Made by a program: the position numbers and the translations under genes
Notes under the pieces: model-generated
The model's database searches: none
What the model saw: only the letters and a program-made list of their open reading frames with translations
Told to the model about the DNA's origin: nothing
In this document: positions 1-64,000 of the stretch, in pieces
Position numbering within the stretch: position 1 is the stretch's first letter
How the letters are laid out: every line of letters starts with the position of its first letter
Assembly (NCBI RefSeq): GCF_024347355.1
Contig: NZ_AP025466.1
Span: 1,550,001-1,614,000 of the forward strand
From: Vibrio chagasii
GTDB taxonomy: Bacteria > Pseudomonadota > Gammaproteobacteria > Enterobacterales > Vibrionaceae
Direction: 5' to 3'
Length of the DNA: 64,000 nucleotides

Positions 1-1
1 A

Positions 2-67
2 TACCGCTCTCTACAAGGCGATATCGAAATGGTTCAGGCCGCGCAGCAAGGCCGTTTGTGTCAGTAG
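2..67 (+). CDS. 3' end of an unidentified gene (partial)
   Basis: An open frame enters from the left edge and ends at TAG 65-67, giving a 21-residue C-terminus with a DIEMVQAAQQG stretch. The reading is supported by a split rho-independent terminator just downstream, which suggests a real gene end. The tail loosely recalls the C-termini of Rieske ring-hydroxylating oxygenase alpha subunits, but too little is present to name a family. Confidence 0.45.
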   Translation, partial: YRSLQGDIEMVQAAQQGRLCQ

Positions 68-110
68 TCTAAGCTAGCTATCAAATATAACGTCTCACAC
101 AAAAATGGCT

Positions 111-120
111 CCCAACTTGG
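111..120. repeat. Target-site duplication, left copy
   Basis: CCCAACTTGG is repeated exactly at 1623-1632 on the other side of the IS. A 10-bp duplication is within the range known for the IS4 family. Confidence 0.85.
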
Positions 121-1622
121 CTGTCTCTTATACACAAATCCCTAAGCCACGCTTGGGGATTTTTTTGAACTATTTTTAGGTTTCATGATCTGATCATCTA
201 AGCAATGACAAGGATGATTATCATGACCTATATAGAGCCAACCCTTTGGGCACAAAAACAGTTCGGTCAAGCCCACCTTAATGACCCTAGACGCACTCAA
301 AGACTCGTTGCTCTCGCAGCCTCACTGGCCGAGCAGCCTGGCGTACCCGTCTCGAAACTCATTATATCCCCTGCTGAAATGGAAGGGGCTTATCGCTTCA
401 TCCGTAATGAGCAAATCAAAGCAGAAGATATCGCAGAAGCGGGTTTTTATGTCACCGCACAAGAAGCATTAGAGCAACAAACACTTCTTGCCTTAGAAGA
501 CACCACTTCTCTCAGTTACTCCCATCGCAGCATTCGAGATGAACTCGGGCACTCTAATCAAGGCAATCGACATCGCGCCATGTTTGTACACTCAACCTTA
601 CTTTTTGCTCCCGACACTCAATCTGTTATTGGTTTAATTGAACAACAGCGCTGGACTCGTGATATAGAAAAGCGAGGTCAAAGGCACCAGCATGCGACTC
701 GACCATACAAAGAGAAAGAAAGTTATAAGTGGGAACAAGCCTCTCGCCATGTCGCTGAGCGACTTGGCGATAAAATTTCGGATGTCATTTCTGTGTGCGA
801 TAGAGAAGCCGACCTATTTGAATACCTCACTTACAAGCGAGAGCAACAACAAAGGTTCCTCGTTCGCTCAATGCAAAGCCGCTGTATTGAAGAGCACGAT
901 AATCGTCTTTATAGCTATGCTTCTACCCTGTTATCAGCCGGAGAGAAAGTGCTCGAAATACCGCAAAAAGGCGGTCGTAAAGCTCGCAAGGCTCATTTAG
1001 ATATCAAATATGCCCCCGTGACACTCAAGTCTCCTGCTAACAAGAAAGAGTTCGATAACATTCCGCTTTACTACGTGGGATGTATAGAACAAGGAGAGAG
1101 TGGTAATAAGCTCGCATGGCACTTACTGACTTCAGAGCCGATAACGAGCAAGGAAGAGGCACTCAAAATCGTCAGTTATTATGAGCGGCGCTGGCTGATA
1201 GAAGATTTTCATAAAGTCTGGAAAAGTGAAGGGACTGAAGTTGAGCAACTGAGAATGCAAAGTAAGGATAACTTAGAAAGGCTCAGCGTCGTTTTGGCTT
1301 TTATCGCGACTCGGTTACTCCAGTTGAGGTTTATGAATGAATCAGACGAGTTATCTAAGAGCAGTTGTGAGCAGGTATTAAAAGGCAAAGCGTGGAAGTT
1401 AATGTGGCTCAAGTTGGAGAGCAAAAAACTACCGAAAGAAGCGCCTAATATATCATGGGCTTACAACGGTATTGCTCGGTTAGGTGGTTGGAAGAATACC
1501 AAGCGAACAGGTCGCGCTTCTATAAAGACGTTATGGCAAGGATGGCTTAGGTTACAAACCATCCTTGAAGGGTATGAACTCGCCAAGTCTCTTGATTAAC
1601 CAGACTTGTGATCAAGAGACAG
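121..1622 (+). mobile_element. IS4-family (IS50/Tn5-like) insertion sequence, 1502 bp
   Basis: The left end begins CTGTCTCTTATACACA, which closely matches the Tn5/IS50 outside-end type. The right end, read inward, begins CTGTCTCTTGATCACA, which resembles the IS50 inside end. Exact 10-bp duplications flank the element and one full-length transposase fills it. Nothing looks decayed, so the insertion appears recent and the element potentially active. Confidence 0.93.
205..1599 (+). CDS. tnpA: IS4/IS50-family transposase
   Basis: A 464-residue DDE transposase, close in length and layout to Tn5 transposase (476). The conserved opening with DPRRTQRL and EGAYRFIRN is present. The catalytic residues are visible: D99 in LALEDTTSLSY, D199 in SVCDREAD and E333 in the Y(2)R(3)E(6)K signature (Y326, R329, E333, K340). 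ATGs occur at 205, 214 and 223. The first is kept, but the MTYIEPTLWAQ start at 223 fits the family equally well. All catalytic motifs are intact, so it should be functional. Confidence 0.95.
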   Translation: MTRMIIMTYIEPTLWAQKQFGQAHLNDPRRTQRLVALAASLAEQPGVPVSKLIISPAEMEGAYRFIRNEQIKAEDIAEAGFYVTAQEALEQQTLLALEDTTSLSYSHRSIRDELGHSNQGNRHRAMFVHSTLLFAPDTQSVIGLIEQQRWTRDIEKRGQRHQHATRPYKEKESYKWEQASRHVAERLGDKISDVISVCDREADLFEYLTYKREQQQRFLVRSMQSRCIEEHDNRLYSYASTLLSAGEKVLEIPQKGGRKARKAHLDIKYAPVTLKSPANKKEFDNIPLYYVGCIEQGESGNKLAWHLLTSEPITSKEEALKIVSYYERRWLIEDFHKVWKSEGTEVEQLRMQSKDNLERLSVVLAFIATRLLQLRFMNESDELSKSSCEQVLKGKAWKLMWLKLESKKLPKEAPNISWAYNGIARLGGWKNTKRTGRASIKTLWQGWLRLQTILEGYELAKSLD

Positions 1623-1678
1623 CCCAACTTGGAGCCATTTTTATTCTGATTAGCGCTTTATCGTAAGCTCGTAACGGT

Positions 1679-2278
1679 TTATTCCGCCTCAGATAATTCA
1701 GGTTCTGATACTTCGCTTTCAGATAACTCAACAACGCAAGCTCGGCTGATATCTTCATCGATGTATGCCATACCCAGTTTATTTAGGTAATCCATGCGGT
1801 CTGCAGTACGAAGATCGATATCAGGGCCTGCAATCTTGTTATCTTGGTAAACTTTAGCGAGATGAGCCATAAACTGCTCGCCCACACTCATCATTAACAG
1901 GCTCATCGCACCCACGTCCGGCCTTACTTTAGCGCGCTGTTTTTCAGACAGGTTTACCGCTAATACGATAGGTTGTTCATCACCTTCAAAACGAACGCTG
2001 CGCTCTCTCACCGTTTGTTGTGCCCAGTAGTACGCAAGCTCTTTGCTCTGAGTTAGGAACACAGGCTCTACAGATTCGGTGTAGTTATTGCCGATGGTTG
2101 CCATGGTTTTTACGGCGGCTTGGTTGAGTGCTTTATCACCCGAGCGTTTTAGTCCTTGGCCTTTAATAGAAGCGATTAATGCTGAAGAGGTTCCGTGATA
2201 CCAAGTATCACCTGTTGCGAAACCATTTTCTGATAGCAGTGTTTTTGCATCTTGTAGGTGTTTAGGTATTGAAGTCAT
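1679..2278 (-). CDS. Hypothetical protein, possible ADP-ribosyltransferase-like fold
   Basis: A 199-residue soluble protein with no signal peptide or membrane segment. The N-terminal part carries WYHGTSSALIASIKGQGL and, about 45 residues on, PVFLTQSKELAYYWA. This spacing resembles the first His and the later Tyr/Ala strand of small ADP-ribosyltransferases (Arr, KptA or PARP-like: HGT followed by VYLT..A..A). The C-terminus is acidic (SESEVSEPELSEAE). The ATG at 2278 is preferred over the TTG at 2290 because GAGAG lies at the right distance before the ATG. The gene lies downstream of aceA on the same strand, separated by a terminator. Fold assignment is inference from motifs only; the substrate is unknown. 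Confidence 0.6.
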   Translation of the reverse strand: MTSIPKHLQDAKTLLSENGFATGDTWYHGTSSALIASIKGQGLKRSGDKALNQAAVKTMATIGNNYTESVEPVFLTQSKELAYYWAQQTVRERSVRFEGDEQPIVLAVNLSEKQRAKVRPDVGAMSLLMMSVGEQFMAHLAKVYQDNKIAGPDIDLRTADRMDYLNKLGMAYIDEDISRACVVELSESEVSEPELSEAE

Positions 2279-2426
2279 AGGCACTCTCAATCAAAAGAAA
2301 TTTCAACAAACAGGAATCTCATAAAACATGAATACGGTTAGCTTAAACAGATGTTGCTTAGCTGACCGTGGGTTAGGGCACAAATCTGAGACTTTGAGAT
2401 AAAGCTGGCAGTACAAGCCTTATCTC

Positions 2427-2480
2427 AAAGCCTTCCCCCGGATCTTACCGAAGTAAGAGAGAAGGGCGGGGGAGGCTTTA
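2427..2480 (-). terminator. Terminator-like hairpin after aceA
   Basis: Arms AAAGCCTTCCCCCG and CGGGGGAGGCTTT flank a loop of about 26 bases. It lies just beyond the aceA stop in the direction of transcription and separates aceA from the next leftward gene. Confidence 0.6.
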
Positions 2481-2485
2481 GCGTT

Positions 2486-2545
2486 AGCGATTAATCAAAA
2501 GTGCTAGTGACTAATCAAAAAAGTGCCAGCGATTAATCAAATTGG
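2486..2545. repeat. Three tandem copies of the aceA tail
   Basis: A unit of 18-22 bp containing GATTAATCAAA recurs three times (about 2486-2505, 2506-2527, 2528-2545). The last copy is the end of the aceA reading frame, so the other two are duplications of the stop-codon region. Confidence 0.7.
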
Positions 2546-4131
2546 TTCGATGTATTCAGTTCACCCGCTGCTTTTAGTGCGTTTTCACCAGCGAAGTACT
2601 CTTTGTGGTCATCACCCATATCTGAACCAGACATGTTTTGGTGTTTAACACATGCGATACCTTGGCGGATTTCTTTACGTTGAACGTTAGCAACGTAGCC
2701 CAACATGCCTTGGTCACCGAAGTACTCTTTCGCAAGGTTATCGGTAGACAGCGCTGCAGTGTGGTAAGTAGGTAGAGTAATTAGGTGGTGGAAGATACCT
2801 GCTTCACGAGACGCATCTGCTTGGAATGTGCGAATCTTGTCATCAGCTCGTTTAGACAATTCAGTTTCGTCATATTCAGCACTCATTAGGCTAGCACGGT
2901 CGTAGGCAGAAACGTCTTCACCAGCTTCAACCATCGCATCGTATGCTTGTTGACGGAAGTTTAGCGTCCAGTTGAACGATGGAGAGTTGTTGTATACCAG
3001 TTTCGCATTAGGGTGTACTTCACGAACGCCATCCATCATCTCTTTGATTTGGCCGATGTGGGGCTTCTCTGTTTCAATCCAAAGCAGGTCAGCACCCGCG
3101 TTGATTGCTTCAATACAGTCAAATACACAGCGGTCTTCACCAGTACCTTGACGGAATTGGTACAAGCCAGATGGTAGACGCTTAGGACGTACCAGCTTGC
3201 CTTCACGGTTGAAGCAAACGTCGCCTTGTTTCATGTCAGCTACATCGATCTCTTCAACATCTAGGTAAGAGTTGTAGATGTCACCTTGGTCGCCCGGCTC
3301 TTTCACTACTGCGATTTCTTTTGTTAGACCTGCACCTTGTGAATCGGTACGCGCAACGATGATGCCGTTGTCGATGCCTAGCTCAAGGAAAGCGTAACGA
3401 AGTGCACGAAGTTTCGCGTGGAAATCAGCGTGAGGTACGGTTACTTTGCCGTCTTGGTGGCCACATTGCTTCTCATCGGCAACTTGGTTCTCGATTTGTA
3501 GACAACATGCACCTGCTTCAATCATCTGCTTAGCCATTAGGTAAGTCGCTTCTGCGTTACCGAAACCAGCATCGATATCCGCGATGATTGGCACTACGTG
3601 TGTTACGTGGTTGTCAATTTGGTCTTGGATGCGATCTTGTAGGTCAACATCACCTGCTTCACGAGCTGCGTCTAGTTCACGGAATAGACCGCCTAGTTCA
3701 CGTGCATCTGCTTGGCGAAGGAAGGTGTATAGCTCTTCAACTAGCGCTGCAACTGATGTTTTCTCGTGCATTGACTGGTCTGGTAGTGGACCGAACTCTG
3801 AACGAAGTGCTGCAACCATCCAACCAGAAAGGTATAGGTAGCGGCGATCTGTTTTACCATCAAAGTGCTTCTTAATAGAAATCAACTTTTGTTGGCCGAT
3901 AAAACCGTGCCAGCAACCTAGAGACTGAGTGTATTGAGAGCTGTCTTTATCGTAAGCCTCCATATCCGCACGCATGATATCTGCCGTGTATTGTGCGATA
4001 TCTAGACCTGTTTTGAATTTGTTTTGAGCTCGCATACGAGCAGCAGATTCAGCATCGATTGCATCCCATGGAGCACCTGCAGCGCTTTTTGCAACTTCTA
4101 TCATTTCGATATCTTGTGTAATTTGCGACAT
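2533..4131 (-). CDS. aceA: Isocitrate lyase, long form
   Basis: Cleaves isocitrate to glyoxylate and succinate, the first step of the glyoxylate shunt. At 532 residues it belongs to the long form found in Pseudomonas and marine gamma-proteobacteria rather than the 434-residue E. coli type. The active-site signature reads K221-Q-C223-G-H225, with the catalytic Cys present. The DIDAGFGN metal-binding segment (about 185-192) and WIETEKP also fit. It is transcribed away from a LysR regulator; glcB follows that regulator, so both shunt enzymes lie within 5 kb. Its 3' end has been triplicated as a short non-coding repeat. Confidence 0.96.
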   Translation of the reverse strand: MSQITQDIEMIEVAKSAAGAPWDAIDAESAARMRAQNKFKTGLDIAQYTADIMRADMEAYDKDSSQYTQSLGCWHGFIGQQKLISIKKHFDGKTDRRYLYLSGWMVAALRSEFGPLPDQSMHEKTSVAALVEELYTFLRQADARELGGLFRELDAAREAGDVDLQDRIQDQIDNHVTHVVPIIADIDAGFGNAEATYLMAKQMIEAGACCLQIENQVADEKQCGHQDGKVTVPHADFHAKLRALRYAFLELGIDNGIIVARTDSQGAGLTKEIAVVKEPGDQGDIYNSYLDVEEIDVADMKQGDVCFNREGKLVRPKRLPSGLYQFRQGTGEDRCVFDCIEAINAGADLLWIETEKPHIGQIKEMMDGVREVHPNAKLVYNNSPSFNWTLNFRQQAYDAMVEAGEDVSAYDRASLMSAEYDETELSKRADDKIRTFQADASREAGIFHHLITLPTYHTAALSTDNLAKEYFGDQGMLGYVANVQRKEIRQGIACVKHQNMSGSDMGDDHKEYFAGENALKAAGELNTSNQFD

Positions 4132-4260
4132 AACTATTCCTTAGTTTCACGTGGGTATGGTTGCCAACTTGGCTTGGATTAAAACTTTGCTATGGACAAA
4201 GAATAATCATACATGTGATAATTTTGTTAATTTATAGTTATTATATTCGGTATTTTTTAT
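4132..4260. promoter_or_regulatory. Divergent aceA / lysR control region
   Basis: The 129-bp AT-rich gap separates two divergent starts. It holds an imperfect dyad around ATCATACATGTGAT (about 4208-4221), a plausible activator or CRP-type site. The gene arrangement is typical for LysR autoregulation with control of the divergent gene. The site is a suggestion only. Confidence 0.4.
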
Positions 4261-5214
4261 ATGAATATTGCTCGTATAGACCTTAATTTACTTGTGTATT
4301 TAGACATGTTGCTACGTGAAAGAAACGTTACGCGAGCAGCGAATCAGCTGGGGATTACTCAGCCTGCAATGAGTAATGGACTGCGCCGATTACGCGATCT
4401 ACTTGAGGATCCGTTGCTGGTCAGAACAAGTGAAGGAATGGTGCCAACCGAGCGCGCGCAAAAGTTGCAACCTTTGATTCGCAACATCTTGGCGAATGTA
4501 GAAAAGACCTTGCAACCGACGACGGAATTTAACGCAGAAGACAGTGAACGCGTATTTCGTATCATGGCGAGTGACTATGCTGAATCCACCATTATTCAGC
4601 CGCTATTAAGAAAGTTGAGTGAGATAGCGCCGAAAATACGCCTCGATATTATGACGCCAAGTGACGTGAGTTATCAGGATGTAGAGCAGGGTACCGTTGA
4701 TATCATCATTAACCGCTTCGACGATATTCCTCAGTCTTTTCACCAGATGAGCCTTTGGCACGACGGCTTCTCTTGCCTATTCAGCTGCGATAATCCGATA
4801 GCTGACAATTTCGATATTCTTTCTTACTTAAAAGCGCAACACATTTGGGTGAGCAAAACCGGTATGGGTACGGGTGTTGGGATTAACCCAAGTGAAGCGC
4901 AGAAATTAGGTTGGATCGATGAAGCGCTAATGCGTATAGGTAAAACCCGAAACATTACCGTGTTTACTCGACATTACCTGTCAGCGATTTTATTCGCGCA
5001 ACAGAAAAACCTGATCCTTACCATCCCAACCAAAGCAGCACAGCTGCAACGCAACAACCCTAAGTTATTGATCAAACCTGCTCCTTTTGCCATCGAACCT
5101 TTTGAAGTGAAGATGGCGTGGAGCCCGTTGTTACAAACCAATCCAGACCACCAGTGGATGCGTCGCTTGATAAAAAGTGTCGCCAATGAAATTGAAAGTG
5201 GTGTGACGGAATAA
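4261..5214 (+). CDS. LysR-family transcriptional regulator
   Basis: A 317-residue LysR regulator. An N-terminal winged helix-turn-helix (about 5-64) contains RNVTRAANQLGITQPAMSNGLRRLRDLL, and the substrate-binding domain follows (about 90-300). It sits between divergent aceA and downstream glcB, so it is a good candidate regulator of the shunt, perhaps sensing a C2 or glyoxylate metabolite. That role is inference from position. The upstream ribosome-binding site is weak. A small hairpin follows the stop. Confidence 0.9.
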   Translation: MNIARIDLNLLVYLDMLLRERNVTRAANQLGITQPAMSNGLRRLRDLLEDPLLVRTSEGMVPTERAQKLQPLIRNILANVEKTLQPTTEFNAEDSERVFRIMASDYAESTIIQPLLRKLSEIAPKIRLDIMTPSDVSYQDVEQGTVDIIINRFDDIPQSFHQMSLWHDGFSCLFSCDNPIADNFDILSYLKAQHIWVSKTGMGTGVGINPSEAQKLGWIDEALMRIGKTRNITVFTRHYLSAILFAQQKNLILTIPTKAAQLQRNNPKLLIKPAPFAIEPFEVKMAWSPLLQTNPDHQWMRRLIKSVANEIESGVTE

Positions 5215-5238
5215 CCCTATTTTTAGGGTATTTCTTTT
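5214..5238 (+). terminator. Terminator after the LysR gene
   Basis: ACCCTA-TTTT-TAGGGT is followed by ATTTCTTTT. It overlaps the end of the regulator gene and precedes glcB, suggesting glcB has its own promoter in the roughly 95 bp that remain. Confidence 0.6.
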
Positions 5239-5332
5239 GTGAATGTCCATTATAAGTGGCATAAATTAGCTAAATTTTCGTCAGTTACGTAAATTTAAGT
5301 GAGTAGTCAGTGATTAACTTGAGAGAGATTTT

Positions 5333-7516
5333 ATGAGCAGTCGTATTCAACAGGGAAGCTTGAACATAGATAGCACCCTCTACCAACTAGTTAATGAACA
5401 GATCATCCCTAGCACGGGTATTCTTGCAGAAGACTTCTGGCAGTCATTTGCAACCATCCTCAAAGATCTGGCACCAAAGAACCGTGCATTGCTTATCAAG
5501 CGTGAAGATCTCCAACATCAAATCGATGTATGGCACCAAGAGCGTGCGGGTCAAACACTGGATGCTGCAGAATATAAACAGTTCCTACAGCAGATCGGCT
5601 ACCTAGTACCTGAAGGCGATGACTTCCAAGTAACGACTGCCAATGTTGAGCCTGAAATCGCAACACAAGCTGGGCCGCAGCTTGTAGTGCCTATCATGAA
5701 CGCGCGCTTTGCACTTAACGCAGCAAACGCGCGCTGGGGCAGTCTATATGATGCGCTCTACGGCACAGACGTGATCAGCGAGAGTGATGGCGCCGAGAAA
5801 GGCGGCAGCTTTAACCCTGTACGTGGTGCCAAAGTGGTGAGTTATGCTCGTGGTTTCCTTGATGATGCCGCACCGCTCAATGGCGTTTCTCATAAAGACG
5901 TGACTAAATACAGCATCAGTAACGTGAGTATCGGCAACACGCTTACCGCGACTCTAGATAACGGCGAAGAAGTCACGCTAATCGACCGCAATCAATTTAT
6001 TGGTTATCAGGGTGACGCTAGTGCGCCTTCTTGTATCCTGCTTAAACACAATAACCTTCATATTGAAATTCAAATCGATCCTAGTGCACCAATCGGCAGC
6101 GTTGATGCAGCCGGTATTAAAGATGTGCTGGTGGAATCTGCACTGACTACCATTATGGATTGTGAAGACTCAGTAGCCGCTGTTGATGGTGAAGATAAGG
6201 CACTGGCTTACCGTAACTGGTTAGGCTTGATGAAAGGTGACCTACAAGAGTCGCTAGAAAAAAATGGCAAGACCATTGTTCGTAGCCTTAATCCAGATCG
6301 CCAATACACCAGCGTAACGGGTGGTGAGATCTCGCTTAAAGGCCGAAGCATGTTGTTTGTTCGTAATGTTGGTCATTTAATGACGAACCCAGCGATCATT
6401 GATGATGAAGGGAATGAAGTACCTGAAGGCATCATGGATGGCATGATTACCTCACTGATTGCTATGCATGATTTGAAAGGTAACAGCCCGTACCAAAACT
6501 CGATCGCTAATAGCATCAATATCGTAAAACCTAAGATGCATGGCCCTGAAGAAGTGACATTTACCAATGAGCTGTTTGGTCGCATTGAAGACGCATTAGG
6601 TTTAGAACGCTTTACTATCAAAGTTGGCATTATGGATGAAGAGCGCCGTACCTCTGTGAACTTGAAAGAGTGTATCCGCGCCGCTAAAGATCGTGTTGTG
6701 TTCATCAACACAGGTTTCTTAGACCGAACGGGTGACGAGATTCATACGAGTATGGAAGCGGGTCCATTTGCTCCTAAAACACAACTTAAAACCATGACAT
6801 GGATTGGCGCTTACGAAGATCAAAACGTTGATCTGGGCTTAGCTTGTGGCCTGCAAGGTAAAGCCCAAATTGGTAAGGGTATGTGGCCAGAACCAGACAA
6901 CATGGCAAAGATGATGGATGCCAAAATTGGTCATCCACAAGCGGGTGCTAATACCGCTTGGGTTCCTTCACCTACCGCTGCCACGTTACACGCATTGCAC
7001 TACCACAAGGTCAGTGTACCGAGTCGCCAAAAAGAGCTGCGCGAGCGTGTGAGAGCGAACGTTGACGATATCCTTACTATTCCTCTACTGGGTAATCAAA
7101 AGCTGACTGCACAAGATATTCAAAATGAATTGGATAACAACACGCAAGGCATCCTAGGTTACGTAGTGCGTTGGATTGACCAAGGTGTAGGTTGTTCGAA
7201 AGTTCCTGATATTAATAACGTAGGACTTATGGAAGACCGTGCCACACTGCGTATTTCGAGCCAGCACATTGCAAACTGGTTACGCCATGGCATTTGCGAT
7301 GAAGCCCAAGTGATGAAAACGATGAAGCGCATGGCTGCTGTTGTTGATGAGCAAAACGCTGGGGATCCAAGCTACCAGAATATGGCGCCTAATTTTGAAA
7401 ACAGCATTGCGTTTTCTGCAGCGTGTCAGTTGGTGTTTGAAGGCTGTGCTCAACCAAGCGGTTATACAGAGCCAGTACTCCACGCTATGCGCTTGAAGCT
7501 GAAATCACTTAAGTAG
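5333..7516 (+). CDS. glcB: Malate synthase G
   Basis: Condenses glyoxylate with acetyl-CoA to malate, completing the glyoxylate shunt. At 727 residues it is the monomeric G isoform, not the shorter AceB type. Visible hallmarks are the metal-binding [15 protein letters not shown] segment, the GPEEV and [13 protein letters not shown] regions of the barrel, and [21 protein letters not shown] with the probable catalytic base near D635. GAGAG precedes the ATG. In context it would dispose of acetyl-CoA made by the neighbouring taurine pathway. Confidence 0.97.
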
Positions 7517-7588
7517 CAAAACAACCGGATAATAAGAAAGAAAAGAATAACAACGATAAAAGTAACCCCCCTTAACCGAGCCCAAGGT

Positions 7589-7616
7589 GCCGCGCAATAT
7601 AGCGCGGCTTTTTTTT
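7589..7616 (+). terminator. glcB terminator, T-tract used as IS target
   Basis: GCCGCGC-AATATA-GCGCGGC is followed by eight T residues. The T8 run is the left target duplication of the adjacent ISL3 element, so the insertion left the stem and its T-tract intact. Confidence 0.9.
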
Positions 7617-8908
7617 GGTTCATCGCGGATTAGCGGGAACTAAAAACAAAAACGGTAGTAAGTGATATGGTTTAGTCGCCAAACAAAAATCATACACAAA
7701 CTACCGTTTTCATGCCAAACCATACTTTCCTATCTTCATTCTGGGAAGGCTTTCATATAGTAAAGTCTCACCAGACAGCATCACTTATTACCCTGACTCT
7801 TAAACCCAACTCTGAGGCTAAGTGCCTTTGTGGTCTCGAGGCCGAGGCTATTCATGAGTATCAATGGCGTCATGTAAAAGAGGCCATGTTGCTCGGTGTT
7901 CCTGTTGAACTTTCCGTTCAAACACGAAGAATTAAGTGTCGTGTCTGCGGCATAAAAACAGAGTCTCTATCTTGGTTAGAGCCTTATGCTCGTATAACGA
8001 AGCGCTTAAAAAGTTATATAGAACAACTGCTGCCTCTTCTTCCCATTAAGCATATCTCCCAGTTAACAAGCGTACATTGGCACACCATTAAAGAGATAGA
8101 TAAACGCCGACTTCCACGAGTGGTACCGTCAATGAAATGGGAGGGGCTAAGGCAACTCGTCATGGATGAGTTCGCTATCTTTAAAGGACATAGGTATGCC
8201 ACGGTCATTGCTGACGCTAAGACGCACCAAGTCATTTGGATAGGGTTAGGCTGTAGCCGCAAGGACATACGACCGTTCTTCGAGCTGTTAGGCAAGCATG
8301 GCAATAATATCGAAGCGGTCGCGATGGACATGAATACGGCTTTTGACCTTGAAGTTCAAGCACATTGCCCGAACGCAAAAATCGTTTACGACTTATTCCA
8401 TGTTGTTGCTTAGTTCGGTCGTGAGGTCATGGATAGAGTCAGAGTCGACCAAGCCAACAAACTCAAGCAAGATAAAAAAGCGAGGCAATGGGTCAAGCGT
8501 TCACGCTGGGTGTTGTTGAAAAATAGGGGCAACTTAAATACACAGCAAGACAGCTATCTTACAGAAATATTGAATATCAATAAGGACTTAATGACCACTT
8601 ACATCCTCGGAGCACAACTCAAAGAGCTTTGGTATTGTGAATCAGAAGTGCATGCCAAAGGGCTCTGGGATACGTGGTGGGCACAAGTACAAGAGAGTGG
8701 GATTAAGCCATTAAAAGAGTTCGCACGAAAACTGAGTCCTTATCTTCACGGCATTCTCGCATCGGCAAGTTATCCGCTCAACACCTGCACATTGGAAGGG
8801 ATAAACAACAAGATAAAGCTAATCAAGCGAATGGGATATGGGTATCGAGATACAGACTACTTCTTCTTGAAGATAAAAGCGGCTTTCCCCGGAAAGCCGC
8901 GATGAACC
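7617..8908 (+). mobile_element. ISL3-family insertion sequence, copy 1 (1292 bp)
   Basis: Terminal inverted repeats begin GGTTCATCGCGG at both ends. Flanks are eight T residues on each side (7609-7616 and 8909-8916), consistent with the 8-bp duplication of ISL3 elements. It has exactly the same length as copy 2 (41056-42347) but differs at many scattered positions, so the two are not a fresh duplication of one another. The right end is a perfect hairpin (GCGGCTTTCC / GGAAAGCCGC) overlapping the transposase stop. Confidence 0.93.
7712..8905 (+). pseudogene. ISL3-family transposase interrupted by an amber stop
   Basis: A 397-codon ISL3 transposase frame is broken by TAG at 8411-8413, where the intact copy at 41151 has AAG (Lys). 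The pieces 7712-8413 and 8429-8905 are in the same frame, so one substitution explains the break. The N-terminal zinc-finger cysteines (CLCG and CRVCG) and the catalytic-core motifs VMDEFAIFKGHRYAT and AVAMDMNTAFDLEV lie before the stop. The C-terminal Glu region (TLEGINNKIK) lies after it. The protein is probably inactive unless supplied in trans by copy 2. Confidence 0.93.
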
Positions 8909-8916
8909 TTTTTTTT
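8909..8916. repeat. Right T8 target duplication of ISL3 copy 1
   Basis: Eight T residues directly follow the element's end hairpin, matching 7609-7616. Stem plus T-tract here would itself act as a terminator for the transposase transcript. Confidence 0.8.
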
Positions 8917-8957
8917 GCTTTCGTTTTCAGAGGGGTTGAGGAGCGAGGAGAAAAGCT

Positions 8958-9010
8958 AAGTTACCGCTAAAGCCTAGTTTCCACCGAAGCCTTAATTTCC
9001 ACCAAAACAT
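8958..9010. repeat. Degenerate tandem copies of the gabD tail
   Basis: Units of about 18 bp, TAGTTTCCACCGAAGCCT (8975-8992) and TAATTTCCACCAAAACAT (8993-9010), lie in tandem, with a weaker third copy just before. The last unit is the end of the gabD-like frame, so the C-terminal FGGN-stop codons are repeated after the stop. Confidence 0.5.
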
Positions 9011-10419
9011 AGATACTTAATATCCATGTACTCATCGATGCCTTCTTTTGCCCCTTCACGACCAATGCCCGACTGTTTCACCCCACCAAACGGCGCTACT
9101 TCAGTAGAGATCAAGCCGTCATTGATGCCAACCATACCGTATTCAAGCGCTTCTGCTATCTTCCATACACGGTGAATATTCTGGCTGTAGAAGTAAGACG
9201 CTAAACCATAAATGGTATCGTTCGCCATCTCGATGAGTTCTTCATCGCTGTCAAACTTCATAACTGGAGCGACAGGGCCAAAGATCTCTTGTTGAACGAT
9301 GTCCATGTCATGTTTCACGTTTTTAAGAATGACGGGCTGAATAAACTGGCCATCGAGTAATTGAGTTGGTGTAACAGGCTGTGCACCTTGCTCAATCGCT
9401 CGGTCAATTAAGCGTTGGATATTTTGTTTTGCTCTTTCACTGATGACTGGGCCGATATTGACGCCTTCATCTAAGCCATTGCCGACCTTAAGCTGTTGTA
9501 CTGCTTGGTCGAACTTAGCTACAAATTCATCGTGTACTTTACTGTGGATATAGAAGCGGTTAGCACAAACACAAGTTTGCCCTGCATTGCGGAATTTAGA
9601 TGCCATTGCTCCTTGCACGGCTGCGTCGATGTCTGCGTCGTCAAATACAATAAAGGGTGCGTTGCCGCCAAGCTCCATTGAAGTGCGTTTGATGCCTTTG
9701 GCGGCTTGCGCCATCAAAATGCTGCCAACACGGGTAGAGCCGGTAAATGAGATCTTTTTGATTAATGGATGAGAGGTAAACAGTTCGCCGATTTGTTCCG
9801 GACTAGTACCTAAAACCACTTGAATAAGGTCTTCAGGGATTCCAGCTTGGTAAGCCAGTTTAACGACCGCAAACGCAGAAAGTGGTGTCTCGTCAGAAGG
9901 TTTCACAATAAAACTACAGCCAGCCGCCAATGCAGGCGCTGCTTTACGCGTGATCATCGCCACGGGAAAGTTCCACGGCGTGATGGCACAGGCTAACCCA
10001 ATCGGTTGTTTGATGGTGACTAGGCGTTTATCTGCCGCAGTACTTGGGATCGAATCGCCGTAGGTGCGCTTGGCTTCTTCGGCGAACCACTCAATAAAGC
10101 TTGCTCCGTAAACCACTTCGCCAGTCGCTTCTGCCAACGGTTTACCTTGTTCCATGGTCATCAAGCGAGCAAGATCATCTTTGTTTTCAAGGATCAACTT
10201 ATACCAATTATTCAGTAGCGCAGCGCGAGTTTTGGCTGGAACTTTTGCCCACTCTTTCTGTGCGATATTTGCACGCTTGATAGCGTTATCTAGCTCCACC
10301 TCGCTAGAGATTGGCGCATAGCCAATGAGCTCACCGGTTGCTGGATTGGTGACCGTAACCGCGCTATCTGCTTCTGTCACCATAAAAGAGAGTAATTGCT
10401 TGTTGTTGATTTTGAGCAT
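8992..10419 (-). CDS. GabD-like aldehyde dehydrogenase (succinate or sulfoacetaldehyde semialdehyde type)
   Basis: A 475-residue NAD(P)-dependent aldehyde dehydrogenase. The nucleotide-binding PWNFP and FTGSTRVG segments, general base E249 in MELGGNAPF and nucleophile C283 in NAGQTCVCANR are all present. The sequence is strongly GabD-like. In a taurine cluster it could instead be a SafD-type sulfoacetaldehyde dehydrogenase, giving sulfoacetate as an alternative to the Xsc route. SafD is a known GabD relative, so sequence alone cannot decide the substrate. It shares strand with the IclR gene upstream, about 90 bp away, and may be co-transcribed. Confidence 0.88.
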   Translation of the reverse strand: MLKINNKQLLSFMVTEADSAVTVTNPATGELIGYAPISSEVELDNAIKRANIAQKEWAKVPAKTRAALLNNWYKLILENKDDLARLMTMEQGKPLAEATGEVVYGASFIEWFAEEAKRTYGDSIPSTAADKRLVTIKQPIGLACAITPWNFPVAMITRKAAPALAAGCSFIVKPSDETPLSAFAVVKLAYQAGIPEDLIQVVLGTSPEQIGELFTSHPLIKKISFTGSTRVGSILMAQAAKGIKRTSMELGGNAPFIVFDDADIDAAVQGAMASKFRNAGQTCVCANRFYIHSKVHDEFVAKFDQAVQQLKVGNGLDEGVNIGPVISERAKQNIQRLIDRAIEQGAQPVTPTQLLDGQFIQPVILKNVKHDMDIVQQEIFGPVAPVMKFDSDEELIEMANDTIYGLASYFYSQNIHRVWKIAEALEYGMVGINDGLISTEVAPFGGVKQSGIGREGAKEGIDEYMDIKYLCFGGN

Positions 10420-10506
10420 TGTGGTTCCTTATTGATGATTACTTAACACGTGTTGATCTAGTGAATGAACTTACCGTTGTCAAGGAGCCAGATAGCCTCA
10501 AACTAT

Positions 10507-11340
10507 TTATTGTTGACCCCAGTTGTCCGCTTCGATTTTCGCTAGTGCTTTCGCTGCTTTTTGCAGTGCAGGCAAAAACTTAATCGCTTCATCTGGCTTC
10601 ACTCGAATCACAGGTGCTTGAATTGCTAAACCAAGGTTGGATTGACCGGTTGGTGATGGGATGAGTACCGCAATACACACCAAACCTGGAAGAAACTCTT
10701 CATCGTCAATAGCATAGCCTTGGATCTTCGCTTCTTCGATATCTTGTTCTAGAACGGAGTAGTCGGTAATGGTTTTTACTGTGTACTGCGTCAGAGGCAC
10801 ATTCTCGATCAGTCGTCTGCGCTGTGATTTCGACATGTGAGCCAAAAACAGTTTGCCGGTAGCCGAGCAATGCACAGGAACGCGAGAACCTGGTTGGAGG
10901 TGGAAACGAAGTGGGGCTTCCGTTTCTGCACGGTCAAGGTAGATGATCTCGCCGCTTGATAGCGCTGTCAGGTTGCAGCTTTCGCCAACTTCTGCACGCA
11001 GGTTTTCAAGAATCGTGCGTCTTGCACTGTGCATAGTGCTATTGAAGAGTAGGTTTTCGGCCAGTTTTCTGAGTCGAATACCTGAGCTGTAGTGCTTATC
11101 GTCACCATCTCTTTGAATGATGCCTGCTGATTCCAGTTGTTGCAGCATGCGGTGTAACGTCGGTTTCGGTAGCCCGGTTTCTTCGACTAATCCTTGAAGA
11201 GAAATGAATTCGTCTTTCTGTGCGATTACCTCTAATAGAGCAAAAAGTCGAAGAGTTGGCGTATCTCCTTGAACTTGTGGTGTTTCTGTTTGCATACAGT
11301 GATTCATCCTTGCGATATGTCTATGTGTAAGAGTGTACAT
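10507..11340 (-). CDS. IclR-family transcriptional regulator
   Basis: A winged-helix domain (about residues 26-85; LVEETGLPKPTLHRMLQQLESAGII) is followed by an IclR effector domain (about 95-270) containing VPVHCSATGKLFLA. It is divergent from pta, and the shared gap contains AT-rich motifs, so it probably controls pta and the rest of the taurine genes. Known xsc clusters usually use a MocR-type TauR, so an IclR here would be a substitution. The start at 11340 is the longest option; the ATG at 11295 has a better AAGGA ribosome-binding site. Confidence 0.9.
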   Translation of the reverse strand: MYTLTHRHIARMNHCMQTETPQVQGDTPTLRLFALLEVIAQKDEFISLQGLVEETGLPKPTLHRMLQQLESAGIIQRDGDDKHYSSGIRLRKLAENLLFNSTMHSARRTILENLRAEVGESCNLTALSSGEIIYLDRAETEAPLRFHLQPGSRVPVHCSATGKLFLAHMSKSQRRRLIENVPLTQYTVKTITDYSVLEQDIEEAKIQGYAIDDEEFLPGLVCIAVLIPSPTGQSNLGLAIQAPVIRVKPDEAIKFLPALQKAAKALAKIEADNWGQQ

Positions 11341-11414
11341 AGCAAATCAATTTCCTTCAATTATCTGAATAATATTTGACCTTTTTTATTATTTCAATAA
11401 TATAAAGTTAAATT

Positions 11415-11428
11415 ATGGAACAATTAAT
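11415..11428 (+). promoter_or_regulatory. Candidate operator motif before pta
   Basis: ATGGAACAATTAAT lies 20 bases before the pta start. Its core ATGGAACAATT recurs, inverted, upstream of xsc at 16252-16262. A shared motif before two genes of one pathway suggests a common regulator, plausibly the IclR protein. Confidence 0.35.
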
Positions 11429-11448
11429 CTCAATAAATGGAGTTTATC

Positions 11449-12522
11449 ATGAAGGCAATTGAACGGATTATTGATAAGGCTCACTTAGATCGTAAGCGCG
11501 TGGTGTTGAGCGAAGCGGAAGATCCTCGAGTGCTCGCCGCAGCACGATTAGCGATAGACAAACAGCTCGCCCATATCACGCTAGTGGGGGATGAGAAGGC
11601 GATTATTGAAGCCGCGCAGTTGCATCATATTAATCTTGCCGGTATTCACATTGTTTCACCTCAAACGTCGGCTCTGAAAGTCGTATTAGCTGAGCGCCTA
11701 TATGAGTTAAGAAAAGCCAAAGGCATGACGTATGAAGATGCTTTGGAGAAGGTTAAAGACCCACTTATTTTTGCCAACTTGATGGTGAGGGAAGGGTTAG
11801 TAGACGGCACGGTAAATGGTGCGGTGTATACCACTTCTGATGTGGTGCGAGCTGCACTGCAGATCATCGGCCCTGCTCCCGATAGCGAGTTGGTATCGAG
11901 TTTCTTCCTTATGATGTTGTGTGAGCCTTTCCATAATCTAAAAGGTGGTCTGATTTTCAGTGACTGTGGCTTGGTGATTAACCCCAATGAAACGGAGCTG
12001 GCATCAATCGCGGTCGCCGCTTCTCAAAGTGCTCAGGCATTGCTAATGGAAGAGCCTAAGTTGGCGATGCTTTCATTCTCCACCAACGGTAGTGCGAAAC
12101 ATGAGTCGGTGGACAAGGTGCGCAGTGCTGCGCAGATCGTGAAACAGCGTTGCCCTGGTATTGCGGTTGACCAAGATGTTCAGCTTGATGCCGCAATTGT
12201 CACCGAAATCGCGGCTAAAAAGTTGCCTGATTCCGAAGTGAAAGGTCAATCCAATGTGTTGATCTTCCCCAACCTCGAAGCGGGCAATATAGGTTACAAG
12301 TTGGCAGAAAGGTTAGGTGGTGCGGTCGCCATTGGTCCTTTGCTCCAAGGGTTGAATCAACCGGCCAATGACTTATCAAGAGGGTGCTGCGCAGAGGATA
12401 TCTTTAACGTCATTGCCGTTACCGCGCTACAAGCGCAGCAAGGGAAAGTGTCTGGCTCTAAGGCTGACACTGAAGCTAATGTTGAAGAAAGACAAGAGCC
12501 GACATTTGATTTTAGGTATTAA
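11449..12522 (+). CDS. pta: Phosphate acetyltransferase
   Basis: Converts acetyl phosphate plus CoA to acetyl-CoA. It is the short, single-domain type (357 residues) common in xsc clusters, not the 700-residue housekeeping Pta. Family motifs are visible: RVVLSEAEDPRVLAAA near the N-terminus, MVREGLVDGTVNGAVYTTSDVVRAALQIIG, MLSFSTNGSAKHE and DQDVQLDAAIV, and VLIFPNLEAGNIGYKLAERLGG. The ATG at 11449 is chosen because GGAG lies six bases before it, inside a longer frame opening at 11437. A sulfite-exporter-type gene follows 67 bp later. Confidence 0.95.
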   Translation: MKAIERIIDKAHLDRKRVVLSEAEDPRVLAAARLAIDKQLAHITLVGDEKAIIEAAQLHHINLAGIHIVSPQTSALKVVLAERLYELRKAKGMTYEDALEKVKDPLIFANLMVREGLVDGTVNGAVYTTSDVVRAALQIIGPAPDSELVSSFFLMMLCEPFHNLKGGLIFSDCGLVINPNETELASIAVAASQSAQALLMEEPKLAMLSFSTNGSAKHESVDKVRSAAQIVKQRCPGIAVDQDVQLDAAIVTEIAAKKLPDSEVKGQSNVLIFPNLEAGNIGYKLAERLGGAVAIGPLLQGLNQPANDLSRGCCAEDIFNVIAVTALQAQQGKVSGSKADTEANVEERQEPTFDFRY

Positions 12523-12589
12523 CATTAGTTGCTTAAACTAACGCTGATATGCACTCATATTACCCCAAATAACCTATTTAGGATTGTTA

Positions 12590-13357
12590 ATGGAGTTACC
12601 GGTTTTACTCGCCATTTTGGCCACTATTGCGCTAGGCACCTATTTTCAAACCGTCACGGGCTTTGGGTTAGGCATCATTGTGATTGGTTTGACGGTCAGC
12701 CTTAATCTAGTTTCCCTAAATGTTATTGCCGCGGTGGTGAGTATTGTCACCTTGTTCAATTGCTTGGTTGCTTTGATGGGCAAGCCGTTGCTTGGCGAGC
12801 TAAAAATCCTTGTGGTGTTGGTGATCGGTATTATTCCCGGCGTGTCACTTGGGGTGTTCTTGCTAGGCGAATTGAGCGAATCTGCAACGCATATCCTACG
12901 AGCTTTGTTAGGCGCTATGGTGCTATTCGCAGGCTTGAGTTTTATGTTCAAACCTAAAACTAGAACCCAACGCTCTACAACCCTGTCTTTTTTGGTGTCA
13001 GGGTTTAGCTCTGGTCTCGCGGGCGGGCTATTTGGTATGGCGGGTCCACCGATTGTTTATCATCTCTACAGGCAACCTTTTACGCTTGATTTAGTACGAA
13101 GCACACTGCTGATGGTGTTCGCTTGCACGTCGATGTCACGTACCGTGAATGTTTACGCTGCAGGCGATATGGAAGCAAGCATATTGTGGCTATCTGCGAT
13201 TGCTATTCCTTTGGTGGTGCTTGTCACCATGTTCGCGCGCCGCTTTCCGCCTCCCTTGTCGAATGACCAACTCAGAAAGTTAGTATTTATGGTGTTGATG
13301 TTGATTGGTGGGTATTTGATGGCCGTGTCGGCATGGTCATTGTTGGGCTCTTCATAA
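12590..13357 (+). CDS. TauE/SafE-family membrane exporter
   Basis: A membrane protein of about 255 residues with seven to eight hydrophobic segments, belonging to the sulfite exporter TauE/SafE family. The paired repeats typical of that family appear as GTYFQTVTGFGLGIIVIG near the N-terminus and SGFSSGLAGGLFGMAGPPIVYH near residues 140-165. It follows pta on the same strand and probably exports sulfite released by Xsc, or a sulfonate such as sulfoacetate. The ATG at 12590 has AGGA six bases upstream. Confidence 0.88.
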   Translation: MELPVLLAILATIALGTYFQTVTGFGLGIIVIGLTVSLNLVSLNVIAAVVSIVTLFNCLVALMGKPLLGELKILVVLVIGIIPGVSLGVFLLGELSESATHILRALLGAMVLFAGLSFMFKPKTRTQRSTTLSFLVSGFSSGLAGGLFGMAGPPIVYHLYRQPFTLDLVRSTLLMVFACTSMSRTVNVYAAGDMEASILWLSAIAIPLVVLVTMFARRFPPPLSNDQLRKLVFMVLMLIGGYLMAVSAWSLLGSS

Positions 13358-13374
13358 ACCAGCTCTATCAATGA

Positions 13375-13393
13375 GGCTAGCGACTCGCTAGCC
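13375..13393. terminator. Hairpin between convergent genes
   Basis: GGCTAGCG-ACT-CGCTAGCC is a perfect 8-bp stem between the ends of the exporter gene and the CobT-like gene. There is no T-tract, so termination is only suggested. Confidence 0.45.
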
Positions 13394-13406
13394 GAAGCTT
13401 CACCGT

Positions 13407-15128
13407 CTAAACACGCTTTAGCATCTCAAAGATTCCTCTACATAGTCCAAACAAGCAGCTCTCTTGAGTATCCAACGTGATGTTACTGCGATAATAGGGG
13501 CTTAAATCTACCCCCATTCCTACGCCGTGGATTTCAATATTATTCTTGGTCGTCTCGCGATCAATCACCTGTTTGAGGTGGTTGTCTAAATAGAATTGAT
13601 CATTGGCTGTGCTGGTGGCGGTATCCATCGGGCAACCGTCCGAAAACACAAACAAAACCTTTCGTTGTGCGCTGTGCTGCTGCAATCGCTGGCTGGCAAA
13701 CTGAACCGCTTCGCCATCAATTCCTTCTTTGAAGATGTCCGCTTTACGAAGGCTTGCAATACCGAGTCGAGCGCGCCTCCAATGGGTATCAAAATCCTTA
13801 AATACGATATGTCTAACCTCGTTTAAACGCCCGGGATGTTTCGGTTGGCCTTGTTTGAGCCACTGTCGGTAAACCTTGCCACCGTTCCAGTTGTTGGTGG
13901 TGAAGCCGATAATTTCAAAGGGGATATTGGCGAGTCCAACGGATTTGAGGATCGTATCCATTAGTAGGCTTAGCTTGTGGCTGTGTTTTTGCATCGACCC
14001 TGAACAGTCCATCAAAAACGTGATGGCACATTGGTGAGACGGGCCAATTTCAGGCTGATAAAAAAACGTACGGTCTAAAGGAGAAGTGATGAGCTTAGTG
14101 ATGGCAGTGGCGTTGACGATGCCTTCTTCTAGGTGTTCTTGGCGTCGAATTCGTTGTGGTGTGGCAACAAAACCAGACAGCATGGCGGCTAAGCGTCGGG
14201 TATTCACTTGTCTCGCCATCAAGTCATCAGTGAGTTTTTGTCTCAGTTCGAATAATAGGGCACGCCGGACGAGCTTATCTGCGGCGATCACTTGGTCAAA
14301 TTCTGAATTGAATACTTGATAATTAGCGCCTGACAATTCGAAGACCTTACTACTGCCAGTGATGTCCGCATCAATCTCTTCATCTTCTATGTCCCCATCA
14401 ACGATTAAAGCAAGTTGCGCGAGGATTTTAATGTCCTCTTCAACCGTTGGGGTGCTTGAGCTTTCACCCTCTTGTTCTTGGTTGATAAGTGCTTGTGCCA
14501 GAGACGCGAGCTCGTTGGCATAGTGAGCAAAACGCTGTTGATTGGCTCGATGTTCTTTTAATTGTTTTAGACAGCTACCAAATATAGGCACGATGCCTGC
14601 TCGAGTCGATTCAATGGTTTCAGCGATGGGATCCGAGACTGGAACACCCGTTAAGCGAGTGTGGATGACCTGCATTAATGTGAACAACAAAATACCAATG
14701 CGGGATTCAGTAAAGCCATTTTGATGATATTGATCGCTCCAATACGCAAAGTTGAACTGAATGCTCTTAGTGACGCCTTTTAGGTAAGCGGGAACTTGTG
14801 ACTCGATTCGTACCTGTTCGCAAAAATCGAATAGTAAACGCTCGACTTCATTTTTTGGGCGCAACGAATAGTGAAGTTCAGCATCAGAAAGCAACAGCCT
14901 CAATGCGGATGAGTCAATTTTACCGTTCATCAATAATTTACTGTTGATGAGCTCATGGCGTGACACAAAGGTGAGATCGTTGGTGTGTGCCGATAAGTGA
15001 TAACAAGGACGACTACCGTTGTAGAGGCGCTCTCCTCGGTAATTCAGGTTCAATTCACCGCTGATCGCTCTGGCAATCGACACGCCAATATCGAGGATCT
15101 TTTTCTGTTGGGAGGAAATATTAGCCAT
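13407..15128 (-). CDS. CobT-like VWA-domain protein
   Basis: At 573 residues it resembles the CobT subunit of aerobic cobaltochelatase. It has a long N-terminal region, a short acidic linker (about 215-255: EGESSSTP, DGDIEDEEIDADI) and a C-terminal von Willebrand A domain with the MIDAS motif D374-C-S-G-S378 and VFSDGCPMD. It lies three bases downstream of a CobS-like AAA+ gene, the standard CobS-CobT order. No CobN chelatase subunit or other B12 gene is present, and vibrios are not known to use the aerobic B12 route. It more likely works with its AAA+ partner as a MoxR/VWA-type activating chaperone. The client is unknown; neighbours Xsc and TauXY are candidates. Confidence 0.85.
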   Translation of the reverse strand: MANISSQQKKILDIGVSIARAISGELNLNYRGERLYNGSRPCYHLSAHTNDLTFVSRHELINSKLLMNGKIDSSALRLLLSDAELHYSLRPKNEVERLLFDFCEQVRIESQVPAYLKGVTKSIQFNFAYWSDQYHQNGFTESRIGILLFTLMQVIHTRLTGVPVSDPIAETIESTRAGIVPIFGSCLKQLKEHRANQQRFAHYANELASLAQALINQEQEGESSSTPTVEEDIKILAQLALIVDGDIEDEEIDADITGSSKVFELSGANYQVFNSEFDQVIAADKLVRRALLFELRQKLTDDLMARQVNTRRLAAMLSGFVATPQRIRRQEHLEEGIVNATAITKLITSPLDRTFFYQPEIGPSHQCAITFLMDCSGSMQKHSHKLSLLMDTILKSVGLANIPFEIIGFTTNNWNGGKVYRQWLKQGQPKHPGRLNEVRHIVFKDFDTHWRRARLGIASLRKADIFKEGIDGEAVQFASQRLQQHSAQRKVLFVFSDGCPMDTATSTANDQFYLDNHLKQVIDRETTKNNIEIHGVGMGVDLSPYYRSNITLDTQESCLFGLCRGIFEMLKRV

Positions 15129-15131
15129 CGA

Positions 15132-16112
15132 TTAAAACTCCGACTGAGCATAGCTCTGAGTATGCTCCTCTAGAGCTTCACCAAAGCAGCGGAAGTAATA
15201 TTCGCGAACTAGCTCCTTCTCTTCGTCTTCACAACGGTTGAGGAACGACAGCCTAAATGCAGTGGCTACATTCTTGAATATTCGAATATTCTCAGCCCAT
15301 GTGATTACTGTTCTTGGCGACATAACCGTTGATAAATCGCCGGCTCTAAATCCATTTCGCGTTAAACCGGCGGTGGCGATCATTTTCTCTATTAACTGAT
15401 TACCGCTTTCATTGTTTAGCTCAGGACACTTTGATAGAACGATCTTGGTTTCATGTTGTGGGTCTAAATAGTTAAGTGTCGCGATGATGTTCCATCGGTC
15501 AAGTTGGCTATGGTTAAGCACTTGAGTACCAGAATACAAACCGGAAAAGTTACCTAAACCGAGAGTATTGCAGGTCGCAAACAGACGGAAAGAAGGGTGG
15601 GGAGTGATCACTCTGTTTTGCTCGAGCGAAGTGTATTTTCCGTCTTGCTCTAACAGTTGCTGAATCACAAACATCACATCAGGTCGGCCCGCATCGTATT
15701 CGTCCAATACTAATGCGATGGGTTGCTGAATGCTTTGTGGAAGAATGCCTTCCTTAAACTCCGTTACCTGCATTCCATCTTTAATGACGATGCTATCTTT
15801 GCCAATGAAATCCAATCGGCTTAAGTGCCCATCTAGGTTGATCCTCAAGCATGGCCAATTTAATCGTGCTGCCACTTGCTCTATATGAGAAGACTTGCCG
15901 GTTCCGTGTGTGCCTTGTATTAACGTGCGACGGTTAGATGTGAAGCCCGCTAATATTGCGAGCGTGACTTCAGGATCAAAACAGTAGTTGGGATCGATCT
16001 TCGGTACGTACTCTCCCGCCTTCTCAAAGGCCAACACCGTTAAATCGCTATCGATGCCGAAATGCTCTCTTACACTTACCTGTTGCGTTGGTCGCAATTC
16101 CTCATTGTTCAT
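15132..16112 (-). CDS. CobS-like AAA+ ATPase
   Basis: A 326-residue AAA+ ATPase matching CobS over its whole length. The N-terminal HFGIDSDLTVLAFEKAGEYVPKID-type segment is followed by Walker A (G67-THGTGK-S74), Walker B (ALVLDEYD, D137/E138), FATCNTLGLGNFSGLYSGTQ and QLDRWNI. CobS and CobT form the ATPase part of the three-subunit aerobic cobaltochelatase, which also needs CobN; none is seen here. The gene is first in a two-gene leftward operon that diverges from xsc across 265 bp, so it may share control with the taurine genes. Confidence 0.88.
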   Translation of the reverse strand: MNNEELRPTQQVSVREHFGIDSDLTVLAFEKAGEYVPKIDPNYCFDPEVTLAILAGFTSNRRTLIQGTHGTGKSSHIEQVAARLNWPCLRINLDGHLSRLDFIGKDSIVIKDGMQVTEFKEGILPQSIQQPIALVLDEYDAGRPDVMFVIQQLLEQDGKYTSLEQNRVITPHPSFRLFATCNTLGLGNFSGLYSGTQVLNHSQLDRWNIIATLNYLDPQHETKIVLSKCPELNNESGNQLIEKMIATAGLTRNGFRAGDLSTVMSPRTVITWAENIRIFKNVATAFRLSFLNRCEDEEKELVREYYFRCFGEALEEHTQSYAQSEF

Positions 16113-16238
16113 TCTTTATTCCCCATTATCGCTTCCATGACTGCTGTGATTTTTGAACTGCTATCGATTATTAACCTCTCTCTTGGAGTTAACGACACTT
16201 TTTTGTACGAAAAACTACCAATAATGTGATCCAGTTTT

Positions 16239-16348
16239 ATTAATTAGAATGAATTGTTCCATTTTAACGCAAAAAGTTGACGCGCAAAAAATCTACTACT
16301 AAGGTGAATTTGAATTCAAAAAAGAGACGATTCATTCCGAAAAATGAA
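16239..16348 (+). promoter_or_regulatory. Candidate xsc promoter and operators
   Basis: The 265-bp gap between cobS-like and xsc contains AATTGTTCCAT (16252-16262, shared inverted with the pta upstream region). It also holds a possible -35 TTGACG (16277-16282) and a dyad TTCATT-N6-AATGAA (16331-16348). A purine-rich AAGGAGAATGG lies before the xsc ATG. The -10 element is weak. Assignments are tentative. Confidence 0.35.
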
Positions 16349-16377
16349 ATTTAGGTTAACTCAAGGAGAATGGAAGA

Positions 16378-18189
16378 ATGAGTGAGCAAGAAAAACGTAC
16401 GGTTGTTTCCGGCACAGTAACAATGACACCATCAGAAGCGTTCGTTGAAACTATGGTCGCCAATGATGTCACCGATATGTTCGGCATCATGGGTTCGGCA
16501 TTTATGGATGCAATGGATATCTTTGCTCCTGCTGGCATTCGATTGGTCCCAGTGGTACACGAGCAAGGTGCTGCTCACATGGCAGATGGTTACTCTCGAG
16601 TCTCTGGTCGCCACGGTGTCGTTATCGGTCAGAATGGACCGGGTATCAGTAACTGTGTAACAGCAATCGCAGCAGCGTATTGGGCACACAGCCCTGTTGT
16701 AATTGTGACGCCAGAGACCGGCACTAAAACAATGGGCTTAGGTGGTTTCCAAGAGTGTAACCAACTTCCAATGTTCCAAGAGTTTACTAAGTATCAAGGG
16801 CATGTAACGCACCCTGACCGTATGGCGGAGTACACAGGGCGATGCTTTGACCGCGCAATGAGCGAGATGGGGCCTACTCAACTTAACATCCCACGTGACT
16901 ACTTCTACGGTGAGACTCAAACCGAGATCCCTCAACCGGCACGCTTAGACCGTGGCCCAGGTGGTGAAAAATCTCTGAATGAAGCGGCAGACCTGATTGC
17001 TGAAGCGAAATTCCCTGTCATCATTTCTGGTGGCGGTGTGGTAATGGCTGACGCGGTTCAAGAGTGTGCAGCGCTGGCTGAAAGACTGGGTGCGCCAGTA
17101 GTAAACAGCTACCTACACAATGACTCGTTCCCAGCAAGTCACCCATTATGGTGTGGTCCACTAGGTTACCAAGGTTCGAAGGCTGCAATGAAGTTGATGG
17201 CTCAAGCGGACGTGGTTATTGCTCTTGGTACTCGCCTTGGTCCATTCGGCACATTGCCTCAACACGGTATGGATTACTGGCCGAAGAACGCAAAAATCAT
17301 TCAGATTGATGCGGACAACAAGATGCTTGGCTTGGTTAAGAAGATCTCTGTGGGTATTTGTGGTGATGCGAAAGCGGCTGCAGTGGCATTAACCGAGAGA
17401 TTGGAAGGTCGTGCACTGCTGTGTGATGACAACAAAGGTGCTCGCCAAGACACCGTCGCAACAGAAAAAGCGCTGTGGGAAAAAGAGCTTGATGAGTGGA
17501 CGCACGAGCGTGACTCATTCAGCTTAGACATGATCGAAGAAAACTCGCATGAGACTCCTTTCTCTGGTGGTGAATATCTTCACCCACGCCAAGTACTTCG
17601 TGAACTTGAAAAAGCGATGCCAGAAGACGTAATGGTCTCAACGGATATCGGTAACATCAACTCGGTCGCAAACAGCTACTTACGTTTTGAAAAACCGCGA
17701 AGCTTCTTTGCGGCAATGAGTTTCGGTAACTGTGGCTATGCGTTCCCGACCATCATTGGTGCGAAAGCAGCAGCACCTCATCGTCCAGCTATCTCTTACG
17801 CAGGCGACGGCGCGTGGGGCATGAGCCTGATGGAGACCATGACGTGTGTTCGTCACAACATTCCTGTGACTGCGGTGGTATTCCACAACCGTCAATGGGG
17901 CGCAGAGAAGAAGAACCAAGTCGACTTCTACAACCGACGTTTTGTCGCTGGTGAACTAGACAACCAAAGCTTTGCAGAGATCGCTCGAGCAATGGGTGCT
18001 GAAGGTATCACGGTTGATAAGCTAGAAGATGTTGGCCCAACTCTACAAAAAGCCATCGACATGCAAATGAACGAAGGCAAAACAACCATCATTGAGATCA
18101 TGTGTACTCAAGAACTGGGCGACCCGTTCCGTCGAGACGCATTGTCTAAACCGGTTCGTTTCCTAGATAAATACAAAGATTACGTATAA
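16378..18189 (+). CDS. xsc: Sulfoacetaldehyde acetyltransferase
   Basis: A thiamine-diphosphate enzyme that converts sulfoacetaldehyde and phosphate to acetyl phosphate and sulfite, the desulfonation step of taurine breakdown. It has 603 residues, as expected for Xsc. The probable ThDP-activating Glu is E62 in PVVHEQGAAHMADGYSR. The cofactor motif runs from G476-D-G to N504 (GDGAWGMSLM ... VVFHN). The C-terminal CTQELGDPFRRDALSKPVR segment is typical of Xsc. Pta, the next enzyme, is encoded 5 kb upstream and TauXY 1.5 kb downstream. AAGGAGAATGG precedes the ATG. Confidence 0.97.
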   Translation: MSEQEKRTVVSGTVTMTPSEAFVETMVANDVTDMFGIMGSAFMDAMDIFAPAGIRLVPVVHEQGAAHMADGYSRVSGRHGVVIGQNGPGISNCVTAIAAAYWAHSPVVIVTPETGTKTMGLGGFQECNQLPMFQEFTKYQGHVTHPDRMAEYTGRCFDRAMSEMGPTQLNIPRDYFYGETQTEIPQPARLDRGPGGEKSLNEAADLIAEAKFPVIISGGGVVMADAVQECAALAERLGAPVVNSYLHNDSFPASHPLWCGPLGYQGSKAAMKLMAQADVVIALGTRLGPFGTLPQHGMDYWPKNAKIIQIDADNKMLGLVKKISVGICGDAKAAAVALTERLEGRALLCDDNKGARQDTVATEKALWEKELDEWTHERDSFSLDMIEENSHETPFSGGEYLHPRQVLRELEKAMPEDVMVSTDIGNINSVANSYLRFEKPRSFFAAMSFGNCGYAFPTIIGAKAAAPHRPAISYAGDGAWGMSLMETMTCVRHNIPVTAVVFHNRQWGAEKKNQVDFYNRRFVAGELDNQSFAEIARAMGAEGITVDKLEDVGPTLQKAIDMQMNEGKTTIIEIMCTQELGDPFRRDALSKPVRFLDKYKDYV

Positions 18190-18199
18190 CCAATAGGAA

Positions 18200-18265
18200 G
18201 TTTGTCCGGCACTGTATTATCGAAAGTGTTAGGGAGAAGGCTATCGAGATCGGAGTCGGACAAAC
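18200..18265. terminator. Long-loop inverted repeat after xsc
   Basis: Arms GTTTGTCCG (18200-18208) and CGGACAAAC (18257-18265) enclose about 48 bases. The structure begins 10 bases after the xsc stop. It could be a terminator, an mRNA-end structure or a small palindromic repeat. The rest of the gap to 18565 is AT-rich with no other feature seen. Confidence 0.45.
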
Positions 18266-18565
18266 AAATTAAGTGATGGTTTTTGATATTAAATTGAACG
18301 TGAAAGAAAACTCTTTTTTCATTAAGTCATATTTTTTACGTTCCTTGCTCTGAATATTAGAGCACTAACCAAATCACTATTACACCAAATTAAATTGTAT
18401 CGATATCGAGGTTTTATCAGTAATTATTATTAACCGAATATCAAAATAGTAATTATTGATGAGTCACTAGATTTATTCGACTTTAGTATGAGTATTCGAA
18501 GAGTCGTTAACCTTTATTTTTAGCTAAGAATCATTATTTATATAGGTGAGTGGTAGAAAATAGAT

Positions 18566-19372
18566 ATGAACAATAAACGGTATATAAGCTCACTCAAAGA
18601 ACTGTATCAAATAATTGATTCATATATTAAAGAGTGCAACGAACCTTGTGGGTTGATTTATAACGTTTGTGATTACGAAAACAATAACTTGATGCCTAGC
18701 TTGGGTCGTTCTAATCGTAAGAACTTACGCCGAGTCGAACAAGATTTGCTTTCAACGGTTCGTATCTATGGTGGGCATTCATTGCACTCTCACGACATAA
18801 ATGATTGGTTGCTGATGTGCTTAGCAAAGAAGCAGGGATTTCCCACTCGTTTACTTGAATGGAGCGATAACCTGCTTAATGCGCTGTGGGCTTTGTGTCA
18901 TAGTCAGAGTAAAGACTGCATTAATATTACTAAAGCAATTGATTTTGAGAGAGTTAGTGATTTCTTTACACCATGTGGTGTTGAGAAAACTCAGATATTT
19001 CATGTTGTTGATTGTGATCAGCAAGAACAACGTAAGGACAAATGGTATTCCATTCATCCGTTTAAGGAAGGTTGCAATGATGCCATTCAACCTTTGTACG
19101 ACGAGCAAGGATATTCAAACGGTCTAGTATCCGTTCATGTTCTTCCGTCAGCCAAAGTAAATCTGATAAAGGAGTTAATATCCATGAATGTGTTAAATGA
19201 ACCTACAGAGTATAAAGAAGAGACACTGGTTGATTTGAAAAATGAATCACACGTCGATGGAAATAAGGTTATGGGTAAAGATGGAAGCAACATCGAATTA
19301 CAAGTTAATACTCATGATCGAACTTTGGAACAATATGGACGAAAGTACCATCAAGATTTTGACTTCGACTAA
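18566..19372 (+). CDS. FRG-domain protein, motif-degenerate
   Basis: A 268-residue protein with the core of an FRG domain: LMPSLGR (about 48-54) and AKKQGFPTRLLEWSDNLLNALWAL (about 91-114), matching the family's hyGxPTRLLDWT..pLvAL. The name-giving F/Y-R-G near the N-terminus is replaced by LIYNV. The C-terminal 100 residues are charged with no recognised domain. FRG proteins are poorly understood and often occur in accessory regions. The gene is AT-rich compared with xsc and tauY and is flanked by AT-rich, hairpin-bearing gaps, so it may be a later insertion in the taurine cluster. Confidence 0.75.
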   Translation: MNNKRYISSLKELYQIIDSYIKECNEPCGLIYNVCDYENNNLMPSLGRSNRKNLRRVEQDLLSTVRIYGGHSLHSHDINDWLLMCLAKKQGFPTRLLEWSDNLLNALWALCHSQSKDCINITKAIDFERVSDFFTPCGVEKTQIFHVVDCDQQEQRKDKWYSIHPFKEGCNDAIQPLYDEQGYSNGLVSVHVLPSAKVNLIKELISMNVLNEPTEYKEETLVDLKNESHVDGNKVMGKDGSNIELQVNTHDRTLEQYGRKYHQDFDFD

Positions 19373-19396
19373 CGACTAATATCATTATCGAAAATT

Positions 19397-19445
19397 AAGA
19401 CTTCGCTCATGTCTGATTTTAATTATTTAAATAGAGTGAAGTCTT
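19397..19445. terminator. Hairpin after the FRG gene
   Basis: AAGACTTCGCTC and GAGTGAAGTCTT pair (one G-T) around a 25-base AT-rich loop, 25 bases after the FRG gene stop. Confidence 0.5.
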
Positions 19446-19517
19446 GTTTAAATAAACTTAGAACACTAATTAAATTTATAAAAATACGAAATCTGTGAGC
19501 TTAAAGATTGTATATAA

Positions 19518-19540
19518 CACAACTCGAAGTTAGAGTTGTG
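19518..19540. other. Short hairpin upstream of tauX
   Basis: CACAACTC-GAAGTTA-GAGTTGTG forms a perfect 8-bp stem about 120 bases before tauX. It may be part of the leader or an operator; no function can be assigned. Confidence 0.35.
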
Positions 19541-19657
19541 CGGCTTGTTATCAAGTTGTTAAATCTTTCAAGTTTCTAGTTTAAAAACTCTAATAAAAAA
19601 GTGGCGCAAAGCTACTGAAATTTAAACCAATAACGTAAACATAAAGGATTCTGGAAT

Positions 19658-20083
19658 ATGAATATGCAAACCAATGCAGCGACATTCGTGCTGGAAAACC
19701 AAGTCGACACAGCCTTTTTACAGTCATTCAGTGATGCTTGGAATAACCATGATATCGAAGCATTAATGTCGTTCATGACTGAAGATTGTGTATTCCATAC
19801 TGTGGCTGGCGAAGGCTTAGTTGGAAATACTATCGAAGGGTACGAAGCGGTTCGAAAGAGCTTTGAATTGGTTTGGCAGAACTTCCCAGACGCCGCTTGG
19901 AGCGATCCTGTCCACTTTGTGTGCGGTGATCGCGCTGTGAGTGAATCAACGTTTTCTGCTACAAACCCGGATGGCAGCATTATTGAAGCTCGCATGGTTG
20001 ATGTATTTACTCTGAAAGACGGAAAAATCAGCGTAAAAAATGCCTTCCGTAAAACAAGACCTCTTTTGACTCCCACAAGCTAG
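19658..20083 (+). CDS. tauX: TauX-type taurine dehydrogenase small subunit (SnoaL/NTF2-like)
   Basis: A 141-residue SnoaL/NTF2-like protein: AFLQSFSDAWNNHDIEALMSFMTEDCVFHT, then EAVRKSFELVWQNFPDAAW and RMVDVFTLKDGKISVKNAF, the usual cone-shaped fold. In alphaproteobacterial taurine clusters a small gene of this kind precedes tauY and is called the small subunit of taurine dehydrogenase. Here it lies 48 bp before tauY on the same strand. AAGGA precedes the ATG. Its biochemical role in TauXY is not well defined. Confidence 0.8.
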   Translation: MNMQTNAATFVLENQVDTAFLQSFSDAWNNHDIEALMSFMTEDCVFHTVAGEGLVGNTIEGYEAVRKSFELVWQNFPDAAWSDPVHFVCGDRAVSESTFSATNPDGSIIEARMVDVFTLKDGKISVKNAFRKTRPLLTPTS

Positions 20084-20131
20084 ACACGAAATCGCAACCC
20101 GTTCACGTGTTATGACTAGGAGAGTCGAATT

Positions 20132-21598
20132 ATGAGTTTAGTAATGGAACAACCAGCTGCCGATGTGCAGCCAAAGGTGAAAAGCACCCAAGCACAAGAA
20201 AGTACACAAGCAAAAGATAGATACGATCCAAAGTACGATCCATTGAAGGATAAAACGCCAGGTCATGGTAAAGAATACGCCCCAACGTATTGGGTAGATA
20301 CTGCAGGTGCCCCACCTGAAGATGATGGCCCAATCACATCGGACATGGATGTCGATGTGGCGATCATCGGTTCAGGCTTTACTGGCCTAAGCACTGCGAT
20401 ACACCTTGCTGAGATGTATGGCATTAAAGCGACAGTGATTGAAGCGAACCGTTCAAGCTGGGGATGCAGCACTCGAAACGGTGGTCAAGCGCAGTGTGCC
20501 TCTGGGCGTTTGAAGCGTTCACAATGGATTGAACGCTGGGGCCTCGAAACGGCGCTAAAAATGCACCGCGAATGTGTCGATGGCATGGAAACCTTCAAGT
20601 CACTGATCAAAGACATCGATTGTGACCCACAACCTGGCGGTCATTTATATGTTGCTCACCGTCCAAAAGTGATGGCAACACTCGAGAAAGAAGCCAAGTT
20701 GTTGCGCGACACGTTTGACTACGATGCGCAGATCTTAGATGCAGAAACCGTAAAGCGTGATTACGTTGGAGACCAAGAAGCAGCAGGCGCGATGCATGAG
20801 CCAGAAGGGATTGGCATTCATGCAGGGAAGTTGGCGTTTGGTTATCTAAGAAAGGCACGAGCACTCGGCGTTAAAGTTCATCCATCGAGTCCAGTTATGG
20901 GCTGGGAGACTCGTGGCGGTGTGCATTACCTGAAAACGCCTGGTGGCGTTGTTAAAGCGCGTTCTGTCGGTGTTTGTACGGGTGGGTATACCAGTCAAGG
21001 CTTGCATTCAGAGCTTAAAAACCGCCTGTTGCCAGTACTGTCTAACTCAATGGTCACACGTCCGCTAACTCAAGAAGAAATCGCCGCGTGTAATTTCAAA
21101 ACTAATCAAGTGATTACTGATACTCGAATTCTGCGTCACTACTACCGTTTGTTACCGGATAACCGAGTACAGATAGGTACACGCAGTGCTATCAGTGGCA
21201 AAAACGCACCTGAAAAGAAATATGAAGACATGCTAAGAGCGGACCTTACTCGAAAATTCCCGTCTCTCGATCAGATCAAAATCGATTATTCATGGTGGGG
21301 TTGGGTGGACGTCAGCCACGACATGATGCCGAGGATTTATCAACCGAATCCAAAACAATCCATCTTCTACGCCCTTGGATATGGCGGTAATGGCGTGATG
21401 TATTCCGCTCAAGCGGGTAAGCGTCTTGCTCAGTGGATTGCAGGCGAAGGTCACACGCTCGACCTACCAATATTTGAATCAAAACTTCCGTTCCCCAATG
21501 TGAGGGAAGTGGTGGAATCAGAGATGTTTGCGCCGTTTCGAAGAATGGGGCAGCGGTTCCTTTATCAGTGGTATTCGTTAAAGGATGAAAGGCTGTAA
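20132..21598 (+). CDS. tauY: TauY-type taurine dehydrogenase large subunit (FAD)
   Basis: An FAD-dependent amine oxidoreductase of the DAO family, 488 residues. An extended hydrophilic N-terminus (1-72) leads to PTYWVDTAG and PPEDDGPI, typical of TauY. The dinucleotide-binding motif follows (DVAIIGSGFTG, G80/G82/G85) with CSTRNGGQ, and a C-terminal YALGYGGNGVMYSAQAGK FAD-contact segment. It would oxidatively deaminate taurine to sulfoacetaldehyde and ammonium, feeding Xsc. AGGAGAG precedes the ATG. The TRAP genes follow about 120 bp later. Confidence 0.88.
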   Translation: MSLVMEQPAADVQPKVKSTQAQESTQAKDRYDPKYDPLKDKTPGHGKEYAPTYWVDTAGAPPEDDGPITSDMDVDVAIIGSGFTGLSTAIHLAEMYGIKATVIEANRSSWGCSTRNGGQAQCASGRLKRSQWIERWGLETALKMHRECVDGMETFKSLIKDIDCDPQPGGHLYVAHRPKVMATLEKEAKLLRDTFDYDAQILDAETVKRDYVGDQEAAGAMHEPEGIGIHAGKLAFGYLRKARALGVKVHPSSPVMGWETRGGVHYLKTPGGVVKARSVGVCTGGYTSQGLHSELKNRLLPVLSNSMVTRPLTQEEIAACNFKTNQVITDTRILRHYYRLLPDNRVQIGTRSAISGKNAPEKKYEDMLRADLTRKFPSLDQIKIDYSWWGWVDVSHDMMPRIYQPNPKQSIFYALGYGGNGVMYSAQAGKRLAQWIAGEGHTLDLPIFESKLPFPNVREVVESEMFAPFRRMGQRFLYQWYSLKDERL

Positions 21599-21715
21599 CT
21601 ACCCGAACATTGTTTCCAAAATAGGGAAATAGAACTACGACCAGGAAAGTTGTACCAGGTCACCTTGTGAGCAAAGTACAGGCAGGAAGTCTGTATGAAA
21701 GGAAAGGTTAAGACT

Positions 21716-22717
21716 ATGAAATTTATTAAAAATAAAATTATTGCTGGTGTCACCATTGTAGCAACAGCGGTGCTATCTAATACCGCGGCAGCAGCGAATT
21801 TTAAAATAGCCATCGGCGATGCTGCTGGTGGTACGCAGTGGGAATTAGCGACATCGTTCTCTGAACTCATGGAGCAAAAAACAGACGGTAAAGTGAAAAT
21901 CGATCTGTTCCCGAATGGTCAGTTAGGCAACGAGCAAGACACAGTAAATGATGCGGCAATCGGTCTTCTTGATTTCTCTGTACTGGCGATCAACAACGTC
22001 ACCCCTTTTTCTCCGACGGTTGGTCTACTGACTATGCCTTACGTTATTCAGAGCGCAGAAGAAGCAGTGCTACTGACTCAAGGTCAAGTAGGCCAAGACT
22101 TAGTCGATAATACGATTCGTGATGCTGGTGTTCGTATTGTCGGTTGGGCTTATTCTGGCTTTAGGGTTTTGACTAACTCGAAAAAGCCTGTCGCTTCCCC
22201 AGAAGATCTTAAAGGGCTCGTGATTCGTGTTCCTCGTAACGAAATCATGATCGCTTCTTACCAAGCATGGGGCGTAAACCCAACGCCAATGGCTTGGTCT
22301 GAAACCTTTACTGGCCTGCAACAGGGCGTGGTAGATGGTCAAGATAACCCTTACATCACAGTGCATGCGATGAAGTTTAACGAAGTACAAAAGTACGTGA
22401 CCAACATTCGCTACATTTTCTCTCTAGAACCTCTCATCGTGAGTGAAACGGTCTTCCAACAGCAAACACCTGAAATGCAGAAGATCATTCTTGAAGCAGG
22501 TCAGGAAGCGACAGAGCACAGCTTCGCTTATTTAGAAAATACGGAAAACCAAATTCGTGAAGAGCTACAAGCGAAGGGCATGGTATTCACAGACCCAGCA
22601 GACAACGAGCAAGAGTGGATCAACAAGGTGACTAAATCAGTTTGGCCTAAGTTCTACTCAAGCATCGGAGGCAAAGACAAGCTAGACGACGTTCTTGAGT
22701 TACTAGGTAGAAAGTAA
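21716..22717 (+). CDS. tauK: TRAP transporter substrate-binding protein (taurine-type DctP)
   Basis: Periplasmic binding protein of a TRAP transporter. The signal peptide runs from MKFIKNKIIAG to TAAAA, with mature residues from about 28. The family's ligand-binding segments are visible: GTQWELATSFSELM, PNGQLGNEQD, LKGLVIRVPRNEIM and WSETFTGLQQGVVDGQDNPY, where the Arg of IRVPRN normally contacts a carboxylate or sulfonate. The ATG at 21716 is preferred over 21695 because it starts the signal peptide and has GGAAAGG upstream. The position after tauXY suggests taurine import, as for tauKLM of Rhodobacter. Confidence 0.88.
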   Translation: MKFIKNKIIAGVTIVATAVLSNTAAAANFKIAIGDAAGGTQWELATSFSELMEQKTDGKVKIDLFPNGQLGNEQDTVNDAAIGLLDFSVLAINNVTPFSPTVGLLTMPYVIQSAEEAVLLTQGQVGQDLVDNTIRDAGVRIVGWAYSGFRVLTNSKKPVASPEDLKGLVIRVPRNEIMIASYQAWGVNPTPMAWSETFTGLQQGVVDGQDNPYITVHAMKFNEVQKYVTNIRYIFSLEPLIVSETVFQQQTPEMQKIILEAGQEATEHSFAYLENTENQIREELQAKGMVFTDPADNEQEWINKVTKSVWPKFYSSIGGKDKLDDVLELLGRK

Positions 22718-22880
22718 CGATTAGATTCGCCCTATCTGCTGTTCTCCGCGACTTAATCACCTAGCGATAGAACAGTGAGATAGGGCATTTACATGGCTGT
22801 ACTCGTTGAGCTGTTCTGTACCTGATCTTTTAGGACCGTGAGCGACTGGTTGTCATGTGAAAATCAACATTGGAGGTTAT

Positions 22881-23423
22881 ATGTCAGTCGCTAAAACAAT
22901 AAAAAAACACCTGAACAACATTGAGGAATATACATGTTGTTTGTTGCTTGCAAGCTTTGTCCTGTTGCTGTTTACACAAATCCTGACGCGTCAGCTATTC
23001 GACTACTCTATCCCGTGGGGGGATGAGGTCGCTACTTACATGTTCGTTTGGTTCGCTTATCTAGGGGCTGTTGTGGCGGCCAAGATGTCGGCACACAACC
23101 GAGTGAGTTTTCACTTCAAATTATTTCCGCCAATCGTGCAAACCGTCAGTGAAACCATCGCTGATTTCTTATGGCTCTGCTTCAACGGTTACTTTGTCTA
23201 TCTCAGTTATGACTTCGTGTTCAACAAAATGAACCTGTTTTGGAAGTCTCAGACCACAGGTATCCCGATGAAGTATTTCTACATGATTTTACCTATCGCG
23301 TTTTCCCTGATGATGATTCGAATTATCTGGAACAACTATGAGCGCCTATTCAAAGGTGCAACCAATGAAGATCCAGAAGTGAAAGAGCTGCGAAAAATGA
23401 CTGCACAAAAGTCTATGCAGTAG
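22881..23423 (+). CDS. tauL: TRAP transporter small permease (DctQ)
   Basis: A 180-residue four-helix DctQ subunit. The conserved SIPWGDEVATYMFVWFAYLGA segment after the first helix is present. A strong GGAGG six bases before the ATG at 22881 decides the start over the in-frame GTG at 22857. The gene lies 163 bp after the binding protein, a gap that may allow a higher level of binding protein than permease. Confidence 0.88.
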   Translation: MSVAKTIKKHLNNIEEYTCCLLLASFVLLLFTQILTRQLFDYSIPWGDEVATYMFVWFAYLGAVVAAKMSAHNRVSFHFKLFPPIVQTVSETIADFLWLCFNGYFVYLSYDFVFNKMNLFWKSQTTGIPMKYFYMILPIAFSLMMIRIIWNNYERLFKGATNEDPEVKELRKMTAQKSMQ

Positions 23424-23457
23424 TCACAGAGAATAGTCGTAATAGAGAGATGTAATA

Positions 23458-24798
23458 ATGGAATCCTATTTAACTCTAATTTTATTTGGTGGCTTCTTAA
23501 CCCTGTTAATTCTAGGTGCACCAATCACAGTATCACTGGCCGGCGCTTCGATGGCGGCCTATATGTTGCTCGACAAAAATCCTATCGCACTGGTACAAAT
23601 CGCATTTACTTCGGTAGGTAACTTCCCGCTCATGGCTCTGCCTGCTTTTGTGCTTGCGGGCGCATTAATGGAGGCGGCTGGGATCTCCAAACGTTTGGTT
23701 GATATTGCCGAAAGCTTAGCTGGGCCCGTAACAGGTGGACTTGGTGCGGCAACGGTAATGGCCTGTCTTTTCTTCGGTGCTATCTCTGGCTCTGGCCCAG
23801 CGACAACCGCCGCGGTAGGTATGCTAATGGTGCCTGCGATGGTTAAGCGTGACTACGATAAGAGCTACGCATCGGCCGTTACGGCTGCATCCGGAGGCTT
23901 GGGGATTATTATTCCACCATCCATTCCTTTAGTTATTTTTGGTATATCTGCGATGGGCTTAATGGCGCCACCAGAAGCCATTGCACAACATGGCCAGTTT
24001 GCTTCTTTATCGATTCCAAAGCTGTTTGTCGCCGGGGTTGTGCCGGGTTTCATCATGGCTTCGACACTGGTACTGACTAACTATTTCATTGCTAAGCGCG
24101 AAGGCTACAAAGGGCTTACTGAAACCTGGTCATTTGGTGATGTAAGGCATTACTTGCGTCGAGGTTTATGGTCGATACTAGCGCCATTTTTGATTCTTGG
24201 CGGTATCTACAGCGGTATGTTCACACCAACAGAGTCTGCGGTTGTGGCAATTTTTTATTCGCTGTTTGTGGGTGTATTTATTCACCGCGAGTTGTCATTC
24301 AAAAGCGTGATGAAATCTCTATCAACCACGACGTGGATCACCGGACGTGTATTGCTGATCCTGTTTGCTGCTACCGTGTTTGGTCGTTTACTGATTGAAC
24401 AAAAAATTCCAGTGGTGGTGGCTGAATCTTTGCTCAGTTTTACTGACAACATGTACATGGTGTGGGCGCTTACGATTACTTTGCTGTTGTTCATCGGTAT
24501 GTTCATGGAAACCTTAGCAGCGATTATGATCATCGTGCCGGTTCTATTACCAATCATGTACATGTTAGGCGCGGATCCTACCCACGTGGGTATTGTGGTC
24601 GTATGTACCTTATCGATAGGCTTTGCTACGCCGCCACTTGGCGAAAACATCTTTGTTGCCTCGGGAATAGGGGGTTCCACGGTTGAGCAAATCACCGCGA
24701 AGATCCATCCCTTTGTTCTTGCTTCTGTTGTGGGCGTTTTCGTTATCGCTTTCTTCCCACAAATTACGCTTTGGCTTCCGTCCTTAGTGGGCTATTAG
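23458..24798 (+). CDS. tauM: TRAP transporter large permease (DctM)
   Basis: A 446-residue membrane protein of 12-13 helices with DctM-family motifs: FPLMALPAFVLAGALMEAAGIS, FFGAISGSGPATTAAVG, GGLGIIIPPSIPLVIFG and, near the C-terminus, STLSIGFATPPLGENIFVASG-type sequence. It drives sodium-coupled uptake with DctP and DctQ. It starts 34 bp after the small permease gene, so both are probably translated from one message. Confidence 0.92.
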   Translation: MESYLTLILFGGFLTLLILGAPITVSLAGASMAAYMLLDKNPIALVQIAFTSVGNFPLMALPAFVLAGALMEAAGISKRLVDIAESLAGPVTGGLGAATVMACLFFGAISGSGPATTAAVGMLMVPAMVKRDYDKSYASAVTAASGGLGIIIPPSIPLVIFGISAMGLMAPPEAIAQHGQFASLSIPKLFVAGVVPGFIMASTLVLTNYFIAKREGYKGLTETWSFGDVRHYLRRGLWSILAPFLILGGIYSGMFTPTESAVVAIFYSLFVGVFIHRELSFKSVMKSLSTTTWITGRVLLILFAATVFGRLLIEQKIPVVVAESLLSFTDNMYMVWALTITLLLFIGMFMETLAAIMIIVPVLLPIMYMLGADPTHVGIVVVCTLSIGFATPPLGENIFVASGIGGSTVEQITAKIHPFVLASVVGVFVIAFFPQITLWLPSLVGY

Positions 24799-24809
24799 GA
24801 GAGATAACC

Positions 24810-25730
24810 ATGAATTTATCCAGAATCATCCTCATTGGTTGTGCTGTGTTTGCTGTCGTGAGTGGCATTAGTTTACGTGCCGAACATTCTGAAACAGAGA
24901 AACAAGCTAAGCCTGTTAATGTGCTTGATGTTTCTGAGCCCCACGTGGTGAGCGAGGCAGAGAGAAGAGCCAAGACTCTGCTGGCGAAAGCTGTAATCCA
25001 CGTTCAAACCGAGGGTGATGAAAGCGTCAAAGATTTCATGAGTGACCCTGAGTACATAGACGGTGAGTTATACGTGTTTGCACTCGGAATTGATGGTCAA
25101 TTTCTTGCCAGTGGCGGCTCTTCCATGGTGTTGGTGGGCGACAGTGTATTGGACACACAAGATGTTTACGGCAATCCATTTTTTCGAGAAATGATAACAA
25201 AAGCGGTCCACAACGGTTTTGGCGAGGTGGAATATCACTGGACGAACCCGACTGATCGTATGGGTGAACCGAAAACTACGTTCTTTGAGCGAGTAGGCGA
25301 TGTGATTGTCGCTGTCGGTTATTACCCTGAACGTTCGAGTGCGGCCGAGGCAAAGAATTTATTGGCGAGAGCGATGACTGCGATAGTGGAGTCTGAACAA
25401 GATAGCTTGGTTGAGTTCAATGACGCTGAAGGCAGCTTTGTGGAAGGAGATTTGTATGTGTTTGTGATGGACATGAGTTCTGGAAAGCTACTAGCTCATG
25501 GCGTGTCACCGGAGTTGGTTGGGCGATCACACAACGAAATCTTGAGCCCAGATGATAAGCCGATCCTCACTGATATGTTGAATCTTGCGCGAGAAAATGG
25601 CCGTGGTGTTTATACCTATCGCTGGTTAAATCCATTGTCGAGTAAGGTCGAAACCAAGCATACCTACTATCGAGTTATCGATAACAAGCTAGTTGGGGTT
25701 GGATATTACACAAAATCAAACAAGACGTAA
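24810..25730 (+). CDS. Double-Cache periplasmic protein
   Basis: About 306 residues: one N-terminal membrane anchor or signal sequence (4-22), then two tandem single-Cache domains. The repeats align well: ELYVFALGIDGQFLASG ... GDVIVAVGYY and DLYVFVMDMSSGKLLAHG ... DNKLVGVGYY. No output domain (MCP, kinase or GGDEF) follows. The gene begins 11 bp after dctM with GGAGAG before the ATG, so it is the last gene of the TRAP operon. A periplasmic ligand-binding accessory for transport or signalling is a reasonable inference. Confidence 0.8.
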   Translation: MNLSRIILIGCAVFAVVSGISLRAEHSETEKQAKPVNVLDVSEPHVVSEAERRAKTLLAKAVIHVQTEGDESVKDFMSDPEYIDGELYVFALGIDGQFLASGGSSMVLVGDSVLDTQDVYGNPFFREMITKAVHNGFGEVEYHWTNPTDRMGEPKTTFFERVGDVIVAVGYYPERSSAAEAKNLLARAMTAIVESEQDSLVEFNDAEGSFVEGDLYVFVMDMSSGKLLAHGVSPELVGRSHNEILSPDDKPILTDMLNLARENGRGVYTYRWLNPLSSKVETKHTYYRVIDNKLVGVGYYTKSNKT

Positions 25731-25851
25731 AAGTCAGGGTGTGGTGAGTGTAAGTCTATTAAAATTAATGACTTAATGCTCATTTTACCCCTAAAAATAG
25801 GAGTGTGTAAAAAAGCAATTTAGTAAAATTCACAGTGTGTAATTTTTGTTG

Positions 25852-25864
25852 TGAAATTGTTTCA
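25852..25864 (+). promoter_or_regulatory. Small palindrome upstream of the malate-synthase-like gene
   Basis: TGAAA-TTG-TTTCA is a perfect 5-3-5 dyad about 110 bp before the next start, in an AT-rich gap. It is the right size for an operator half-pair; the regulator is unknown. Confidence 0.3.
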
Positions 25865-25976
25865 AAAATAACAGTAGTATGAAAAACATGGAAACCGAGC
25901 AGTAAAGAACAAATCTGAAAAGGGTCATTAGGATGTTTGACCTACGTGAAATTTAAAGCCGTACGAGGGATAGACT

Positions 25977-26549
25977 ATGAATATGCTGACACTAGACAAA
26001 ACAGAACTTCACAGAAACCATTCAACTTTTATTGCTGAAGCTGTCTTTGCCGTCGAAATGGTGAAAGCAGACAAGCAACTCGAAAAGCAGAAGATGGCGA
26101 AACAGTTGCTAGATACTCTATTTCCTCTTGAGTCGGGCTCTCATGAAGATGTTGTGAGCTATGAGATTGACTACCGACATGTTCAGGTTTACTTCAAAAA
26201 TGGTGAACACACAGGTCTGAAACGTGCTAAGCATTTTGTGGCATACACAGGTGATAAATCCAAACCATCATCAATCCTGTTCCGTGATGAAAGCGGTACG
26301 CACGTTGAAGTGACGATGGGCGCTCGGAAAGGCACAGGTAACCTTGAGCTTGTTGATATTGAAGATATCCAACTAGAGACATGCACTACCTTCGGTCAAA
26401 CAGACGCAAGTATTTCTTCTGGAATCAGACACTGGGTTAGCCTAGTGAAGGGCGATGAAAGCGGCCGACCAAATGCATCAAGTGAAGATAAAGAGTTCAC
26501 GGCGAAAAATGGTGATGACTACAATCTTGGATTCTGTTTCGCACTCTGA
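25977..26549 (+). CDS. Small protein resembling one segment of malate synthase G
   Basis: A 190-residue soluble protein. Residues about 75-105 (NGEHTGLKRAKHFVAYTGD and PSSILFRDESGTHVEV) line up with the GlcB in this window ([19 protein letters not shown] and [15 protein letters not shown]), with the shared pattern F..Y.GD.S.PS.IL, then H.E. The following VDIEDIQLETC resembles [10 protein letters not shown]. The rest, including all the catalytic barrel, is absent, so it cannot be a malate synthase. GAGGGA precedes the ATG and a terminator follows, so it is monocistronic. Function unknown; a regulatory or acyl-CoA-related role is speculation. Confidence 0.6.
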   Translation: MNMLTLDKTELHRNHSTFIAEAVFAVEMVKADKQLEKQKMAKQLLDTLFPLESGSHEDVVSYEIDYRHVQVYFKNGEHTGLKRAKHFVAYTGDKSKPSSILFRDESGTHVEVTMGARKGTGNLELVDIEDIQLETCTTFGQTDASISSGIRHWVSLVKGDESGRPNASSEDKEFTAKNGDDYNLGFCFAL

Positions 26550-26554
26550 TATCG

Positions 26555-26575
26555 AGCGCTGCAGTACGCAGCGCT
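26555..26575. other. Perfect hairpin after the gene
   Basis: AGCGCTGC-AGTAC-GCAGCGCT begins six bases after the stop codon and lacks a T-tract. It may stabilise the mRNA end; a proper terminator follows 35 bp later. Confidence 0.4.
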
Positions 26576-26609
26576 AACAATCCATTTCTCTTTTACCTTT
26601 GGTAATTTG

Positions 26610-26633
26610 CCCGCCCCTATAGCGGGTTTTTTT
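26610..26633 (+). terminator. Rho-independent terminator
   Basis: CCCGC-CCCTATA-GCGGG is followed by seven T residues. It ends the malate-synthase-like gene transcript. Confidence 0.85.
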
Positions 26634-26843
26634 ATTAGAGCTATAAGTAAATTAGGCGATTATCAAAATCATATGCAGAAACTTTGGATGTGACGTTATA
26701 GTGTGTTGTTTTGATTTAAGTTGTTGTATTTAAATAATTTTGTTCTTTAATTTTATTCTGTTTTTATTAGGTTAACTATCATTATCGACGGTGGTTTGGG
26801 CTACTATTGAGCGAAATCTCAGTCAAAATGCTTTGAGCTGTGC

Positions 26844-27005
26844 TATAATGCGCGTCTTGGGATTGAGCCAGTAAGTCCATTTATCACTAACTATTGTGAT
26901 TTTTATTGCCTTTTATTTAGGCGGTGCGGCGAGCCAATCAAGTAGTAGTTGGATATGGAGAGCGTCCTTATATTCGTTGAATCGGATATGCGAACATCAT
27001 AATTT
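26844..27005 (+). promoter_or_regulatory. Candidate promoter and 150-nt leader of the BCCT gene
   Basis: A consensus -10 TATAAT (26844-26849) lies about 155 bp before the BCCT start; no good -35 is visible. The implied leader contains short G+C-rich segments (GGCGGTGCGGCGAGCC at about 26919) unlike the AT-rich sequence around it. It does not match a riboswitch class that can be recognised by eye. The upstream part of the gap (26634-26843) is AT-rich with nothing further seen. Confidence 0.4.
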
Positions 27006-28613
27006 ATGAGTTTTAAATCAAAAAAGTACAGTATTGAATCTACTGACTATCAAGTTGGTCAAGACAACGTCAGTAAATGGGGCATGGATGTCCATAACAC
27101 AGTTTTCGTAGCCTCAGTCGGCTTATCTCTTCTCTTCATCATCACCCTTCTTGCACTGCCTCCTGCAGATGCCAAAGCGGCAATTGATTCCATCAAGGGT
27201 GCAGTTCTATCAAAGTTTGACTTCCTATTTATGTGGGGAGCTAACATCATGTTAATTTTTGCCGTTATTCTTGCATTTTCACCGCTAGGTAAAGTTCGCT
27301 TAGGTGGTGAAGACGCGACGGCAGACTATTCAATGGCCTCTTGGATCGCGATGTTATTCGCAGCAGGCATGGGTATTGGACTTATTTTCTGGGGTGTTGC
27401 TGAGCCAACCGCGTTCTTTACCAACTGGTTTGGTACTCCGCTTAATGCAGAACCTTTTACAGAAGCGGGTCGTGAGTTAGCGCTGGGTGCAACGGTATTC
27501 CACTGGGGTTTCCATGCTTGGGCTATCTACGGCATGACAGCACTTTGCCTAGCGTATTTTGTTTATAACAAAGGTCTACCACTATCTATGCGCTCAGTGT
27601 TTTACCCAATCTTGGGTGAGCGAGTGTGGGGCAAAACGGGTGATGTGATCGATGTGCTAACGGTACTGGTTACTCTGTTTGGTTTGGCGACTTCGTTAGG
27701 CTTAGGTGGTACACAAGCGGCAAGTGGTATTAGCCACGTGTTTGGCTTGGAAAACAATATCCTACTTCAGCAATCTATCATTGTTTTGATCATGGGTCTG
27801 GCGATCATCTCTGTACTTCGTGGTATGGACGGTGGTGTTAAGTTCCTAAGTAACCTAAACATGGTTATTGCGTTTGTATTTCTTGGCCTTATTGCAGTGC
27901 TTAACTTCACAACTGTGCTTGATTCTGTAGCAACAGCGGCAACGGGCTATGTGAAAAATATCTTGGCATTGAGCCAAAGCTCTGGTCGTGAAGACACGAC
28001 ATGGCTACATGGTTGGACTGTGTTCTACTGGGCATGGTGGGTAGCGTATGCACCATTCTTCGGTATGTTTGTAGCGCGTATTTCTAAAGGTCGTACGGTT
28101 CGTGAGTTCTTGTTCTGCGTACTGATTATCCCGACGCTAGTAACTTCGGCTTGGATGTCTGTGTTTGGTGGTGTGGCTATTGAACAGGTCATTAACCATG
28201 TTGGTCAACTTGGTCTTGATCAAGGGATCACAGATGTATCACTAAGCTTGTTCCACATGTTAGATGCGTACTCGTTTGGTAGCATCCTATCGGTTATCGC
28301 AGTAGCACTGATCATTGTGTTCTTCGTTACGACACTAGACTCAGGTTCGATTGTTATCGATGGTATGACGGCTGGTGGTAAGCTTGAAGTACCAGTGAAA
28401 CAGAAAGTAGTGTGGGCGGTTATCTCAGGTGCGATTGCGATGGTGATGTTGTGGATTGGTGGTACTCAATCTATTCAAGCACTGCAATCTATTACGATTA
28501 TCGCAGCGCTGCCGTTCACTATCATTCTTCTGATTGGCTGTGTGAGCCTGCTGAAAGGTCTATTTACAGAAGTAGATAAAGGCCAAGCAAACGTAAGTGA
28601 AACAGTGAAATAG
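27006..28613 (+). CDS. BCCT-family transporter (betaine/choline/carnitine type)
   Basis: A 535-residue membrane transporter with 12 predicted helices. Family signatures are clear: GMGIGLIFWGVAEP, FHWGFHAWAIYGM and WAWWVAYAPFFGMFVARISKGRTVREF. BCCT proteins take up betaine, choline, carnitine or related quaternary osmolytes with Na+ or H+; vibrios carry several for osmotic adaptation. The C-terminal cytoplasmic tail is short, unlike osmosensing BetP-type members. It is a single gene with its own leader and terminator. Confidence 0.93.
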   Translation: MSFKSKKYSIESTDYQVGQDNVSKWGMDVHNTVFVASVGLSLLFIITLLALPPADAKAAIDSIKGAVLSKFDFLFMWGANIMLIFAVILAFSPLGKVRLGGEDATADYSMASWIAMLFAAGMGIGLIFWGVAEPTAFFTNWFGTPLNAEPFTEAGRELALGATVFHWGFHAWAIYGMTALCLAYFVYNKGLPLSMRSVFYPILGERVWGKTGDVIDVLTVLVTLFGLATSLGLGGTQAASGISHVFGLENNILLQQSIIVLIMGLAIISVLRGMDGGVKFLSNLNMVIAFVFLGLIAVLNFTTVLDSVATAATGYVKNILALSQSSGREDTTWLHGWTVFYWAWWVAYAPFFGMFVARISKGRTVREFLFCVLIIPTLVTSAWMSVFGGVAIEQVINHVGQLGLDQGITDVSLSLFHMLDAYSFGSILSVIAVALIIVFFVTTLDSGSIVIDGMTAGGKLEVPVKQKVVWAVISGAIAMVMLWIGGTQSIQALQSITIIAALPFTIILLIGCVSLLKGLFTEVDKGQANVSETVK

Positions 28614-28622
28614 AGCGATTTT

Positions 28623-28695
28623 CTAGTGAGGTAAATTACTCACTAGTGACGCTTGACTAAGAAACTCTCTTGTACTTTGTGCAAGGGAGTTTTTT
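28623..28695 (+). terminator. BCCT gene terminators (two hairpins)
   Basis: CTAGTGAG-N9-CTCACTAG (28623-28647) is followed by AACTCTCTTG-N9-CAAGGGAGTT with a T-run (28663-28695). The second is a standard terminator. Confidence 0.8.
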
Positions 28696-28716
28696 ATGTG
28701 CGTTAGCAAGAAATAA

Positions 28717-28750
28717 AAAAGCCACAAATGATTCGTCACTTGTGGCTTTT
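28717..28750 (-). terminator. Terminator of the M14 deacylase gene
   Basis: AAAAGCCACAA and TTGTGGCTTTT pair around a 12-base loop; A and T tracts make it work in either direction between convergent genes. Confidence 0.85.
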
Positions 28751-28789
28751 CTTAACTTTATGCTCGTTCACTAGAGATAAATTATTCGT

Positions 28790-29716
28790 TTACGCATTTA
28801 GCTCTTGTTGAATGACGTAATCTAGAGCACCAACGACAGCTGCAACTTGTGCATCGTTACACTCTTCATCCGTTACTTTGTCGCTGTCTGGGTAAACTTC
28901 TGTCGTTGTCCCGTACTTGCAGTTAGTTACGCCGCCACACAGGCCTAGCTCTTTCATTGGGTAGTTAATCACACCGTGCTGTGTCACCTCTGAGCCGATG
29001 ATCTTACCGTCTGCATCTGCTGGGGCAATGTGGGTTACTTTTTCAACTGAAGCAATGACAGCCGCTTGGAATTCTGGCTGAGGATTTTCAGTGTCGCCTA
29101 CTGTGTAGAAACCATCTGGAATCATACCTTCGATGTACTCAATGCCATCACGAGCAGCAAGTGCTGGGCGGAATTCAGTTTCATCAGAGTCTGTCGTTTC
29201 GTGCAGATCAACGTGAACCAATACCTCTGGTAGAGATGCTACTAATGCAAGTAGGTTTGCTGATTCCTCAGCAGGGGTACCTTCATAGAAAGAACGGTTT
29301 GGATCAACGGCATTTGGGTTCCATCGGTTGATGACTTCGTAACCCCAAGGGCTAACACAAGGTGCAACCACCACGTTGAAATGTGCTGCGTACTTCTCTG
29401 CTTGAGTATCTGCGAATTTGATCGCACCGTGTACACCACTTGTCTCATAACCGTGAACACCGCCAGTTACCAGAACGGTTGGTTTTGATGTGTCCCAGTT
29501 TTTGCTCTTGATTGCAAACAGAGGGAAACGAGCTTCAGCGTAGCTCAGTGCGCCGTATTGCTCGATATCAAAGCGGTCAGCTAATGCTTGGATTTTAGGA
29601 ACGACTTCTTGCTGGTATTCGCGTTTAATGGTTCTTTGAGCAAACCATGCTTGACGTTCTGCTTCTTGCCATTTTTTTCCAGGTTCACCGATAGGGTAGC
29701 TGTATTCACTTTTCAT
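28790..29716 (-). CDS. M14-family metal-dependent deacylase/peptidase
   Basis: A 308-residue cytoplasmic enzyme of the zinc carboxypeptidase M14 / succinylglutamate desuccinylase superfamily. The HxxE zinc pair is H88/E91 in TGGVHGYETSG. A substrate-binding DPNRSFY segment (138-144) and the third ligand region HVDLHETTDSDE (H168 or H172) follow, with TTEVYP near the C-terminus as the likely catalytic Glu. The specific substrate, an N-acylated amino acid or small peptide, cannot be told from sequence. Confidence 0.85.
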   Translation of the reverse strand: MKSEYSYPIGEPGKKWQEAERQAWFAQRTIKREYQQEVVPKIQALADRFDIEQYGALSYAEARFPLFAIKSKNWDTSKPTVLVTGGVHGYETSGVHGAIKFADTQAEKYAAHFNVVVAPCVSPWGYEVINRWNPNAVDPNRSFYEGTPAEESANLLALVASLPEVLVHVDLHETTDSDETEFRPALAARDGIEYIEGMIPDGFYTVGDTENPQPEFQAAVIASVEKVTHIAPADADGKIIGSEVTQHGVINYPMKELGLCGGVTNCKYGTTTEVYPDSDKVTDEECNDAQVAAVVGALDYVIQQELNA

Positions 29717-29890
29717 CTATACTTTTTCTTTTATGTTCGTGAAAGATGCAGACAGACTAGTCCTGTCTCGCTGAGGCGGCAATAGAAAACACAGTTTGTG
29801 ACTTTATTTTTTACAGACTCATAACTTTGATGAGTGAATTGATAGTGTTACATTTTATCTGTTGTTCAATCCTTTAAAAGAGACAATAAA

Positions 29891-30796
29891 ATGGCTGGAG
29901 CAAGTTTACTCACATTGTTAGACGACATAGCCACAGTGCTAGACGATGTTGCACTGATGTCTAAAGTTGCAGCGAAGAAAACCGCAGGTGTATTAGGCGA
30001 TGATTTAGCACTTAACGCACAGCAGGTTTCGGGTGTGTCTGCTGAGCGAGAAATCCCTGTGGTGTGGGCGGTTGCAAAAGGCTCATTCAAGAACAAGTTG
30101 ATTCTTGTGCCTGCCGCCTTATTAATTAGTGCATTTATTCCTTGGTTGATTATGCCATTGCTGTTAATTGGTGGCTTATTTCTTTGTTTCGAAGGGGCTG
30201 AGAAGATCTTAGAAAAGTTCTTCCCGCACGTCCACCAAGATGACGACAAAGGAGATGAAGATAAAACTGGTGAGTCCATTGAGGACTATGAGGAGAGAAA
30301 GGTTAAAGGCGCAATTCGTACCGACTTCATCTTATCCGCAGAAATCATTGTGATTGCTCTAGGTACCGTGACGGGAACCAGCATCTTGACTCAGATTATT
30401 GTCGTGAGCTTGATTGCTGTTGTGATGACGATTGGGGTCTATGGCTTGGTTGCAGGGATCGTTAAGTTGGATGACTTAGGTTTCTATCTTCAACGTACAT
30501 CTGACGGTAGCGCATTCAAAACAAAGCTGGGTAATGGGCTTGTTTCCTTTGCGCCCAAGCTAATGAAGATGCTTGCAGTTGTCGGTACGGCTGCCATGTT
30601 CTTGGTCGGTGGTGGTATCGTGGTTCATAACGTTCCTGCGATTCATCATTTGATTGAACCTATCATCATGGACTTCAGCGGGCATACGATAGCGACTGCC
30701 GTTGTTCCTACTTTGTTGAATGGCGTGATTGGTGTCGTGGCAGGGTTACTTGTTGTCGCGGTTTGGAGTGTGATAGAGAAGGTTCGCGGCAAGTAG
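29891..30796 (+). CDS. yedI: DUF808 family inner-membrane protein (YedI)
   Basis: A 301-residue protein starting with the characteristic MAGASLLTLLDDIATVLDDVA segment, followed by about six hydrophobic helices and an acidic loop (about 116-136). It matches the E. coli YedI / DUF808 family in length and layout. The function of the family is not established. It has its own strong terminator. Confidence 0.9.
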   Translation: MAGASLLTLLDDIATVLDDVALMSKVAAKKTAGVLGDDLALNAQQVSGVSAEREIPVVWAVAKGSFKNKLILVPAALLISAFIPWLIMPLLLIGGLFLCFEGAEKILEKFFPHVHQDDDKGDEDKTGESIEDYEERKVKGAIRTDFILSAEIIVIALGTVTGTSILTQIIVVSLIAVVMTIGVYGLVAGIVKLDDLGFYLQRTSDGSAFKTKLGNGLVSFAPKLMKMLAVVGTAAMFLVGGGIVVHNVPAIHHLIEPIIMDFSGHTIATAVVPTLLNGVIGVVAGLLVVAVWSVIEKVRGK

Positions 30797-30840
30797 GGCT
30801 TAAACAACGTCTTAGGCAATGAGTTTGTTAAATACTAAAC

Positions 30841-30874
30841 AAAAAGGGTCACCCATAATCGGGTGACCCTTTTT
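30841..30874. terminator. Bidirectional terminator yedI / pyrC
   Basis: AAAAAGGGTCACCC-ATAATC-GGGTGACCCTTTTT is a perfect 14-bp stem with A and T tracts on both sides, between convergent genes. Confidence 0.93.
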
Positions 30875-30931
30875 AGTTGAAGTGAAGTATTTACGAAGTA
30901 TCTACACGTATTTACTTTGCCTTCTGAGTAC

Positions 30932-31960
30932 TTATTTTACTGACCAAGCAATCATCTCGCCGCCACGAATTGGCACAACGATGTCTGAACCAAATGGCAT
31001 GGTTTCAGCAACGTTCCACTCTTCTTTTACTAGAGTGATGGTGTCTGTGTTACGTGGGATGCCATAGAAGTCAGGGCCATTGTGGCTTGCAAATGCTTCC
31101 AGGTTCTCAATCTTACCTTCTAGTTCAAACACTTCTGCGTACAGTTCAACAGCTGCGTGGGCTGTGTAAGAACCCGCACAACCACATGCTGACTCTTTTG
31201 CACCTTTTGCGTGTGGTGCTGAGTCTGTACCTAAGAAGAACTTCTTGCTGCCGCTTGTCGCTGCTTCAATTAGCGCTTTTTGGTGAGTGTTGCGCTTAAG
31301 GATTGGTAGGCAGTAGAAGTGTGGCTTAATGCCGCCAACTAGCATGTGGTTGCGGTTGTAAAGCAAGTGGTGAGCTGTGATTGTCGCGGCAACGTTGTCG
31401 TTCGCGTTCTTTACGAAATTCGCAGCATCTGCTGTTGTGATGTGCTCCAGAACGATTTTTAGGTTAGGGAAGTCATTCACGATTGGCGCAAGAACGGTGT
31501 CTAGGAACTCTTTCTCACGGTCAAAGATATCAACGTCGTGCGTGGTTACTTCGCCGTGTACCAAAAGTAGCATGCCAACTTCTTGCATAGCTTCTAGTAC
31601 GTGGTAGATGTTCTTTGCAGAGGTTACACCCGAGTCAGAGTTGGTTGTTGCGCCAGCTGGGTATAGTTTCGCAGCCACTACAGCGCCAGACTCTTTCGCT
31701 TTGCGAATTTCGTCAGGTGTTGTTTTATCTGTTAGGTAAAGTGCCATTAGAGGCTGGAATTGCTCGCTTGGCTGCTCTGCCATGATGCGTTCACGGTAAG
31801 CTAGAGCCATTTCGGTATCAGTTACCGGTGGGATGGTATTTGGCATGATTAACGCTCGACCATTGTAGCGGCTGATATCGCGCACTGTATCTTTTAATAC
31901 TTCGCCATCGCGTAGATGAACGTGCCAGTCGTCAGGACGAGTAATCGTAAGTTGTGTCAT
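30932..31960 (-). CDS. pyrC: Dihydroorotase
   Basis: Cyclises N-carbamoyl-aspartate to dihydroorotate in pyrimidine synthesis. It is the 342-residue E. coli-type enzyme. Metal ligands are visible: H13/H15 in [10 protein letters not shown], the carboxylated Lys K98 in [10 protein letters not shown]135 in LVHGEV, H173 in LEHITT and D246 in FLGTDSAPH. There is no operon partner on either side. Confidence 0.97.
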
Positions 31961-32152
31961 TGAAGGCTCCCACCATTTGAAGTGTTATGTAGTTGGAGCC
32001 TAAACTCTGCGAAATCTGTGAAAGCAATCGCTTACGTTTAGGCGACAGGATGATAGTGGAAAAGCATTTTCATTTCATCCTATTTTTAACTCTTCAGGGT
32101 CAGGAGCTTGTTTTTCCGCGTATTTTATTCGGTATTTATTTTTGAAGATGGA

Positions 32153-32311
32153 TTATCGAGTCGCTACCCACAACCCGTGGATCATTCCCGGAACCCAGAA
32201 GAAGAAAGTGAGGACGATGTTGATCAAAAGGTCTTTGCCTGCGCCTCGTGCGAAAAACACACCCAAAGGAGGAAGCAGTACACATAAGATGATAATGACG
32301 AGTTTGTTCAT
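32153..32311 (-). CDS. Pmp3/YqaE (UPF0057) small membrane protein
   Basis: A 52-residue protein of two hydrophobic helices: MNKLVIIILCVLLPPLGVFF, the family loop ARGAGKDLLINIVL, then TFFFWVPGMIHGLWV. LPPLGVFF and the FxxxPGxIHxxW pattern are diagnostic for the Pmp3/YqaE family, linked in yeast and plants to membrane potential and salt tolerance. AAGGAT lies six bases before the ATG. It is easily missed because a longer meaningless frame runs across it on the other strand. Confidence 0.92.
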   Translation of the reverse strand: MNKLVIIILCVLLPPLGVFFARGAGKDLLINIVLTFFFWVPGMIHGLWVATR

Positions 32312-32529
32312 GATAAATCCTTTTTATTCAATGAAAGTTCAATGCACTAACTGTATTCACAGTATAGAAGGTCTGGAGAGTGTTAATGCATTGCTGTCTT
32401 TATGTATAGAAGACAATGAGTTAAACATCTCAAGATATTCGCTTAGTATCAAGTGTTTAATGGCTGCCAGTTTATCTATTTATAACCATTTGTTAGCATT
32501 GGGACAAACTAAAAAACATTGGAATCGTT

Positions 32530-34386
32530 ATGTCGCAGTCACCTCTAGATCGAAAGGCTTCAGAGCAAGCTCCTTCCTTATCTCAAATCAATGTGTTTCC
32601 GGTTAAATCAGTGGGCGGCATTGCGCTTTCTTCTGCTTGGGTTGAAAAACAAGGTCTCACTTTTGACAGACGTTTCATGCTGGCATTGGCTGATGGCTCA
32701 ATGGTTACGGCGCGTAAATATCCTAAAATGGTTAAAGTGTCTTCCAGCTTACTGCCAGATGGTTTGATCTTTACTTATGAAGATAAAGAGCCACTGCGCC
32801 TTAAGTATGCGAACTTTAAGATGCAAGAAGCGCCAGCAACAGTGTGGAAAGACAGCTTCACGGCCTACACAACGAGTGACGAAGCTGATGACTGGTTTAG
32901 TGATGTATTGGGTGTACGTGTTGAGCTGCTTTTCTCTGGTGAACAATCGAATCGTGTTCGTGAAAAGTTGGGCCATAACGTCAGTTTTGCCGACGGTTAC
33001 CCGATGTTAATCATCAGCCAAGCTTCGCTTGATGAGTTGAATCGCCGTAGTCCTGAAACGCATTCCATGGATCAGTTCCGCACCAACTTCGTGGTCTCAA
33101 ACACTGAAGCGTTTGCTGAAGATGGCTGGAAGCGTATTCGAATTGGTGAGGTTGAGTTCGAGGCGGTGAAGCCTTGTGAACGTTGTATTCTAACAACTGT
33201 GGACGTTAGCAGTGGTGAGTTAAGAGCGACAAAAGAGCCACTGAATACCTTCTCTAAATTCAGAGCCAATGATCGTGGTGGCGTGTTCTTTGGTCAAAAC
33301 CTAGTCGCGAAAAATGAAGGCTTGGTTAGAGCAGGTGATGTGGTTGAAGTACTCGAAACCAAAGAAAAAGAGTATTACGAAGACACATGGGTAGAGTCGC
33401 TGCACCTAACCTGTGTTGAGCGTGAGGAGATAGCTCGAGACTTTACGACGTTTTGGTTAGAGCCAGCGAAAGAGAGCCACTCTTTACCAAGTTACCAACC
33501 AGGTCAGCATCTGCCGATTGAAATGGTGATTGATGGCGAAAAAGTGTCTCGCCGTTACACGTTATCTTCGAGCCCATCTCGCGCGGGTCGTTTAGCGATT
33601 TCAGTGAAGCGCGTCAATGATGGCCAGATCTCTAATTGGTTGAACGACCATTTCCAAGTTGGCGATACCTTAGTGGCGCAAAACCCGGATGGTGCTTTCT
33701 ACTTAGAAGAGAACCCAACGCACCCTTTATTATTGCTTTCTGCGGGTAGCGGTATCACGCCTATGCTGTCGATGCTTCGTTATTTAGCAGACCATGGTCA
33801 GATTAATGATGTGGTTTTCTATCATCAATGCAGCAGTGAAGAAGATATTCCTTATCAAGCTGAGATTGACCAGATCGCCAAAGAGCATGAAGGTTTACGT
33901 GTGATCTATTCATTGAGCCAACCAACGAAAGAGTGGGATGGTTTGTCTGGTCGTTTAAGCGTGTCTCATGTCGCTAAAATTGATGAGTTACACAAGCGCC
34001 AAGCGTTCGTGTGTGGCCCTGATGGCTTTATGGATAATGCCAAGAAACTGCTGATTCAAATGGGGCTTAACCCTCAGCATTATCATCACGAAGCATTTGG
34101 TGTCGCTCAGGCTACTGAAGAAACCGTGAAGCAATTACAACTGAGTGTTAACGGCTATCTTTTCGAAGGTAATAACCAGTCAACCTTACTAGAGCAAGCC
34201 GAGTCGGCGGGTGTGTCTATTGCATCAAGTTGTCGAGCGGGTTTTTGTGGTGCTTGTAAAGTGACCCTTGAGTCTGGGCAAGTTCATCAACCGGATGTAC
34301 CAGCGCTGCAAGAACATGAACGCAACATGGGACAGATTTTAGCATGTTGCAGTGTGCCTCAAACCGATATCGAAGTTGTGGATTAA
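32530..34386 (+). CDS. MOSC domain fused to a ferredoxin reductase and 2Fe-2S ferredoxin
   Basis: A 618-residue three-part fusion. Residues 15-275 are a YcbX/mARC-like MOSC unit with the conserved Cys C216 in KPCERC. Residues 285-520 form a ferredoxin-NAD(P) reductase module with the FAD motif RRYTLSSSPS (341-350) and the NAD-site SAGSGITPML. Residues 535-618 are a plant-type 2Fe-2S ferredoxin with C568, C573, C576 and C606 or C607. The fusion supplies its own electrons from NAD(P)H to the presumed molybdenum site, so it could reduce N-hydroxylated substrates as YcbX does. The substrate is not known. Confidence 0.88.
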   Translation: MSQSPLDRKASEQAPSLSQINVFPVKSVGGIALSSAWVEKQGLTFDRRFMLALADGSMVTARKYPKMVKVSSSLLPDGLIFTYEDKEPLRLKYANFKMQEAPATVWKDSFTAYTTSDEADDWFSDVLGVRVELLFSGEQSNRVREKLGHNVSFADGYPMLIISQASLDELNRRSPETHSMDQFRTNFVVSNTEAFAEDGWKRIRIGEVEFEAVKPCERCILTTVDVSSGELRATKEPLNTFSKFRANDRGGVFFGQNLVAKNEGLVRAGDVVEVLETKEKEYYEDTWVESLHLTCVEREEIARDFTTFWLEPAKESHSLPSYQPGQHLPIEMVIDGEKVSRRYTLSSSPSRAGRLAISVKRVNDGQISNWLNDHFQVGDTLVAQNPDGAFYLEENPTHPLLLLSAGSGITPMLSMLRYLADHGQINDVVFYHQCSSEEDIPYQAEIDQIAKEHEGLRVIYSLSQPTKEWDGLSGRLSVSHVAKIDELHKRQAFVCGPDGFMDNAKKLLIQMGLNPQHYHHEAFGVAQATEETVKQLQLSVNGYLFEGNNQSTLLEQAESAGVSIASSCRAGFCGACKVTLESGQVHQPDVPALQEHERNMGQILACCSVPQTDIEVVD

Positions 34387-34418
34387 TGGCTAATTAAGTC
34401 ACTCCCTTCATAAAATAG

Positions 34419-34450
34419 AAAAGGCCGGAAGCTGAACTTCCGGCCTTTTT
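34419..34450. terminator. Bidirectional terminator MOSC gene / nadE
   Basis: AAAAGGCCGGAAG and CTTCCGGCCTTTTT pair around CTGAA, between convergent genes. Confidence 0.93.
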
Positions 34451-34471
34451 AATTGAGATTAACTTAAAGCA

Positions 34472-35302
34472 TTAATCGTAGATTGTTGGAATTGGTTGAC
34501 GCTTGTGTTGTGTTGCTTTGTAGATGCTCACTAAGCGGTCTGATACGTCTTGAGGTACTTCTTTACCTTCAAGGAAATCATCGATTTGATCGTAAGTTAA
34601 GTTTAGCGCTGCTTCGTCAGCTTTTTGTGGGTCAAGCTCTTCTAGATCGGCAGTTGGTACTTTCTTAACTAGCAACTCTGGCGCGCCTAGTGTTGCCGCT
34701 AGTTCACGAACTTGACGCTTGTTCAGGCCAAACAAAGGCGCTAAATCACAGGCACCGTCACCGTGTTTAGTGTAGAAGCCAGTGATGTTTTCTGCTGAAT
34801 GATCAGTACCAATCACAAGACCACCAACGTAACCTGCGATTTCGTATTGTGCGATCATACGAGCTCGAGCTTTTACGTTACCTTTTACAAAGTCGATTTT
34901 TGCCGAGTCTGTTGGTAGTAGGCCCGTTCCTTCAAGTGCAATGTGAGAAGCCGCGTGAAGTCCATCAACACCTGCTTTAATGTTCACAGAAACTGATTGG
35001 GAAGGCTGAATAAAAGAAAGAGCAAGTTGTGCTTCATCTTCATCTTTTTGCTCGCCGTAAGGTAGGCGAACTGCGATGAATTGGTAGTCGTTGCTGCCTG
35101 TGCTTTCATTCAAGCTGTCAACAGCCAGTTGTGCTAGACGACCACAGGTAGTCGAGTCTACGCCACCACTGATACCAAGGATCAGGGACTTGCAGCCAGA
35201 CTGCTGAAGTTTCGTTTTGATAAAGTCCACACGACGAGTCACTTCGAAGTGAGGGTCAATTGAAGGTAGTACGCGCATTTCGTCACGAATTAACTGTTCC
35301 AT
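34472..35302 (-). CDS. nadE: NH3-dependent NAD synthetase
   Basis: Amidates nicotinate adenine dinucleotide to NAD with ATP and ammonia. It is 276 residues long, matching E. coli NadE (275), with no glutaminase domain. The PP-loop SGGVDS is at 45-50. [17 protein letters not shown] and [17 protein letters not shown] segments are typical. A NadD-like gene is divergent 109 bp away, so the two NAD genes share a control region. Confidence 0.96.
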
Positions 35303-35411
35303 TCGTATTCCTTTCCTGCAAGCAAATTAAAAATCTAGTGTTATCATACCTAAATCATTCGATTTAAAAACCTCTTTGCACAAGCTTAGAAAGAGAAGGC
35401 AGCAATTAATA

Positions 35412-35933
35412 ATGGAAAAAATAGCCATTTTCGGTAGTGCGTTTAATCCGCCGAGCTTAGGGCATAAAAGTGTGATTGATTCACTGGCTCATTTCGACAA
35501 GATTCTTCTGGTACCAAGTATTGCCCATGCTTGGGGAAAAGAGATGCTAGACTTTGATACGAGATGTCAGTTAGTTAACGCATTTATTAGTGATCTTTCA
35601 TTGGCTCAAGTTGAACTATCATTGATCGAAAAGAGTTTGTTTACGCCCGGTGAAAGTGTGACAACTTATGCTGTACTCAGTGAATTACAAAAGTTACATG
35701 GTGACGCTGAACTCACGTTTGTTATCGGACCGGACAACTTCTTCAAGTTCTCATCTTTCTATAAATCAGGTGAGATTACCGAGCGATGGTCTGTAATGGC
35801 TTGCCCAGAGAAGGTGAAGATCCGTAGCACAGACATTCGTAATGCGTTGATAAGTGGAAGCGATGTATCAAAACTGAGTACAAAGTCAGTTACAAAGATG
35901 TTGCAAGGTAGTGATCTGTATACAATAATGTAG
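35412..35933 (+). CDS. NadD-like nicotinate-nucleotide adenylyltransferase
   Basis: A 173-residue nucleotidyltransferase. It opens MEKIAIFGSAFNPPSLGH, the GxFNPPxxGH ATP-binding motif. FVIGPDNFFKF follows mid-protein and the C-terminal signature reads IRSTDIR (family ISSTxIR). It probably adenylates nicotinate mononucleotide, the step before NadE. The ATG at 35412 is chosen because the motif starts there, although the ribosome-binding site is distant. At under 180 residues it is shorter than housekeeping NadD, so it may be a second copy. Confidence 0.85.
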   Translation: MEKIAIFGSAFNPPSLGHKSVIDSLAHFDKILLVPSIAHAWGKEMLDFDTRCQLVNAFISDLSLAQVELSLIEKSLFTPGESVTTYAVLSELQKLHGDAELTFVIGPDNFFKFSSFYKSGEITERWSVMACPEKVKIRSTDIRNALISGSDVSKLSTKSVTKMLQGSDLYTIM

Positions 35934-35955
35934 ATTCACTAATTCAAGAGGTCTG

Positions 35956-36447
35956 ATGACTATGCTAAAGCGCGCGATACCAGCGACGATGATCATTGCA
36001 GCATGCAGTTTACCTGCACAGGCTGAATGTGACTTTTTTAGCTTAGATTCAATCATGCTGACTTCTGATGATGAGAATAGCTGTCTAGATTTTTCCACGA
36101 GTATTGAGTCTTTTGGTGAGCGCATGCTGGAAATAACTGGTATGAGTGAAGACGAAGCCGAGAGCACACCAGACTATTGGTCTGACTGGGTACTTCAAAC
36201 CAAAGATGCACCACTGTTAACTCAAAGCCTTGAGTCAAATTATGTTGGCTTAGGGATGTGGTTTCCTGAAGACTTAGAAGATGCGCAATATGATATGTCT
36301 ACTGAAGAGTGGCTTTTGAATCACGGTTTGCAATTAAGCATTGGCTTCGGAGAGAAAGTAGAAGGGCAACCTCGTATGCGTTTTGATTATCGTTGGCACG
36401 ATTCAAGAGATGCCGATTTGGTGATGCAAGTTGAGTTACCGTTTTAG
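35956..36447 (+). CDS. Secreted protein of unknown function
   Basis: A 163-residue protein with a signal peptide (cut after AQA, about residue 21), then an acidic mature region with two cysteines (CDFFSLD and ENSCLDF) that may form a disulfide. The end LVMQVELPF has the alternating pattern and terminal Phe of an outer-membrane strand, and the segment before it (GLQLSIGFGEKV, PRMRFDYRW) is strand-like. It starts 22 bp after the NadD-like gene. No family recognised. Confidence 0.7.
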   Translation: MTMLKRAIPATMIIAACSLPAQAECDFFSLDSIMLTSDDENSCLDFSTSIESFGERMLEITGMSEDEAESTPDYWSDWVLQTKDAPLLTQSLESNYVGLGMWFPEDLEDAQYDMSTEEWLLNHGLQLSIGFGEKVEGQPRMRFDYRWHDSRDADLVMQVELPF

Positions 36448-36516
36448 ACCAACACGATTCTTCTATAAGATTGTAAATCTAGCTTTTATTTATCCTGAAT
36501 TAGTACTAAGAATTAA

Positions 36517-36549
36517 AAAAGCCGCAGAAACTCAGTTTTTGCGGCTTTA
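36517..36549. terminator. Bidirectional terminator
   Basis: AAAGCCGCA and TGCGGCTTT pair around a loop of about 13 bases, with flanking A and T runs, between convergent genes. Confidence 0.85.
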
Positions 36550-36598
36550 TAGTATCTAAATATTGGCTTTTCTCAGCGACATTATGCCTTATTAGCGA

Positions 36599-37225
36599 CT
36601 ATAGATCGTCACCAAACACCAGCATACACAGTTGTTCAAACTCTTCTTCTTTACCTGAGAATAGGTCATCGATCACAGCTGCACGCTTCTGGCCTGATTG
36701 CATGCGCTTCTTCGCTTCGCGCATTACCATCACTAAGGTGTGCTCTTGTGGCAGGTTAGAGTCATCAATGTTCCACTGATTGAATCGTTGAGACAACGCA
36801 CTTTCACAAAGCAGAGGTTTGAATGCCAGCACTTCTTGCTTGAGTACAGAAAGCATGTCTTTGCACGCTTGCTCGGTATTGTTAGCACCTGAAGCTCGGC
36901 CGTGAGTCAGTTCTAGCTTCTCTAGCAACGCCAAAGAGAGGTTAGTTTGCGTGATGTAACCTGCTTGGCGTGGGAAAGCATCTGTCAGTCGAACAGAGAA
37001 ATCGACACGGCTAACTTGAGTGTTAGGGAAGTAGGTCAACGAAGTTAAGCAGTCAAATGGAATCCAAACGCTTTGGCCTGGTTCAACGGCGTACTCTTGA
37101 TTACCCAGTTTGATCAAAACCAAGCCACTTTGAACCGATACAAGGCTATGTTTTAGTACTTTCTTGCGTGGTGTGATCACCAGGTGTGAAAAGTAAGCCG
37201 ATGTATATTCAATAGCGAAGTTCAT
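36599..37225 (-). CDS. AraC-type cupin domain protein without an evident DNA-binding domain
   Basis: A 208-residue protein. The first 85 residues read like an AraC-family effector domain (VLKHSLVSVQSGLVLIKLGNQEYAVEPGQSVWIP, a cupin-like strand pattern). The C-terminal part is helical but lacks the paired helix-turn-helix and the usual signature of AraC regulators. It may be a ligand sensor or an atypical regulator. It is divergent from the acyltransferase gene. Confidence 0.65.
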   Translation of the reverse strand: MNFAIEYTSAYFSHLVITPRKKVLKHSLVSVQSGLVLIKLGNQEYAVEPGQSVWIPFDCLTSLTYFPNTQVSRVDFSVRLTDAFPRQAGYITQTNLSLALLEKLELTHGRASGANNTEQACKDMLSVLKQEVLAFKPLLCESALSQRFNQWNIDDSNLPQEHTLVMVMREAKKRMQSGQKRAAVIDDLFSGKEEEFEQLCMLVFGDDL

Positions 37226-37388
37226 AGATAGTACCTTAATTTTGGAGCGTCAAGATTACCGTTAATCTCAAAGAATGCCAACAATAACAGGCTATTTTCA
37301 CTGTTTCTGGTCTGACCTTGTCAAAAGTATGGGCTCTGTAGCTGCGAGAAGTCAAAACAACGCGTAGAATGAGCTAGCTTTTTATTAT

Positions 37389-38507
37389 ATGAATGAAAAA
37401 ATGACCTCTCCAACTGATCCATATGTTGATATTCGTCCTTACGGCGATGATGAAATTCCAGCGGCACTAAACCGTCTTATTAATGATGAAGAATTCATCA
37501 GTGCGATTCTGAACTACCGTTTTTCGAATCACGCAGCTTGGTTCCAAGCATTAATGAGCCCAATTCTACGTGTTTACTTAAAAATGAAGTGGAGCAAGCT
37601 GACTAGCGTTGAATCGATTCAGATTGAAGTGAAAAAGTACTTACGTGACACGTTAGCGAACACCACAAACGGTGTGACGTACACAGGCTTAGAGTCATTG
37701 GATGTGAATCAAGCATACTTGTTTGTATCAAACCATCGTGACATTGCTATGGATCCAGCATTGGTGAACTACGCATTGCATCAACAAAATCACCAAACTT
37801 GCCGTATTGCGATTGGTGATAATCTTCTGAAGAAGCCGTGTGCGACAGAGTTGATGCGCTTGAATAAGAGCTTTATCGTTAAGCGCTCGCTTAAAGGGCC
37901 GCGTGAAATGATGAAAGCGTTAGGCCAGCTCTCTTCTTACATTAAGCACTCTTTAGATACTGGTAACTCTATCTGGATCGCTCAGAAAGAAGGCCGTGCA
38001 AAAGACGGTAATGATTTCACTGATCCTGCCATCCTTAAAATGTTTCATGTTGAAGGACGCAAACAGAAGCTGGCGTTCCCTGAATACGTGAAGTCACTGA
38101 AGATTGTCCCTGTCTCTATCTCATATGAGAATGATCCTTGTGATACGGCTAAAGCGATCGAGCTGTTTGAAAAAGATGTAAACGGCAGTTACGAAAAAGG
38201 CGAATTTGAAGATATCGAGAGCATTATCCAAGGTATCGTGGGCAATAAAGGGCGCATCCACGTTGGGTTTGGTCAGGTTATCGATCAAGACTTTGAGACT
38301 CCAGAAGCATTGGCTGAAGAGATTGACCGTCAGATCCATGATAACTACAAGCTGTTCCCTGTAAACCTGCTGGCGGCAGAGAAAGAAGATGACTCGATCA
38401 CAGCTACGGTTAAGAAAGAGTTCGAAGACAAGCTAGCAACGTTGCCAAAAGGTGCGCGTCAGTACTTGATCGACAGCTACGCGAACCCAGTGAAGAACAT
38501 TGGTTAA
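37389..38507 (+). CDS. PlsC-like glycerol/phospholipid acyltransferase
   Basis: A 372-residue cytoplasmic acyltransferase. The catalytic segment VSNHRDIAMDPALV carries H116 and D122; the spacing is one residue longer than the standard Hx4D, although D118 also lies close. Motif III appears as IAQKEGRAKDGND. No clear membrane anchor is present, so membrane contact is probably peripheral. It likely transfers acyl chains to a glycerol phosphate or lysophospholipid; the exact acceptor is unknown. Confidence 0.8.
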   Translation: MNEKMTSPTDPYVDIRPYGDDEIPAALNRLINDEEFISAILNYRFSNHAAWFQALMSPILRVYLKMKWSKLTSVESIQIEVKKYLRDTLANTTNGVTYTGLESLDVNQAYLFVSNHRDIAMDPALVNYALHQQNHQTCRIAIGDNLLKKPCATELMRLNKSFIVKRSLKGPREMMKALGQLSSYIKHSLDTGNSIWIAQKEGRAKDGNDFTDPAILKMFHVEGRKQKLAFPEYVKSLKIVPVSISYENDPCDTAKAIELFEKDVNGSYEKGEFEDIESIIQGIVGNKGRIHVGFGQVIDQDFETPEALAEEIDRQIHDNYKLFPVNLLAAEKEDDSITATVKKEFEDKLATLPKGARQYLIDSYANPVKNIG

Positions 38508-38535
38508 CGAAGATTTCGCTTAATTGATTGAATTG

Positions 38536-38561
38536 AAAAAGGAGCCTTGAGCTCCTTTTTT
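38536..38561 (+). terminator. Acyltransferase gene terminator
   Basis: AAAAAGGAGC and GCTCCTTTTTT pair around CTTGA. Confidence 0.9.
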
Positions 38562-38610
38562 GTTTTTTACTTATACTTTTTGATGGTAAGAGGCTAAGCC
38601 ACAGGCAAGG

Positions 38611-39210
38611 CTAGCGCGCCACTGCACCGCCAAGTTCTAAATTTGTTGGCCAAGTCGTGACGGTGTTGCCACCTAAATAGATATTGCCTTTCACCGTCAT
38701 CGTTTCTGGGAATGCAGTAATTGCTGAGCCGCCGATATACAGGTCACCATCAATCACAATGCCATTCGGCAGTTCGGTTAAAGGGGTGCGAATCACACTG
38801 AGGTCGCCTCTCACTCGTAGGCCGTTGGGCAGCCTTTGCAATGGAGTGTCAGTGAAATTAATGAACCCGCCGACTCTTACGCCTTTAGGCCAGCTGGTGA
38901 TTTTGCTACCCATGAAGTCGGCGTAGCCTTTGATTTTTACACCACTTGCTACTCTGGTTAGCTGACTATTAGAAGCCTTGAGGCTGCCGTTAACATCAAG
39001 CCCTTTAGGTAAACGTGTGATCGGGGTGTTTTCGATATTAAGATTACCATCGACCACTAAACCGGTTGGAAGCGCTGTGTAAGGCTTATTTCGGAGATAT
39101 AAGTTTCCGTAATTGTCCAGATGGTTCAATATTTGATAGTGATCGATTGGTTCTGCACTGACATTTGTTATGGTTAAAGAACCAATAATAAGTGCAATTA
39201 TTCTGAGCAT
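38611..39210 (-). CDS. Secreted 20-residue-repeat (leucine-rich-like) protein
   Basis: A signal peptide (1-19, cut after VSA) is followed by about eight tandem repeats of exactly 20 residues from G35. The pattern is G-x-L-x-[IV]-x-x-T-x-[IL]-x-x-[LW]-P-x-G-[LV]-x-V-x, for example GNLNIENTPITRLPKGLDVN. The LPxGL core resembles bacterial leucine-rich repeats of the YopM type; the Gly-led strand also suggests a regular solenoid. The protein is predicted periplasmic or secreted with no anchor. Function unknown; binding surfaces are the usual role of such repeats. Confidence 0.8.
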   Translation of the reverse strand: MLRIIALIIGSLTITNVSAEPIDHYQILNHLDNYGNLYLRNKPYTALPTGLVVDGNLNIENTPITRLPKGLDVNGSLKASNSQLTRVASGVKIKGYADFMGSKITSWPKGVRVGGFINFTDTPLQRLPNGLRVRGDLSVIRTPLTELPNGIVIDGDLYIGGSAITAFPETMTVKGNIYLGGNTVTTWPTNLELGGAVAR

Positions 39211-39347
39211 AACAGGCTTCTTATTACGATAGACGTTAACACTATAATGGAAAAATTATTCTCGCACAGTGTTTTACCCATTTGGCGGTAGATAAAATAG
39301 AAATCGTTTGGCTAATCAGAAATTCAGCGACAATGGCAGGTAAATGG

Positions 39348-39629
39348 ATGACTAGAGTAAATATACAAATAATTAAGAGCGTCTTGGTAGCAAGTGCAAT
39401 GTTTTGCTCAATGCCTGCCAATGCGAATAAAGTAATTTCAACGCCGGGGAAGGCTGCGGTGGTGGTTACTCAAAGTGGTTAACAGCAACGAGTTTGTTAT
39501 TATGATGACAAGGCATACAGCATTGGGGCGGTGTTAGAAGTGTCTGGTGTTGTGATTCAGTGTCCTGCGGAAAATGATTTTGAGACGAATGGGGCACTTG
39601 CTTGGGTACAAATAAAAAAAGACGAGTAA
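39348..39629 (+). pseudogene. DUF1496-family gene broken by a nonsense codon
   Basis: A secreted protein frame starts at 39348 with a signal sequence (SVLVASAMFCSMPANA) and stops at TAA 39480-39482. The same frame continues without interruption to TAA 39627-39629, encoding QQRVCYYDDKAYSIGAVLEV and VIQCPAENDFE, which matches the DUF1496 family core CYYDDKAYS.GA. One change (for example CAA to TAA) explains the break. The conserved domain is wholly after the stop. Confidence 0.8.
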
Positions 39630-39643
39630 TTTAACTCGTCTTT
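39616..39643. terminator. Bidirectional terminator
   Basis: AAAGACGAGT and ACTCGTCTTT pair around AATTTA. It overlaps the end of the DUF1496 frame and also serves the convergent YfcZ-type gene. Confidence 0.85.
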
Positions 39644-39667
39644 ATAATAAGAATATAAGTGCTTATA

Positions 39668-39967
39668 TTAACGCGCTAGAGAGCGAGTCTTAAGTTCGAA
39701 AATAATCTTTTCTGCACTAACTTCAAACTTGAAGCGAGCGTGCAATTCAGTGCTTTCTTCCGTCATGTCTGACGCTTCGTACTCAACATTGCTAGAGACT
39801 TGCTTTGCTAGCTCTACGTACTTTGCAAATTCAGTTTCAATTAGGGCTTTTGAGTTACCGTAAACTGTTACCTCAGCAACATCGTCGCCTTCTTTGATGA
39901 TGAACCCGATTTCGCCCGCGCAGCCGCAAGCTTCACATACGTCGTTGTTACCAATATCTTGGCTCAT
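39668..39967 (-). CDS. YfcZ/YiiS family protein (DUF406)
   Basis: A 99-residue protein with the family's CEACGCAGEIGFIIKEGDDVAEV opening and a strand/helix pattern through the rest. The ATG at 39967 has GAGG at proper distance; the longer frame to 40009 lacks support. Function of the family is unknown. Confidence 0.88.
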   Translation of the reverse strand: MSQDIGNNDVCEACGCAGEIGFIIKEGDDVAEVTVYGNSKALIETEFAKYVELAKQVSSNVEYEASDMTEESTELHARFKFEVSAEKIIFELKTRSLAR

Positions 39968-40009
39968 AAATAATCCTCTTACAAAATATAAGGTTATTCT
40001 AACGAGCAA

Positions 40010-40497
40010 TTTGAACTGTATCTACAAAAATTAAAATCTTTGAACTAATTTGCATTGGTATGCTATGTTGTTTGTTACAGGGTTAAATGAATATGTACAT
40101 TCGCGCCGACAAATATGTATGTGATCTATCTCATGTTTTGTTGAAAAGCAGTGTCATTAATTTGTTAGAATATCATTCAGTTAGTTGCTTCGTGACTAAT
40201 TTTATAAGACTATCTATTGCTTGATAGGTATTTATACAATGAATTTATTGTTGGGTATTTGATATTCTAAGTAGTTATTTTAGATTAACCACTTAGAGCG
40301 GTAAGGTTACTTTCGAAGAATAATTAGACAAAGTGCCCAAAGAGGCAGCACTGTAAAGTTGTTTATGCGAAGTACTGGCGGGTATTTTAATGGAAATACT
40401 TGCGAAAAAATGCCTTGCTCACATAATGCTGATAACAATTTTCATTCTGACTTCATTTTATTGAGTTAGATGGATTTACAAAGAGAAGAGCCTGAAT
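40010..40497. other. 488-bp AT-rich gap, no gene called
   Basis: It lies between divergent genes and must contain both promoters. A 24-codon hydrophobic frame (40390-40464) was seen but lacks a ribosome-binding site. Nothing else is clear. Confidence 0.5.
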
Positions 40498-40959
40498 ATG
40501 CCAAAGCGTAGTAAAGAAGATACAGAAATCACAATCCAGAAGATTATGGATGCCGTTGTAGACCAGTTACTAAGGTTGGGTTACGACAAGATGTCATACA
40601 CGACTTTGAGTCAGCAAACGGGCGTTTCTCGTACAGGTATAAGCCACCACTTTCCAAAGAAAACAGATTTCACAGCTGCTCTAGACGGTCGAATCTTCAA
40701 GATGTTCATGGAGCACATTGATTTCGAAAATGGTCTTGATGCATTTTCAGCTAGCTGGGTTAAAGCGCTTGAAGACGCTGAGTTCCTAGCAATTTTACGT
40801 TTACTTTTCCACCATATCGTTACAGCTGAAAACGCACACGAATTTGCGGCAAACGGTATTGATCGTCTTTACAAGCTAACTGAGACTCAGTTTGGTGATA
40901 CAAGCGGTAAAGAACTTGAGTGGTTGATTGGTAAATCACTGATTCGTATGAGCCAATAA
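40498..40959 (+). CDS. Short TetR-family regulator
   Basis: A 153-residue protein with a TetR-type helix-turn-helix (about 12-57: AVVDQLLRLGYDKMSYTTLSQQTGVSRTGISHHFPKKTDF) and a shortened C-terminal ligand domain. The usual family length is near 200. A similar regulator lies beside hutD in V. cholerae as far as I recall, which suggests the IS-rich island between here and hutD was inserted later. Confidence 0.85.
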   Translation: MPKRSKEDTEITIQKIMDAVVDQLLRLGYDKMSYTTLSQQTGVSRTGISHHFPKKTDFTAALDGRIFKMFMEHIDFENGLDAFSASWVKALEDAEFLAILRLLFHHIVTAENAHEFAANGIDRLYKLTETQFGDTSGKELEWLIGKSLIRMSQ

Positions 40960-41027
40960 TCAATACGTACTAAAAGAAGCTCCTGAGGGGGCGATTTATA
41001 AAGCATGACTGAAAATGAATGCACCGG

Positions 41028-41055
41028 AAAGCCCCGTAATTAGGGGCTTTTCTTT
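41028..41055 (+). terminator. tetR terminator, abutting an IS
   Basis: AAAGCCCC-GTAATTA-GGGGCTTT followed by TCTTT. The ISL3 element begins immediately after the T-rich tail, the same relation as at glcB. Confidence 0.9.
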
Positions 41056-42347
41056 GGTTCATCGCGGATTAGCGGGAACTAAAAACAAAAACGGTAGTAA
41101 GTGATATGGTTTAGTCGCCAAACAAAAATCATACACAAACTACCGTTTTCATGCCGAATCATACTTTCCTATCTTCATTCTGGGAAGGCTTTCAAGTCGT
41201 AAAGTCTCACCAGACAGCATCACTTATTACCCTGACTCTTGAACCGAACTCTGAGGCTAAGTGCCTTTGTGGTCTCGAGGCCGAGGCTATTCATGAGTAT
41301 CAATGGCGTCATGTAAAAGAAGCCATGTTGCTCGGTGTTCCTGTTGTTCTTTCTGTTCAAACGCGAAGAATCAAGTGCCGTGAGTGTGGCATAAAAACAG
41401 AATCTCTATCTTGGTTGGAGCCTTATGCTCGTATAACGAAGCGCTTAAGAAGCTATATAGAACAATTACTGCCTCTTCTTCCTATTAAGCATATCTCCCG
41501 GTTAACGAACGTTCATTGGCACACCATTAAAGAGATAGATAAATCCCGACTTAGAAAAGTGGTACCGCCAGTGAAATGGGAGGAGCTAAGGCAACTCGTC
41601 ATGGACGAGTTCGCCATCTTTAAAGGGCATCGATATGCCACGGTCATCGCTGACGCTAAGACACACCAAGTCATTTGGATAGGGTTAGGCCGAAGCCGTA
41701 AGGACATACGGCCGTTCTTCGAGCAACTAGGCAAGCATGGCAATAATATCGAAGCGGTCGCAATGGACATGAATACGGCTTTTGATCTTGAAGTTAAAGC
41801 ACACTGTCCGAACGCAAAAATCGTTTACGACTTATTCCATGTTGTTGCTAAGTTCGGTCGAGAGGTGATGGATAGAGTCAGAGTCGACCAAGCCAACAAA
41901 CTCAAGCAAGATAAAAAAGCGAGGCAATGGATCAAGCGCTCACGCTGGGTGTTGCTAAAAAACAGGGGTAATTTGAATACACAGCAAAACAGCTATCTTA
42001 CCGAAATATTGAATATCAATAAGGACTTAATGACCACTTATATACTCGGAGCACAACTCAAAGAGCTTTGGTATTGTGAATCAGAAGTACATGCTAAAGG
42101 GCTCTGGGAGGCGTGGTGGGCACAAGTACAAGAGAGTGGAATTAAGCCATTGAAAGAGTTCGCACGAAAACTAAGGCCTTATCTTCACGGCATTATCGCA
42201 TCTGCGAGTTATCCGCTTAACACCTGCACATTGGAAGGGATAAACAACAAGATAAAGCTAATCAAGCGAATGGGATATGGGTACCGAGATACAGACTACT
42301 TCTTCTTGAAGATAAAAGCGGCTTTCCCCGGAAAGCCGCGATGAACC
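41056..42347 (+). mobile_element. ISL3-family insertion sequence, copy 2 (1292 bp)
   Basis: Terminal repeats begin GGTTCATCGCGG as in copy 1, and length is identical. The 8-bp flanks differ (TTTTCTTT left, TTTATTTA right), so no exact target duplication remains. An adjacent deletion or recombination on the right side is likely. The element ends in the same transposase-overlapping hairpin. Confidence 0.92.
41151..42344 (+). CDS. ISL3-family transposase, intact
   Basis: A 397-residue transposase. The N-terminal zinc finger (CLCG and CRECG) is followed by an HTH region and the DDE core: VMDEFAIFKGHRYATVIAD, AVAMDMNTAFDLEV and, near the C-terminus, TLEGINNKIKLIKRMGYGYRD. There is no internal stop at Lys 234, where copy 1 has an amber codon. 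The TGA stop lies inside the right inverted repeat. Confidence 0.95.
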   Translation: MPNHTFLSSFWEGFQVVKSHQTASLITLTLEPNSEAKCLCGLEAEAIHEYQWRHVKEAMLLGVPVVLSVQTRRIKCRECGIKTESLSWLEPYARITKRLRSYIEQLLPLLPIKHISRLTNVHWHTIKEIDKSRLRKVVPPVKWEELRQLVMDEFAIFKGHRYATVIADAKTHQVIWIGLGRSRKDIRPFFEQLGKHGNNIEAVAMDMNTAFDLEVKAHCPNAKIVYDLFHVVAKFGREVMDRVRVDQANKLKQDKKARQWIKRSRWVLLKNRGNLNTQQNSYLTEILNINKDLMTTYILGAQLKELWYCESEVHAKGLWEAWWAQVQESGIKPLKEFARKLRPYLHGIIASASYPLNTCTLEGINNKIKLIKRMGYGYRDTDYFFLKIKAAFPGKPR

Positions 42348-42408
42348 TTTATTTATGGCTTTTGTTACCGCTTTTCAAGCAGCGGGTTATTACTTCTTGG
42401 GGGCTTAA

Positions 42409-42501
42409 ATGGATGTAGATTTCACTCCTGCAAAATCTATTGCAGATTTACCAATTTCTGACCCAATATATGCACCTTGCCCACCTATGGCTGGGTGCTA
42501 G
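42409..42501 (+). pseudogene. Short remnant frame after the IS
   Basis: A 30-codon frame (MDVDFTPAKSIADLPISDPI ...) ends at TAG; protein-like codon use resumes in another frame just after (about 42497-42610, containing AWLEVVRKNTVLLKKENQ). This looks like a decayed gene. No family recognised. Confidence 0.4.
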
Positions 42502-42635
42502 AACTTCAACCCAGAGCTGACCAGAACTCTTTAGCATGGCTTGAAGTGGTGCGAAAAAACACGGTATTACTCAAAAAAGAAAACCAAAGCGTAACTTTGA
42601 CCCACTGACTATTCCGCAATCGCAGGGATATTAAT

Positions 42636-42983
42636 ATGAGTTCATTCGCAAGATTCGGTAAGACGGGCGTCAGTCCGCCTTTCTCTCAATACATCACCAA
42701 TATGACCGCGCATTTACCTAAGATTATTAGAAAAGATATCGATTTAAGGTAAGTGCACGAGTGCGTCGTGCTGGGGCAACTGAACGTGGCTTAGCGTTGT
42801 TTGCTGGTGACGTAAAGCGTAACGCCGAGAGACAAACTAAACACATTGTTAGTAAATATCCGTTTGCAGCGCCCTCAAACGACACTCAACCTAAGCTAAC
42901 CATTAGTCATGACATGTTGATGAGTGATGACCCACGAAGACCATGAGCATCGAATCAGAGCGTTAGAGAAAGAAGTTTTCTAA
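42636..42983 (+). pseudogene. Frameshifted gene remnant of unknown family
   Basis: It starts at ATG with AGGGA upstream (MSSFARFGKTGVSPPFSQYI), shifts frame near 42750 into RVRRAGATERGLALFAGDVK ... KLTISHDMLMSD, and shifts again near 42930 into THEDHEHRIRALEKEVF-stop. A terminator follows directly, so this was once one gene of about 110 codons. It lies beside a tRNA fragment and probably belonged to an integrated element. Confidence 0.55.
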
Positions 42984-42990
42984 AAGACAA

Positions 42991-43027
42991 AAGGCCGCTA
43001 AAACTAGCGGCCTTCCTTTTTTGCGTA
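42991..43027 (+). terminator. Terminator of the decayed gene
   Basis: AAGGCCGCTA-AAAC-TAGCGGCCTT followed by CCTTTTTT. Confidence 0.85.
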
Positions 43028-43043
43028 AAAATGAAAATTGTAA

Positions 43044-43088
43044 TGGCAGGGGTGGAGAGATTCGAACTCCCAACACGCGGATTTGGAA
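43044..43088 (-). repeat. tRNA-Trp 3' fragment, probable attachment-site scar
   Basis: Read leftward, 45 bases match the 3' part of a bacterial tRNA-Trp from the anticodon loop (TTCCAAATCC) through the T-arm (GGGAGTTCGAATCTC) to the encoded CCA end. The match stops at 43088 and the 5' half is absent, so it is not a working tRNA. Tyrosine-recombinase elements commonly carry such a tRNA 3' segment as their att site. Confidence 0.8.
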
Positions 43089-43340
43089 AACTTTAATAAT
43101 AATTAGAGCAAAGCCTAAGCTTACGCGATTCTATTTTAAAATTATTTGAGTGTAGTTCGCTTATTCAACTGATTTATATTGCTTTAATTGTTAAATAGAG
43201 GAAAATAAACACCGAAATCAAAATGAGAAATACTACTTATAAAGTATTGCGCGCGGATGAAAAATAAATAACAGAACGTGCTCCTTTTGGTGATGTTGGT
43301 TGGCGGTATTCCCGCACGATAGTAATGGATGGGGCGTATA

Positions 43341-44234
43341 ATGCGAAAGATTATGTTGTTGGCTTTATTTACGATAGTTGGTTGCAAAGGTAGCGAAGGG
43401 GGAAATAGCAGTTCACCTAATGTGGATTTAAAGAGTTTATTTCCAGATTTCACTGAGGAGCAAATTCAGTCGCTAGAAGGGTCGAGTTGTGTTCAGAGCT
43501 GCTCGAATGTCCCTAAAGGCTCGTTGAGAGGTTACCACGAGTTTAGTGGTAAATTCGTTGATGAAAGTGCTCGTTGGGGAGGTGATGATGGCTTTATGCC
43601 TACGTATAACAGTCGAGGTTTGGTCATTACGGATAAATCTTGTGATAGTGATTATGTTAGAAAAAAAAGTAACTATGATTATGATTCCTCAGATAACTTA
43701 ATTCGAAAGACATCTATATATCATGACACTTCAGCATGGACATATACATGGGAGTATGATGTTACCGGAAATGTTACCAGTTACTCCACGACCCGCTATA
43801 CCGAATATAACGTTTATGATAGTGATAATAAACTAATAGGAGTAGATAACTATTTAGGTAGATACAATGTGACCTATATCTATGACACCAATGAACGGCT
43901 AGTAGAGATGCATAGAGAGAACATAGATACTGATAGTGTTTTTATCGAGTATTATTCTTATGAAACTGAAATTGATGCTGATGGTAATTTGGTAACTAAA
44001 ACTTATAAGGGGTCTGAACCTTCTTTTACCAATGGGTTGCATATAGAAACAAAAGTGACTTCTGAAAGTGGAGAACTTTTGTCTACTACTGAAATAAATT
44101 ACACTACGCAAGATGGAAATGAATCTATATCAACAGATTTTGATGGTCTGGGTAGAAAAATTCGTTCGTATGGAAATAAAATCTATGCTGGCTCTAACCT
44201 AAAATTCGAAGGTACATATATTTATTGTGACTAA
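43341..44234 (+). CDS. YD-repeat lipoprotein
   Basis: About 297 residues. The start at 43341 (GGGG upstream) gives a lipoprotein signal (MRKIMLLALFTIVGC, Cys about 15). A Ser/Asn-rich linker and two close cysteine pairs follow. The rest carries four or five degenerate YD repeats as in RHS proteins: YDYDSSDNLIRK, WEYDVTGNVTSY, YNVYDSDNKLIGV, YIYDTNERLVEM and EIDADGNLVTK. It lacks an RHS core or toxin tip, so it is not a full RHS toxin. It is AT-rich next to a tRNA scar and likely acquired. Confidence 0.75.
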   Translation: MRKIMLLALFTIVGCKGSEGGNSSSPNVDLKSLFPDFTEEQIQSLEGSSCVQSCSNVPKGSLRGYHEFSGKFVDESARWGGDDGFMPTYNSRGLVITDKSCDSDYVRKKSNYDYDSSDNLIRKTSIYHDTSAWTYTWEYDVTGNVTSYSTTRYTEYNVYDSDNKLIGVDNYLGRYNVTYIYDTNERLVEMHRENIDTDSVFIEYYSYETEIDADGNLVTKTYKGSEPSFTNGLHIETKVTSESGELLSTTEINYTTQDGNESISTDFDGLGRKIRSYGNKIYAGSNLKFEGTYIYCD

Positions 44235-44418
44235 TAAGTAGTGATAGAAAAAGCAGTAATCTATTGTTTTTTGATTTGTCTAGCCTTGCTTGATCTGGTT
44301 CTCTATCCGTGGACATTTGGTAGTATGAGTGAACTAAATGATAAATAAAGCCCATTTCAGCGCTCTATCTGGAGATAGGGAAATGTGACTCAATTTATCC
44401 GCGCGGACAAATTGTGGA

Positions 44419-44426
44419 TAGTAATT
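44419..44426. repeat. Left target duplication of the IS256-type element
   Basis: TAGTAATT, repeated exactly at 45732-45739. Confidence 0.9.
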
Positions 44427-45731
44427 GAGACTGTCCTAAATTCTGTGTAACTGTCTAAACTTAAGCCTTAAAGGCTAAGGATGGATAGTATGGATAAGAA
44501 AGCACTTGAAGCTTTTGCTCGTGAAGCAGCTAAGTCAATTAAGACAGAAACTGATCTTGATGACTTCCGAAAAATGTTAACCAAGGTGACTGTTGAGACG
44601 GCATTGAATGTCGAGCTTGATGAGCACCTTGGTTACGAAAAACACTCCCCTAAACCTAGTTCTAACTCCCGTAATGGGTACTCCACCAAGTCGATTATCA
44701 CTGATGATGGTGAAGTGCCAATAGACGTTCCTCGTGACCGAGAGTCAAGCTTTGAACCAAAGCTGGTTCGTAAGCATCAAACTCGCTTCCAGTCGATGGA
44801 TGACAAAATCTTAAGCCTCTATGCTAAAGGCATGACGACCCGAGAAATCGTAGCCACATTCAAGGAAATGTACGATGCGGATGTCTCACCAACCCTTATA
44901 TCTAAGGTGACGGACTCTGTTCTGGAGCAGGTTGTTGAATGGCAATCTCGCCCATTAGATGAAGTCTACCCCATCGTCTATCTCGACTGTATTGTCGTTA
45001 AAATCAGACAAGATAAACAGGTCATCAACAAAGCCGTTTATCTTGCTTTAGGCGTAAATATGGAGGGGCAAAAAGAACTGCTTGGTATGTGGCTGTCAGA
45101 AACGGAAGGCGCTAAGTTCTGGCTTGCTGTACTAACAGAGCTGCAAAACCGCGGAGTAAAAGACATTCTTATTGCATGTGTCGATGGCCTGAAGGGCTTT
45201 CCTGACGCCATTAATGCAGCATTCCCAAATACCCAGATACAACTCTGCATCGTCCATATGGTGAGAAACTCAGTCAAGTACGTACCTTGGAAGGACTATA
45301 AGGCTGTCACTGCCGATCTTAAGAAAATCTATCAATCGAAAACGGAAGATGAAGCACTACTCGCCTTAGAGCAGTTCTCAGATAAATGGGATGATAAATA
45401 CCCTCAGATCAGCCGCTCCTGGACAGCGCATTGGAATAACCTGAACACGCTCTTCAACTACCCCGAAGACATTAGGCGAGCGATCTACACAACCAACGCT
45501 ATAGAATCACTGAATAGCGTTATTAGAAAAGCGATTAAGAAGCGTAAACTGTTCCCGACTGATGAGTCGGCAAGAAAAGTGATCTTCTTAGCGATCCAGG
45601 ATGCGTCCAAGAGATGGACAATGCCAATCAGAAACTGGCGACAAGCCCTGAACCGCTTTATGATTATGTTCGAAGACCGACTCACTGAATATATGTAACC
45701 CCGACAGTTACACAGAATTATTTACAGGGTC
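44427..45731 (+). mobile_element. IS256-family insertion sequence (1305 bp)
   Basis: Both ends start GA..CTGT and share the inner ATTCTGTGTAACTGTC, forming imperfect 29-bp inverted repeats. Eight-bp duplications flank it and one intact transposase fills it. Confidence 0.94.
44481..45698 (+). CDS. IS256-family transposase
   Basis: A 405-residue mutator-type transposase. The DDE residues are in VYLDCIVVKIR, IACVDGLKGFPDAI and TTNAIESLNSVIRK; the CIVHMVRNS motif typical of the family is present. The ATG at 44490 is an alternative start. The frame is intact, so the element may be active. Confidence 0.95.
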   Translation: MDSMDKKALEAFAREAAKSIKTETDLDDFRKMLTKVTVETALNVELDEHLGYEKHSPKPSSNSRNGYSTKSIITDDGEVPIDVPRDRESSFEPKLVRKHQTRFQSMDDKILSLYAKGMTTREIVATFKEMYDADVSPTLISKVTDSVLEQVVEWQSRPLDEVYPIVYLDCIVVKIRQDKQVINKAVYLALGVNMEGQKELLGMWLSETEGAKFWLAVLTELQNRGVKDILIACVDGLKGFPDAINAAFPNTQIQLCIVHMVRNSVKYVPWKDYKAVTADLKKIYQSKTEDEALLALEQFSDKWDDKYPQISRSWTAHWNNLNTLFNYPEDIRRAIYTTNAIESLNSVIRKAIKKRKLFPTDESARKVIFLAIQDASKRWTMPIRNWRQALNRFMIMFEDRLTEYM

Positions 45732-45779
45732 TAGTAATTAATAAATACCATTATAATACATACAGTTGCCATAACGAAC

Positions 45780-45803
45780 AAAGCTCCTAAGGGAGCTTTT
45801 TTT
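45780..45803 (+). terminator. Rho-independent terminator
   Basis: AAAGCTCC-TAAG-GGAGCTTT followed by TTTT, shortly after the IS256 element; it has no obvious gene of its own and may belong to a gene lost from this spot. Confidence 0.8.
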
Positions 45804-46065
45804 GTGCCTATCGTTTGTACTCTTGTTCTTTTTCCATCGTACTCACCGCGCTTTTTTATCTGATTTTTTTGTATCCCAGGGCGTTATTTCTTTTCTTTTT
45901 AACCACTTACATTTATGCCTTTCCTGTAAAAAGCTAAGCAACCCTAATTGATAATGTTCACTTATATAGCCTCAAGCGCTCTTAGTGAGGCGTTTTGGGG
46001 TTCATTGCTATGGTTGCTAATAAAATTGAGTTTAAGGCGAGAGAGAGGCTATGAGCCAATAAAAA

Positions 46066-46088
46066 AAGCCTCGATAAAATCGAGGCTT
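46066..46088 (-). terminator. Terminator of the hutBCD operon
   Basis: AAGCCTCGAT-AAA-ATCGAGGCTT preceded on the + strand by an A-run, giving a T-tract for leftward transcription. It lies about 60 bp beyond hutD. The gap 45804-46065 shows nothing else. Confidence 0.85.
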
Positions 46089-46147
46089 ATAGTGATTCAA
46101 TTATCATTAGTGCAGGGTGCTAAAAATGAGCAGGATCTAAATCGAAT

Positions 46148-46930
46148 TTATTGTGCTGGGTGCACCTGAGGAAAGCTCATCGTCGGGTGCTTTTCTACGA
46201 TGCTTTTATATCCATAAACATCCTCAATCATTGACGGCTTGAGCGCTTCCCAAGGGCTGCCATCACACACTAAATTACCATCTTTCAATACCACCAATCG
46301 GTCGGAATACTGAGCCGCTAAGTTTAGATCGTGCAACACCACGATAACGGCTGCATTATGATTGTCTGCAAGTTCTCTCGCGATCTTTAGCGTGTTGTGC
46401 TGGTGGGCAAGATCCAATGCAGAGGTGGGTTCATCAAGCATCAAGATGCATTGGTCGCCAGAGTGGTGGAGTTGAGTGAGTACTCGAGCCAAGTGAACTC
46501 TCTGCTTTTCACCACCGGACAGAGAAGGGTAAAGCCTCTCTCCCAAGTGGGATACATCGGCGATGTCCATCTTTTGGTTCGCGATGTTGGTCAGAGTCTT
46601 GTTTGACTCTTGCAGTGGAATACCACCAAGTTCAACAACTTCGTGTGCCAGAAATGGGAAGGTCAACGTGCTGTGTTGAGGAAGCATAGCCAAGTGTTTT
46701 GCCAACTTGTGTGAAGGCCATTTGTCTTTAGCATGCCCAAAATATTGAATGTCGCCGGTACTTGATATCTCTTGGCACAAGGCTTTGAGGAGTGTGCTTT
46801 TGCCTGCTCCATTTGGGCCAAGCAGCGTGGTGACCTTTCCTGCTTCAATCTCTATGGATACGCTATCTAGTATCTTTTTGCTGCCGAACTTTACTTCAAT
46901 ATCGGTCGCTTTTAACGCTGCAGGAAACAT
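46148..46930 (-). CDS. hutD: Haemin ABC transporter ATPase
   Basis: The ATPase of the haem importer, 260 residues. Walker A is G38-PNGAGK-S45, the signature is LSGGEKQR (137-144) and Walker B is CILMLDE (161-167). The H-loop is VVLHDLNLAAQYSDR. The start codon overlaps the hutC stop (TAATG), indicating translational coupling. Confidence 0.95.
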   Translation of the reverse strand: MFPAALKATDIEVKFGSKKILDSVSIEIEAGKVTTLLGPNGAGKSTLLKALCQEISSTGDIQYFGHAKDKWPSHKLAKHLAMLPQHSTLTFPFLAHEVVELGGIPLQESNKTLTNIANQKMDIADVSHLGERLYPSLSGGEKQRVHLARVLTQLHHSGDQCILMLDEPTSALDLAHQHNTLKIARELADNHNAAVIVVLHDLNLAAQYSDRLVVLKDGNLVCDGSPWEALKPSMIEDVYGYKSIVEKHPTMSFPQVHPAQ

Positions 46931-47979
46931 TAAAGGATTCTCCCTTTCTGTTGGAATAGTAGGTACAAGAAGAAGGGCGCACCAATAATCGCAGTGACAA
47001 TACCTACTGGCAGTTCTGCTGGGGCAAGAGCAACGCGTGAAAACATATCTGCCGCTGTTAACAGTAGTGCGCCTAGTACCGCTGATAAAGGTAACAGAAC
47101 TCGGTGATCAGGACCTGCGAGCATGCGACCTAAATGTGGGATCACAAGCCCGATAAAACCAATCATGCCAGATAGGCTTACCGTGATACCCACACCTGCT
47201 GCCGTCAGTAGAATCAGTTGTCGTTTCAGTTTTTGAACTGGAATCCCCAGGTGTTGAGCTTCTGATTCACCTAGGAGTAGGGCATTCAGAGACATCGCTT
47301 GTCGGTAAAAAACGACGAACAGTCCAACGAGCGTAATTGCAGCAAGTATAATCCCCGACCATTTAGCGCCAGCTAATGAGCCCATCGACCATAGCGAAAG
47401 GTCACGCAGCATTTGATCATCAGCGATGAAATTTAAGAAGCCTATCCCTGCACCTGAAAGTGCGCTGATTGCGACACCTGCTAACAGCATGATAGTTACT
47501 GAAGTTCCGAATTTACCAGTACCAAGTTTGTAAACCAACAGGGTGGTCAAAGCACCGCCCAAAAAAGCAAATACAGGTACTGCGGCAAAGTTCATGAATG
47601 CCGGATATTGAAGCGAAAGCTGAGAAAACAGAACGATAGCTAATGCTGCTCCCAAGGCTGCACCGGCAGATACGCCAATGATACCAGGCTCAGCCAGTGG
47701 GTTGCGAAATAGCCCCTGCATGACGGCACCGCATAGTGCGAGAATGGCACCAATTAGCATGCATAGTATGGTTCTTGGCAGTCGAATTTCTTGGATCACC
47801 AAGTTGATGTGAGGTGCTAAGTCATTGTTTGGTTGAATTAAGCTTGTGGCGCTGTCCGCTAAGCTAATGTTCATTGGCCCAACAGTAATCGAGTACAGCG
47901 CGACAAAAACTAGGGTAGCACCTAGGCCTAACATCGATGTTTTCAGTGGGACGGATCGTAACAACATAAAGGGCCTCAA
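46930..47979 (-). CDS. hutC: Haemin ABC transporter permease
   Basis: A FecCD-type permease of 349 residues with about 10 helices. Family motifs include IRLPRTILCMLIGAILALCGAVMQGLFRNPLAEPGIIGVSAGA-type sequence and GxIGFIGLVIPHLGR near residues 265-280. It forms the inner-membrane channel for haem delivered by HutB. It is 91 bp downstream of hutB. Confidence 0.95.
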   Translation of the reverse strand: MRPFMLLRSVPLKTSMLGLGATLVFVALYSITVGPMNISLADSATSLIQPNNDLAPHINLVIQEIRLPRTILCMLIGAILALCGAVMQGLFRNPLAEPGIIGVSAGAALGAALAIVLFSQLSLQYPAFMNFAAVPVFAFLGGALTTLLVYKLGTGKFGTSVTIMLLAGVAISALSGAGIGFLNFIADDQMLRDLSLWSMGSLAGAKWSGIILAAITLVGLFVVFYRQAMSLNALLLGESEAQHLGIPVQKLKRQLILLTAAGVGITVSLSGMIGFIGLVIPHLGRMLAGPDHRVLLPLSAVLGALLLTAADMFSRVALAPAELPVGIVTAIIGAPFFLYLLFQQKGRIL

Positions 47980-48070
47980 TATCTATCTCTAACTTTAATC
48001 CCCTTTACTAACAACGTGAGTCTGTGGTGAGGGGGAGTGGATTAGCGATAGCAGAAATAGGGTGGTCGAG

Positions 48071-48961
48071 TTATAGCGGGTAAATAAGTGCGTTTAAACG
48101 CTTGGCTTCAGAGAGACTTTCTAGGCCAAGCCCACCAACCAAAGCACTGCCATTCACGGTGATGATTTGCTTGTTCATACCTGCAGGGGTTGCCGCTAAC
48201 ATGGGTAATGATTTAAGAATCGCATCAGCGCCGCCCATTTTTTGGTAACTACGGCCACTCACTAAAATGACATCAGGTTGCATCTCGACAAGCGATTCCA
48301 TTGATAATGGTTTGTAAGATGTAAGGCTTTGAGCGGCTGGGTTGATACCGCCAGCCAACTCAATGATCGCATTTGGTGATGTTTCACCGCCAGCAACGTT
48401 CGCAGGGCGACCTTCGTGCAGCAATAGGAACAGTACTTTCTTGGCTTGGTTACTTGGTACTTGATTCGCTTTAAGTGCGGCAATCTTTTGATTCACATCG
48501 GCTTTAACTTGCTGTGAGTGATCTTCAGTGTGTGTGATCTTTGCGATTTGATCGATACGTTTTAGTAGTCCTTCAACGTTAGCCTCAGTGTTAACGATTT
48601 CGACATCGACGCCCGCAGATTTCAGTTGAGAGATCGCGTTGTCCGATCCCATCTCATCAGAACCAATCAGTGTGGTTGGCTCTAGAGCAAGCAAACCTTC
48701 AGCAGATAGGTTTCTGTGGTAGCCGATCTTAGGCAGTTTTTCAGATTGAGGGAAACGACTGGTCACATCAATGCCAACCAATTGTTCTTCTGCGCCAAGC
48801 GCTAAAACCAATTCTGTAACGGCGCTGCCAGCACTGATGATTCGTGGTTGTTCAATGTCGTTAGCCATCGCGGTTGGTGCGCTAAGAGCCAAGCTCATTG
48901 CTGCCAATGAAAAGAGAGAAGTCTTGGTCTTTAGTTTATTGAGCACGTTTAAGTTATTCAT
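48071..48961 (-). CDS. hutB: Periplasmic haemin-binding protein
   Basis: A 296-residue substrate-binding protein of the HmuT/BtuF class. The signal peptide ends near TAMAND (about 33). The PRIISAGSAVTELVLALGAEEQLVGID and FPQSEKLPKIGYHRNLSAEGLLALEPT segments are characteristic. It receives haem from the TonB-dependent outer-membrane receptor and passes it to HutCD. It is 145 bp after exbD1. Confidence 0.94.
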   Translation of the reverse strand: MNNLNVLNKLKTKTSLFSLAAMSLALSAPTAMANDIEQPRIISAGSAVTELVLALGAEEQLVGIDVTSRFPQSEKLPKIGYHRNLSAEGLLALEPTTLIGSDEMGSDNAISQLKSAGVDVEIVNTEANVEGLLKRIDQIAKITHTEDHSQQVKADVNQKIAALKANQVPSNQAKKVLFLLLHEGRPANVAGGETSPNAIIELAGGINPAAQSLTSYKPLSMESLVEMQPDVILVSGRSYQKMGGADAILKSLPMLAATPAGMNKQIITVNGSALVGGLGLESLSEAKRLNALIYPL

Positions 48962-49106
48962 AATAAGTTCTTTATATCTTTTTGTATCGCGAAGAAACTC
49001 AGTGAGCAGTCCGTTCGCATGTGAGTTCTAATCAATGGAGATATTCAGGTCCGACTACTTGGTCTTAGTTACTAAGAGCCAAATCTTCTGAATATCGCGT
49101 GTCGCT

Positions 49107-49520
49107 CTAGCCATCGTCAGTGAGTAATTGAGTTGCAGGAATTCCATTCTCTTGAAGGAAAGACAGCAGTTTCACTAGGTTCTCCACGTTGGCGGCTTTA
49201 TCCGCGCCAATGATGATCGGCTTTTTATCCGTTGAACCTGTCTCTTCGAGCAAGGCGATCTTGAAATTTTCCCAGTCAATGTATTCTTTTCCGTTGATAG
49301 CCCAGTAAGGTTCATGGTCTAAAATATTGACGCTAATCGAATCTTTGTGGACCTCTGAAACGTTTTTTACGTCCGAACTTGGTAGGTCAACTTCGAGTGA
49401 TTCCAGCTTTACCGAAGCTGTAAGCAGTAGAAAAACCATCACAATAAAAATGATGTCGAGCAGAGGCGTTAAGTCTGGAGTTAGGCTCTGCGTATGGGAT
49501 GAGTTTGGCGTTTTAATCAT
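49107..49520 (-). CDS. exbD1: ExbD1, TonB-system accessory protein
   Basis: A 137-residue protein with one N-terminal helix containing the conserved LTPLLDIIFIVMVFLLLTAS (the Asp is the proton-path residue) and a periplasmic domain. Its ATG overlaps the exbB1 stop by four bases. Confidence 0.94.
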   Translation of the reverse strand: MIKTPNSSHTQSLTPDLTPLLDIIFIVMVFLLLTASVKLESLEVDLPSSDVKNVSEVHKDSISVNILDHEPYWAINGKEYIDWENFKIALLEETGSTDKKPIIIGADKAANVENLVKLLSFLQENGIPATQLLTDDG

Positions 49521-50218
49521 GCTTGGCTCACATTACCTACAGAGGCTTGGTTTGCAGACGCATGATTTACATCGCCAGACTGGTTTGTTTGAATAGACAT
49601 GCCTTCTAGCCATACATTTACGTAATTCAGAGTGTGTTCTAGTTGAGCAAGCACTCGGTCAGCCCAAAGGCCCAATAGTTGTGCACCTGAAATAGCAGGC
49701 AGTGCGATCATTAAGCCAGCAGCGGTTGTTCTCATTGCCAATCCAAGACCGTCTGCTAGATCATTTGGTGTGATGCTGCCTGTTGTCGCGGCAACACCTT
49801 TGAACATTTCAATAAGGCCAAGTACCGTGCCAAGCAGCCCAATCAGTGGGCTAATCACGCCGATTAAGCCAAGCAGTCTTAGGCCTGCGTGCAATTGGTG
49901 GCGTTTTTCTTGTAGCCAGATCCCCGCAGCATCTTCACGTAACCCTTTTGAGAAAGAGTGGTGAGCAAGCAACATTGACACGCCCTTGTACAATAGCGGT
50001 CGTTTACCTGAAATCGACTGAGCAAGCGCTTCAATTTCTTGGCTGTTGGTTGGTGATATTTGGTTGAGCTCGCGGCGAATAGCGCGCTTGCCAACACCAA
50101 TACTGAGCATGACTTGGAAGATTCGCTCAGCGATGATCATTGCCGTGAGTGCTGAACAGATAAGTAAAGGCCAAGTCATTAAGCCAAGTTGATCTTGTAA
50201 GTAACTGATTTGTTGCAT
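49517..50218 (-). CDS. exbB1: ExbB1, TonB-system proton channel
   Basis: A 233-residue MotA/TolQ/ExbB-family protein with three helices. The conserved core GLRLLGLIGVISPLIGLLGTVLGLIEMF and GLAMRTTAAGLMIALPA is present. It energises TonB1 with ExbD1. It starts two bases after the tonB1 stop. Confidence 0.95.
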   Translation of the reverse strand: MQQISYLQDQLGLMTWPLLICSALTAMIIAERIFQVMLSIGVGKRAIRRELNQISPTNSQEIEALAQSISGKRPLLYKGVSMLLAHHSFSKGLREDAAGIWLQEKRHQLHAGLRLLGLIGVISPLIGLLGTVLGLIEMFKGVAATTGSITPNDLADGLGLAMRTTAAGLMIALPAISGAQLLGLWADRVLAQLEHTLNYVNVWLEGMSIQTNQSGDVNHASANQASVGNVSQA

Positions 50219-50220
50219 GA

Positions 50221-51036
50221 TTAATCCAACCTAAAACGAACAGGTATTTGCACACGGTGAGCGATTGCTCGGCCGTTGACAGTGTGAGGTGAGAACTTCC
50301 ATTGTTTAATGGCTTCTAATGCGGCGTTATCGAGCATCAGTGCGCCTGATGAATTTACTAATGCTTGTTTAACTTGTTTACCTTCAGCGTCTAGCCAGAT
50401 CTCGTAAGTAGCTACACCCTCAATACCACGACGTCGTGCTTGGCGAGGGTAGTTTGGCGGTGTAGGGCGAGCAGCAAAGGATGGCTTCGTGACCAACACT
50501 GGCTCTTGGTTTGAGACGCCTTGGTTTACTTCCTGAGGCTGGTTGGCAGAATCTTCCATATTCTTATCGACTTTCTTGTCGGCTAACTTTTCAGGTTGTG
50601 GTGTTGATTCTGTTTTTGGTCGTTCTTTCTTCACGACCTTTTTCTCAGTCACATGTTTCTTTTGAACCGGTTTCTTCTCGACTTTCTTTTCAACGACCTT
50701 TTTTTCTACTTTCTTTGGCTGTGGCTTGTTGGTGATCGCCTTTTTCTTAGGTGTTGGTTTAGCTTGCTTGGGTTCAGCGGCTTTTGGCTCCGCTGGTTTA
50801 TGCTCAGCCTTTGAAACAGGTTCTTTGATTGGTTCTGGTTCAACCGGTTCGGTGACGGTTTTTTGTTGAGCTTGAGAAGGCATGCTCTTTGGAGTGAAGT
50901 TGATCGATACCGTGTTCGATTGGCTACCTGCAGGCATCGCAAATACTTTGGATTCTTGAGCGACAAACAATAGTGCCGCATGAATCACTAACGATGCGCC
51001 GCCTGCAATAACATACCTAGGAACGTTCACTTTCAA
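50221..51036 (-). CDS. tonB1: TonB1 energy-transducing protein
   Basis: A 271-residue TonB. An N-terminal anchor helix (about 8-26) is followed by a long Pro/Lys/Glu spacer (55-170, unusually Lys- and Val-rich with repeated KKVVEKKVEKK-like segments) and a C-terminal TonB domain (190-271: YPRQARRRGIEGVATYEIWLD, AIKQWKFSPHTVNG). It couples the proton gradient to the haem and siderophore receptors. First gene of the leftward hut operon. Confidence 0.95.
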   Translation of the reverse strand: MKVNVPRYVIAGGASLVIHAALLFVAQESKVFAMPAGSQSNTVSINFTPKSMPSQAQQKTVTEPVEPEPIKEPVSKAEHKPAEPKAAEPKQAKPTPKKKAITNKPQPKKVEKKVVEKKVEKKPVQKKHVTEKKVVKKERPKTESTPQPEKLADKKVDKNMEDSANQPQEVNQGVSNQEPVLVTKPSFAARPTPPNYPRQARRRGIEGVATYEIWLDAEGKQVKQALVNSSGALMLDNAALEAIKQWKFSPHTVNGRAIAHRVQIPVRFRLD

Positions 51037-51088
51037 TCCTTTACCAAATCTAAATTCTGTAGCAGATTATTGCTTAGAATCTAAATAA

Positions 51089-51115
51089 GATCAATTATCA
51101 ATTGCATTATCATTT
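51089..51115. promoter_or_regulatory. Candidate Fur site between tonB1 and hutW
   Basis: Read leftward, TGATAATGCAATTGATAATT overlaps the Fur consensus hexamers (GATAAT repeats) in the 155-bp divergent gap. Iron-Fur repression of both hut operons is established in V. cholerae. Match is by eye. Confidence 0.6.
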
Positions 51116-51191
51116 ACGCCTATTTATGATTCTCTGAGTTTTTAGCGAATAGTCTTCCAGACTTTGCTATGTAAGTGTTTAGAGAGATTAT

Positions 51192-52601
51192 ATGAGTCTT
51201 AATATTTATAAATTTGACGAATCAATCTTGGGCGTTTCTAGCCCTGATCCGCTTCGTTTTGCGTTTGCCAAAAAGCATTCTGCACACGCCGGAGGAAGCT
51301 CAATTCTGGTTGAACCGAGCAAGAAGTTGGAGCTCTTTGATGAGTTGATGCTGAGTGAAGGGAAAAAACAGGATAAGCGTTGCTTGTATATCCATATTCC
51401 TTTTTGTCGAGTGCGTTGTACTTTCTGTAATTTTTTCCAAAATGCGGCAAGTCGCAAATTGGTAGACGAGTATTTCGATGCATTGATGGTCGAGCTCAAG
51501 CAAAAAGCCAACACACCATGGGCTCAGTCTGGATTGTTTCATGCCGTTTATATCGGTGGGGGAACACCAACCGCTCTGTCGCCTAAACAAGTCGAGCTAT
51601 TAGGTAAGGCTATTCGCCAACACTTCCCTCTAGCAAACAATGTGGAAATGACCTTAGAAGGGCGCATCAACCGATTCGGCGATGATATGTTCGACAGTGC
51701 ACTTGAAGGTGGCTTCAACCGTTTCTCATTTGGTATTCAGAGCTTCAATACTAAAGTACGACGTAGCGCGAAACGTTTAGATGACCGTGAAGTGGTTCTA
51801 GAACGTATCAGCTTTTTAAGTCGTACTGAGCAAGCACCGATCGTTCTTGACCTACTGTATGGATTACCTTATCAGTCGATGGATGTGTTCCAACAAGACC
51901 TAGAAGACTACATGTCGACGGGCGCACACGGCATTGACCTTTACCAACTGATTGTTGGGGGCAGTGCCCCTATGCTTAACCTCGTTGAGAAAGGAAAGAT
52001 CCCGCCACCAGCCAACACACCCGACAAAGCAAGCATGTATTTAGCGGGCGTTGAGTTTATGGCTAAGCACAAAATTAAACAGCTGAGCGTGAATCACTGG
52101 ACTCGCGATAACCGAGAACGCAGCATTTACAACAGCTTAGCGAAAACTTATGCCGAAGTGCTTCCGGTTGGTTGTGGTGCTGGTGGCAACATTGGCGGCC
52201 ATGGTGTGATGCAACATCGAACTTTAGATAGCTACATGGAGTCTATTAAGCAAGGCCAATTACCTATTGCCATGATGACTAAGCAGAGTGCTTTGGAACC
52301 GATGTTCTCAACGTTAAAGGCAGGTTTCGATTCTGGTGTTGTTAGACGAAGTACGCTACCAAGCTTTATGGGACAAGAGACATTCGACTATTTAAAACCG
52401 CTGTTCGAACACTGGGAACAGAATGGTTTAGTTGAGCTATCTGAAGACTACCTGACTCTCACAATCGCTGGCAGCTTCTGGGCAGTAAGCCTAGCTCAGA
52501 GTGTTATTAAAGTACTTAACGCTGAGTATCAAGCGATGCACCCAGCGCCGAAAGCATCAGTTTCGGGTGTTCACCCGCATGCAAGCTTGAAGCACGCTTA
52601 A
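51192..52601 (+). CDS. hutW: HutW, radical-SAM haem-utilisation protein
   Basis: A 469-residue radical SAM protein of the HemN/HutW group. The iron-sulfur cysteines are C72, C76 and C79 in IPFCRVRCTFCNFF. GGGTPTALSPKQVELL and NRFSFGIQSFNTKVRRSAKR are typical of the family. It is thought to take part in anaerobic or radical haem ring opening. AGAGAG precedes the ATG. It leads the rightward hutWXZ operon. Confidence 0.93.
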   Translation: MSLNIYKFDESILGVSSPDPLRFAFAKKHSAHAGGSSILVEPSKKLELFDELMLSEGKKQDKRCLYIHIPFCRVRCTFCNFFQNAASRKLVDEYFDALMVELKQKANTPWAQSGLFHAVYIGGGTPTALSPKQVELLGKAIRQHFPLANNVEMTLEGRINRFGDDMFDSALEGGFNRFSFGIQSFNTKVRRSAKRLDDREVVLERISFLSRTEQAPIVLDLLYGLPYQSMDVFQQDLEDYMSTGAHGIDLYQLIVGGSAPMLNLVEKGKIPPPANTPDKASMYLAGVEFMAKHKIKQLSVNHWTRDNRERSIYNSLAKTYAEVLPVGCGAGGNIGGHGVMQHRTLDSYMESIKQGQLPIAMMTKQSALEPMFSTLKAGFDSGVVRRSTLPSFMGQETFDYLKPLFEHWEQNGLVELSEDYLTLTIAGSFWAVSLAQSVIKVLNAEYQAMHPAPKASVSGVHPHASLKHA

Positions 52602-52658
52602 TATCGAATTTTCATTTTATAACTTACGTAATTACTTGTTTATACGGAAATATATCCA

Positions 52659-53180
52659 ATGACAGATACAACATTAGAAGTAACCGAAACTCTAGAGCAA
52701 CGTGTCGCGCACATCCTAGAGGAAGAACCAAAACTGCTGCCAACTGCAATTGCAGAGAAGCTTGGCGTTTCAGAGGTTGAGGTAGTCGCTGCTTTTCCAA
52801 ACGACATGGCAGTGATGCTAGATGGCAGCCGTGCTCAAGAAATCTTGGAAGGCTTAGTGGGTTGGGGACCAGTGACCACGATCGTACACTCATTTGGCTC
52901 AATCTTCGAAGTAAAAGCGCCGTTCCCGAAAGGCAAAGTAGCGCGTGGTTACTACAACCTTATGGGCAAAGAAGGCGAGCTTCATGGTCACCTGAAACTC
53001 GACAACATCAAGCAGATCGGTTTGGTGAGCAAAGCGTTCATGGGTCGTGAAAGTCATTACTTCGGTTTCTTCAGTGAAACGGGCGAGAACATTTTCAAGA
53101 TTTACCTAGGCCGCAATGAAAAACGAGAGCTTATTGCTGACCAAGTAGAACGCTTCAAAGCACTAAAAGAACAAGCTTAA
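52659..53180 (+). CDS. hutX: HutX, haem-utilisation carrier protein
   Basis: A 173-residue protein of the HutX/ChuX family. The N-terminal helix-turn-helix-like AEKLGVSEVEVVAAFP is followed by the ChuX fold with GWGPVTTIVHSFGSIFEVKAPFPKG and FSETGENIFKIYLGRNEKREL. HutX binds haem and hands it to HutZ. It is 57 bp downstream of hutW. Confidence 0.93.
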   Translation: MTDTTLEVTETLEQRVAHILEEEPKLLPTAIAEKLGVSEVEVVAAFPNDMAVMLDGSRAQEILEGLVGWGPVTTIVHSFGSIFEVKAPFPKGKVARGYYNLMGKEGELHGHLKLDNIKQIGLVSKAFMGRESHYFGFFSETGENIFKIYLGRNEKRELIADQVERFKALKEQA

Positions 53181-53299
53181 AAAGAATCAGCAGTAATAGT
53201 TAATAAGACATCAATGCTCGAGGATCGTTTAGTTTGCTAATGATCGCTCAACCTCGGGCAAACATAATAAATCAGAGAAAGCGAAGTAAGGAACTACCC

Positions 53300-53830
53300 A
53301 TGGAACAGCAAGTAAAACAAGAACGTCTACAAGGTCGCCTAGGTCCAGAAATTAAAGAGTTTCGCCAAGAGCGCCGTACCCTTCAACTGGCAACGGTTGA
53401 TGAAGAGGGCCGCCCGAACGTGAGCTACGCGCCCTTCGTTCAAAACCAAGAAGGTTACTTTGTTCTAATTTCTGATATTGCTCGTCACGCTCGTAACTTG
53501 AAAGAGAACCCACAAGTTTCTTTGATGATGATTGAAGATGAAGAGAGCTCAAAGCAGCTTTACGCACGTAAGCGTTTAACGTTTGATGCACAAGCGAGTG
53601 TTGTCGAGCGTGAAACAGAACTTTGGACTCAAGTGATTGGCCAGATGCAAGAGCGTTTCGGTGAGATCATCGATGGTTTGAGCCAGCTTCAAGATTTCTC
53701 TCTGTTCAATCTTAAAGCAGAGAACGGCTTGTTCGTTAAAGGCTTTGGTCAGGCATACCAAGTATCGGGTGACGATCTAGTAGATTTCGTTCACTTGCAA
53801 GAAGGCCACAAAAAAGTATCTAACGAGTAA
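53300..53830 (+). CDS. hutZ: HutZ, haem-degrading enzyme
   Basis: A 176-residue split-barrel (FMN-binding-like) protein that degrades haem to release iron. RRTLQLATVDEEGRPNVSYAPF is the barrel core. The C-terminal GHKK carries H170, the same number as the haem-ligand His known in V. cholerae HutZ. The start at 53300 has AAGGA seven bases upstream and gives that numbering; a longer frame begins at 53234. Confidence 0.94.
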   Translation: MEQQVKQERLQGRLGPEIKEFRQERRTLQLATVDEEGRPNVSYAPFVQNQEGYFVLISDIARHARNLKENPQVSLMMIEDEESSKQLYARKRLTFDAQASVVERETELWTQVIGQMQERFGEIIDGLSQLQDFSLFNLKAENGLFVKGFGQAYQVSGDDLVDFVHLQEGHKKVSNE

Positions 53831-53991
53831 CCTTATGTAACTGGTTATTTAAGAAGCCCTCCAATGTGAGGGCTTTTTTACGTCTAAAAATCGTTGTAAA
53901 CACACTGGGCGTTGATGTGAGAAAAAGCAGACTAAATCAAAGAGTTTGGTATATTGGCGTTTGATTAATATTTATGTGTAAGGATCGCTAC

Positions 53992-54552
53992 GTGAAACCA
54001 GTAAGTCGAGATTGGGACGAGTTCTGTTACCCGTTTATTTATGAAGAAAGCCCTATCTGTGATTTTGAGATTCTGTCGGATGAGCTTTGTTGCCGAGTTG
54101 GATTGGTTCTTTCATTGGAATTGGAACCACAAGTTCGCGAGATCCTGCAACGCCTGCAGCCGAACATCTATCATTTGAATGGTTCCGTACGTGGGAAGTT
54201 AGCGATTACTGAATCCGAACTGGTCGAGCTTAAGCAAGATTACCACCGCATCCGTGAGCAGTTAGAAGGTGGCTTCAAAGGGTTCGTATTACCTGGTGGG
54301 AATCGAATATCGAGTGAGCTTCATTTGTGTCGTTGCCAGGCTAAGAAAGTGGTGCGAGCTTTGGTGAGCATTGAGCATCATGAAAGTAAAAAGTCACCGG
54401 ATCCGATTCTTTTTAAATACGCTAACTTAGTTGCGAACACACTGTATGCATTGGCGTCTTTCACCAATCATGTCAATGAAGTAGAGGAAGTGGAATTCGT
54501 GAGTAAGAGCTATTCTATGCCCAAAAGCTCTACGCAGAAAAAGAGTGGCTAG
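53992..54552 (+). CDS. PduO-fold cobalamin-adenosyltransferase-like protein
   Basis: About 186 residues. The second half matches PduO-type adenosyltransferases: FVLPGGNRISSELHLCRCQAKKVVRALVSI, then LFKYANLVANTLYALASF. The N-terminal TGDxGxT phosphate-binding motif is missing, and the region reads RDWDEFCYPFIYEES instead. It may therefore lack the enzyme activity. The GTG start at 53992 has AAGGA seven bases upstream; the in-frame ATG at 53974 has no such site. It follows hutZ by 160 bp. Confidence 0.7.
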   Translation: MKPVSRDWDEFCYPFIYEESPICDFEILSDELCCRVGLVLSLELEPQVREILQRLQPNIYHLNGSVRGKLAITESELVELKQDYHRIREQLEGGFKGFVLPGGNRISSELHLCRCQAKKVVRALVSIEHHESKKSPDPILFKYANLVANTLYALASFTNHVNEVEEVEFVSKSYSMPKSSTQKKSG

Positions 54553-54597
54553 CGATTAGCTCTATTCTTATTGAGATTTGAAGAAATAAGAGACTTA

Positions 54598-54634
54598 GAA
54601 GCTAAACCATTTAGCATGATGCTGGTTTAGCTTC
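54598..54634. terminator. Long perfect hairpin between convergent genes
   Basis: GAAGCTAAACCA and TGGTTTAGCTTC form a 12-bp stem around 13 bases. It lacks a T-tract. Confidence 0.6.
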
Positions 54635-54644
54635 GTGAAGAGCC

Positions 54645-55559
54645 CTAAGCAGCCGTAGAGGCGTCGTTTAAGACCTTTGCGCCGCGTAGCATGGCTTCGA
54701 TTAACTCACCCGCATTGAACTTTTCAAGCGCTTCATGGGCACCCACCTGATTCGCACGATCAACACAGATCTCACTCGATAGTGAGGTATGTAAAATACA
54801 GTAAGCATGACTCAATGCACTGTCGTTTTGTACTTCAAATGCAAGTTCGTAACCATCCAATCCCGGCATTTCAATGTCACTGACAAGAAGGTCAATCGCT
54901 TTGCCCACGCTAGCTTGGCGTCGCATTAGTTCAATCGCATCCAAACCGTTATTACAGATGCTATAAGGAATGTTGATGCTGTCGAGAGCGTCAGATAGCT
55001 GCTTACGCGCAATCAAAGAGTCATCCACCAATAAGATGTTTAGTGCCTTGAGGCGCTCCCTTTCTACGTCGGTCAGCATTGGAATATGCGCGTTCTCGTA
55101 ATCTGGGTAGATCTTAGAGAGCAGTAGTTCGACATCGAGCATTTGCACGATACGATCTTCAAAACGAGTAATGCCCGTCACAAATACATTACGACCGACA
55201 CTCGCAGGTGGCGATTCAATACTCTTCCAATCACATTCAATGATTTTATCGATTGAGCGAACTAAGAATGCTACGACCGTTCTTAAGCAGTCGGTCACGA
55301 TGAGTACACAATCATTGTATTCAGCGGGAGTGATCGGGCGAAAGCCAATCGCTGCAGACATATCAATCACTGGAACCGTAAGGTCGCGAATGGTCACGGT
55401 GCCAATCACATGGTGGTGAGAGTAGGGAATTTGGGTCATTGGTTGAAAAGGCACGATTTCCCTGACTTTAAGCGTGCCAATCGCAAAACTTTGAGTGAGG
55501 GACAATTTGAACATCAACATTCCCTGTGACTGACTCGCTTTACTGATCGGTTTGGCCAT
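54645..55559 (-). CDS. cheV: CheV chemotaxis coupling protein
   Basis: A 304-residue protein: a CheW-like domain (about 14-155: FAIGTLKVREIVPF, VIGTVTIRDLTVPVIDM) and a receiver domain (about 173-295) with D179/D180, the phospho-acceptor D228 in LLVSDIEMPG and the conserved Lys in ALEKF. It couples chemoreceptors to CheA with adaptation by phosphorylation. A chemoreceptor gene lies 2.6 kb away. Confidence 0.95.
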   Translation of the reverse strand: MAKPISKASQSQGMLMFKLSLTQSFAIGTLKVREIVPFQPMTQIPYSHHHVIGTVTIRDLTVPVIDMSAAIGFRPITPAEYNDCVLIVTDCLRTVVAFLVRSIDKIIECDWKSIESPPASVGRNVFVTGITRFEDRIVQMLDVELLLSKIYPDYENAHIPMLTDVERERLKALNILLVDDSLIARKQLSDALDSINIPYSICNNGLDAIELMRRQASVGKAIDLLVSDIEMPGLDGYELAFEVQNDSALSHAYCILHTSLSSEICVDRANQVGAHEALEKFNAGELIEAMLRGAKVLNDASTAA

Positions 55560-55773
55560 AATTGGCTCCTATTTACTACACGCTTAATTTATAAAGAATA
55601 ATTTAAAGGGAAATAGCAGTCGCGGCAAGTAACTCTACTGTTTTTAGGGGCTTTAAGGCGGTTGTTTTCGGTTATAGAGTGAAGAATGGTGTTTCTTGGG
55701 TTAAAATCACGCTAAATACTCGCTGTCGACGAATGCAAGTCGGCAAGCAGACAGCAACAAACTGAGAGTTATC

Positions 55774-56052
55774 ATGGCAAGAACAGCAGCAGCGCTTCAT
55801 ATTTTGGTGAAGCACAAAGAACAAGCAGAAGACATCATCAAGCAGCTAAAAAAGGGCGCTAAATTTCAAACATTAGCGAAGAAGCACTCAACGTGCCCAT
55901 CGGGCAAAAAGGGCGGCGATTTAGGCGAGTTCCAAAAAGGTCAAATGGTGCCTCAGTTTGATAAGGTTTGTTTTTCTGGCGAGACGCTGGTCCCACATCT
56001 TGTTAAAACGAAATTCGGCTGGCACGTGGTTAAGGTTCTTTATAGAACCTAG
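55774..56052 (+). CDS. ppiC: Peptidyl-prolyl isomerase C (parvulin)
   Basis: A 92-residue single-domain parvulin, E. coli PpiC 93. Motifs [33 protein letters not shown] and [15 protein letters not shown] are all present. No signal peptide, so cytoplasmic. Confidence 0.95.
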
Positions 56053-56078
56053 TATAAGATATGTGTTAGATAGAATAG

Positions 56079-56106
56079 AAAGGAGCGTATATACGCTCCT
56101 TTTTTG
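56079..56106 (+). terminator. ppiC terminator
   Basis: AAGGAGCGTAT and ATACGCTCCTT pair directly, followed by TTTT. Confidence 0.9.
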
Positions 56107-56175
56107 TAACTTATCAGTGAATAATGGCTGAGTATTCATCCCGGACGTTATACGATAATTGTTGCTACGCCCTCA

Positions 56176-56217
56176 ACTATCCGCCGTGACTAATCGGCAG
56201 GAGGATGAGGGTTTTTA
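56176..56217. other. Bulged hairpin with T-tract
   Basis: CCCTCA ... CCG-N8-CGG ... TGAGGG followed by TTTTT forms a branched or bulged stem. It resembles a terminator with no gene of its own just upstream. Confidence 0.45.
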
Positions 56218-56293
56218 ATGAGTAACTCATATAATAAACACCATTCTTGAGGAAATTTAAGCAGCTTTGCCTTTTAGCCTTTGCCTTGATCTA

Positions 56294-56571
56294 GGGCGTG
56301 TTGATCTTTCGAGCTGATTTTTGCAGCGAGTTGCTGGGTATTTATACAAGGCAGAGGCTTGGATGTGTAGTTAGCCTACATGAGAAGCCGATAACGTAGT
56401 AGAAATGACCAGCAAACGCTGCCCGAAGGGTTCGAGCTGGGCGCCCCCGCAAAAAGCGTTTTACTCTTTGTTGAGGGAGATTTGCTTAGAATGACTAGGT
56501 TACTTCCCCCTCGCCGCTATTAAAACGCTTTTATCTCGAACAAAATTTAACCACGAAAGGTCAACACGCCC
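56294..56571. mobile_element. MITE-like element, 278 bp
   Basis: Terminal inverted repeats GGGCGTGTTGATCTTTCG and CGAAAGGTCAACACGCCC (one mismatch) are flanked by TA on both sides (56292-56293, 56572-56573), as expected for a TA-targeting transposon. No reading frame fills it. The interior has shorter dyads. It ends 35 bp before the amylase start and may supply or separate its promoter. Confidence 0.8.
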
Positions 56572-56606
56572 TACAAAGCTGTAAACGAGTTTGGTAGGAG
56601 AACAAC

Positions 56607-57992
56607 ATGGAGAGTTCAGCTATGTTAAGCAACCCAGCGACAGATGTTATTTTGCATGCCTTTGACTGGTGCTACGCTGACGTAATGAAGAACGCCCCAC
56701 TGATCCAAGAGTTGGGTTATAAATCAGTTTTAGTTTCACCAGCGATGAAGTCGTTACGCGGCCCTAAGGGCGCTGATAGAGCGTCTGGCACTCAATGGTG
56801 GCAACGTTATCAGCCACAAGATTATCGTGTGATTGATAATCAGTTGGGTGACACACACGATTTTAAAGCGATGGTAGACACGTTAAAGCAACATGGGCTG
56901 CGTACCTATGTGGACGTGGTGTTCAACCACATGGCAAACGAGTCTGACATCCGTAGTGATCTGACCTATCCAAATGAACAAGATATGGCGTCTTACCAAA
57001 AAGACCCTGAATACTATGAATCTATCCGTTTGTTTGGTGATCTTTCTGAGTCGTTATTTAATGAAAATGACTTCGTAGAAGCGTTTGGAATCAAAAACTG
57101 GAAAGACACATGGGAAGTGCAGAATGGACGTATTACTGGCGGAGCCAGCGATCCGGGCTTACCAACCCTGTTAGACAACGACAATGTGGTTGAACAGCAG
57201 CGAGCTTACCTAAAAGCTATGAAAGCGATTGGTGTGAAAGGCTTCCGCATTGATGCTGCAAAGCACGTGACACTGTCACACTTGCGCAAGGTGTGGACGG
57301 ATGATATCTGCGAAGAAATGCACATCTTTGGTGAGATCATCACCGATGGTGGCGCGACAGAGGAAGAGTACCAACTGTTTCTTGAGCCCTACCTAAAGCA
57401 CACTCGTTTAGGAGCTTACGATTTCCCACTGTTCAATACTATCTTCAAAGCCTTTGAAGAGCAGGGCAGTTTTAAATCTTTGATTAACCCGTACTGTTTT
57501 GGGCAAGCTTTGTCGAACATGAGAGCGATAACCTTTGCAGTAACCCATGACATTCCAAACAACGAGGTGTTTTTGGAGCATGTAATGGATGAAGTGGACG
57601 AGCGTTTGGCTCATGCCTTCATTCTTGGTCGAGATGGCGGTGTACCACTGGTTTACAGTGAATTAAGCACAAGTGGTATCCTGGATCAGAATGGTCAGCC
57701 TCGTTGGCTCAATGATTGGCAAGCGCCTTACATGAAAAGCATGATTCAATTCCACAATCATGTTCATGGTGAAGCGATGCGTGTGGTTGAAGCAAATGAT
57801 GACTTAATGGTGTTTGTTCGTGGAGATAAAGGCATTGTTGTGATCAACAAGTCGAAGCGCAGCAAAACTGCTTCGCTGACTTGGACTGGGCCTGTAACGG
57901 ATTTATTGTCCGGTGATGTGATTGAGTGTGTTGATAACACCGTTACGATCAAGGTTGAGTCTAATCAATGCATGATGTTGATAACCAACTAA
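56607..57992 (+). CDS. GH13 alpha-amylase family protein, cytoplasmic
   Basis: A 461-residue glycoside hydrolase family 13 protein with all four signature regions: DVVFNH (103-108), GFRIDAAKH (nucleophile D216), FGE (acid E243) and VTHD (H314/D315). A small C-terminal beta domain follows. There is no signal peptide, so it acts inside the cell on glycogen or imported maltodextrins. AGGAG six bases before ATG fixes the start. Confidence 0.93.
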   Translation: MESSAMLSNPATDVILHAFDWCYADVMKNAPLIQELGYKSVLVSPAMKSLRGPKGADRASGTQWWQRYQPQDYRVIDNQLGDTHDFKAMVDTLKQHGLRTYVDVVFNHMANESDIRSDLTYPNEQDMASYQKDPEYYESIRLFGDLSESLFNENDFVEAFGIKNWKDTWEVQNGRITGGASDPGLPTLLDNDNVVEQQRAYLKAMKAIGVKGFRIDAAKHVTLSHLRKVWTDDICEEMHIFGEIITDGGATEEEYQLFLEPYLKHTRLGAYDFPLFNTIFKAFEEQGSFKSLINPYCFGQALSNMRAITFAVTHDIPNNEVFLEHVMDEVDERLAHAFILGRDGGVPLVYSELSTSGILDQNGQPRWLNDWQAPYMKSMIQFHNHVHGEAMRVVEANDDLMVFVRGDKGIVVINKSKRSKTASLTWTGPVTDLLSGDVIECVDNTVTIKVESNQCMMLITN

Positions 57993-58049
57993 TCTGAGCC
58001 TCATAAAGATCAATAGATCAGGCAGAAGGTGAAAAGACCAAAAGAAAGA

Positions 58050-58082
58050 CCCGCATACTCGAGTGAGTAGCGGGCCTTTTTA
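58050..58082 (+). terminator. Amylase gene terminator
   Basis: CCCGCATACTC and GAGTAGCGGG pair with one bulge, followed by CCTTTTT. Confidence 0.8.
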
Positions 58083-58122
58083 ATTTGAAGCTAAGAACCT
58101 AGTTCCTAGCAGCCAAAAGTAA

Positions 58123-59994
58123 CTACACCGTAAACTTATTCAATAGCTCGTCTTGCTGGCGAACATTGTCGGTTTGTACTTGCATCGCGGTATTCGCTTC
58201 TTGAGCAGCAGTCGACACTTGTGTTGAAAGGTCTTTGATCTTAACTGTGTTGTTATTGATCTCTTCCGCTACTAAGCTCTGCTCTTCTGCTGCTGAAGCA
58301 ATTTGAATGTTCATATCAGAGATACGCTGAATCGCGTCACGGATACGGTCCAGTGAAGAGTTTGCTTGCTGAGCACTTTCAACGGCATCGGTGGCAGTAT
58401 CTTTACTTTGATTCATCGCGTTAGATACTGAGCTAGCACCGGCTTGTAGCTGTTCAATCATGTTACGGATTTCAGTTGTCGACTCTTGAGTACGCTGCGC
58501 TAGAGTTCGAACTTCATCGGCTACGACTGCGAAACCACGACCAGACTCACCCGCACGTGCTGCTTCAATTGCCGCGTTCAGTGCCAGTAGATTGGTTTGG
58601 TCAGCAATATCGTTGATAACTTTAAGAATCGTCTCGATGTTAGCTGTTGCTGATTCTAGAACTTGTACTTCAGCGACTGCTTGGTCGATACGCTCAGATA
58701 GGTTATCAATCGCTTGAGTGGTTTCACTTACTACAGAAGTACCGTCTAGTGTTGCGTCGTCGGCTTCACGAGCTGCTGCCGCTGCGCCTTGAGCATTGTT
58801 GGCTACTTCTGTTGCCGTTACTGCCATTTCGTTCATTGCGGTCGCTAGCTGTTCTAGCTCTTGCAGTTGCGTGTTCATCGCGCTTGCTGATTCTCCAGCA
58901 CCTTTTACTGTGATTTCAGTACCACGTTTAATCTCCACACCAATCGCTTTCGATTGAATGATTTGATTTTGTAGGTTTTCAGTAAAGGTATTGAAGCCTC
59001 TAGCTAGGTCAGAGAACTCTTTATCTGTATTGGTATCTAGACGCTTAGTTAGGTCACCTTGGCCACTAGCCACGTCTTGAATCGCTTGGTTAAGAGCATC
59101 GAGTGGACGCATTAGCACACGAATCAGAACCGTGAGTGCAACGATACTAAGAATCACAGCGATCAAAGAATAGATCATTGAGCTGTTTTTCAAGTCTTCG
59201 ACCGTTTGGTAAGCGATCTCTTCATCAAGGATGGCACCAATGTACCAATCTTCACTTGGGATATGAGTGAAGTTAACTAGGAACATTTTACCGTCGACTT
59301 CGATCTCTTGAGAGCCTTCGCGAATGGTTGCTTGTGGCATGTAGCTTGAAAGCTTTTCGCCGTTATTCTCAGCGTTTGGATGGGCAATCGTTGTGCCATC
59401 AGCAGTCACAAGGAATAGGTAACCGGCATCGAATAGGTTTACTTGGTTAACCAAGGTTGCCAGGTTTGTAAGCTCCAAATCGTAGAACATACCTGCTGTG
59501 AAGCGTCCGTTATCTTTAACTGGTGTACCAACCGAAATAATTACTTTTTTGCTTGATGCGTCCACATAAGGAGCGGTAACAACTAAACTGTTTTGGGATT
59601 TAGCATCAATATACCAAGGGCGAATTCGAGGGTCGTAATCCGGACCTGCTTCCCAACCGTCATCATTCTCGATAACGAAACCGTTTGCTTCATAACCAAA
59701 ACCAACCGCTAGAAAGCTGTTTTTCAGTTTTGGTTTTTCTAGAATAGTTTTAACGTAGATGCGGTCTTGAGGGTTTATCTCGATGACTTCAGTCGTCGAT
59801 TGCGCCAATGCTTTTTTGGCGTTCATTTCTGATACTACGGTGTTTTTTACACCAGATACCATTTCTTCTAGGCTCGCATTAACGTTGTTTTGTACAGCAC
59901 TTCTCACAGTGTAAAGTTGTTGTATTGAAAGCAATGATACTGTCACTAGCAGCAAGGCTGATGATGCAGCAACCACCTTATGGCTAAATTTCAT
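58123..59994 (-). CDS. Methyl-accepting chemotaxis protein, dCache type
   Basis: A 623-residue chemoreceptor: TM1 (about 8-28), periplasmic double Cache (35-270), TM2 (about 275-297), HAMP (298-350) and a signalling domain with the tip [16 protein letters not shown]. The Cache has [16 protein letters not shown] and MFYDLEL, fitting the amino-acid-binding dCache motif (R...WY, Y, D), so an amino-acid ligand is a reasonable guess. No C-terminal CheR-binding pentapeptide. Confidence 0.93.
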
Positions 59995-60361
59995 TGAATT
60001 TTCCCCTTCTCACAGGCTTTGCGAAGACTAAAGTTAATTGTGTTTTTGTATTTATATGTATCGACAGGATGGAAATTTACTTGAATGTAAATTCACAAAA
60101 TAGACCACAAAAACACAACAATCTAAACAATACAAAATTCACTAAATCACATATTTGTTACTTTTAGTAATTGCTTCAATGAGTTGAAGAATAAGCAAAC
60201 TGGGTGTTTAAGATGAAATTAAAAATGTATTAATTTTGCACTTATGCGTTTGGTTTTCTATATAAGGTAGGCATTTTAGATAAAAGATATGAACTTAAAT
60301 GATATGCCATTTTTAAACATAAATGGGTTTGAATTTATAATTTGCCCATATTTTGGACAAT
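59995..60361. other. AT-rich gap upstream of the MCP gene
   Basis: About 370 bp with no convincing frame; it holds the promoter of the leftward MCP gene. Nothing else clear. Confidence 0.5.
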
Positions 60362-60388
60362 AAAAAGCCCCACAAAAGTGAGGCTTTA
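60362..60388 (-). terminator. Terminator of the YjiH-type gene
   Basis: AAAGCCCCAC-AAAA-GTGAGGCTTT (one mismatch) with an A-run on the left, giving leftward termination. Confidence 0.75.
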
Positions 60389-60429
60389 TAATTCGGGTTG
60401 CTTACTTAATTATATAAGTAGTATCTAAT

Positions 60430-61800
60430 TTAGAATATTAGATGAGCAACGCCTGCAATAACTGGAAGTGTAATTAATGTACGCAGAATAAAGATAATAA
60501 ACAGTTCTGCGATATTGACAGGAATCTTACTACCTAGAAGTAGAGCACCAACTTCAGACATGTAAATCAACTGAGTTACCGACATTGCTGCAATTACAAA
60601 GCGAGTCATTTCGTTATCGATAGACGCTGCAAGGATCGCTGGGATGAACATGTCTGCAAAACCAACCACGATGGTTTCTGATGCCGCAACCGCTTCAGGA
60701 ACGCCTAATAGCTCAAGGAACGGAATGAAAGGTTGACCTAAGAATGAGAACACAGAAGTGTACTCTGCAATGACCAACGCCATTGTACCAAGACCCATAA
60801 CCACAGGTAGTACACCAAATACCATGTCCACTGCGTTACGAACGCCTTCGCTAAATACAGACTTAACTGATTTAACTTGTGATGCTTTGTTTACTGCTAG
60901 CTCAAGGCCCCAAGAGAACGTTGAGTGACCTGCAGGGATTGCATCTGCGTCTTTCTCTGGCTTGCTGCCATCGATGAAAGTGTCTTTCTTCATGCTCAAA
61001 GGTGGTAGGCGAGGGATGATTACCGCCGCAACGATACCCGCTAGACAGATTGCTGCATAGAAAGGTAAGAACAGGTGCTCTAGCTCTACTTGAGCAATAA
61101 CCACAAGACTGAACGTGATAGATACCGCTGAGAAAGTCGTACCTACAACCGCAGCTTCACGCTGTGTGTAGAACTTCTTCTCGTACTGTTTGCTTGTCAG
61201 CAGGATACCAACGCTGCCGTCACCTAACCAAGAAGCCATACAGTCGATAGCACTACGACCTGGCAGGTTGAAGATAGGGCGCATGACTTTACTTAGTAGT
61301 GTGCCGAACAGTTCTAATAAACCAAAGTTAAGTAGAAGAGGCAGTAACAGGCCAGCAAAAATGAACACTGAAAATAGTGTAGGCAGCAGGCCTTCTAGCA
61401 CTAAGCCGCCGGTGTTCTCTTCCCAAATAAACTCAGGGCCAACTTGGAAGAACGCCATGAACGCTGCTGCACCGCCAATCAAACGAACCAACAACCACAG
61501 GGGAGAAGGGTTGAAAAGGCCGTTTAAAAATGAATTCGATGTAATGAATGTAGGCTTGAAAATGGTGCTTATAACTGAAGCTACAGACATGAAAGCGACG
61601 ATCGCAGTGATGATAGAGACTAGATATTCACCGAAAACCGCTTGAATTGACTTGGCTAGGATAGCAACAGGGATAGTGAGATCGCCTTGGTAGCTAATTG
61701 GAGCCATGAAAAGGAATAAACCAATCAATGATGGGATTAGGAAAACCCAGAAACTGCCTTTAGATTTCTCTGTTTGAGCAGTATTCGTGTTGTTAGACAT
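60430..61800 (-). CDS. YjiH-family nucleoside-recognition membrane protein
   Basis: A 456-residue protein with 10-11 helices and two Gate (nucleoside-recognition) domains, the second near residues 310-420 (GVLPVVMGLGTMALVIAEYT, ASETIVVGFADMFIPAIL). It matches the YjiH family in length and order. A transport role is likely; the substrate is unknown. Confidence 0.85.
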   Translation of the reverse strand: MSNNTNTAQTEKSKGSFWVFLIPSLIGLFLFMAPISYQGDLTIPVAILAKSIQAVFGEYLVSIITAIVAFMSVASVISTIFKPTFITSNSFLNGLFNPSPLWLLVRLIGGAAAFMAFFQVGPEFIWEENTGGLVLEGLLPTLFSVFIFAGLLLPLLLNFGLLELFGTLLSKVMRPIFNLPGRSAIDCMASWLGDGSVGILLTSKQYEKKFYTQREAAVVGTTFSAVSITFSLVVIAQVELEHLFLPFYAAICLAGIVAAVIIPRLPPLSMKKDTFIDGSKPEKDADAIPAGHSTFSWGLELAVNKASQVKSVKSVFSEGVRNAVDMVFGVLPVVMGLGTMALVIAEYTSVFSFLGQPFIPFLELLGVPEAVAASETIVVGFADMFIPAILAASIDNEMTRFVIAAMSVTQLIYMSEVGALLLGSKIPVNIAELFIIFILRTLITLPVIAGVAHLIF

Positions 61801-62028
61801 GTTATTGTTCTCGAATTTCTACACGTAAAAAAGCCACTTCCTTGGCATTTTTATTCACTAAACGTCCGTGTTTTCTTAATGGATGCAAGATTACCCAGTA
61901 TTAATATTGCTTGCAATACTATTCATCAAATATCGCTAAATATTCATGCTGGTTATTCTGCTAACCATTAAGAGTTTAGAATAAAGTGTTGCAGATGTTA
62001 CGTAATTTGAGGATATATTGCCAGTTTT

Positions 62029-62703
62029 TTATAAATTCACTGGTGTATCAGTTCGATAGGACAGATAGAGCCAGTAGCTAAACGCAATAAAAAAGGCAAA
62101 AGAGGCAGGGAAAGCCAGAGCCAAAATCTCAAAACGCTGGAATAAGCAAGCACCCGTTAAGCCGCCAAATAGAAAACCCATGACGATGAACATCAGCAGT
62201 TTGGCTTTACGGCGGTCAAAGGGCATACCTTTGAGGCGCGCGCCAATCATGATACCAAGATCCGTGATGATCCCACTCATGTGAGTGGTACGGATAATGG
62301 CGCCACTGTAGGTAGTGATCATTGCGTTCTGCAGGCCACATGCCGCGGAAGCAAAGTACTGACCGGATGTGTAGCCTTGTAGCAGTGCCCATAATGCTAA
62401 AAATAGTAGGCCACCCTCAATGCACAGAGCAACGCCGTATCGACGACCTAATTTTAGAGCCTGGTTTTCAATGAAAAAACCACTGAAAGCAGCGCCTAGC
62501 ATAAAGCTCATGATGACGAGTAATAGATGTACTGAAGCAGAGGTTTGAGTGAGCAAGCTACTCCCCAATAAAGAGACCGTACCTGAAATGTGCGAAATAG
62601 CTTGGTGTTGAAAGCCAAGTAGTCCGATAGCATTCACGCTGCCAGCAAGGGCTGCTAGTAGGAGAGCCCCGTATTCAACCCAACGTGGTAGCTTAGAAAT
62701 CAT
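62029..62703 (-). CDS. DUF1275 (YoaK-type) membrane protein
   Basis: A 224-residue membrane protein with six or seven helices. LLAALAGSVNAIGLLGFQHQAISHISGTVSLLG and AACGLQNAMITTYSGAIIRTTHMSGIITDLG are the two family repeats. The ATG at 62703 has AAGG eight bases upstream; the GTG at 62712 does not. Function unknown. Confidence 0.88.
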   Translation of the reverse strand: MISKLPRWVEYGALLLAALAGSVNAIGLLGFQHQAISHISGTVSLLGSSLLTQTSASVHLLLVIMSFMLGAAFSGFFIENQALKLGRRYGVALCIEGGLLFLALWALLQGYTSGQYFASAACGLQNAMITTYSGAIIRTTHMSGIITDLGIMIGARLKGMPFDRRKAKLLMFIVMGFLFGGLTGACLFQRFEILALAFPASFAFFIAFSYWLYLSYRTDTPVNL

Positions 62704-62855
62704 GTTGTTCACCTTGGGTTGAAAAAGAGGGGCAAATTATAACGCTAGCGAAAAGATACGCTAGCGCTGTGGGGCTTGGATATTTGATCTTAGGCAACAC
62801 TATTGCAGTTAGTTTCTTTGCAAATGTAATCGCAATATTGGGCAGATGAAAGCTA

Positions 62856-63275
62856 CTAATTATAGTGGCTCATTTGATGGTCAAATTTGACCCAACCGTG
62901 TTTACGTTCTTCGTAGACAGAAAAGCTCGGTAACGGAAAGTCTTGTTCTTTAAACAATCCAAGCGGGATGATGTAAAAGTCAGCGGCAGCAACGGATTGG
63001 AGCAGCATAGTAGTGCCACATTTAGGGCAGAATTGATAAGTAACTTCATTGCCAGTATCGCTTATCCGTGAAAAAGAGGTTACCTCTCCACTCAAGGAAA
63101 TTTGCTCTGTTAGAAATCGAGCTTGTACACCAAAAACACTGCCGGTTCGTTTTTGACATTCATAGCAGTGGCAGACTGAGGTTCGTTGAGGCTCTCCTCT
63201 ACACACGAGATTGACCGCACCGCAGCGACATTCGCAACTTCTGATATTTTTATCTTTACTATGATTGATATCCAT
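62856..63275 (-). CDS. GFA-family zinc protein
   Basis: A 139-residue member of the glutathione-dependent formaldehyde-activating (GFA/CENP-V) fold. Zinc cysteines are in CECRCGAV, SVCHCYECQK and FCPKCGTT. GGAG five bases before ATG 63275 fixes the start. Substrate unknown. Confidence 0.9.
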   Translation of the reverse strand: MDINHSKDKNIRSCECRCGAVNLVCRGEPQRTSVCHCYECQKRTGSVFGVQARFLTEQISLSGEVTSFSRISDTGNEVTYQFCPKCGTTMLLQSVAAADFYIIPLGLFKEQDFPLPSFSVYEERKHGWVKFDHQMSHYN

Positions 63276-63371
63276 CCGTACTCCAGTTCTGATTAGCCCT
63301 GTATTGATAATTATACTAAAGCCCTTTATGGTCTGCACAACAGGATGAAAACAAAAGAATAAAATTGCTCA

Positions 63372-64000
63372 TGAAAAAGAAAATCTTACCGATTCCCCTG
63401 ATTTTACTCATTCCCATTGTGATGTTGGTGGTTGTCATCGTAGCTGGGGTTTACCGCTTTAGCTTAAGTGATGAAGAAATCTTGGCGAAGTTCCCTTCTT
63501 CTCAGGTCAGTTACGACCCGGTTGTGGAAACTGTGTTTGACTTGAAGACAACTAACCCATGGACAATCAAAGTACCTGAAACGAATGCTTACGCTTTTAT
63601 TAATGAAGTAGATGAGCCTCAATCGCTGGCTTCTGGACGTTACGATTCAGGCGTGGAGCGCGGAGTGGTAACCGTTGATACTCAAAAGCTATTCGCTGCC
63701 AAATTGGGAGAAACTCACTTTTATGTCGCGCCAATGTCGGTGTCTAACCAAGGTAGCGGTGTCTTTTATTATCTAGGCTTGTTCAAGCATGACCAACAGC
63801 GCAGTCGTGTGGTGCTGGTGGATCAACTCTTCCTCGGCGATCGTGTTCAGATCCAAACTTTAGAGGTCGCTAAACAGGACGTCACTCAAGCAAAAGGTAA
63901 ACAAAACGGGGAAGGTTTTATCGGTTTTACTCAGCATTCTGCGGAACAATCTTTTGTAGAAGCCCCATCTGAAAAGGTGTTAATGAGTTTTTCTTTTGAT
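63372..64000 (+). CDS. Membrane-anchored protein, 5' part only
   Basis: An open frame of about 209 codons runs to the window end. The start MKKKILPIPLILLIPIVMLVVVIVAG is a membrane anchor or uncleaved signal; the rest is predicted periplasmic with beta-rich segments. No family recognised. Confidence 0.75.

Follow-up and report, generated by a model that had tools for sequence, protein, structure and literature searches.

Why does a taurine-degradation locus of Vibrio chagasii carry, beside xsc, a pair of genes resembling cobS and cobT of the B12 cobaltochelatase? In the breakdown of taurine, isethionate and sulfoacetate, Xsc is a central enzyme, cleaving the carbon-sulfur bond. The original prediction described a CobS-like and a CobT-like gene, three bases apart, lying between an exporter gene and xsc and diverging from xsc; open reading frames (gap of 3 bp by their coordinates) and profile matches agree with this layout, with tauE on one side of the pair and xsc on the other. 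The parts of the locus are given below, with positions in the window, i.e., the whole stretch of 64,000 nucleotides that was analysed.

10507..11340, minus strand: iclR, IclR-type regulator, matching IclR-family models below their equivalog cut-offs
11415..11428, no strand: second exact copy of the palindrome core, between iclR and pta
11437..12522, plus strand: pta, phosphate acetyltransferase (TIGR00651, 349 bits, over cut-off)
12584..13357, plus strand: tauE, TauE/SafE-family exporter (PF01925)
13407..15128, minus strand: cobT-like gene, 573 aa, with an N-terminal CobT domain and a C-terminal VWA domain, DxSxS motif
15132..16112, minus strand: cobS-like AAA+ ATPase gene, 326 aa, Walker A motif GTHGTGKS recognised by eye
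16113..16377, no strand: divergent upstream region common to cobS and xsc
16246..16260, no strand: operator-like palindrome, kept in the Vibrio loci scanned
16378..18189, plus strand: xsc, sulfoacetaldehyde acetyltransferase of the clade named Xsc-A here, proposed client of cobST
19658..20083, plus strand: SnoaL-fold protein (profile match to the fold), putative TauX, a name that we assume
20132..21598, plus strand: FAD oxidoreductase-like protein, no model over cut-off, which we take to be TauY
21695..24798, plus strand: TRAP-type transporter, the first ORF over the DctP model cut-offs and the other two named by eye

The window Xsc passes TIGR03457 with 1067.5 bits (cut-off 676.4 bits), and the DxSxS residues of the CobT-like protein (D374, S376, S378) are invariant in 16 aligned rows. 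Scans for sigma-70 promoters and terminators around cobST gave nothing above shuffled sequence.

The two proteins have the domain architecture of the CobNST motor (CobS_N and AAA_5 in one, CobT and VWA in the other), and the Pfam models CobS_N, AAA_5, CobT and CobT_C are all matched over cut-off. This clear homology to CobS and CobT would fit a genuine cobaltochelatase motor whose CobN or BchH-like subunit is encoded elsewhere. However, the CobS-like ATPase reaches 465.8 bits against TIGR01650 (E = 7.4e-140; equivalog cut-off 558.55) and the CobT-like protein 234.9 bits against TIGR01651 (E = 2e-69; equivalog cut-off 759.05), both below the score expected of the chelatase proteins. No CobN match was found in the nearest relative genome (G001) or in any of the 23 Vibrio-genus carriers of the window-type CobT; outside Vibrio, four of the eight carriers tested encode CobN, which speaks for a chelatase, and the other four lack it. 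These searches covered relatives of the window strain, the 54 further family carriers lying outside the CobN count. In a quick tree of 39 rows, the window CobT type is split from other CobTs by one branch (SH-aLRT 100, length 1.76), and CobN is encoded by only 4 of the 9 genomes checked for that other type. Because the pair scores below the equivalog cut-offs, CobN is missing from all 23 genus carriers and the CobT stands apart from the other CobTs sampled, we reject a role as B12 chelatase in Vibrio. A cobaltochelatase motor is thus nearly refuted for this genus and extremely improbable as a general explanation; the original prediction, which had named a CobN homologue as the finding that would count against it, survives this check in the relatives' genomes.

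The nearest named relatives belong to Vibrio and Vibrionales, where cobS and xsc adjoin cobT in all 14 CobT loci (CobT identity 70-97%). Between the window and V. coralliilyticus, CobT is 70% and Xsc 96% identical, so that CobT evolves much faster, a point against the chaperone reading given below. Among solved structures, the CobS-like ATPase matches CobS best, then midasin (E 2e-31), and CbbQ and NorQ weakly (E 5e-8 to 2e-3), all by sequence; a place in the MoxR/CbbQ clade of AAA+ is only a possibility. A single-chain model of CobT (pLDDT 76.1, pTM 0.49) has a VWA fold resembling known AAA+/VWA partner proteins: its best six Foldseek matches are chains G, presumably NorD, of NorQ-NorD complexes (E 4.8e-8 to 3.9e-5, TM by query 0.23-0.31). 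A phage origin of the pair was rejected, as 33 of 50,697 phage records match and none over 80% of the protein; in the 8 matches listed, about half of the protein aligned at 25-28%.

The distribution of the pair was followed in four surveys (genus, 148 genomes; class, 369; order, 160; family, 170), in which Xsc-A denotes proteins at least 79% identical to the window Xsc and Xsc-B the sister type; the two Xsc-B proteins tested pass TIGR03457 as well (976.4 and 883.6 bits). In the genus, all 23 xsc-bearing genomes carry cobT on the contig of xsc, at a distance of about 3 kb, an arrangement that is therefore not due to chance. All five CobT genomes of the class survey are among the seven with Xsc-A, the five of the order survey are among six, and the 55 CobT and 55 Xsc-A genomes of the family have 54 in common. 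Pooled over distinct genomes, Xsc-A is present in 84 of the 85 with window-type CobT, and CobT in 84 of the 88 with Xsc-A. By contrast with Xsc-A, the 21 genomes with Xsc-B alone in the class, order and family surveys yielded no window-type CobT. The one CobT genome without a detected xsc (G959) has a contig of 4,957 bp that ends near pta. Among 72,556 plasmid records, seven bear a near full-length window-type CobT, and these are seven of the ten with xsc; in the remaining three, similar Rhodococcus xsc plasmids, CobT was not found in the plasmid records, chromosomes being outside this search. An Xsc-only survey of the phylum returned four of 249 genomes at E<=1e-200, all of the same class.

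The CobST-like pair is thus tied genetically to one enzyme, its proposed client, pta being nearly as constant, and the label "orphan" in the original prediction fails because xsc constantly accompanies the pair. The near-perfect co-occurrence, whose absence that prediction had set against itself, also disfavours the unlinked client that it had allowed for. Four Xsc-A genomes (G190, G331, G874, G1038) are without window-type CobT, hence cobST is not strictly required, and the best reading is that it is dedicated to Xsc-A but dispensable; Rubisco also occurs without its activase. A point against a dedicated role is that no residue pattern following cobST was found within Xsc-A: one position only separates the lineages with and without cobST, the losses being too few for a test.

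On the Xsc tree, all 18 cobST-linked rows fall in one clade (SH-aLRT 100), and the presence of cobST is explained by 3 changes against a mean of 13.6 after shuffling. That so few changes suffice, and that the cluster occurs on replicons of several genera, would also be expected of a passive passenger, i.e., cobST having joined the xsc operon once and been inherited or transferred along with it without functional tie. Such a passenger would be hard to reconcile with genomes that keep cobST away from xsc, at 15-29 kb in 8 of the 54 family genomes and on separate contigs, both genes being present, in G413 and G195, or with open reading frames that are intact across several families.

A palindrome that recurs before cobS and before xsc, also where the two are not neighbours, argues in the same direction. 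With at most 2 mismatches, it precedes cobS in 28 of 63 loci and xsc in 35 of 64, compared to 30 of 1440 random windows, counts that come from related genomes, in which a single upstream region serves both genes where cobS and xsc are neighbours and random windows may overlap real sites. Caballeronia and B. multivorans likewise have the motif ahead of cobS; against this, 25 of the 63 loci have at least 4 mismatches before cobS. Within the window, two exact matches stand out; with 2 mismatches allowed, the 5 matches are reached by 14 of 100 shuffles and are not above chance. Since the pattern was picked after viewing the window, the multi-locus comparison is the fairer test. The IclR-type regulator is a candidate reader of the palindrome. 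Taking both sides together, we regard a mere passenger as very improbable.

The other genes of the locus could also be what the pair serves. Among 48 regions, pta was found in 46, iclR in 43, tauX in 40, tauY in 37 and tauE in 25; input enzymes differ between loci and xsc is constant. If the pair were a chelatase-like machine loading metal into TauXY, or into some other enzyme of the locus that needs a metal or cofactor, this frequency of tauXY, the homology of CobST to a metal-chelatase motor and the iron insertion described for NorQD (PMC13036017) would all fit. However, cobST is kept where tauXY was not found, namely in the stretches examined of C. campinensis and G291, in the G799 region, on both the xsc and the cobST contig of G195, and in L144 and L145, where xsc and cobST alone were present among the gene types tallied. 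Conversely, Xsc-B loci have tauXY-like genes without cobST (L148 and L149, together with GMC- and iclR-like genes; L086, with tauY in two pieces). Both observations disfavour TauXY as client and make a metal-loading machine quite improbable. Of the clients that the original prediction had proposed (Xsc, TauXY or an unlinked one), cobST thus goes with Xsc, specifically with a single clade of that enzyme.

Instead of Xsc, the pair might assist a different part of the Xsc-A module, for instance the handling or export of sulfite, Pta or the IclR regulator. The Xsc reaction releases sulfite, pta and iclR come close to cobST in constancy, and pta and tauE, like cobST, are rarely or never near Xsc-B (a pta-like match in 3 and tauE in none of 15 Xsc-B regions), which lends another element of the module some probability. 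The case is weakened gene by gene: 23 of the 48 regions gave no tauE, and IclR-like matches occur in 9 of the 15 Xsc-B regions, where cobST is absent. As for Pta, it is disfavoured as client because no pta was found in L144 and L145 and because G291 and G372 keep cobST beside a phosphotransacylase of another family (TIGR00651, 63.7 and 82.8 bits; cut-off 311.2). Such a module function is on balance unlikely.

We therefore consider it rather likely that cobST encodes a two-part AAA+/VWA chaperone dedicated to Xsc-A; the pair would probably be an activase-like motor helping this enzyme, not making B12. This reading starts from gene identity, subfamily status, co-occurrence, linkage, the common palindrome and the lack of CobN in Vibrio carriers, all of which are observed. 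The CobS-like subunits would be expected to form an ATPase ring, on which the CobT-like subunit might dock by its VWA domain while its N-terminal domain presents the client in direct contact, a scheme that follows what has been proposed for NorD and nitric oxide reductase and for CbbO and Rubisco. Driven by ATP hydrolysis, the pair would then remodel Xsc-A, most likely freeing inhibited active sites or completing assembly of this thiamine-diphosphate enzyme. Activation of Xsc and metal loading are both conjectural roles of the pair, and we favour remodelling or activation. The chances seem about even that CobST of the xsc-linked clade is an "Xsc activase", i.e., an AAA+/VWA machine using ATP to rescue or mature the thiamine-diphosphate enzyme of sulfonate carbon catabolism.

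No published link between a CobST-like pair and Xsc was found in the open literature searched, and its presence in nearly all Xsc-A genomes suggests a part missing from pathway maps. The xsc-linked clade also explains "cobaltochelatase CobT" annotations in bacteria without CobN, which can mislead B12 pathway predictions. With Xsc-A, a CobST-type motor gains a candidate client that can be tested directly; an Xsc activase, if real, would extend this chaperone family to a new class of client, with CobST homologues repurposed as enzyme chaperones.

Among known systems, the CobNST cobaltochelatase (TIGR01650, TIGR01651; solved chains, e.g., 9uka and 9ujv) has the same domain order as the pair and provides its best sequence matches among solved structures, the CobS of S. 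meliloti being 61% identical to that of the window. Unlike CobNST, the pair lies below both cut-offs, has no CobN in Vibrio carriers, forms its own CobT clade and has xsc as partner gene. Plasmid pPO70-1 of Pandoraea oxalativorans carries a urease-linked CobST-like pair that, like the xsc-linked one, lies among the genes of a catabolic enzyme, and the stretch around it has no annotated B12 gene; its CobT falls on the other side of the tree. NorQ/NorD, which inserts iron into nitric oxide reductase (PMC13036017), is likewise an AAA+/VWA pair and heads the Foldseek list of the CobT model; unlike this insertion of metal into a target, a metal role of the xsc-linked pair is only a possibility. CbbQ/CbbO, the Rubisco activase, combines an AAA+ ring with a VWA protein to act on a single enzyme of metabolism (PMC9976466). 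Here the proposed client differs, being a thiamine-diphosphate enzyme, the window CobS matches CbbQ weakly and activation is a proposal; like CbbQ and CbbO, the pair is made of adjacent genes for an AAA+ ATPase and a VWA protein.

A cobS/cobT-like pair three bases apart, lying between an exporter gene and xsc and divergent from xsc, had been noted, and the coordinates of the called open reading frames agree with this arrangement:

12584-13357, + strand, tauE (TauE/SafE-family exporter), convergent with the pair
13407-15128, - strand, cobT-like gene, 573 aa
15132-16112, - strand, cobS-like gene, 326 aa
16378-18189, + strand, xsc (sulfoacetaldehyde acetyltransferase), divergent from the pair

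The two proteins strongly match the CobS (TIGR01650) and CobT (TIGR01651) models, yet each scores under the equivalog cut-off. The CobS-like protein has Pfam CobS_N/AAA_5 domains and, by eye, the Walker A motif GTHGTGKS; the CobT-like protein has CobT/CobT_C (VWA) domains, and its VWA-motif residues D374, S376 and S378 do not vary across a 16-row alignment. The closest named relatives of the pair are Vibrio/Vibrionales, the first being SWAT-3; named loci and surveyed genomes overlap, and the two sets were never summed. Elsewhere in the window, a 190-aa ORF (25977-26549) has a single Pfam match, to the alpha-beta insertion domain of malate synthase G on its own, and a transposase-like gene appears by eye to be split into two ORFs, a very similar uninterrupted copy also being present (7712-8905 and 41151-42344). 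An FRG-domain protein gene (18566-19372) lies between xsc and tauX in Vibrio; its product has a weak Photobacterium match (27%) and evolves faster than those of the genes around it (V. mediterranei: 48.5%, against 97.7% for xsc).

Surveys were queried with CobT rather than CobS; cobS adjoins cobT in 15/15 loci and in all 48 family regions with xsc and cobT. We label as Xsc-A the proteins sharing 79% identity or more with the Xsc of the window and as Xsc-B those at about 60-74%, two of which were tested and pass the Xsc family cut-off. Class-survey matches of at most 48% identity (10 genomes) were put aside as other enzymes, and for order, family and phylum only Xsc rows at E<=1e-200 were listed. 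Of 148 genomes of the genus, 23 have xsc and 24 have CobT; the 23 with both have them on a single contig, separated by about 3 kb. The 24th CobT, a 41-residue fragment from a genome (G119) 79% complete and 7% contaminated, was left out of later counts. Of 369 genomes of the class, 5 encode window-type CobT, 7 encode Xsc-A and 5 encode both; window-type here means 455 bits or more, and the 14 remaining CobT rows of this survey reach no more than 341. The order of a further carrier, G372 (160 genomes), gave 5, 6 and 5, a sixth CobT match (G817, 323 bits) being of the other type. The family of G890 (170 genomes) gave 55, 55 and 54, with CobT counted at 497 bits or more and both proteins classed by score and identity, G890 alone being on the trees. 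In all 54 shared genomes a single contig carries both genes; by start coordinates, their distance is at most 10 kb in 46 and 15-29 kb in 8.

The pair had been called an orphan, a description that no longer holds, its constant partner being xsc. Over distinct genomes (G001, G372 and G890 recur between surveys), Xsc-A is present in 84/85 CobT carriers and CobT in 84/88 Xsc-A genomes, so that the expected co-occurrence was found. Window-type CobT was not found in the Xsc-A genomes G190, G331, G874 and G1038, nor in any of 21 (4 + 14 + 3) genomes having Xsc-B but no Xsc-A; xsc was not detected in the CobT carrier G959, whose 4,957-bp CobT contig ends near pta (phosphate acetyltransferase). A Chromatiaceae MAG encodes an Xsc-A (84%) almost surely on the same 22,881-bp contig as cobST. 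Eight of 72,556 plasmid records have a match that spans 80% or more of the CobT query. In seven of these (CobT 36-42% identity; five placed on the CobT tree), xsc is no more than about 6 kb away; the eighth CobT, from a Methylobacterium plasmid (28%), belongs to the opposite side of that tree. The three remaining xsc plasmids, similar and from Rhodococcus, yielded no near full-length CobT in the plasmid sequences.

TauXY had been named beside Xsc as a possible client. TauX and TauY are names that we presume from similarity; a Caballeronia record annotates such genes as NTF2-family protein and FAD-binding oxidoreductase, while, in the same record, SauS passes the curated model of that name and the IseJ-like protein passes a choline-dehydrogenase subfamily model. 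Of 59 family regions fetched, 48 have both xsc and cobT, and their neighbours include pta (46), iclR (43), tauX (40), tauY (37), a GMC (IseJ-like) gene (36), tauE (25), sauS (12) and sauT (10), all lower bounds because of similarity thresholds and 20-kb stretches. Two regions (L144, L145) retain, of the tallied gene types, only xsc, cobS and cobT; by eye, the other genes of L144 include one exporter-like ORF and sulfite-dehydrogenase-like ORFs. G291 combines xsc and cobST with a phosphotransacylase of another family, tauXY not being found within 20 kb, and in the C. campinensis locus xsc and cobST are accompanied by pta, tauE and a GMC gene, with tauXY not found there. Conversely, cobST was not found in the Xsc-B loci L148 and L149 despite tauXY, GMC and iclR, nor in L086 despite tauX and a tauY in two pieces, and these three genomes are without window-type CobT. 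This makes TauXY an unlikely client; the gene that the pair tracks is xsc. A point against Xsc as sole candidate is that pta and tauE also go with Xsc-A, since pta-like matches occur in 3 and tauE in none of 15 Xsc-B regions. Two xsc copies flank cobST in Paraburkholderia phymatum (L064, 6938-8767 and 13611-15419) and in G979 (L128, from 5237 and from 11825).

The Xsc tree has 41 rows and splits into two clades; every one of the 18 cobST rows falls in the same 22-row clade (SH-aLRT 100, stem 0.38); of its four rows labelled without cobST, one is Rhodococcus, on plasmid evidence. Three changes of cobST suffice on this tree against a shuffled mean of 13.6, the rows having been picked partly through cobST. 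Fifteen residues are invariant within the clade and occur in none of the 19 Xsc-B rows; at two of these positions Xsc-B has gaps. Several lie in or next to what we take to be thiamine-diphosphate motifs (S91 in NGPGIS, N428, A475 before GDG). Most Xsc-A versus few Xsc-B genes are near pta, and many versus none near tauE.

A conserved palindrome lies in the cobS-xsc spacer of Vibrio. Its core has 13 fixed bases, and the one further exact copy of these in the window is found between iclR and pta. With at most two mismatches it occurs within 300 bp before cobS in 28/63 loci and before xsc in 35/64, compared with 30/1440 random windows; before cobS, 25/63 loci have at least four mismatches. Caballeronia has it before cobS though xsc starts about 2 kb off, past two iclR genes, and B. 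multivorans has separate copies before cobS and xsc. Its reader is presumably an IclR protein.

For Vibrio, a role of the pair as the B12 chelatase is rejected. The doubt cast on such a role was borne out in relatives, as CobN (PF02514) had no match in any of the 23 genus carriers; among eight other carriers it is present in G291, G890, G799 and G692 and was not found in G413, G372, G195 and G749. The CobN search thus took in 31 carriers, with 54 more known from the family survey. In the CobT phylogeny (39 rows, built by a quick method without bootstrap and including a long row, L050), xsc-linked CobT and eight unplaced relatives are set off from 15 others by a single branch of length 1.76 (SH-aLRT 100). 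The other side is no clean CobN-linked set, because CobN occurs in just 4/9 tested genomes with that type; it includes a pair on Pandoraea oxalativorans plasmid pPO70-1 (L068, 6741-9578), immediately following ureG of a urease cluster (ureD, ureA-C, a His-rich UreE-like ORF, ureG; no ureF annotated in the stretch), possibly a second repurposing of CobST as enzyme chaperone. The other type without CobN match is seen in G338, G324, G241, G431 and G165 (G324 and G431 being 1.2-1.3 Mb genomes), and further CobN-less pairs may therefore exist. A passage of PMC8651126 proposes that host CobN is hijacked by viral CobST; the xsc-linked pair suggests that a homologue of CobST does not have to mean that CobN is present.

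Among the matches listed from open-licence literature, with the classical sulfonate papers largely outside it, no paper, PMC7689651 and PMC2864759 included, ties the pair to Xsc. In passages of PMC2265553 and PMC12879404, "cobS" and "cobT" are late B12-synthesis genes encoding different proteins, and the Ruegeria CobS mentioned in PMC4334477 is SPO2853, a locus tag far from those of the taurine genes.

The CobT model (pLDDT 76.1, pTM 0.49) is matched best in structure by chains from NorQ-NorD complexes that presumably represent the VWA domain of NorD; by sequence, the nearest solved relatives are CobT chains. By analogy, rings of the CobS-like protein would pull on the CobT-like partner and so remodel Xsc-A. 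Activation of a self-inhibited enzyme would fit a losable helper, given the four genomes without CobT, and obligatory cofactor insertion would suit it less well. In the known system, as passages of PMC9976466 and PMC13036017 describe, NorD inserts its VWA finger into the ring of NorQ, which remodels a linker of NorD that metal insertion requires; further pairs mentioned in PMC9976466 are CbbQ/CbbO, with Rubisco as target, and RavA/ViaA, with fumarate reductase as target.
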